From a virus: 22,580 nucleotides of DNA. The notes below the pieces were generated by a model. The model was given only the letters and a program-made list of their open reading frames with translations, was not told where the DNA came from and made no database searches. Location of the stretch: positions 1 to 22,580 of IMG/VR virus record IMGVR_UViG_3300008113_006297; one strand, 5' to 3'. Every line of letters starts with the position of its first letter. Positions within the stretch are counted from its first letter, which is position 1. The position numbers were made by a program, and so were the translations under genes. Below, piece after piece: positions 1 to 22,580 of the stretch.

Positions 1-35
1 TTTACAATTTTGTAAGGGTTGTGTAATTTAATCAT
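1..35 (-). CDS. Start of an unidentified gene, cut by the window edge
   Basis: An ATG at 35-33 lies one base past the stop codon of the GNAT gene (TAA at 39-37) and opens a frame that stays open to the window edge. It begins MIKLHNPYKIV. The spacing is typical of the tightly packed genes around it, so this is probably the next gene of the carbohydrate block. Eleven residues are too few to name a family. A sugar-modifying enzyme would fit the neighbours, but that is only context. Confidence 0.45.
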   Translation of the reverse strand, partial: MIKLHNPYKIV

Positions 36-36
36 A

Positions 37-654
37 TTAATCTTCTTTTATAATTTCTATACAAAGGATATTCTTATCATTAATCATAACAAGTCTACCA
101 TCTTTTGTTTCAAACTTTGTAAACTGACCTTGCTTTATTGAATCGGTATCTACTCCATTGAATGTTCTTTTTTCTCCACCAACAAAGTGTAATATCTTTG
201 AAACATATTTTCCCTTTGCGGTAATTGAACTCTTTAAGCTAACCATTTTCTTTTTAAGTTTATAGTATGTAAAGTTCTCGTCTCTACCACTTACTTCAAA
301 CCCACAGCTAATAAATAACTTATCACTAGCAATATTTCCGATTTTTACTTTAGCATATGCGGTAGGCCATATAGCCATAGCAGATTTTATCATAAACTTA
401 CCAACTCCCATTCCAAAAAAATCAGGATGAGTACATACTCTGATATCATCTTCAATCACACCAACATATCCTGCAGGTCTGCCATCAAATAAACATATAC
501 GATAGTTTTGTGAATTACTTATCATATACTTTATTTGTTCTTCTTCGGTAATTGGTTTGGTTTCTAAAAACCCATCAATCACTCTACTATCCATTCTAAG
601 CTTTCTTACAAACTCCCAATACTCTTTCGTACATTCTACTATTACCATACACAA
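37..654 (-). CDS. GNAT-family N-acetyltransferase with an extra C-terminal domain
   Basis: Residues 1-135 look like a GNAT fold, which transfers an acetyl group from acetyl-CoA to an amine. The acetyl-CoA-binding stretch is RVCTHPDFFGMGVGKFM (about 72-88), with the usual glycine-rich turn. It is followed by a late KIGNIASDKLFISCGF segment (104-119), the common 'N..S..L....GF' signature. After a lysine-rich linker near 133-147 comes a separate 55-residue module (about 150-205), probably beta-rich, ending INDKNILCIEIIKED, which I do not recognise. The gene overlaps the end of the GT-D-type gene by 13 bp; an ATG two codons in would reduce this to 7 bp. The sugar-gene context makes an amino-sugar substrate possible, but nothing in the sequence fixes it. 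Confidence 0.75.
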   Translation of the reverse strand: MCMVIVECTKEYWEFVRKLRMDSRVIDGFLETKPITEEEQIKYMISNSQNYRICLFDGRPAGYVGVIEDDIRVCTHPDFFGMGVGKFMIKSAMAIWPTAYAKVKIGNIASDKLFISCGFEVSGRDENFTYYKLKKKMVSLKSSITAKGKYVSKILHFVGGEKRTFNGVDTDSIKQGQFTKFETKDGRLVMINDKNILCIEIIKED

Positions 655-1415
655 ATTTTTTGAATATCTTGTCCACCTCTATAACCCCAAAATGCCTCTA
701 GATAACCTCTATGGGTTGGCATGTTCATCATTGGTGTAAGACACGTTCCAATATCAATATAGGAATTATTGGGAAAATCTCTGAATAACTCATATACTGC
801 CAAATTGGTGAATGTAGAAGCTGAGAATAAGAACACATGATTTGTGATGTTGTTCTCTTTAATCCATTGTCTGATTTCTTCAATTTTATCATAATCGTTT
901 ACAAATGCGTTATAGCCAACTCTAAAATCTTTCACTACAAAAGGTAGTTTAGATATGTCAGCATCTTTATGTCCAACAAATACACAATCTTTACTATAAA
1001 GAATTGGTAATGTATGTGTAACAAATAATGGATAATTACCATTAACCCAAAGATTTGCCCATGTCAAACTTTCATCATCACCACCATGTAAATCCAACTG
1101 CCATTGGAAATCTTTTTCACCCACACAACACTTACAACTAATACCTTTGTAGTAATTTGGTTGACGGTGTTTATATGCTTCAATCAATCTTTCAAGAAAC
1201 ACTCCATGTACTTTTGGGTCAAAGTGTTTGAAATCAGCAGGTTGGTATATACCGCCTTGTTTTTGCTCACCAATTTGAATTAATCCTTTATCTAAAACTA
1301 ATTCTTTATTTTGGAGTATATACAATTCACCATCGGAATAACGAGCAAACCCAAAGTGCTCATCATTTCTAATCATTTCAGTAAATTTGGCGAAGTGTTG
1401 TCTAAAGTTCTTCAT
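642..1415 (-). CDS. Putative GT-D-type glycosyltransferase (DUF1792-like)
   Basis: The protein has 257 residues. Near the N terminus it carries FGFARYSDGELYIL (about 21-34), resembling the 'R(F/Y)xDGE' signature of the GT-D glycosyltransferase fold (DUF1792), in which this acidic stretch lies at the sugar-nucleotide site. The C-terminal half has alternating predicted strands and helices (VFLFSAS, NNSYIDIGTCL) that fit a Rossmann-like core. There is no signal peptide or membrane segment. Its start overlaps the end of the WecB-type gene by 14 bp, and its end overlaps the GNAT gene, so the three are probably translated as one unit. The role would be transfer of a sugar onto a growing glycan. The assignment rests mainly on one motif plus context, so the family call is moderate. 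Confidence 0.55.
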   Translation of the reverse strand: MKNFRQHFAKFTEMIRNDEHFGFARYSDGELYILQNKELVLDKGLIQIGEQKQGGIYQPADFKHFDPKVHGVFLERLIEAYKHRQPNYYKGISCKCCVGEKDFQWQLDLHGGDDESLTWANLWVNGNYPLFVTHTLPILYSKDCVFVGHKDADISKLPFVVKDFRVGYNAFVNDYDKIEEIRQWIKENNITNHVFLFSASTFTNLAVYELFRDFPNNSYIDIGTCLTPMMNMPTHRGYLEAFWGYRGGQDIQKICVW

Positions 1416-2409
1416 CTAATATCTTTTTAATCTTTTCTGCTGCTCTACCATCACCATAAGGACAAGGTTTACAAATATACGAATTCTTTTCCAACTCACC
1501 AAATAATTGTGGGAGTTTTTGTGGTTCTTCACACATATAAAGGTGACCTGTTTTTATACCTTCTGGTCTTTCGGTTGTTTTTCTACACACAATTACTTTC
1601 TTATTAAAGAAAGAACCTTCTTCTTGCAATCCACCACTATCAGTTATTACTAACTTACAATCTTTTAGAATGTTAATAGTTTCATCATGTGTTAGGGGTT
1701 CAATAACGTTTACGTTTGTCAATAAACCCCTATGCTTCTGAACGTTTGGATTTGGATGTATCGGAAGTATAAACTTATACTGCGGATATCTAACGGCTAA
1801 ATCATCAATGTACTTAAACCATTCATCCATCCAATGGTGATTTTCTCTACGATGCATTGTGACCAAAATAGTATCACCATAACTACCTTTATCATACTTC
1901 ATAAGGTTATCCAATACAGTGTTTCCAACTATATGAATATCTCCTTTTACTCTTTCCGCATCCAGGTTTTCAGCGGAGAGTTGTGTTGGCGCAAAGTTAA
2001 TATCTGCCAAGCGTGCTATCATTTGTCTGTAACCTTCCTCTGGATAAGGATTTTGTAAATCATAACTGCGTAGACCCGCTTCTAAATAAATAACCTTTAT
2101 TTCTCTATGAAACGCTGCTAGCGCACAGGCAAATGCGGAGGCTGTATCACCTTGCACCAACACACCGCTAAAGTTGTAATTTGGAAAATATTCCATACAA
2201 CCCATCATAATAGAATCTAATCTAGTATGACGAAAACTATTTTCTATATTAACTCTAAAATCAACATGAACATCTTTTAAAAGGTCTTCATGCTGACCGG
2301 TAAATAATGTTTTATATTTTTCTTTTGGCAATAAATCAATTAATGGTTTTACCTTTAACCATTCTGGTCTAGTACCAAAACATATTAATATCGGATGCTT
2401 CTTACTCAT
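1402..2409 (-). CDS. wecB: UDP-N-acetylglucosamine 2-epimerase (WecB-type)
   Basis: This enzyme family interconverts UDP-GlcNAc and UDP-ManNAc in the cytoplasm. The diagnostic motifs appear in order: FGTRPE (11-16), QGDT (86-89), EAGLRS (110-115), PEE (123-125), HRREN (186-190), HPNP (218-221), DSGGLQEEG (257-265) and TTERPEG (278-284). The catalytic acidic residues and histidine expected from E. coli WecB are therefore present. At 335 residues it is somewhat shorter than typical bacterial WecB. It overlaps the upstream GT2-type gene by 8 bp and the downstream GT-D-type gene by 14 bp. No ManNAc dehydrogenase lies in the window, so the product is more likely used directly as a ManNAc donor by a neighbouring transferase, or processed by genes off the edge. 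Confidence 0.95.
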   Translation of the reverse strand: MSKKHPILICFGTRPEWLKVKPLIDLLPKEKYKTLFTGQHEDLLKDVHVDFRVNIENSFRHTRLDSIMMGCMEYFPNYNFSGVLVQGDTASAFACALAAFHREIKVIYLEAGLRSYDLQNPYPEEGYRQMIARLADINFAPTQLSAENLDAERVKGDIHIVGNTVLDNLMKYDKGSYGDTILVTMHRRENHHWMDEWFKYIDDLAVRYPQYKFILPIHPNPNVQKHRGLLTNVNVIEPLTHDETINILKDCKLVITDSGGLQEEGSFFNKKVIVCRKTTERPEGIKTGHLYMCEEPQKLPQLFGELEKNSYICKPCPYGDGRAAEKIKKILDEEL

Positions 2410-3169
2410 TTACTAATTTCCAACCTTTTAATCTTTGTTCTCTAAAATACTGATTCATTAATTGTTTGAAAGGTATTCCTTCAACACTTTTTTGATTACT
2501 TTCCCAAAGGGAATTAGCATCACCACCATAAGTTCCGCCTTTTATACTTCCCCACAATTCCATATCAGAACGAGGGTGTGGTGGTACATAGGTATTTATT
2601 CCAGCATACTTTTGCAACATATATGAAAAGTGCATATCTTCACCACAAGTATTATACTTTGGGTCAGGTTGTTCTCTCCACATATGAGATAACCATTCTT
2701 TCTTAAAGAACCAACTATGCCCAACTAAATCAACTTGCACTGTTTTATCATTATTACCTTGCTCAGGCCAACCAAAACGTAAGTAGTGTTCATAATAAGA
2801 TGAATGTTCTGCCGGAAGTGGAACTGGGTATAATAATCCAACCGTACCTAATAATCCTTCGTGTGTTTTCATTGTTTCCATACAATTTTCTAACCATCTA
2901 CGGCCAGGTATTGTATCATCATCAAAGATACATACATAAGGATTACGAGCCATAAATGCAAAAGCAAATCGTGCCCACACACCAAAGTTGTAGTTACAAT
3001 AAGCACCTGCTATTTCAGTACCAATATCGTAATTAATCAGGTCATTATCACCAGGATTGTTATACCAAAAAAGTATTTCATCCGGTTGTACTGATTGATT
3101 TTTTAGAGCTTCTAATTGCTCATTAAGATTATCTGCTCTTTTGTAACCATTTAATATAACACTTATCAT
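2402..3169 (-). CDS. GT-A fold glycosyltransferase, family 2-like
   Basis: The N terminus MISVILNGYKR with the strand-helix pattern that follows is the nucleotide-binding start of a GT-A fold. The metal-binding acidic motif is CIFDDDTIPG (80-89, D83-D85). A later TCGEDMHFSYMLQKYAG segment (about 174-190) supplies the 'ED' expected at the acceptor/catalytic site, as in GT2 and exostosin-like enzymes. It has 255 residues, with no membrane helix and no signal peptide, so it would act in the host cytoplasm. Its start shares an ATGA overlap (3166-3169) with the upstream transferase gene, implying translational coupling. Donor and acceptor are unknown. Confidence 0.85.
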   Translation of the reverse strand: MISVILNGYKRADNLNEQLEALKNQSVQPDEILFWYNNPGDNDLINYDIGTEIAGAYCNYNFGVWARFAFAFMARNPYVCIFDDDTIPGRRWLENCMETMKTHEGLLGTVGLLYPVPLPAEHSSYYEHYLRFGWPEQGNNDKTVQVDLVGHSWFFKKEWLSHMWREQPDPKYNTCGEDMHFSYMLQKYAGINTYVPPHPRSDMELWGSIKGGTYGGDANSLWESNQKSVEGIPFKQLMNQYFREQRLKGWKLVNE

Positions 3170-4152
3170 CCTAAATAATTTTTCATTCTATTTTTCCAAA
3201 CATCAACTGAATAATGTGTATGGTAATTATCTTTTGCTTTTTCTGAACACATATTGTAATAAGTTGGATTATCTTTTAATAGTTTTGCCAAATTTCTTGC
3301 GTTTTGAATATCATACACATCAACCGAAAGATTTGGATGACAAAGAACTTGTGTATCCACTAATATGTTTCCAATACAAGGTATTCCAAAGTATGCACAA
3401 TTAAGTGAGAATGTTCCCGCTGCTACGGTTGGCATTAGATGAACACCATACTTAAATTTTGATAATTCATTCATCCACACTTGCCAAATCATTCTCTTAA
3501 AATGTTTTATACCATCAACACTTTCTTCACCAACTCTTTTGGCATGTGAATCTTGTGTCCATATTTCGCAATCAAATTCATTTGCTACAATATAACTTTC
3601 AAATCCACCATACCATCTTGCAAAGTTACCACCAATAATTGCTTTGTTTTCTTTTGTTGGTACTATGTTTTTAACCAATTCTTCAATCATTAACGTAAAG
3701 ATAGGTCTAACTTCTTTATTTGGAAAAAGACCTTTGTAGTAAGGAACATCGGATGAATTGTGTGTAAAAATTGAATCACATTCCGAAAGAAAGTTATAAA
3801 AATAAATTTGGTCATTTACTTCATAATCATTCCACCACCAATGAGGTCCTTCTTGAATATAATGAACTGAACCATTTCCTTTTTCTTTTATTCGTTTAAC
3901 TATTGGTTGACGAAGTAGTTCGGAAACTGGATTAACTCCTTTTACTAATGTACTACCTTCCGAACTTAAAAATGTTTTACCTTTTGGAAATATAACAAAT
4001 ACGTGGTCATATCCTGTCAAACCATCAATCATATGAATATTGAAATGGTCTGCATCTAAAGCATGCATCCAAGCAAACTCTGTTCTCATATTTGGATGCA
4101 CCGATGGAACTTTACCAATAAATCCCATTTCAGTTAAGAATGCTATTTTCAT
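3166..4152 (-). CDS. Putative GT-B fold glycosyltransferase
   Basis: The 328-residue protein begins MKIAFLTEMGF, a first Rossmann strand. Its C-terminal part has GGNFARWYGGFESY (about 174-187) and a donor-site-like segment GTFSLNCAYFGIPCIGN (246-262), comparable with the 'E..A.G.P.I' region of GT4-like enzymes although the usual glutamate is not obvious. It ends in the helical VWKNRMKNYLG typical of these proteins. It sits between two GT2-type genes with 4-bp ATGA overlaps at both ends (3166-3169 and 4149-4152). A GT-B transferase is the best reading. It lacks a clean E-x7-E motif, so it could be a divergent or inactive member. Confidence 0.6.
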   Translation of the reverse strand: MKIAFLTEMGFIGKVPSVHPNMRTEFAWMHALDADHFNIHMIDGLTGYDHVFVIFPKGKTFLSSEGSTLVKGVNPVSELLRQPIVKRIKEKGNGSVHYIQEGPHWWWNDYEVNDQIYFYNFLSECDSIFTHNSSDVPYYKGLFPNKEVRPIFTLMIEELVKNIVPTKENKAIIGGNFARWYGGFESYIVANEFDCEIWTQDSHAKRVGEESVDGIKHFKRMIWQVWMNELSKFKYGVHLMPTVAAGTFSLNCAYFGIPCIGNILVDTQVLCHPNLSVDVYDIQNARNLAKLLKDNPTYYNMCSEKAKDNYHTHYSVDVWKNRMKNYLG

Positions 4153-4778
4153 ATAGTTTCGTAATATGCATTTTGTTTTTCTTGCCTTTCAATTTGTTTA
4201 TGATGGTACAAACAAAATTGTTCTTCTTGTGGTAATACTGAAAGTGTATTATATCCAACGATTCTTTCATGCACCTTACCTTGCCATTCTATTTCAGATG
4301 TTCTTCTATAAAGACGTGTTTGATAATCTGGAAAATTAATCCATCCCTTTTCATTTACTTTCCATCCCCACTTTTGAATATGTTGTTGTGTCAATCCATT
4401 TACTGTGTTTACACGTGGTACGAAGAAAAGGTCTACATCTTTATTAAATTCTAATAAATCAGAAAGATTTTCAACTATATATTCTGTTGGCATTTCATCG
4501 GCATCAATTTGAAATATAAAAATACCATTGGCATGATTTTTTAAATTGTTTTTAAAAGATGCAAAATCACCGTTTAGAGGAAAAGAAATCACTCTAATAT
4601 TTTTGTGAAGCTGTGAAATTATTTTGAGATAATCAATTATTTGAGAGGTGGCCGATAATTCATCAAACTGAATTAGTATCTCATCTTCTTCCTTAATTTT
4701 TGGTTGTAAAAAATCAACTAAATTTGTTATTTCGTTAATTTCATTACAAACTGTAATTGCGTATGTAACATTTATCAT
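4149..4778 (-). CDS. Family 2 glycosyltransferase (WaaE/LgtF-like)
   Basis: This 209-residue GT2 protein starts with the nucleotide-binding strand MINVTYAITVCNE. It carries the DxD metal motif in FQIDADEMP (89-97, D92/D94) and the highly typical downstream signature DYQTRLYRR (151-159) plus EWQGKVHERI (164-173), as in WaaE/LgtF-type hexosyltransferases. The short length lacks the C-terminal extension of some bacterial relatives. It is the first gene of the carbohydrate run: the run restarts here after a 96-bp gap behind the protease gene, under its own promoter (4783-4813). The promoter's -7 box ends only 4 nt before this ATG, so the message may be leaderless. The substrate is unknown. Confidence 0.88.
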   Translation of the reverse strand: MINVTYAITVCNEINEITNLVDFLQPKIKEEDEILIQFDELSATSQIIDYLKIISQLHKNIRVISFPLNGDFASFKNNLKNHANGIFIFQIDADEMPTEYIVENLSDLLEFNKDVDLFFVPRVNTVNGLTQQHIQKWGWKVNEKGWINFPDYQTRLYRRTSEIEWQGKVHERIVGYNTLSVLPQEEQFCLYHHKQIERQEKQNAYYETI

Positions 4779-4782
4779 AATA

Positions 4783-4813
4783 CAAATATAAGATTTTTTT
4801 ATTTATTTACCAA
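4783..4813 (-). promoter_or_regulatory. Bacteroidetes-type promoter for the sugar-gene run
   Basis: On the minus strand TTTGG with TTG at 4813-4811 is followed, after exactly 20 bases, by TATATTTG (4790-4783), a perfect TAnnTTTG -7 box. The start codon at 4778-4776 follows after only TATT, so transcription should begin at or next to the ATG. The same grammar recurs at three other places in the window. Confidence 0.8.
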
Positions 4814-4826
4814 ATTTTATTGGTAA
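4807..4826. repeat. 7-bp inverted repeat overlapping the -33 element
   Basis: TTACCAA (4807-4813) and TTGGTAA (4820-4826) are perfect inverted arms around a 6-base loop. The left arm contains the -33 TTG of the promoter at 4783-4813. With no run of U after the stem on either strand it is a poor terminator; an operator or a chance AT-rich palindrome is more likely. Confidence 0.4.
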
Positions 4827-4843
4827 TATATTTGTATATATAA
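4824..4843. repeat. 20-bp AT-rich element, copy 1
   Basis: The 20 bases TAATATATTTGTATATATAA occur here and again, unchanged, at 12835-12854. Flanking bases are also similar (AATATA versus GTATAT on the plus-strand right side). Both copies lie in the rare intergenic gaps. The role is unknown. It contains TATATTTG on the plus strand but has no TTG at the right distance. Confidence 0.6.
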
Positions 4844-4874
4844 ATATAAAGAGAAATTAGAAAACGATAAAAAA

Positions 4875-6473
4875 TTAAGAAACTTTAAATATAAAGCCAC
4901 CACTAAAACTTAAACCACCACCTATGCTACTGGCCTGTGATTTATTAAATTTATTAAACAAATATCTAGTCACGCCACCCCATAAACTTCTTCTATTTGT
5001 CCAATCATTATTATTTAAAGTTGCATATAAATCACCATTTGAATTACTAATCAAATATTGTTTTAATTCAGATGGTGTCATTTTTGGATTTATTTGTAAA
5101 ATAAGTGCTGCTACACCGGCAACTTGTGGAGATGCCATAGAAGTTCCACTTATATTTGTTTGTTTAAACGAAGAATTTTTAAAATAGTTACCAGTTGTAA
5201 ATTGTGTTGTCTGGGAACAAGCTCCCATAATAGCAGTTCCAGGTGCATAAATATCAACACCAGGTCCTGTTTCAGATGATATTGCTTTTTGGTCAGTATT
5301 AGCATCGTATGAAGCACTATCTGCATTTCCCACTTTTATTGCCCTAGTTGAATAAGGTGAAGAACCTCTATGGTAGTAGTTCGCACCACCAATGTTTCCA
5401 CCGGTTGCGGTAATGGTATTATCATAATCAGAACCACCGGCTACATCTATTTTAAATCCAAAGTTACCCGCTGCAATACAAACATGTATTCCTTCGGAAA
5501 TCATCTCATCAATATCAGTATCGGTTGATGAAACCCTAGTGTTTCCATAGTAATAAGTCCCATCAAAATTTTGAATATAACCATAATTAGTTTCTCTATT
5601 TGCAGCTATGGTTGCGGTTGTATTACTATAAGATGTACCTCTATATGTTAGTGAAGTAACTGCAGTAAAATAATGAACATATCCCCAACTCATATTAACT
5701 ACAGTTGGTCTTTTTGCTCCTGTTTTAGGGTCTACTGGTTTATTTCTATGCCAAAGTTTTATAGCATCAAATGCATCGGTTATAGATATACCCGTACCAC
5801 TATCTCCACTGCCTTCTAATCCGCTAAGTTTTTGAGAATATACTCTTGCTTTTTTAGCCCATCCAAAAAATTTACCAGCCACAGTTGATGCAACATGTGT
5901 ACCATGTCCATCAAAATCTCTATAATGATTTGCAGACTGTGTTCCACTTAATCCACTTTCGGTGTACCAATTTATTTGTTGTACTCTACTAACTCCAAAT
6001 TCGTCTTGAAATTCAGGATGGTCTACTTGCAATCCACTATCTTGAATTACAACATCTACACCATTTCCCGTCAATGAGTATTCATAAGAAGCGGTTGTAG
6101 ATGTTCCGGTACCATAACAATTAAAATCAAAATTAGAACGTATTAATCCCCAATTAGTATAATCGCCAGAATCTACAGTTGCTGGATTTTTTGTAAAATC
6201 AGTATTCTGAACCGCTCTTAAAACCATTTTCAAATCATCTCTATGGTCTGGTGGTATTTCTACGTCAAATACTCTTTCATCTAATTTAAGCTGTTCTGCT
6301 TCTTCCTCTGTTAGCAAATACCAACATTGACGAAGAGAGCCAGGTCTTTCGTTTGTAAATTCTACTTTACGATTTGGAATGTATAATTTACCACCATCGG
6401 TATCACTTTCTATATCATTCCAAAATTCATCGTAATCAATTCCCTCTTTTAAGATAACGTTGTATTCTCTCAT
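4875..6473 (-). CDS. Subtilisin-family (S8) serine protease with propeptide domain
   Basis: The catalytic triad is D145 (VVIQDSGLQVDH), H190 (DGHGTHVA) and S445 (SGTSMASPQVAG). The oxyanion asparagine is N337 (AAGNFG). Residues 1-75, with the segment WYLLTEEEAEQLKLDERVFD (51-70), resemble the inhibitor I9/propeptide fold that chaperones and inhibits subtilisins. There is no signal peptide, so the enzyme would act inside the infected cell or on the virion. The C terminus GGLSFSGGFIFKVS is glycine-rich and tail-protein-like. Its start overlaps the fibre gene by 38 bp in another frame, which suggests coupled expression and makes the fibre or another virion protein the natural candidate substrate (inference). 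All catalytic residues are present, so it should be active. Confidence 0.93.
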   Translation of the reverse strand: MREYNVILKEGIDYDEFWNDIESDTDGGKLYIPNRKVEFTNERPGSLRQCWYLLTEEEAEQLKLDERVFDVEIPPDHRDDLKMVLRAVQNTDFTKNPATVDSGDYTNWGLIRSNFDFNCYGTGTSTTASYEYSLTGNGVDVVIQDSGLQVDHPEFQDEFGVSRVQQINWYTESGLSGTQSANHYRDFDGHGTHVASTVAGKFFGWAKKARVYSQKLSGLEGSGDSGTGISITDAFDAIKLWHRNKPVDPKTGAKRPTVVNMSWGYVHYFTAVTSLTYRGTSYSNTTATIAANRETNYGYIQNFDGTYYYGNTRVSSTDTDIDEMISEGIHVCIAAGNFGFKIDVAGGSDYDNTITATGGNIGGANYYHRGSSPYSTRAIKVGNADSASYDANTDQKAISSETGPGVDIYAPGTAIMGACSQTTQFTTGNYFKNSSFKQTNISGTSMASPQVAGVAALILQINPKMTPSELKQYLISNSNGDLYATLNNNDWTNRRSLWGGVTRYLFNKFNKSQASSIGGGLSFSGGFIFKVS

Positions 6474-9261
6474 ACGATGTAATGTGAATAGATGAAGATA
6501 CTTCGGTTTTAGTTGATATTGGTTCGTATTTTAAACCAGCACTCACCATACCCATACTTCCACTATATGTTATTACACCATTAAAAGTTGTACCACTTAA
6601 ATTTAAAACTCCAGATGTACCAGAAGTACCAGATGCACCACCAGCTCCACCAACAGATGAACCAGATGTAAATTCAATCCAACTACCACTAATTCTACCC
6701 ATAAATTTATTAGTAGTAGTATTATAATATACATCACCATTTGCAGGTGCTAAACTACTAGTTTGTCCATCAGTAAAACTTGCCAATCTTAATGATGATG
6801 AAGTTATTACTACTGCATTTCCTGCATTTAAATTGATATTTGTTGATGAATATATTTCAGGTGTACCAGGAGAAGTTACGGTTATTGCAGATGCTGTTAT
6901 TGAACCACTAACTCTAAATGAACCAGTTACATATAAATCTCCATTTGCTGAATAATATGAACCCGTTTGTGCAAATACGCTACTTCCACCACCACCTTGA
7001 AATGCTACTCCATTTTGATATAATGAACCGCTGAAATAAATTGAACCAGTAACAATCATACCACCATCAACCCATATAGAACCCGTATGCACTATTCTAC
7101 CATCTTTGAATTGAGTTCTTCTTTGTCTATCTTTTATATAAATAGGTCCACTTAATGCCGTATTTGCTGAGCTACAATAGAAGATTGTTGAACCAGGAAC
7201 TGAACCACTTGTGTTATACGTTACAGTACCATTTGTTGCACCATTATTGTTTACACCAGTCACTCCCTGTCCAGTACCTGAGGTTACTGATGTTTTAATG
7301 TAGAATGGGTGCGATGCTGCTACTACGTTAAATACGATTGTATCACCATGATAAACCCAAATATCAACATCTTCGCCTCTTTCCAAAGTTGGGTCATTTG
7401 ATGGAGTAAATACATATCCACTATTACCATTATTTACCACACTCCAATCTCTAACCATTGATTGTGTTACAATGAAATCTTTGAATAAGCCCGATGCCGA
7501 TTGTACAAATCCTGCATCTAATATTTGTGCCGAACCTGTTATCCATCCATTATACGATGCTGATGAAAACGATGCACCATTACCACCTGTTAATGATACA
7601 ACAACGCCATTTGCACCCGATGGAGTAAGAATAACACTTCCACTAAAAGATATATCTCTTACAGCATAAACTGCAGTTATTCCTCCGTTACCATCTCTAA
7701 CACCAATTTCGGTTGTTGTACCAGAAGTACCCGAAGAACCACCCGAACCATTAGAACCTCCCGATGTACCAGAAGAACCCGATGTACCACTTACACCAGG
7801 AGAACCATTAGTACCAGAAGAACCTATTGCAGAAGTACCAGATGTACCGTTTGTACCTGCTAAGCTACTACCACTAGTACCACTCAAACCAGATGTTCCA
7901 GATGTTCCAGCAGTTGATGTTTGACCAGAAGTACCAGATGTGCCGGCAGTACCATCAGTACCACTTCCTCCGCCACCAGTCACATCTACTAATAAATTGC
8001 CACCACCTAAATCAGTTACACTAAAATCGGCAGTTAATTCTAAAGTATCAACTGACGTATATGTTGAAGCACCTCTTACAACACTTATTGTACTTCCACC
8101 ACCACCACCACTTAATGATGATGTTGCTATTTGACGTGTATTTTGATTAGTTGGTCCACCTACCCAAACATATCCTTCTCTTAAAGATGCACTCAAAGGA
8201 CCCGTTGTTGATAATCCAGCTGCACCAGAAACAATTCCTGATGCATTTACACCACCAACCATAAACGTTGAACCAGTAACTTGCAATGAACCACTTATGA
8301 TTGCAGAACCAGTATATGGGAAAGAACCTCCGCCACCGCCAGCTCCAAATCCTAATGCGGTAATTTGCGCTGCACCGGATACTAATCCTACAGCTTTTAG
8401 TGATGCAGTATATGCTTCTAATCCATTTACTTCACCCCTAATTGAACCGGTGAAAGTGTTTAAAGATGCAGTTGTCACATTTACCGATGCGGTATGTCTA
8501 TTTGTTGAACCACTAAAGAAATTTAAATTTGGAATACCAGAGCCTATTGAACTTGTAAACGCATTTAATGAACCCGTTGCAATTCCTATTTGAGCAAATT
8601 GATTATTATATGAAGATGTAAGATAGCTCATAAATTGAATATGAGCTTCAGTTGATGCCGAAAATGCGTTTAGTGATGCTGTTGTTTGTTGTATTCTTGG
8701 TACTAAATCAGCTCCTGCTAATGTACCATCTTGTCCAGATGTTCCACTTACACCGCTTGTGCCGGCGGTGCCGGTTGTGCCTGCAGTACCCGTTGTGCCT
8801 GCAGTACCAGATGAGCCTGCTGAGCCGTTAGTGCCATTGACACCACTTGTACCATTTACGCCACTCGTACCATTTACGCCACTTGTACCATTTACGCCAC
8901 TCGTACCATTCACTGCACTTGTTCCAGATGTACCAGAAGTTTGAATACTACCGGATACTAAACTCCATCCAATTGCACCATCCACCGGGTCATAAACAAC
9001 TACCTTATCGGTTGTGTTTTTAAAAGATATTGACGAGGATGTGAATTTTAAACTACCCGAAATTAAAGCACTACCTGTAAATTGTCCACTTAATGTTCCT
9101 TGTAATGTTGAAAGATTGGAAACGGATTGAGATACCGCCAAAAATGAACCAGTCATTAAAGCAGTAAATGAGCCTGATGTTTGTTCTAAAATATTCAGGT
9201 TGGCGTCCATTTCTGCTGCTGTAAGTGGACTGCCCTTTATAAGTCTTTGTGTAATTGCCAT
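6436..9261 (-). CDS. Collagen-like phage tail fibre / structural protein
   Basis: The N terminus MAITQRLIKGSPLTAAEMDANLNIL (1-25) matches the 'GSPLT..E.DAN' start common in T4-like phage fibre proteins. Then come Gly-X-Y triplets (about 110-181, mostly GTS, GVN, GTA, GTT), helical ASLNAF repeats (about 195-290), a second Gly-X-Y region (about 434-515), a cupredoxin-like domain (about 604-710), repeated 'TGS.xxSGS' beta segments, and NGDVYYNTTTNKFMGRISGSW (about 841-861), a familiar fibre motif. The protein is dominated by Gly, Ser and Thr, with no transmembrane segment. It probably forms a trimeric host-contact fibre. The very low complexity means internal domain limits are approximate. Six glycosyltransferase genes flank it at a distance. 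Confidence 0.88.
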   Translation of the reverse strand: MAITQRLIKGSPLTAAEMDANLNILEQTSGSFTALMTGSFLAVSQSVSNLSTLQGTLSGQFTGSALISGSLKFTSSSISFKNTTDKVVVYDPVDGAIGWSLVSGSIQTSGTSGTSAVNGTSGVNGTSGVNGTSGVNGTSGVNGTNGSAGSSGTAGTTGTAGTTGTAGTSGVSGTSGQDGTLAGADLVPRIQQTTASLNAFSASTEAHIQFMSYLTSSYNNQFAQIGIATGSLNAFTSSIGSGIPNLNFFSGSTNRHTASVNVTTASLNTFTGSIRGEVNGLEAYTASLKAVGLVSGAAQITALGFGAGGGGGSFPYTGSAIISGSLQVTGSTFMVGGVNASGIVSGAAGLSTTGPLSASLREGYVWVGGPTNQNTRQIATSSLSGGGGGSTISVVRGASTYTSVDTLELTADFSVTDLGGGNLLVDVTGGGGSGTDGTAGTSGTSGQTSTAGTSGTSGLSGTSGSSLAGTNGTSGTSAIGSSGTNGSPGVSGTSGSSGTSGGSNGSGGSSGTSGTTTEIGVRDGNGGITAVYAVRDISFSGSVILTPSGANGVVVSLTGGNGASFSSASYNGWITGSAQILDAGFVQSASGLFKDFIVTQSMVRDWSVVNNGNSGYVFTPSNDPTLERGEDVDIWVYHGDTIVFNVVAASHPFYIKTSVTSGTGQGVTGVNNNGATNGTVTYNTSGSVPGSTIFYCSSANTALSGPIYIKDRQRRTQFKDGRIVHTGSIWVDGGMIVTGSIYFSGSLYQNGVAFQGGGGSSVFAQTGSYYSANGDLYVTGSFRVSGSITASAITVTSPGTPEIYSSTNINLNAGNAVVITSSSLRLASFTDGQTSSLAPANGDVYYNTTTNKFMGRISGSWIEFTSGSSVGGAGGASGTSGTSGVLNLSGTTFNGVITYSGSMGMVSAGLKYEPISTKTEVSSSIHITSYERIQRYLKRGN
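7132..7452 (-). other. Cupredoxin-like domain inside the fibre
   Basis: Residues about 604-710 show the pattern YVFTPSNDPTLERGEDVDIWV, SHPFYIKT, GVTGVNNNGATNGTVTY and STIFYCSSANTALSGPIYI. This is the layout of the cupredoxin-like module found in T4-like marine phage fibres (rGd..F....HPF.I ... Y.C..H..M.G.I.I). The first His and the Cys are kept, but the 'H..M' ligand positions read as N/T and L, so copper binding is unlikely. Confidence 0.6.
7717..7962 (-). repeat. Second collagen-like Gly-X-Y region of the fibre
   Basis: This stretch encodes residues about 434-515, mostly GTS, GTA, GTN and GSS triplets with several phase breaks (for example GQTSTAG and SLAGTN). Proline is nearly absent. 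The phase breaks suggest decay or separate short triple-helical blocks. Confidence 0.7.
8756..8809 (-). repeat. Three 18-bp tandem repeats (GTAGTT codons)
   Basis: Units 8774-8791 and 8792-8809 differ only at their last base; 8756-8773 is a diverged third copy. Each encodes two Gly-X-Y triplets, so loss or gain of a unit keeps the fibre frame open. Confidence 0.75.
8831..8920 (-). repeat. Five 18-bp tandem repeats (GVNGTS codons)
   Basis: Units begin at 8831, 8849, 8867, 8885 and 8903. The three middle units differ only at the last base, alternating C, T, C, which gives a nested 36-bp period. The outer units are more diverged. The near-identity at DNA level indicates recent tandem duplication. 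Confidence 0.85.
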
Positions 9262-9326
9262 TTATATTATGCTTGTAGGGTTCTATAATCTACAGTAAAT
9301 ATAAATATTCTAAAGAATAAGTTTGA
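9262..9326. other. 65-bp gap upstream of the fibre gene
   Basis: An AT-rich gap. It holds a 6-bp palindrome TATTCT-AA-AGAATA (9306-9319) and, on the minus strand, TATATTTA at 9303-9296, a possible degenerate -7 box. No TTG lies 19-20 bases upstream of that box, so I do not call a host-type promoter here. A phage-specific late promoter for the fibre and protease genes is possible. Confidence 0.35.
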
Positions 9327-9917
9327 TTATAATCTAAAGTTTTCCTCTTTGGCTAAATTTTGTTTTCTTTGATATTGCTTTCGTTCTTGTTCGGTAACAA
9401 CACCATCTTTATTCAAGTCCATTGGGTCATAACAATTTTTACCTAAAAGTTCATTCATTAACCAATTTTCATCTAAATAAACAGTCTTAATTTGTTTGAT
9501 ACCTTCAAGTGAATATGTTCTAAACGCAGTTGGGTCACTTGTATAAATAGAATCGGTTTTTACTTTTGCAAAAATACCTGCACCTTTTCTTGTATCTTCA
9601 ATAATACAATTTTCAAATTCCTGATTAACAAAATTTGCTCTTATAGTTTCACATTTTAGTGAAGGTTTTATAAGTTTCTTAAACCATGCAAAAAATTTTT
9701 CTGGTCTAACTTCAGTAATTTTAATACAATTTAATTTTTTATCGGATGTAACCCCCATTAAAAATACTAATGTAGTTTTTTGTCCACTAAAAGTTTGTTT
9801 ATGTCCATCGGCATACTGATATGAAACAATCTTATAAAAATTACGAGTTTTTAGATTAGTTTTATTTGCTAAAAACTCTTTTTTTAAGAACTTTTTATAT
9901 TGATTTGCGTACGCCAC
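9327..9917 (-). CDS. Unknown phage protein with a C-terminal EF-hand loop
   Basis: I do not recognise the overall family. The 196-residue protein has a lysine-rich helical N terminus (1-24), then a compact strand-rich region KIVSYQYADGHKQTFSG (29-45) and LVFLMGV...LNCIKITEV (50-70). Near the C terminus is a canonical calcium-binding loop, D167-L-N169-K-D171-G-V-V-T175-E-Q-E178, with acidic or oxygen ligands at positions 1, 3, 5, 9 and 12. A single EF-hand of this kind is seen in calcium-stabilised structural proteins and dockerins. It sits 65 bp upstream of the fibre gene and one base downstream of a GT4 gene, so a virion or fibre-assembly role is plausible but unproven. Confidence 0.8.
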   Translation of the reverse strand: MAYANQYKKFLKKEFLANKTNLKTRNFYKIVSYQYADGHKQTFSGQKTTLVFLMGVTSDKKLNCIKITEVRPEKFFAWFKKLIKPSLKCETIRANFVNQEFENCIIEDTRKGAGIFAKVKTDSIYTSDPTAFRTYSLEGIKQIKTVYLDENWLMNELLGKNCYDPMDLNKDGVVTEQERKQYQRKQNLAKEENFRL

Positions 9918-9918
9918 T

Positions 9919-11226
9919 TTATACTTTATTTAATTTTGGTATCTGCATTTTTGAAGAATTTACCTTTGGCATATTAAACGGTACTAATTGAGGTGCTTTC
10001 TTTACATAAGTATCAAGTATTTGTGTAAATCTTTCATGCATTTTTTCTAAAGTAAAGTTTTTTAATGTGTTTTCTCTTAAACCTGCAGATTTTTCCAAAT
10101 ATGAATTATATTTGTTATAAACATCATAAATTTTATTTGCAGCATTTGAATAATTTACAGTAAACCATTGAGATTCTTTCATAATGAATTGGTCTGCTGC
10201 CGATTCATCAATTGGAGTGAGTGAACCTTCTAGTAGAACTGCATTTTCGGCGGGTAGGAAATCAACATGCCCACTCCACCCACTTACTATAATTGGTTTA
10301 CCTGTAAGAGTAAACTCAGCTAATGGTCTACCATACCCTTCACCTTTTGTAAATGATAACATAGCTTTTACTTTTGGATTGTGATAAAGATTACTCATAT
10401 CAGTTTCTTCTAAATCCCCATGTATCAAATATATTGAAGGACATTTATCTCCAAAAGGTTTCAGCACCTCATCAATTTTTCGGCGAGTTTCTTCTCTATC
10501 AATTACACTAAATCCGGCATGCGATGTTTTTACAACAAGCGCAGGTCTTTTTTCTTTTGGTAGATATTGGAATACCGTTGCAAACGTTTTTATTGCCATA
10601 CCAATATCTTTTCTATCTTGTCCCAAAGAACCCTTTAACCAATGTCCAACAATAAGAAAACAAAAATCTTCTTTTACATTGTCTAATATATCAATTTTTG
10701 AACCTGGTTTATGAAAACCTTTTGAAAATATTTCAGTATCAACACCTTCAAAAAGAACTTCAATTGGTTTATCAACTTTAAATTCTCCAACAATTTGTCC
10801 GGTTGATTGGTCTTTTTGTTGATACACAGTTCCGCCTATATTACCTTTTGTAAATTGCGAAGGAACAATAATTAAATCCATTTTGTTTGAACCTTCAATA
10901 AAATCTTTTGGTGCAATTGTGGTTTCAACTCCCGCAGTTATACCAATATTATAATGTCCTTTTGGTTCAAATTCGTTTGCCACCGAAACTTGCATAAACA
11001 CATCCGGCTTTTCACCAATCTCACCAATAACTCTTTCTAACATCCATCTTCCAAATTCATCCTGGTCACTCACCTGATTTTGTGGAGTGTTACCCCAACG
11101 AAGTGGGATAATTTTTATATCGTACTTATCCATCTTACGAAGTGATTTCATCAAATCTCTACAATGGTCACCATATCCACTTCTTGTAAAAATAGGTCCC
11201 TGAAATACTAACGTTGCTTTACTCAT
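9919..11226 (-). CDS. GT4-type (GT-B fold) glycosyltransferase
   Basis: The 435-residue protein has the GT-B two-domain layout. The N-terminal Rossmann segment ATLVFQGPIFTRSGYGDHCR contains the acceptor-side 'SGYG' turn. The linker VLFEGVDTEIFSKG (about 157-170) is the typical 'P.GVD...F' signature. The donor-site E-x7-E motif is E296-GYGRPLA-E304, followed by GKPIIVSGWSG. No membrane segment is visible. It lies 3 bp after the other GT4 gene (11230-12612) and 1 bp before the EF-hand protein gene, so the three form one operon leading toward the fibre. Donor and acceptor cannot be read from the sequence. Confidence 0.93.
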   Translation of the reverse strand: MSKATLVFQGPIFTRSGYGDHCRDLMKSLRKMDKYDIKIIPLRWGNTPQNQVSDQDEFGRWMLERVIGEIGEKPDVFMQVSVANEFEPKGHYNIGITAGVETTIAPKDFIEGSNKMDLIIVPSQFTKGNIGGTVYQQKDQSTGQIVGEFKVDKPIEVLFEGVDTEIFSKGFHKPGSKIDILDNVKEDFCFLIVGHWLKGSLGQDRKDIGMAIKTFATVFQYLPKEKRPALVVKTSHAGFSVIDREETRRKIDEVLKPFGDKCPSIYLIHGDLEETDMSNLYHNPKVKAMLSFTKGEGYGRPLAEFTLTGKPIIVSGWSGHVDFLPAENAVLLEGSLTPIDESAADQFIMKESQWFTVNYSNAANKIYDVYNKYNSYLEKSAGLRENTLKNFTLEKMHERFTQILDTYVKKAPQLVPFNMPKVNSSKMQIPKLNKV

Positions 11227-11229
11227 AAC

Positions 11230-12612
11230 TTATTTAATTTTGAATACATCAAATCTTTTTCTTGGTTTCCAATTTTGGAATGTTGACTCAATACCATCAA
11301 TAAGTGTCTGGCACATATTGGTATGATTCAATCCAGCTTCATTTATAAAATGCTCTCTACCTTTTAATGCATTTTGTTTTCTTTGTTCTTTTGGAGTATT
11401 ATACATTTTTTCAATAGCTTCCGCTACATCATGCAAATCAACTCTATCATCCCAAATGTAAGGTGTAGGTACTGAACCTGCCAATGCCAATGCTCTACTC
11501 CATACAGGAATTGCCCAAGGGCCAGGTTCTGCTTTCCCTTCCCACTTTCTCCATTCATGCAAAGAACCTATCTTAATATAATCTTCAGCTACTAATACAT
11601 TACCCTCTACTTTAAATCCACATTGGTCTTGCAATCCACCGGTTACGTTTACAATAATTGGAGTACCAGCCATTACCGATTCTGCAGTTGCTAATCCGAA
11701 TCCTTCGTTGTTAGCAATGTTAATTGTACAATCTGCGATATTATAATTCCAATTTAATTCATGTTGTAATCTTCTCTTTTCTGAAAACTTAATATTACAA
11801 TCAGGTGCTACAGCTTCTATAACTGCCGGAAGGTCAGTTCCATTATCATCCACAGGCTGTGTATGCATTAATAACAAACACTTATCTGCTTTTTCTTTAC
11901 CAATCTTTTCACAAAACAATTTAAAAGCGTAGATTACATCGGCCGGCTGTTTTCTTCTGATGTTACGATTGCTCCAATAAAGTACAAACTCATAATCTTT
12001 ACCGCCTAAAATTTCATTACGATATTCAGTAGGAACATCCGTTGGTTTGTATATATCAGTATTAATACCATGTGGTACATAACTAACTTGCCAAGGTTGT
12101 TTTGGTATCCAAGTTGGTTTATCAGTTCTTTGACCAATTCTACTGATAATACCATAGGTTTGACGAGATATGCAACCTATCCAATCACAACTTTCATAGA
12201 AGTTACGATTGTACATTGGGTCTGGCAAATCATCCCAAATTGCATAAAACAATAAAGGAATATTTTGTCTTATTTCATGCTCTATATCATATAACCAAGT
12301 CCAATAGCGTGGGTCAGTAAAGTGTAGGATAGCATCTGGCTTTTCCGCATTAATTAATTGACGAATCAAATCGGCATTACCATATCCATTCCAAGGAAGT
12401 ATTTTTACACTAGCATCAGCTATTCCATAATTTTTTTGAATATCTTCACTTACATCCAAAACCCTACCTTGCTCAGGATGATTAATAGCTGCCCCCACCT
12501 GAAACCAATCGTATTTATGAACTGTCCCTAATACTAATTCTTTAGACATTGTAGCGATACCGCTCGCCATTCTTAAATCATCTGAAAGTAACAATATTTT
12601 TTTCTTTGCCAT
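11230..12612 (-). CDS. GT4-type (GT-B fold) glycosyltransferase
   Basis: The 460-residue protein starts KKILLLSDDLRMASGIATMS, the nucleotide-fold beginning with a GT4-like 'SG' turn. It has the linker YVPHGINTDIYKP (178-190) and the donor-binding E-x7-E motif E303-GFGLATA-E311, followed by GTPIIVNVTGG. All core positions of an active retaining GT4 enzyme are present. It is followed after 3 bp by the second GT4 gene; the two are similar in plan but clearly diverged. Upstream, 8 bp separate it from the small ribbon-helix-helix-like gene. Substrates are unknown; given the fibre downstream, a virion glycan or host surface-type glycan are both possible. Confidence 0.93.
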   Translation of the reverse strand: MAKKKILLLSDDLRMASGIATMSKELVLGTVHKYDWFQVGAAINHPEQGRVLDVSEDIQKNYGIADASVKILPWNGYGNADLIRQLINAEKPDAILHFTDPRYWTWLYDIEHEIRQNIPLLFYAIWDDLPDPMYNRNFYESCDWIGCISRQTYGIISRIGQRTDKPTWIPKQPWQVSYVPHGINTDIYKPTDVPTEYRNEILGGKDYEFVLYWSNRNIRRKQPADVIYAFKLFCEKIGKEKADKCLLLMHTQPVDDNGTDLPAVIEAVAPDCNIKFSEKRRLQHELNWNYNIADCTINIANNEGFGLATAESVMAGTPIIVNVTGGLQDQCGFKVEGNVLVAEDYIKIGSLHEWRKWEGKAEPGPWAIPVWSRALALAGSVPTPYIWDDRVDLHDVAEAIEKMYNTPKEQRKQNALKGREHFINEAGLNHTNMCQTLIDGIESTFQNWKPRKRFDVFKIK

Positions 12613-12620
12613 AACTAATT

Positions 12621-12821
12621 TTAAAATTGTGAACCTGAAATTTGTAATTGTAAGTACTCATTCATTTCTTTACGAAATTCTTCGTCTTTAACATATCTTT
12701 CAACCGTTCTATTAACTAATTTTTGTAAGGTAACATCGGAATCAAATGATACTTTTTTAAATGATGAATACACATCTTTCAATATCTTCACAGTTGTAAG
12801 TTTTGTGTTTTCTTGAATCAT
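12621..12821 (-). CDS. Small ribbon-helix-helix-like protein
   Basis: The 66-residue protein has a plausible beta strand TTVKILK (9-15), then helix VYSSFKKVSFDS, a turn, and helix TLQKLVNRTVERYVKDEEFRK. This strand-helix-helix order matches ribbon-helix-helix (Arc/MetJ-type) DNA-binding proteins, which act as dimers and often repress their own operon. It is the first gene after a 59-bp gap and precedes the two glycosyltransferases by 8 bp, a natural place for a local regulator. No toxin partner is adjacent. The fold call rests on pattern alone. Confidence 0.6.
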   Translation of the reverse strand: MIQENTKLTTVKILKDVYSSFKKVSFDSDVTLQKLVNRTVERYVKDEEFRKEMNEYLQLQISGSQF

Positions 12822-12834
12822 TGTCTTTTTATTT

Positions 12835-12854
12835 TAATATATTTGTATATATAA
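12835..12854. repeat. 20-bp AT-rich element, copy 2
   Basis: Exact copy of the element at 4824-4843, located 14 bp upstream of the ribbon-helix-helix-like gene and inside the 59-bp gap between it and the nuclease gene. No TTG-N19/20-TAnnTTTG promoter is visible in this gap, so this element is the only obvious candidate signal for transcription of the gene pair downstream. Confidence 0.6.
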
Positions 12855-12880
12855 GTATATAGAAAATAAAAAAACAAAAA

Positions 12881-13744
12881 TTAAGGTTTACCATCACAAT
12901 GTTTTCCTAAAAACTCACAATACTTACAATTCTTTTTGTTTGTACCTGGTACTTTTGGAAAAGGAATATCTTTGTATGTACCACCATCTTCAAAAACAGT
13001 GTTTACAAAATTCATAAATTTATCATATGCTTTTGTAACCGAAGGACCTCCATTTGAAGGAACGTGTTTTGACATATATGGTATAGGAAATGCTGAATCT
13101 TCTGGCAACTTCCTTCTCATAATTTGATATTCAACTTTGATTTTGTTAAGTGAAATATTAAAAAGTTCTGAATAATATTTTTTGTAAAGAAGTATTTGAG
13201 AATTTTTCATCTCATCCGCTTTCTGATATTGATTCCAACCCATTGTTGATGTTTTAAGGTCAACAATAATAATTGAGTTCTCAGCTAAATCTCTCAACAC
13301 AATATCAATGAATCCAATAAAGTGTACACCTTCTTTAATTGGTGCGTTTAGTGGAATCTCAATACCAACTAATTCATAGCCGGATTTGGAATAAAATTTG
13401 CTTGAATACTTTTTGAACCAACCGATTATTCTTCTACCATCGCCATAAAATTCTTCTAACTCAACTTGCTCACAAGGAGTTCCTTCGGTTAGTAATTCTT
13501 TTTCTTTTGTATAATGTTCTCTCATTTTATCAAGCAGTAACTTATCCAAGTCAATCTCATCCGCTTGTTTTTTAGAAACACCATACATAACTGATAGATA
13601 ATGTTGTAAGGTTTCGTGCATTGCCGAACCAAATATTGTGTGAATGTTACCTGAACTTTCACCTAACTTATCTATATACGATAACTTATACTGCTGGGGG
13701 CAGTTACTCCACATTGAGAACTGCGAAAATGATACTTTTGCCAT
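12881..13744 (-). CDS. PD-(D/E)XK nuclease, RecB/Cas4-like, with Fe-S-type cysteines
   Basis: The 287-residue protein opens with SFSQFSMWSNCPQQYKL (5-21), the usual start of RecB/Cas4/AddB-type nucleases. It has GSAMHE (39-44, H43), GFID (D147), IIIVDLKTS (D162 and K164) and QILLY (Q183), the full catalytic set for metal-dependent cleavage of DNA ends. Four cysteines, C15 and C273-x2-C276-x6-C283, have the layout of the 4Fe-4S cluster that ties the two ends together in AddB and Cas4. It has its own promoter (13749-13779). In T4-like phages this type of nuclease is often found with replication genes; a role in recombination or DNA-end processing is likely. No Cas genes or CRISPR repeats accompany it. 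Confidence 0.88.
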   Translation of the reverse strand: MAKVSFSQFSMWSNCPQQYKLSYIDKLGESSGNIHTIFGSAMHETLQHYLSVMYGVSKKQADEIDLDKLLLDKMREHYTKEKELLTEGTPCEQVELEEFYGDGRRIIGWFKKYSSKFYSKSGYELVGIEIPLNAPIKEGVHFIGFIDIVLRDLAENSIIIVDLKTSTMGWNQYQKADEMKNSQILLYKKYYSELFNISLNKIKVEYQIMRRKLPEDSAFPIPYMSKHVPSNGGPSVTKAYDKFMNFVNTVFEDGGTYKDIPFPKVPGTNKKNCKYCEFLGKHCDGKP

Positions 13745-13748
13745 AATG

Positions 13749-13779
13749 TAAATATACGAAAAAATGATGAATATACCAA
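13749..13779 (-). promoter_or_regulatory. Bacteroidetes-type promoter for the nuclease gene
   Basis: On the minus strand TTTGG (TTG at 13779-13777) is followed after 20 bases by TATATTTA (13756-13749), one mismatch from TAnnTTTG. CATT then leads directly to the ATG at 13744-13742. This 4-nt distance is identical to that at 4783-4813, again implying an almost leaderless message. The whole promoter fills the 36-bp gap behind the gp62-like gene. Confidence 0.7.
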
Positions 13780-13780
13780 A

Positions 13781-14230
13781 TTAAACTTTAAGTTTCAATT
13801 TAGTAATTAACTTCGGGTCAGTACCATACGCTTCGGCAATTCGTTTAATTTCCTCCCTGCCGATAGTACTTTCATAAAGTATGTCCAAATACTCCGATGC
13901 TTCTTTTTGAGATACTAAAAACCATTTGGCAATCAATTCCAAAATCCAATCTTCGTAATCCCTTACCGATTTACCTTTCATATAACGAAGATAACTTTTT
14001 CCTTTTGGTATAATACCAATAAGTGCTTTGTAGACAGCTTTTGGTGGTGCCTCTTGAATATACGGTTGTATTTCTGCTACCATCTCAATCCAATCAGGAT
14101 TCATAGACATGTAGCGAATGATTAACCAATTACTCCAAGTCTTTTTATCAGCATCATCTAATTTGTCCCAATACTTTGGATCCTGGTCTTTTGTAATTGC
14201 ATTGATATGGTCAAATAATCCTTTAGCCAT
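13781..14230 (-). CDS. 62: Clamp-loader small subunit (T4 gp62-like)
   Basis: The 149-residue protein resembles T4 gp62. The segment ALIGIIPKGKSYLRYMKGK matches the gp62 'AAVPRGKRYGKWAK' region, and LIAKWFLVSQKEASEYLDIL matches 'LLAKRYQVNTNDAINYKSIL'. gp62 is the single adaptor subunit that joins four gp44 ATPases to load the sliding clamp. It is shorter than T4 gp62 (187 residues). The neighbours agree: gp44 lies one small gene upstream, and gp43 and gp45 are nearby. It starts one base after the zinc-ribbon gene stop. Confidence 0.82.
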   Translation of the reverse strand: MAKGLFDHINAITKDQDPKYWDKLDDADKKTWSNWLIIRYMSMNPDWIEMVAEIQPYIQEAPPKAVYKALIGIIPKGKSYLRYMKGKSVRDYEDWILELIAKWFLVSQKEASEYLDILYESTIGREEIKRIAEAYGTDPKLITKLKLKV

Positions 14231-14231
14231 A

Positions 14232-14540
14232 TTATTCTAAATCTAATGATTTTGTTTTAGCAGCTTCTAACTTATCTTTTTGTTCTAATGCTCTTAATTG
14301 TACAGGCTTCATAAGTTCTTGCTCTGCCCCACAATCACCACAAAGATATACTTCAAAAGGTATCATCATATCCTGGTCACCACCATACGCCAATTTTGAA
14401 AGTTTTCTCATCTTCATAGCTGGTAAGAATGTTTTACCACCACAATCACAAAACACAGGTACTGATTGCGATATATCTACTTTTGGTTGAGCTCCTCCCG
14501 GCATCTGCGGTGTTTCTCCTGCTCCTATAATGTTTGCCAT
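14232..14540 (-). CDS. Small zinc-ribbon protein of unknown function
   Basis: The 102-residue protein has two cysteine pairs, C31-x-C33 and C67-x2-C70, in VFCDCGGKTF and YLCGDCGAEQ, forming a plausible zinc ribbon with a long basic insert (KMRKLSKL) between the knuckles. The N-terminal 25 residues are Gly/Pro-rich and the C terminus is a charged helix. It is wedged between gp44 (ends one base upstream) and gp62 (starts one base downstream), so it should be made together with the clamp loader. I do not recognise the family. DNA or RNA-polymerase binding would be typical for a ribbon of this sort, but that is speculation. Confidence 0.85.
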   Translation of the reverse strand: MANIIGAGETPQMPGGAQPKVDISQSVPVFCDCGGKTFLPAMKMRKLSKLAYGGDQDMMIPFEVYLCGDCGAEQELMKPVQLRALEQKDKLEAAKTKSLDLE

Positions 14541-14541
14541 A

Positions 14542-15483
14542 TTAAATAATGTTTATAATTTGAATCATTGTTGCCGCTGCTACAATTTCTTTATCAATAG
14601 CTACAGCGGATTTAGCTACTGCATCACCTAATACTAAAATTACATTAGATGTGTTTTCTGCCGCATAATCATCTACTTTATCATAAAGGAGAGTAAATAG
14701 GTCAGTAAAATCAGTTGTCTTTGCATCTATAATAGTTTGCCTGATTTTCATATATTTGTTTCTCTTATCATCATTTGATTTAAGAATTTCTAATACTTTA
14801 AGTTTGTAATCGTTATCTAAAAGATTCTGAACATCTAATTGTAATTTACCTTTTAGAGAGTTTAATTGACAAGTATTAATAATTTTACGAATATCCGGAT
14901 AAGATGAATCAATAATTGGAACTAAATCTTTCGGGTCAAACTCTATACCTTCTGCCTTCAAAATCTTACTCATTTGAATAGCAACATCTTTTTTAGTTGG
15001 TGGTGTAATTTGGAAAGTTTGACAACGGCTTTGAATTGGTTCAATAATTTTTTCAATATAATTACACGTTAGAATAAAACGGCAATGCCTACTAAACGTT
15101 TCCATTAAATTACGAAGAATTGCCTGTGCGTTTGGAGTCATATAATCAAACTCATCTAGTATAATAATTTTATACTTTTTAAACCCAATAGATGATGCAA
15201 AGTTTTTAACTTTTGTTCTTACCGTTTCCACGTTATTCTCATCCGATGCATTAAGAACCATATAATCACACTCAATAGAGTTTACTATTAATTTAGCAAG
15301 TGTAGTTTTACCAGTACCGGCTTTTCCAAAGAAAAGTAGATGTGGTACATCTTCACTTTCAATATATCCAGCAACTTTATTTTTAAGATGCTCATTTCCT
15401 ACATAATCATCTAACTTTGCTGGTCTATATTTTTCTACCCAAAGTGAGTGATTTGTTTTTTCTTCTTGTGTAAATTGAAACAT
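14542..15483 (-). CDS. 44: Clamp-loader ATPase subunit (T4 gp44, RFC-like)
   Basis: An AAA+ ATPase of 313 residues that opens the sliding clamp and places it on primer-template DNA. Visible motifs: the RFC box LWVEKYRPAKLDDYVG (14-29), Walker A GKAGTGKTT (53-61), Walker B IIILDEFD (106-113), sensor 1 TCNY (139-142) and the arginine-finger SRC motif (152-154). The C-terminal helical part has the usual collar-domain length. The gene follows the dUTPase gene after 11 bp and precedes the zinc-ribbon and gp62-like genes, so both loader subunits are co-transcribed. Confidence 0.97.
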   Translation of the reverse strand: MFQFTQEEKTNHSLWVEKYRPAKLDDYVGNEHLKNKVAGYIESEDVPHLLFFGKAGTGKTTLAKLIVNSIECDYMVLNASDENNVETVRTKVKNFASSIGFKKYKIIILDEFDYMTPNAQAILRNLMETFSRHCRFILTCNYIEKIIEPIQSRCQTFQITPPTKKDVAIQMSKILKAEGIEFDPKDLVPIIDSSYPDIRKIINTCQLNSLKGKLQLDVQNLLDNDYKLKVLEILKSNDDKRNKYMKIRQTIIDAKTTDFTDLFTLLYDKVDDYAAENTSNVILVLGDAVAKSAVAIDKEIVAAATMIQIINII

Positions 15484-15494
15484 ATTTTTATTTT

Positions 15495-15959
15495 TTATTT
15501 TCCTGTTGAACCAAATCCACCTTCACCTCTTTCGGTATTTGATAATTCTTCTGATTCTATAAACTCAATTGGTGGATATGGTATAATCATAATTTGTGCG
15601 ATTCTATCACCTACTTTGTAAAAATTATTTGATGTATCTTCGGTATTTTTTGTTTCATCATAAAAACGGTCACCACCAAATACTTTATTAAATGTAGCTT
15701 GAAGTTCACCTCTATATCCACTATCAATAACACCAACTGAATTACTTAAATCCAAACCAGTCTTTCTAACTGATGAGCGAGGAAATATTAATCCTACAAA
15801 TCCTTCAGGTATTTCTAAAGCAATACCCATACCATAAGTAATTTGTTCCGGTGTATCTGATATAATTGTTGTTGCTACCAAATCCATTCCAGCATCGCCT
15901 GATTTAGCATATGAAGGAATTACTGCGTTTGGATTAAGCTTCTTGATTTTCACTTCCAT
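15495..15959 (-). CDS. dut: dUTPase (trimeric Dut)
   Basis: The enzyme hydrolyses dUTP to dUMP and pyrophosphate, which keeps uracil out of DNA and feeds dTMP synthesis. All five motifs are present in order: AGMDL (23-27), PRSS (60-63), GVIDSGYRGE (76-85), GDRIAQ (117-122) and RGEGGFGSTG (144-153). The loop between motifs 3 and 4 (about 90-115) is longer than in many bacterial enzymes and acidic. The start overlaps the preceding small acidic gene by 26 bp. It lies between gp43 and gp44, so nucleotide clean-up is expressed together with replication. Confidence 0.97.
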   Translation of the reverse strand: MEVKIKKLNPNAVIPSYAKSGDAGMDLVATTIISDTPEQITYGMGIALEIPEGFVGLIFPRSSVRKTGLDLSNSVGVIDSGYRGELQATFNKVFGGDRFYDETKNTEDTSNNFYKVGDRIAQIMIIPYPPIEFIESEELSNTERGEGGFGSTGK

Positions 15960-16305
15960 TTTGTAATTGTTTAAATGCTTCTCTTTGTTTATTCCTTAAA
16001 TCTTTACCACCTTCAGATAATTCTCTAGCAAAGATTCTGAATTTCTTTCCATCTTTGTTGGTAAAACTAATATATGAGTTTTCAACGTTAGTGATTGTAA
16101 AAACAATTTTAGGGTCCTCATCTTTATTCATTTCAGAATCCGTCCAAGCAAATATTTGTGGGTCATCTTCATCAAATTGAAAACACCATTCACATTCATC
16201 ATATTTTTTTTGTGTAATTGTTACATCACCTAATTGTTGTAGTTGTTCAGATTGGTCTTCAATCTTTACTTCTTCTACTTTTTTTGTTTTTTTAGCCTTT
16301 GCCAT
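15934..16305 (-). CDS. Small acidic protein of unknown function
   Basis: The 123-residue protein begins with a basic tail (MAKAKKTKKVEEVK) and continues into an acidic, probably strand-rich core: ECEWCFQFDEDDPQIFAWTDSE, then KIVFTITNVENSYISFTNKDGKKFRIFARELSEGGKDLRNKQREAF. I do not recognise the family, and no catalytic motif is visible. It has its own promoter (16324-16353) with a leader of about 15 nt, and it overlaps dUTPase by 26 bp. It is therefore the leading gene of the dut-44-zinc-ribbon-62 transcript. A replication accessory role is only suggested by position. Confidence 0.8.
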   Translation of the reverse strand: MAKAKKTKKVEEVKIEDQSEQLQQLGDVTITQKKYDECEWCFQFDEDDPQIFAWTDSEMNKDEDPKIVFTITNVENSYISFTNKDGKKFRIFARELSEGGKDLRNKQREAFKQLQNGSENQEA

Positions 16306-16323
16306 AATATACGTTTTGTTTTA

Positions 16324-16353
16324 CAAATATACGAAAAAAAGTTTAGAATTCAA
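16324..16353 (-). promoter_or_regulatory. Bacteroidetes-type promoter for the dut/clamp-loader run
   Basis: On the minus strand TTG (16353-16351) is followed after 19 bases by TATATTTG (16331-16324), a perfect -7 box preceded by CG. The -33 element lies inside the end of the polymerase gene. About 15 nt of leader separates the predicted start of transcription from the ATG at 16305. Confidence 0.75.
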
Positions 16354-18895
16354 AAAACTTTTTTGCGTTTTGGGAATCAACCGAAGCCATCTCCCATTTA
16401 AGTGCTCCATAGAAGTCACCCAATTTATTTTCTAGTTCTGCTTTATAGATTTCTTCTCTATCAATGTATGTAGTAATAAAGTCCAATATCTCTTTCGGGT
16501 CATTGTAATCTTTGAACGCTAGAGTATCAATTCCCAATGGGTTTTGTTTTAGATATACCCACTTTACTTTTTCACCATCTCTAATCGGTTCGTGCTTAAA
16601 CGGACACTCAAAGAATTTTAGTAATCGGTTGTATGCTATTCCGGCTTTCACGTGAGCAGGTGTTCCTTTCTCAAAGTTAGCAATTGCCAATCCACTATCC
16701 TTTCTCCACTTTCCATTATCATACTTACTCAATTCTTTGATAGCTCCACCTTTTGCGATTTTATTAATAGGAAGATTAGGTAAGTTCTTTTTGAATTCTA
16801 ATAGGTCAGTATTAATTTCTTCGTTACTCTTACCCATTAGAATATTCTTCAACATCTTAGCCATAAAGTCCTGAAATGCTTTTGGGAATGAACTTCTTAC
16901 TACATCTAAACCTTTTACGTCCAACTTATCGCAAGGGATACCATTCTTCAAAATCATCCATTGTGCATATCTTTTCTTAGCTACCCAAAATCCTGCCTTA
17001 CTAATATACTCTTTCTTAATCTCAAAACGGTGTTTCTCTTTAGGGATACAAAAGAATCTCTCCGCCAACATATCATAGAATCGGTTAAGGAATGATTGAG
17101 TTTCTTCTGCAACCGTATTCACTTCTTGTGCCATCCTTGTCTGGTCAAAAGTTTTGTATTCAGGAAAACGATGCTTAACCAAAGGTTCTGCCATCATATA
17201 GATTGAATCGGTATCAATATAAACATTATAATCCTCTTTTGTTCCTAACTCTTTCCAATACTTTAGATTTGCCATTTCAGCAGTTTTCTTAATTACGGTT
17301 TGACCGGTAATTGTAACTGCCTCTGCATTATCAATATCATAAAATCTAAATGCAACAAGTCCTAACACACCATACATTGAGTTCAAAAGAATTTTCTGAA
17401 CCAACTGTCTCTTACCATAGAACTCATACAATTCAGTATTACCTTCTTCACCATACTTCTTTTCCAACTTTCGGAACTCAACCCTTTGTTTGAACCACGT
17501 ATCCAAAATATCTGCAATAAGACCTGGTTTCTTTTGTGTATAAAGAACGCCATTAGCCGCAATACCCAATTCATTATCCCTAATCAATTCGGAAAGTTCT
17601 TGTCTATTGTATGTAAATTGTTTTGTTTTACCATTAATAACAAATTGCCTATCTTCACCCCTAACCCACGCATCAGGATCCCAATTCTCAACCTTACCAA
17701 CTTTTGTTTCAGGTGAGATATTAAGTGTCATAATGATTGATGGATATAGAGATGTTAAGTCCAAGTCATAAATCCAATCATACTTTCCAACAATAGGTTC
17801 TTTTACATACGCACCAATGAACTTTTCCTCACCCGCTTCGGTTTGTTCTGCAAGTTTATCTTTGTGGTTCTTTGGTTTGTTCGGTGCTACCAATCCTTTC
17901 TTTTTGAGATAAGCCAAACACGCTCCTTCCAAATACTTTGATGAAAAAATATAATCTTCATAAGGCGTAAAGCCAGAGTGACAAATAGCTCTACTCAATT
18001 CAATGAACTGAAGTTTCGTATCCATTGCCACTACCAGCTCAACGTCAGTAATATTATACTCAATGAATTTCTCTAAATCGTTTTCAAAGAGGTCATCCAA
18101 ACTTCCTTCATATTCAACCTTACCTCTACCTAATTCTTTTGTAGCAATGTGGTTAAGAGTATATGAACTTTCTAAACCGAAGTTGTATCTTTTATACAAT
18201 CCAATATAGTCCATAATACTCACACCCGCAATACTATAACGATTACGATATGGTGACCAGTATGTTTTACCAATAGATGAAAGACGATTTGCTTGGGTTT
18301 CACCCATAATATTTTTAATACGATTGTAAAGATATGGAACGTCAAAGAAATCAATATTCCATCCTGTCCAGATTGTTGCGTTTACGCTTTCAACGTAGGT
18401 AATATATGCATTCAATAGTTCTCTTTCACTTTTGTAGATATGAACATGTACATCTTTACCATCTTTCTGAAATGCTTTACCTTTTACTTTGCCTTTCTTA
18501 TCTACAACGAATACGTGATATTCTTTTGTAGCATCATCATGCGCCGCAATTGAAGTGATTTCATTATCTGCCTTCTCAATATTTGGAAGACCGGTATGCA
18601 TCTCAACCTCAATATCAAATGTTAATACAATATGTCCTTTTGATGGAGTATCATCTTCGTATAGGTCAACTAATACTCTGGTTGTTTCAGGTACATCACT
18701 CTCAAACAATTCTTCTCCATCTTCTTTATCCCACTTATAAATCTTTTCCAAACGGTCTCCATGCATTGAAACATATTGTCCATTTGGGTCTTTACGATAT
18801 GCATACTTTTTATATGGGAATGTACGATACCCTATCGTATCATCCCAAAGATGTATTAAGTTCCTCTGCCTCTCTAAAAATATATTCTGATACAT
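16343..18895 (-). CDS. 43: Family B DNA polymerase (T4 gp43-like)
   Basis: The replicative polymerase with 3'-5' proofreading, 850 residues (T4: 898). Exonuclease motifs: TFDIEVEM (D94/E96), TGWNIDFFDVPYL (D185) and YNITD (Y280/D284). Polymerase motifs: DLTSLYPSI (D379), KILLNSMYG (K501, N505, Y508) and YIDTDSIY (D561/D563). The wording of these motifs is close to T4 gp43, including NISPET after motif A. The last residues AKKFFEF form a hydrophobic tail like the clamp-binding C terminus of gp43. The start overlaps the stop of the methyltransferase-like gene as TAATG. No intein or split is seen; the reading frame is continuous. Confidence 0.98.
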   Translation of the reverse strand: MYQNIFLERQRNLIHLWDDTIGYRTFPYKKYAYRKDPNGQYVSMHGDRLEKIYKWDKEDGEELFESDVPETTRVLVDLYEDDTPSKGHIVLTFDIEVEMHTGLPNIEKADNEITSIAAHDDATKEYHVFVVDKKGKVKGKAFQKDGKDVHVHIYKSERELLNAYITYVESVNATIWTGWNIDFFDVPYLYNRIKNIMGETQANRLSSIGKTYWSPYRNRYSIAGVSIMDYIGLYKRYNFGLESSYTLNHIATKELGRGKVEYEGSLDDLFENDLEKFIEYNITDVELVVAMDTKLQFIELSRAICHSGFTPYEDYIFSSKYLEGACLAYLKKKGLVAPNKPKNHKDKLAEQTEAGEEKFIGAYVKEPIVGKYDWIYDLDLTSLYPSIIMTLNISPETKVGKVENWDPDAWVRGEDRQFVINGKTKQFTYNRQELSELIRDNELGIAANGVLYTQKKPGLIADILDTWFKQRVEFRKLEKKYGEEGNTELYEFYGKRQLVQKILLNSMYGVLGLVAFRFYDIDNAEAVTITGQTVIKKTAEMANLKYWKELGTKEDYNVYIDTDSIYMMAEPLVKHRFPEYKTFDQTRMAQEVNTVAEETQSFLNRFYDMLAERFFCIPKEKHRFEIKKEYISKAGFWVAKKRYAQWMILKNGIPCDKLDVKGLDVVRSSFPKAFQDFMAKMLKNILMGKSNEEINTDLLEFKKNLPNLPINKIAKGGAIKELSKYDNGKWRKDSGLAIANFEKGTPAHVKAGIAYNRLLKFFECPFKHEPIRDGEKVKWVYLKQNPLGIDTLAFKDYNDPKEILDFITTYIDREEIYKAELENKLGDFYGALKWEMASVDSQNAKKFFEF

Positions 18896-20466
18896 TATGG
18901 TTTATAAAAAATAAAAATTGGTTCGTACTTATAAAATTGTCCTTCAATCTGCATAGAATTCTTTGCTTTAGATAAATCCATTCCTGTCATCGGACTCATA
19001 GTCATTCTGATTTTACCTTTGTGTTCACATCCTAATTGTGTTAGGATATCAATACTATCTTGCTCTAATGGATAAAATTTATCAGGTCCAACTTTGATAT
19101 CTGCGATATTCCAACAAATGTATCTATCGTTTCGTAGATATTCAAAAATTGTTGTAAGAGTTGGTTTTAAGAAACCATCTCTCCAACTTTCATAATTACC
19201 AAACTTCTTAAAAGATTGCGAATCATCATCGGAATATCTTTCTCTATCAAAGTATGGTGGTGAAGTAAATGCGAAATCTAACTTACCTTTATACTTTTGA
19301 AATCTCGGGTCATCTGCAATAACTTCAGAACCCGTTGTAAAAAGTTCATATGTATTTGCATGTCCCCAAAATGGATTAGCTGCACCAGGTACTTTATTGT
19401 TAAAGAATTCAGCAAGATACTCATAACGAGTCTTACCGATTTCTGCAATATAGTTTTCAGTATTTGGGTCATTACCGATGTAGTGGATATTTCTATCATC
19501 TACACTTAATGCTCCCAATATCCTTCCACCCCAACCAGCTGATGGGTCATAAATGTTAATTACATCTTGCTCTTTGATATGTTGAGTAAACCTCTGATAC
19601 AAATACTTTGCAGTAAGTGGTGGGAAGTTTACAACCGCCTGTGTACCCATACCAATACGAAATGCAGCAGTTGCTTCAGGAAATATTCTCTGCCCTAATG
19701 GATAGATTTTAATCTGAATTGGTTGTTTAGGAACATCAACTAAATTATCAATATTCTCACCCCAATCCGCAGTTTTAAGTGAAGATATATTTTCGTATTT
19801 CAATATACCAGCTTTGTAAAGGTCTTTAACTTCTTGTGCAGTAATTGGTGGTGATGGAACTTTACTATCTGCCTGAGATAGGCAAAACCCATATCCACTT
19901 TTATTATCACCCGCTACCCACTTTTCAATCCACTCTTTACCACTTTGTATATGCGAATTATGAAATTCAGGATTGTCCAGATGTAATGTTTTAGAAAAAC
20001 GATACATACCATCCTGCCTCGTCAATCTTCTCATTTGTTTGATAAACTCTGGCAAATAGGTATCATCCGCAAATACATCATAGATGGATGGTTTCGGTTT
20101 ATCATATGCCGAACCACCAATACCTGTCTTATACATTGCAGGGAAGAACTGATTGACGGGTGTAGCGAATTTATTAAAGTTAAAGATGACTTCGTTTCCG
20201 TCATCATCTTTTTCTTCAAACTCATTTACTTTGTAAGTTTGTAGTTTAGAGAACTGCTCAATCATTTCTGATTCATCAACACCAATTCTAGGTGGTGCTC
20301 CAGTCTCATTCCACTTCCTTACTGCAAGTTCTCTAAAAAATGCCACCCACTTTTCAAAGTCAGCGAATGGCATTTTGAGAACTTCTTCGTATAATAAGTT
20401 TACTTCAGGTTCGTATAACCAATCATTCTTTTCGTAGAAATACTTTTTAGAATAATTGAAACTCAT
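18895..20466 (-). CDS. DNA methyltransferase-like protein, large copy (SAGWG/TSPPY)
   Basis: The 523-residue protein has an S-adenosylmethionine-binding motif YDPSAGWGGR (306-315) and a catalytic motif DFAFTSPPYFDRERYSDDDS (397-416). TSPPY is the motif IV form of amino-methyltransferases that make N4-methylcytosine or N6-methyladenine. The first 300 residues are an unrecognised extension that might recognise DNA or act as a separate domain. The C terminus ends EPIFIFYKP. It shares both motifs, and the Y-S-x-D-D-x-Q-S continuation, with the gene at 21250-22464, so the two are paralogues. It is coupled by TAATG overlaps to gp45 before it and gp43 after it. No restriction enzyme is adjacent. Confidence 0.82.
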   Translation of the reverse strand: MSFNYSKKYFYEKNDWLYEPEVNLLYEEVLKMPFADFEKWVAFFRELAVRKWNETGAPPRIGVDESEMIEQFSKLQTYKVNEFEEKDDDGNEVIFNFNKFATPVNQFFPAMYKTGIGGSAYDKPKPSIYDVFADDTYLPEFIKQMRRLTRQDGMYRFSKTLHLDNPEFHNSHIQSGKEWIEKWVAGDNKSGYGFCLSQADSKVPSPPITAQEVKDLYKAGILKYENISSLKTADWGENIDNLVDVPKQPIQIKIYPLGQRIFPEATAAFRIGMGTQAVVNFPPLTAKYLYQRFTQHIKEQDVINIYDPSAGWGGRILGALSVDDRNIHYIGNDPNTENYIAEIGKTRYEYLAEFFNNKVPGAANPFWGHANTYELFTTGSEVIADDPRFQKYKGKLDFAFTSPPYFDRERYSDDDSQSFKKFGNYESWRDGFLKPTLTTIFEYLRNDRYICWNIADIKVGPDKFYPLEQDSIDILTQLGCEHKGKIRMTMSPMTGMDLSKAKNSMQIEGQFYKYEPIFIFYKP

Positions 20467-21185
20467 TAGGCTGTTAATTGTTGTTCAACTAAATAATAAC
20501 TAGCAGTAAAATCATCAATTTTAAATTGAATATGTGCCAATCCTTGTGTAGAAACTTTAAGAACAGCCGATGTTGCCTCTTTATTCGCAGTTAAGATTTC
20601 TTTCAAATATTTTGCAGAAAAAGAAATTGGTTTAACATCGCCACTAAAGTTTTTATCAACAATAAATGTGATACGATTTGAATTAACGTTAGAATAACCC
20701 AATACAAGTTTCAATTCTTTCTTTTGTGAAAGGATAGTAAACGTATCAGATTCGGATAATGCGTTCTTACCTTTGATGAACTTATCAATAAGAGAACCAT
20801 CAAAATTGATATCAATATCAAAATCAGGAAGTTTTTTCAAATCTGGAACATTTGGAATAACTGCCAAATCAGCCAAATTATATTCCGGTTGTGCATTTCC
20901 ACTTTTTAGTGTAAGATTAGTTGCCCTTCCTTCAATTTGTTGGATATCTAATTCAATATCCTCATCCAATACAGGAAGATATTTTGAAATTTGAGATGTG
21001 GTGTAAATACCTAAATCAGAAAATTTTACACCAAAATTATCTAATTGTATTTCGCCTAATACCGTCTTATCATCGGAAATAAAACGAGTTGATAATTTGT
21101 TATCTTCTGCTTTCCATGCAACTGATTCTACTAATCCACCCAAACTATACTTTTGGATAAATCTTGTCAATTTTACTTTGTTCAT
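20466..21185 (-). CDS. 45: Sliding clamp (T4 gp45-like)
   Basis: The 239-residue protein has the length and strand-helix rhythm of T4 gp45 (228 residues). Its C-terminal third, VKPISFSAKYLKEILTANKEATSAVLKVSTQGLAHIQF, matches the clamp pattern of a strand, the helix, then paired strands, as in PCNA and gp45. It would form a trimeric ring that holds gp43 on DNA and, in T4, also activates late transcription. Synteny with gp43, gp44 and the gp62-like gene supports the call. It has its own promoter (21217-21247) and an A-rich, Shine-Dalgarno-free leader of about 30 nt ending AACATAAACAAA before the ATG. Its stop overlaps the next start as TAATG. Confidence 0.88.
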   Translation of the reverse strand: MNKVKLTRFIQKYSLGGLVESVAWKAEDNKLSTRFISDDKTVLGEIQLDNFGVKFSDLGIYTTSQISKYLPVLDEDIELDIQQIEGRATNLTLKSGNAQPEYNLADLAVIPNVPDLKKLPDFDIDINFDGSLIDKFIKGKNALSESDTFTILSQKKELKLVLGYSNVNSNRITFIVDKNFSGDVKPISFSAKYLKEILTANKEATSAVLKVSTQGLAHIQFKIDDFTASYYLVEQQLTA

Positions 21186-21216
21186 TTTGTTTATGTTTTA
21201 ATTTTAATTGTGAATA

Positions 21217-21247
21217 CAAATATACGATAATTTATTGAAATTACCAA
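21217..21247 (-). promoter_or_regulatory. Bacteroidetes-type promoter for the clamp gene
   Basis: On the minus strand TTTGGTAA (TTG at 21247-21245) is followed after exactly 20 bases by TATATTTG (21224-21217). Both boxes are perfect, and the upstream box is the same TTTGGTAA seen at 4783-4813. It likely drives gp45, the large methyltransferase-like gene and gp43. Confidence 0.82.
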
Positions 21248-21249
21248 AT

Positions 21250-22464
21250 CTATTTTTCCCATATCCAGATGGGTTCTCCAAAGGCGTGGTTTTTAGTTTC
21301 TTCGGCTTTTTCCTTCAATTCATCCGAATAATACTCCGATACAGCCATCCCAGCACCCCCACTATTGGGTCTTTTTGTCATTTCCATACCAATACACCCT
21401 TTATAAAGTAACCCCCTAGATTGAAGAAAATCGTTCATAGAATTAACTATGTCCACATACCCCTTATCTGGTGCCGAAAATACATCTGCAATATTGATTG
21501 CCAATATACCACCTTTCTTTAAGGTTGGTATAATTTTCTCCAAAGTTGTATGAAAGAAGCCTGTGTTCCAATCATCAAACTTTTTATATCTAATCCAACT
21601 TTGAGTATCATCAAATGAGTATCTTTCAGTATTGAAATACGGTGGTGATGTAAAGATTGTATCAAAGAAGTTTTCATACTCCGAATAATCTACATCTTCT
21701 GCTGCCGCTTGTAACATCTTTGCATCTTTTTCTTCTTCAAAGAATGTTGTATGTTTTTTATAGAACTCTATTTGTTTTTGATAGTTAGGATGATTATTAC
21801 TATTTGGGTCAATACCTAAATAAAACTTTGTTGTTTCACCGGCAAAAAATCCAGCTAAACGGTCACCCCAACCTGCTGAAAAATCCATTACATTCTTACT
21901 TTGAAATTTATCATAGAATGCTTTTGCTATTACCGGCTTAAATTGTGATGCTACATACTTTCTTAATGTTGTTGCCATTTTCAATGTTTCCATATTAACA
22001 TCCAACAATAATTTATCTAAAGTAAAATATGCTCTTACAATTGTTTTAATACCTTCCACCGTTTGCCACGTTTTCCAACCTGATGGAGTTCTTACCCAAT
22101 CAACTTTCCAACGATTTTCAATATGGAAAGGATTAGATGCATTGTTACCTACATTTGTTCTTCTAAAATAATATTCAGAACCATCGTAGGTTAGTGGATA
22201 CTTTGATACCCTCTCATTACGTGGAAACCATTTACCTTCAACCAAAATATCAGGCCACCAAGTACCTTTTAATTTTTTATACGCATCCAAAGTTTCTTCT
22301 TCGGTTATATTTGGAATTGGCGGTGGATATGTGTGAAGGCACTCTGAAAGTTCATTTATGATTTCTTCTTTTGTATAAGTTTGGAGAATAGTTTGCCACT
22401 CGTCTTTTTCAATACGAATATACGGCTCCATGCCATAAAACTTTTTGAAGTATTCTTTTATCAT
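21250..22464 (-). CDS. DNA methyltransferase-like protein, second copy
   Basis: I place the start at the ATG 22464-22462, giving 404 residues, because it forms an ATGA overlap with the stop of the preceding gene. A TTG six codons upstream would also stay in frame but is less likely. Motifs: VMDFSAGWGDR (192-202) for S-adenosylmethionine and TIFTSPPYFNTERYSFDDTQ (269-288) for catalysis, followed by a strand GGILAINIADVF as in this fold. The C terminus reads SGGAGMAVSEYYSDEL and ends GEPIWIWEK. The N-terminal 180 residues are Trp/Tyr-rich (VRTPSGWKTWQTVEG) and may bind DNA. Both neighbours in the window are related proteins. Its target base and site cannot be read. Confidence 0.83.
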   Translation of the reverse strand: MIKEYFKKFYGMEPYIRIEKDEWQTILQTYTKEEIINELSECLHTYPPPIPNITEEETLDAYKKLKGTWWPDILVEGKWFPRNERVSKYPLTYDGSEYYFRRTNVGNNASNPFHIENRWKVDWVRTPSGWKTWQTVEGIKTIVRAYFTLDKLLLDVNMETLKMATTLRKYVASQFKPVIAKAFYDKFQSKNVMDFSAGWGDRLAGFFAGETTKFYLGIDPNSNNHPNYQKQIEFYKKHTTFFEEEKDAKMLQAAAEDVDYSEYENFFDTIFTSPPYFNTERYSFDDTQSWIRYKKFDDWNTGFFHTTLEKIIPTLKKGGILAINIADVFSAPDKGYVDIVNSMNDFLQSRGLLYKGCIGMEMTKRPNSGGAGMAVSEYYSDELKEKAEETKNHAFGEPIWIWEK

Positions 22465-22580
22465 AGTTTTTTCCAAATCCAAATAGGTTCACAAAATGTT
22501 TTATCACCCGCCTCTGCTGCTTTTGCCAATGCTTCATCGGTGTATCTATCTTCATCACCTTCAATAATAGCACCTGCCCC
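22461..22580 (-). CDS. C-terminal end of a third methyltransferase-like gene, cut by the window edge
   Basis: The last 39 codons of a gene entering from beyond the right edge. They read GAGAIIEGDEDRYTDEALA and end in CEPIWIWKKL. This aligns well with the C terminus of the next gene (GAGMAVSEYYSDELKEKAEE, then GEPIWIWEK), including the unusual EPIWIW. The TGA stop at 22463-22461 overlaps the ATG of the downstream copy by 4 bp. The catalytic motifs would lie outside the window. Confidence 0.78.
   Translation of the reverse strand, partial: GAGAIIEGDEDRYTDEALAKAAEAGDKTFCEPIWIWKKL

Follow-up and report, generated by a model that had tools for sequence, protein, structure and literature searches.

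Candidate DNA amino-methyltransferases in the replication cluster of an uncultured clade of T4-like phages

In phages, DNA methyltransferases are generally regarded as accessory genes that counter restriction. The four types described here, which we label A, B, C and D, belong to a known kind of enzyme in a new arrangement. Among described enzymes, the PF01555/type II amino-methyltransferases (TTHA0409, PDB 2zie) resemble A to D in that motif IV (TSPPY) and the next strand-helix block align; however, the methyltransferases investigated here fall below the Pfam cut-off, place a motif I of the WGxR form ahead of motif IV, possess their own N-terminal domains, and have no restriction partner that we could find. 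The phage DNA methyltransferases of PHROG 498 and 12517 likewise have their core in common with A to D, but all four types are far off these profiles and sit in a replisome cluster. A separate DNA methyltransferase, located among the structural genes of genome G001 (233157-234476; L282:13157-14476), does match PHROG 498 (E 1.6e-62), and also 12517. The fold of A is matched over about 380-440 alignment columns by methyltransferases from Pithovirus LCPAC/LCDPAC, from Satyrvirus and from Salmon gill poxvirus (TM 0.56-0.72, 16-23% identity); these proteins are from viruses of eukaryotes, and their function is known by annotation only.

Other phages modify their DNA as well. The T4 alpha-glucosyltransferase, which co-purifies with gp45, is a phage DNA modifier that binds the clamp (PMC13216743); it acts on hydroxymethylcytosine by glucosylation, whereas clamp contact of the methyltransferases described here is a guess. 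In the CmoA/CmoX/CmoY pathway, too, an asparagine-synthetase homologue lies next to a DNA enzyme of a phage that depends on SAM (PMC12783734). Flavobacterium phage immuto has an annotated 7-deazaguanine pathway (DpdA, QueC/D/E, FolE), but it differs in using PolA, in having no matching clamp or PolB, and in possessing none of these methyltransferases. A search with the DpdA of immuto found none in 16 contigs of the clade, although distant DpdA types could escape this query; FolE is present in two of the clade contigs.

The window we analysed, a 22,580-base IMG/VR fragment, carries all the genes discussed on its minus strand, in the order C (fragment)–A–clamp–B–PolB:

22461..22580, minus strand: methyltransferase C, C-terminal 39 codons and stop, running off the window; ATGA overlap with A at 22461-22464
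21250..22464, minus strand: methyltransferase A, 404 aa, with an N-terminal domain (about 1-170) and a class I methyltransferase domain
21859..21885, minus strand: motif I of A, DFSAGWGDR, residues 194-202, SAM binding
21634..21651, minus strand: motif IV of A, TSPPYF, residues 272-277, catalytic
21217..21248, minus strand: promoter-like element of Bacteroidota type, TTTG-N20-TATATTTG, in the gap between A and the clamp (pattern scan)
20466..21185, minus strand: sliding clamp (gp45-like), 239 aa (profile matches)
18895..20466, minus strand: methyltransferase B, 523 aa, with an N-terminal region (about 1-275) and a class I methyltransferase core
19522..19548, minus strand: motif I of B, DPSAGWGGR, residues 307-315
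19249..19266, minus strand: motif IV of B, TSPPYF, residues 401-406
16343..18895, minus strand: family B DNA polymerase (gp43-like), 850 aa
15495..15959, minus strand: dUTPase, a downstream replication/nucleotide gene
14542..15483, minus strand: clamp loader large subunit (gp44-like)
13781..14230, minus strand: clamp loader small subunit (gp62-like)

In the direction of transcription, PolB is followed by a 123-aa protein annotated without a function, the dUTPase, the clamp loader subunits, and a PD-(D/E)XK exonuclease-like protein. The order methyltransferase-methyltransferase-gp45-methyltransferase-gp43 given in a preliminary description of this stretch is present as described, and its identification of the clamp was right: the only match of the clamp profile in the PDB is the RB69 clamp 1b77 (E 0.064), and the PHROG 223 processivity factor is matched by seven of 16 clamps. 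The ATGA and TAATG couplings it reported exist between C and A (ATGA), clamp and B, and B and polymerase (both TAATG), but not between A and the clamp, which are 64 nt apart. This gap and the promoter-like element within it divide the genes into two coupled blocks, one ending with C and A, the other starting with clamp, B and polymerase. The form TTTG-N20-TATATTTG is that of a Bacteroidota promoter. The pattern TTTG-N17-23-TAnnTTTG occurs 14 times in the window, compared to 1.95 expected, with sites that include 21217-21248, 16324-16354 and 4783-4814, and a looser form starting with TTG lies ahead of seven of the eight clamps that follow A. A generic sigma-70 scan remained at chance level, and the Bacteroidota-type pattern alone is informative; Rfam and tRNA scans of the window returned nothing.

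Two full genes and a fragment with shared motifs had been noted in this region, and all three are found. A carries TSPPYFNTERYSFDDTQS besides DFSAGWGDR, B carries TSPPYFDRERYSDDDSQS besides DPSAGWGGR, and the 39-aa fragment, which contains GAGAIIEGDEDRYTDEAL...EPIWIWKKL, is the end of the full gene C. Because the window is an IMG/VR fragment, the complete C was taken from relatives; it is 409 aa long and aligns with A over its whole length (410 columns) at 49% identity (E 4.5e-147), and the kinship thus extends far beyond the last 40 residues to which it might have been confined. The description of the three genes as related applies to A and C in their entirety, but to B through the catalytic core only: A and B are 32% identical over 212 aa (E 7e-26; profile-profile E 4e-36), this common part being the C-terminal core, and the first ~275 residues of B have no detectable kinship to A or C. 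The same core is found in a fourth type, D (351 aa), which adjoins DnaB. Residues D194, S196, G198, W199, G200 and R202 of motif I and S273-F277 (SPPYF) of motif IV (numbering of A) are retained in all 62 A-D representatives; the class I core is intact in each of the four types and includes an SPPYF motif IV.

In the phylogeny of the core, A is the sister group of C, and the B proteins form one group (support 100 each); D clusters with a Paludibacteraceae MAG protein and with a protein of a Vibrio phage that carries the annotation N4-cytosine methylase. A and C are accordingly the product of a duplication, whereas B and D are older lineages that were brought together. Over the N-terminal 170 residues A and C are 38% identical, compared with 60% over the catalytic core, a pattern expected if the N-terminal parts set the targets, as we infer they do; since these parts diverge most, several DNA specificities are plausible. 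The genes themselves evolve slowly: between the window and its relative L007, dN/dS is 0.041 for A, 0.049 for B, 0.063 for the polymerase and 0.18 for the clamp. A and B are under strong purifying selection, unlike fast-changing accessory genes. In one genome (G012:C1:99123-100287) A is split over two frames, possibly as a pseudogene or through sequencing error.

The amino-methyltransferase identity given in the preliminary description agrees with profile and structure comparisons. PF01555 (N6_N4_Mtase) is the best family in 37 of 40 A/C members and 13 of 18 B members (E <= 0.01), although A and B of the window, at 25.8 and 17.8 bits, stay below the curated cut-off of 26.7; PADLOC type II methyltransferases and the PHROG 498 DNA methyltransferase were also matched. 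The only relevant match of the methyltransferase profiles to PDB sequences was 2zie (E 0.51). The model of A is a confident class I methyltransferase (pLDDT 91.9, pTM 0.89), and the class I Rossmann methyltransferase fold is seen in the predicted models, that of B being less confident (82.2). All 62 representatives have the (S/D/N)PPY motif IV of amino-methyltransferases, in the form SPPYF; A does not have the beta-class order, in which motif IV precedes motif I, its motif I being at 194-202 and its motif IV at 272-277. Near full length, A matches predicted viral structures (BFVD) with TM 0.67-0.76; the top match (TM 0.76) is an unnamed 375-aa protein, and several of the Satyrvirus and Pithovirus matches are annotated as cytosine-N4-specific DNA methyltransferase. 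Another fold match to A is the uncharacterised Salmon gill poxvirus protein A0A0H4Y1D9 (TM about 0.69).

These comparisons bear on the possibility that the genes encode RNA or protein methyltransferases that came to lie in the replication cluster by chance. The PDB fold matches are generic class I methyltransferases that include small-molecule enzymes and tRNA and rRNA methyltransferases (Trm11, NSUN and MnmM among them), and for the models the PDB fold search could not tell DNA from RNA substrates. Nevertheless, PF01555 is the best family for most members, and the named viral proteins that match A near full length are mostly annotated as DNA methyltransferases, which makes an RNA or protein substrate very unlikely. 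The PF01555 and viral structure matches make amino-methylation of DNA the best reading, with N4-cytosine the better guess for its position. We consider N4-cytosine methylation of DNA, as predicted here, likely, the SPPY form in the sequence being a suggestive sign only. A pithovirus methyltransferase-like protein is expressed, yet the viral DNA is without methylated sites (PMC7253447).

An AsnB-like amidotransferase and a GNAT lie directly upstream of C in L007 (L007:6813-8784) and in many relatives, with the order AsnB-like>GNAT>C>A and a 10-nt overlap between GNAT and C in 18 of 26 cases. The three genes could be a hypermodification operon that builds a larger base modification, as the CmoX/CmoY pathway does; in phage S-B43 an asparagine-synthetase homologue completes the 5-carboxymethylcytosine hypermodification (PMC12783734). 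However, CmoA (TIGR00740) was found in none of 19 records, with positive controls, and C has SPPYF in place of the SPPC required of CmoX. Both observations make carboxymethyl hypermodification unlikely; in addition, some relatives lack the AsnB-like gene or have it far away, and we regard an operon of this kind as highly improbable.

The phages that carry these genes probably belong near the Far-T4 phages. Judged by its major capsid protein, the L007 genome has its nearest cultured relative in immuto (52% identity); the capsid protein of Microcystis phage Mel-JY01 also reaches 52% and that of Rhodothermus phage RM378 40%. The polymerase of the window is 48% identical to its Mel-JY01 counterpart. 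Far-T4 phages have been linked to Bacteroidota hosts (PMC7198788). Given this placement, the promoter pattern, and the presence of a C gene on a Flavobacteriales MAG contig, Bacteroidota hosts are likely, and we regard the clade as a large, common and uncultured group of aquatic T4-like phages that probably infect Bacteroidota. In Mel-JY01 the clamp adjoins PolB too, but these methyltransferases are absent. That phage, a relative without them, encodes an S-adenosylmethionine synthase beside its clamp loader (L269:20788-21990). We rejected this synthase as a common feature of the clade, in which a single interrupted copy was found.

The linkage of the methyltransferases to the clamp and other replisome genes recurs across the clade. 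The 274-kb contig of L007 has the order recA > 5'-exonuclease > DnaB > ribonucleotide reductase > AsnB-like > GNAT > C > A > clamp > B > pol. Counted over distinct protein sequences, which the searches draw preferentially from close relatives so that cases are not fully independent, the clamp is followed by B in 67 cases (45 with a 1-nt overlap) and by C in 23 (21 with a 1-nt overlap), and C is followed by A in 71. In clusters formed at 82% identity, the clamp is the immediate upstream neighbour in 10 of 15 B and six of 27 C clusters, and dnaB immediately precedes D in three of six. At least one such methyltransferase is present in each of the 16 clade contigs examined (67-276 kb), with 1-5 matches per contig. 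The arrangement is therefore not peculiar to the window, a question that the preliminary description had left to a search beside gp45 in other phages. It also remarked that such an arrangement is not standard for T4. This is correct for T4 itself, which to our knowledge does not have it; in the uncultured clade it is the norm. Among the open-licence literature we found no paper that describes such an arrangement.

The location of the methyltransferases inside the DNA-copying cluster suggests that the phage may mark its own DNA while copying it. As far as gene content and order can tell, the term replisome-coupled holds for the gene order, the shared operon, the stop/start overlap and the persistence across the clade; gene order, however, can persist without protein contact. 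One could assume that the order is simply inherited, with shared expression and no functional tie between methyltransferases and replisome. This would agree with the changing context of A, which adjoins the clamp, the polymerase, D or recA, and with the situation in T4, where expression, through promoter strength, and not clamp binding is the main reason for the dominance of alpha-glucosylation (PMC13216743). On the other hand, an identical 1-nt overlap joins the clamp gene to two diverged types, to B in some lineages and to C in others, and a third type, D, is coupled to dnaB. Mere inheritance of the order is a serious possibility, though one to which we give less than even weight. At the other extreme, B, and C where it follows the clamp, might bind the clamp and methylate the DNA leaving the fork, with two methyltransferase types using the same clamp and D tied to the helicase gene. 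We consider such binding doubtful; if true, it would be a phage counterpart of clamp-guided maintenance methylation.

The preliminary description had also suggested protection of the genome from host restriction, and as a general statement this fails. GATC occurs 25 times in G001 versus 960 expected, and 21 times versus 584 expected under a null model of synonymous codon shuffling. Its observed/expected ratio is 0.00-0.19 in 14 of 15 clade genomes (window, L271-L418), 0.03 in the window and 0.86 in immuto, and TCGA, CTAG, CATG, ACGT, GGTACC, CTATAG and others are likewise avoided in many clade genomes. Immuto, with its 7-deazaguanine DNA pathway, shows hardly any palindrome avoidance. Mel-JY01 avoids GATC and CTAG too (32 kb tested) without having the methyltransferases, and the avoidance is hence independent of them. 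By eye, the presence or absence of A has no consistent link to the avoidance of single 4-mer palindromes; we therefore propose no target motif. That palindromes are avoided despite the enzymes indicates that restriction pressure is not relieved in general. Any protection by the methyltransferases must be limited to motifs without such avoidance, or else the enzymes have a different purpose.

A broad camouflage against restriction, in which the set of enzymes grew in an arms race and masks many host restriction sites, would explain the several paralogues per genome, and phage methyltransferases commonly act against restriction (reviewed in PMC7824862). However, with GATC almost absent from 14 of 15 genomes, many other palindromes avoided, the synonymous-codon null in agreement, and the enzymes evolving slower than the clamp as core genes that are not patchily exchanged, this explanation is unlikely. 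Among the neighbours scanned there was no restriction enzyme family: the nearby PD-(D/E)XK protein is exonuclease-like rather than a cognate restriction enzyme, and such a gene is annotated also in immuto, which is without these methyltransferases.

The absence of a restriction enzyme family from these neighbours fits a methylation that serves the phage internally, either in a regulatory role that times replication or packaging, or as a self-mark that spares phage DNA from the phage's own host-degrading nucleases. The conservation of the core, the purifying selection and the co-expression with the replisome are also consistent with such an invariant role, but we identified no partner nuclease or reader, and this explanation is possible rather than probable.

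The reading that we favour, and hold with some reserve to be the probable one, is that C, A and B are orphan SAM-dependent DNA amino-methyltransferases of the replication cluster that methylate new phage DNA. The methyltransferases would be made together with clamp and polymerase, B through the stop/start overlap from the clamp gene; newly copied phage DNA would be methylated at a small number of constant motifs, with targets that differ between the enzymes according to their diverged N-terminal parts, and the methylation would label it as phage DNA for a subset of host nucleases and perhaps also for nucleases of the phage itself. That purifying selection on these genes is strong argues for an invariable core function at a small number of motifs. 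In this best explanation, the substrate (DNA), the chemistry (N4-cytosine), the timing and the purpose are what we infer. In these GATC-purging genomes, the methyltransferases are core genes of the replication cluster and more conserved than the clamp. Whether phage methylation is tied to the fork, and which purpose it has if not general protection, thereby become testable questions. Many unnamed genes gain an annotation, and through the predicted fold they are linked to proteins from giant viruses and from a poxvirus of fish, all of them unstudied.

The remainder of the window contains a subtilisin-like serine protease (4875-6473; Peptidase_S8, E 4e-34), which adjoins a tail-fibre-like gene, and a 941-aa fibre-like protein with collagen-like GTSGTSG repeats (6436-9261). 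Glycosyltransferase-like genes and a UDP-GlcNAc 2-epimerase (1402-4778 and 9919-12612) are located between structural and replication genes, a placement that is the same in immuto and Mel-JY01.
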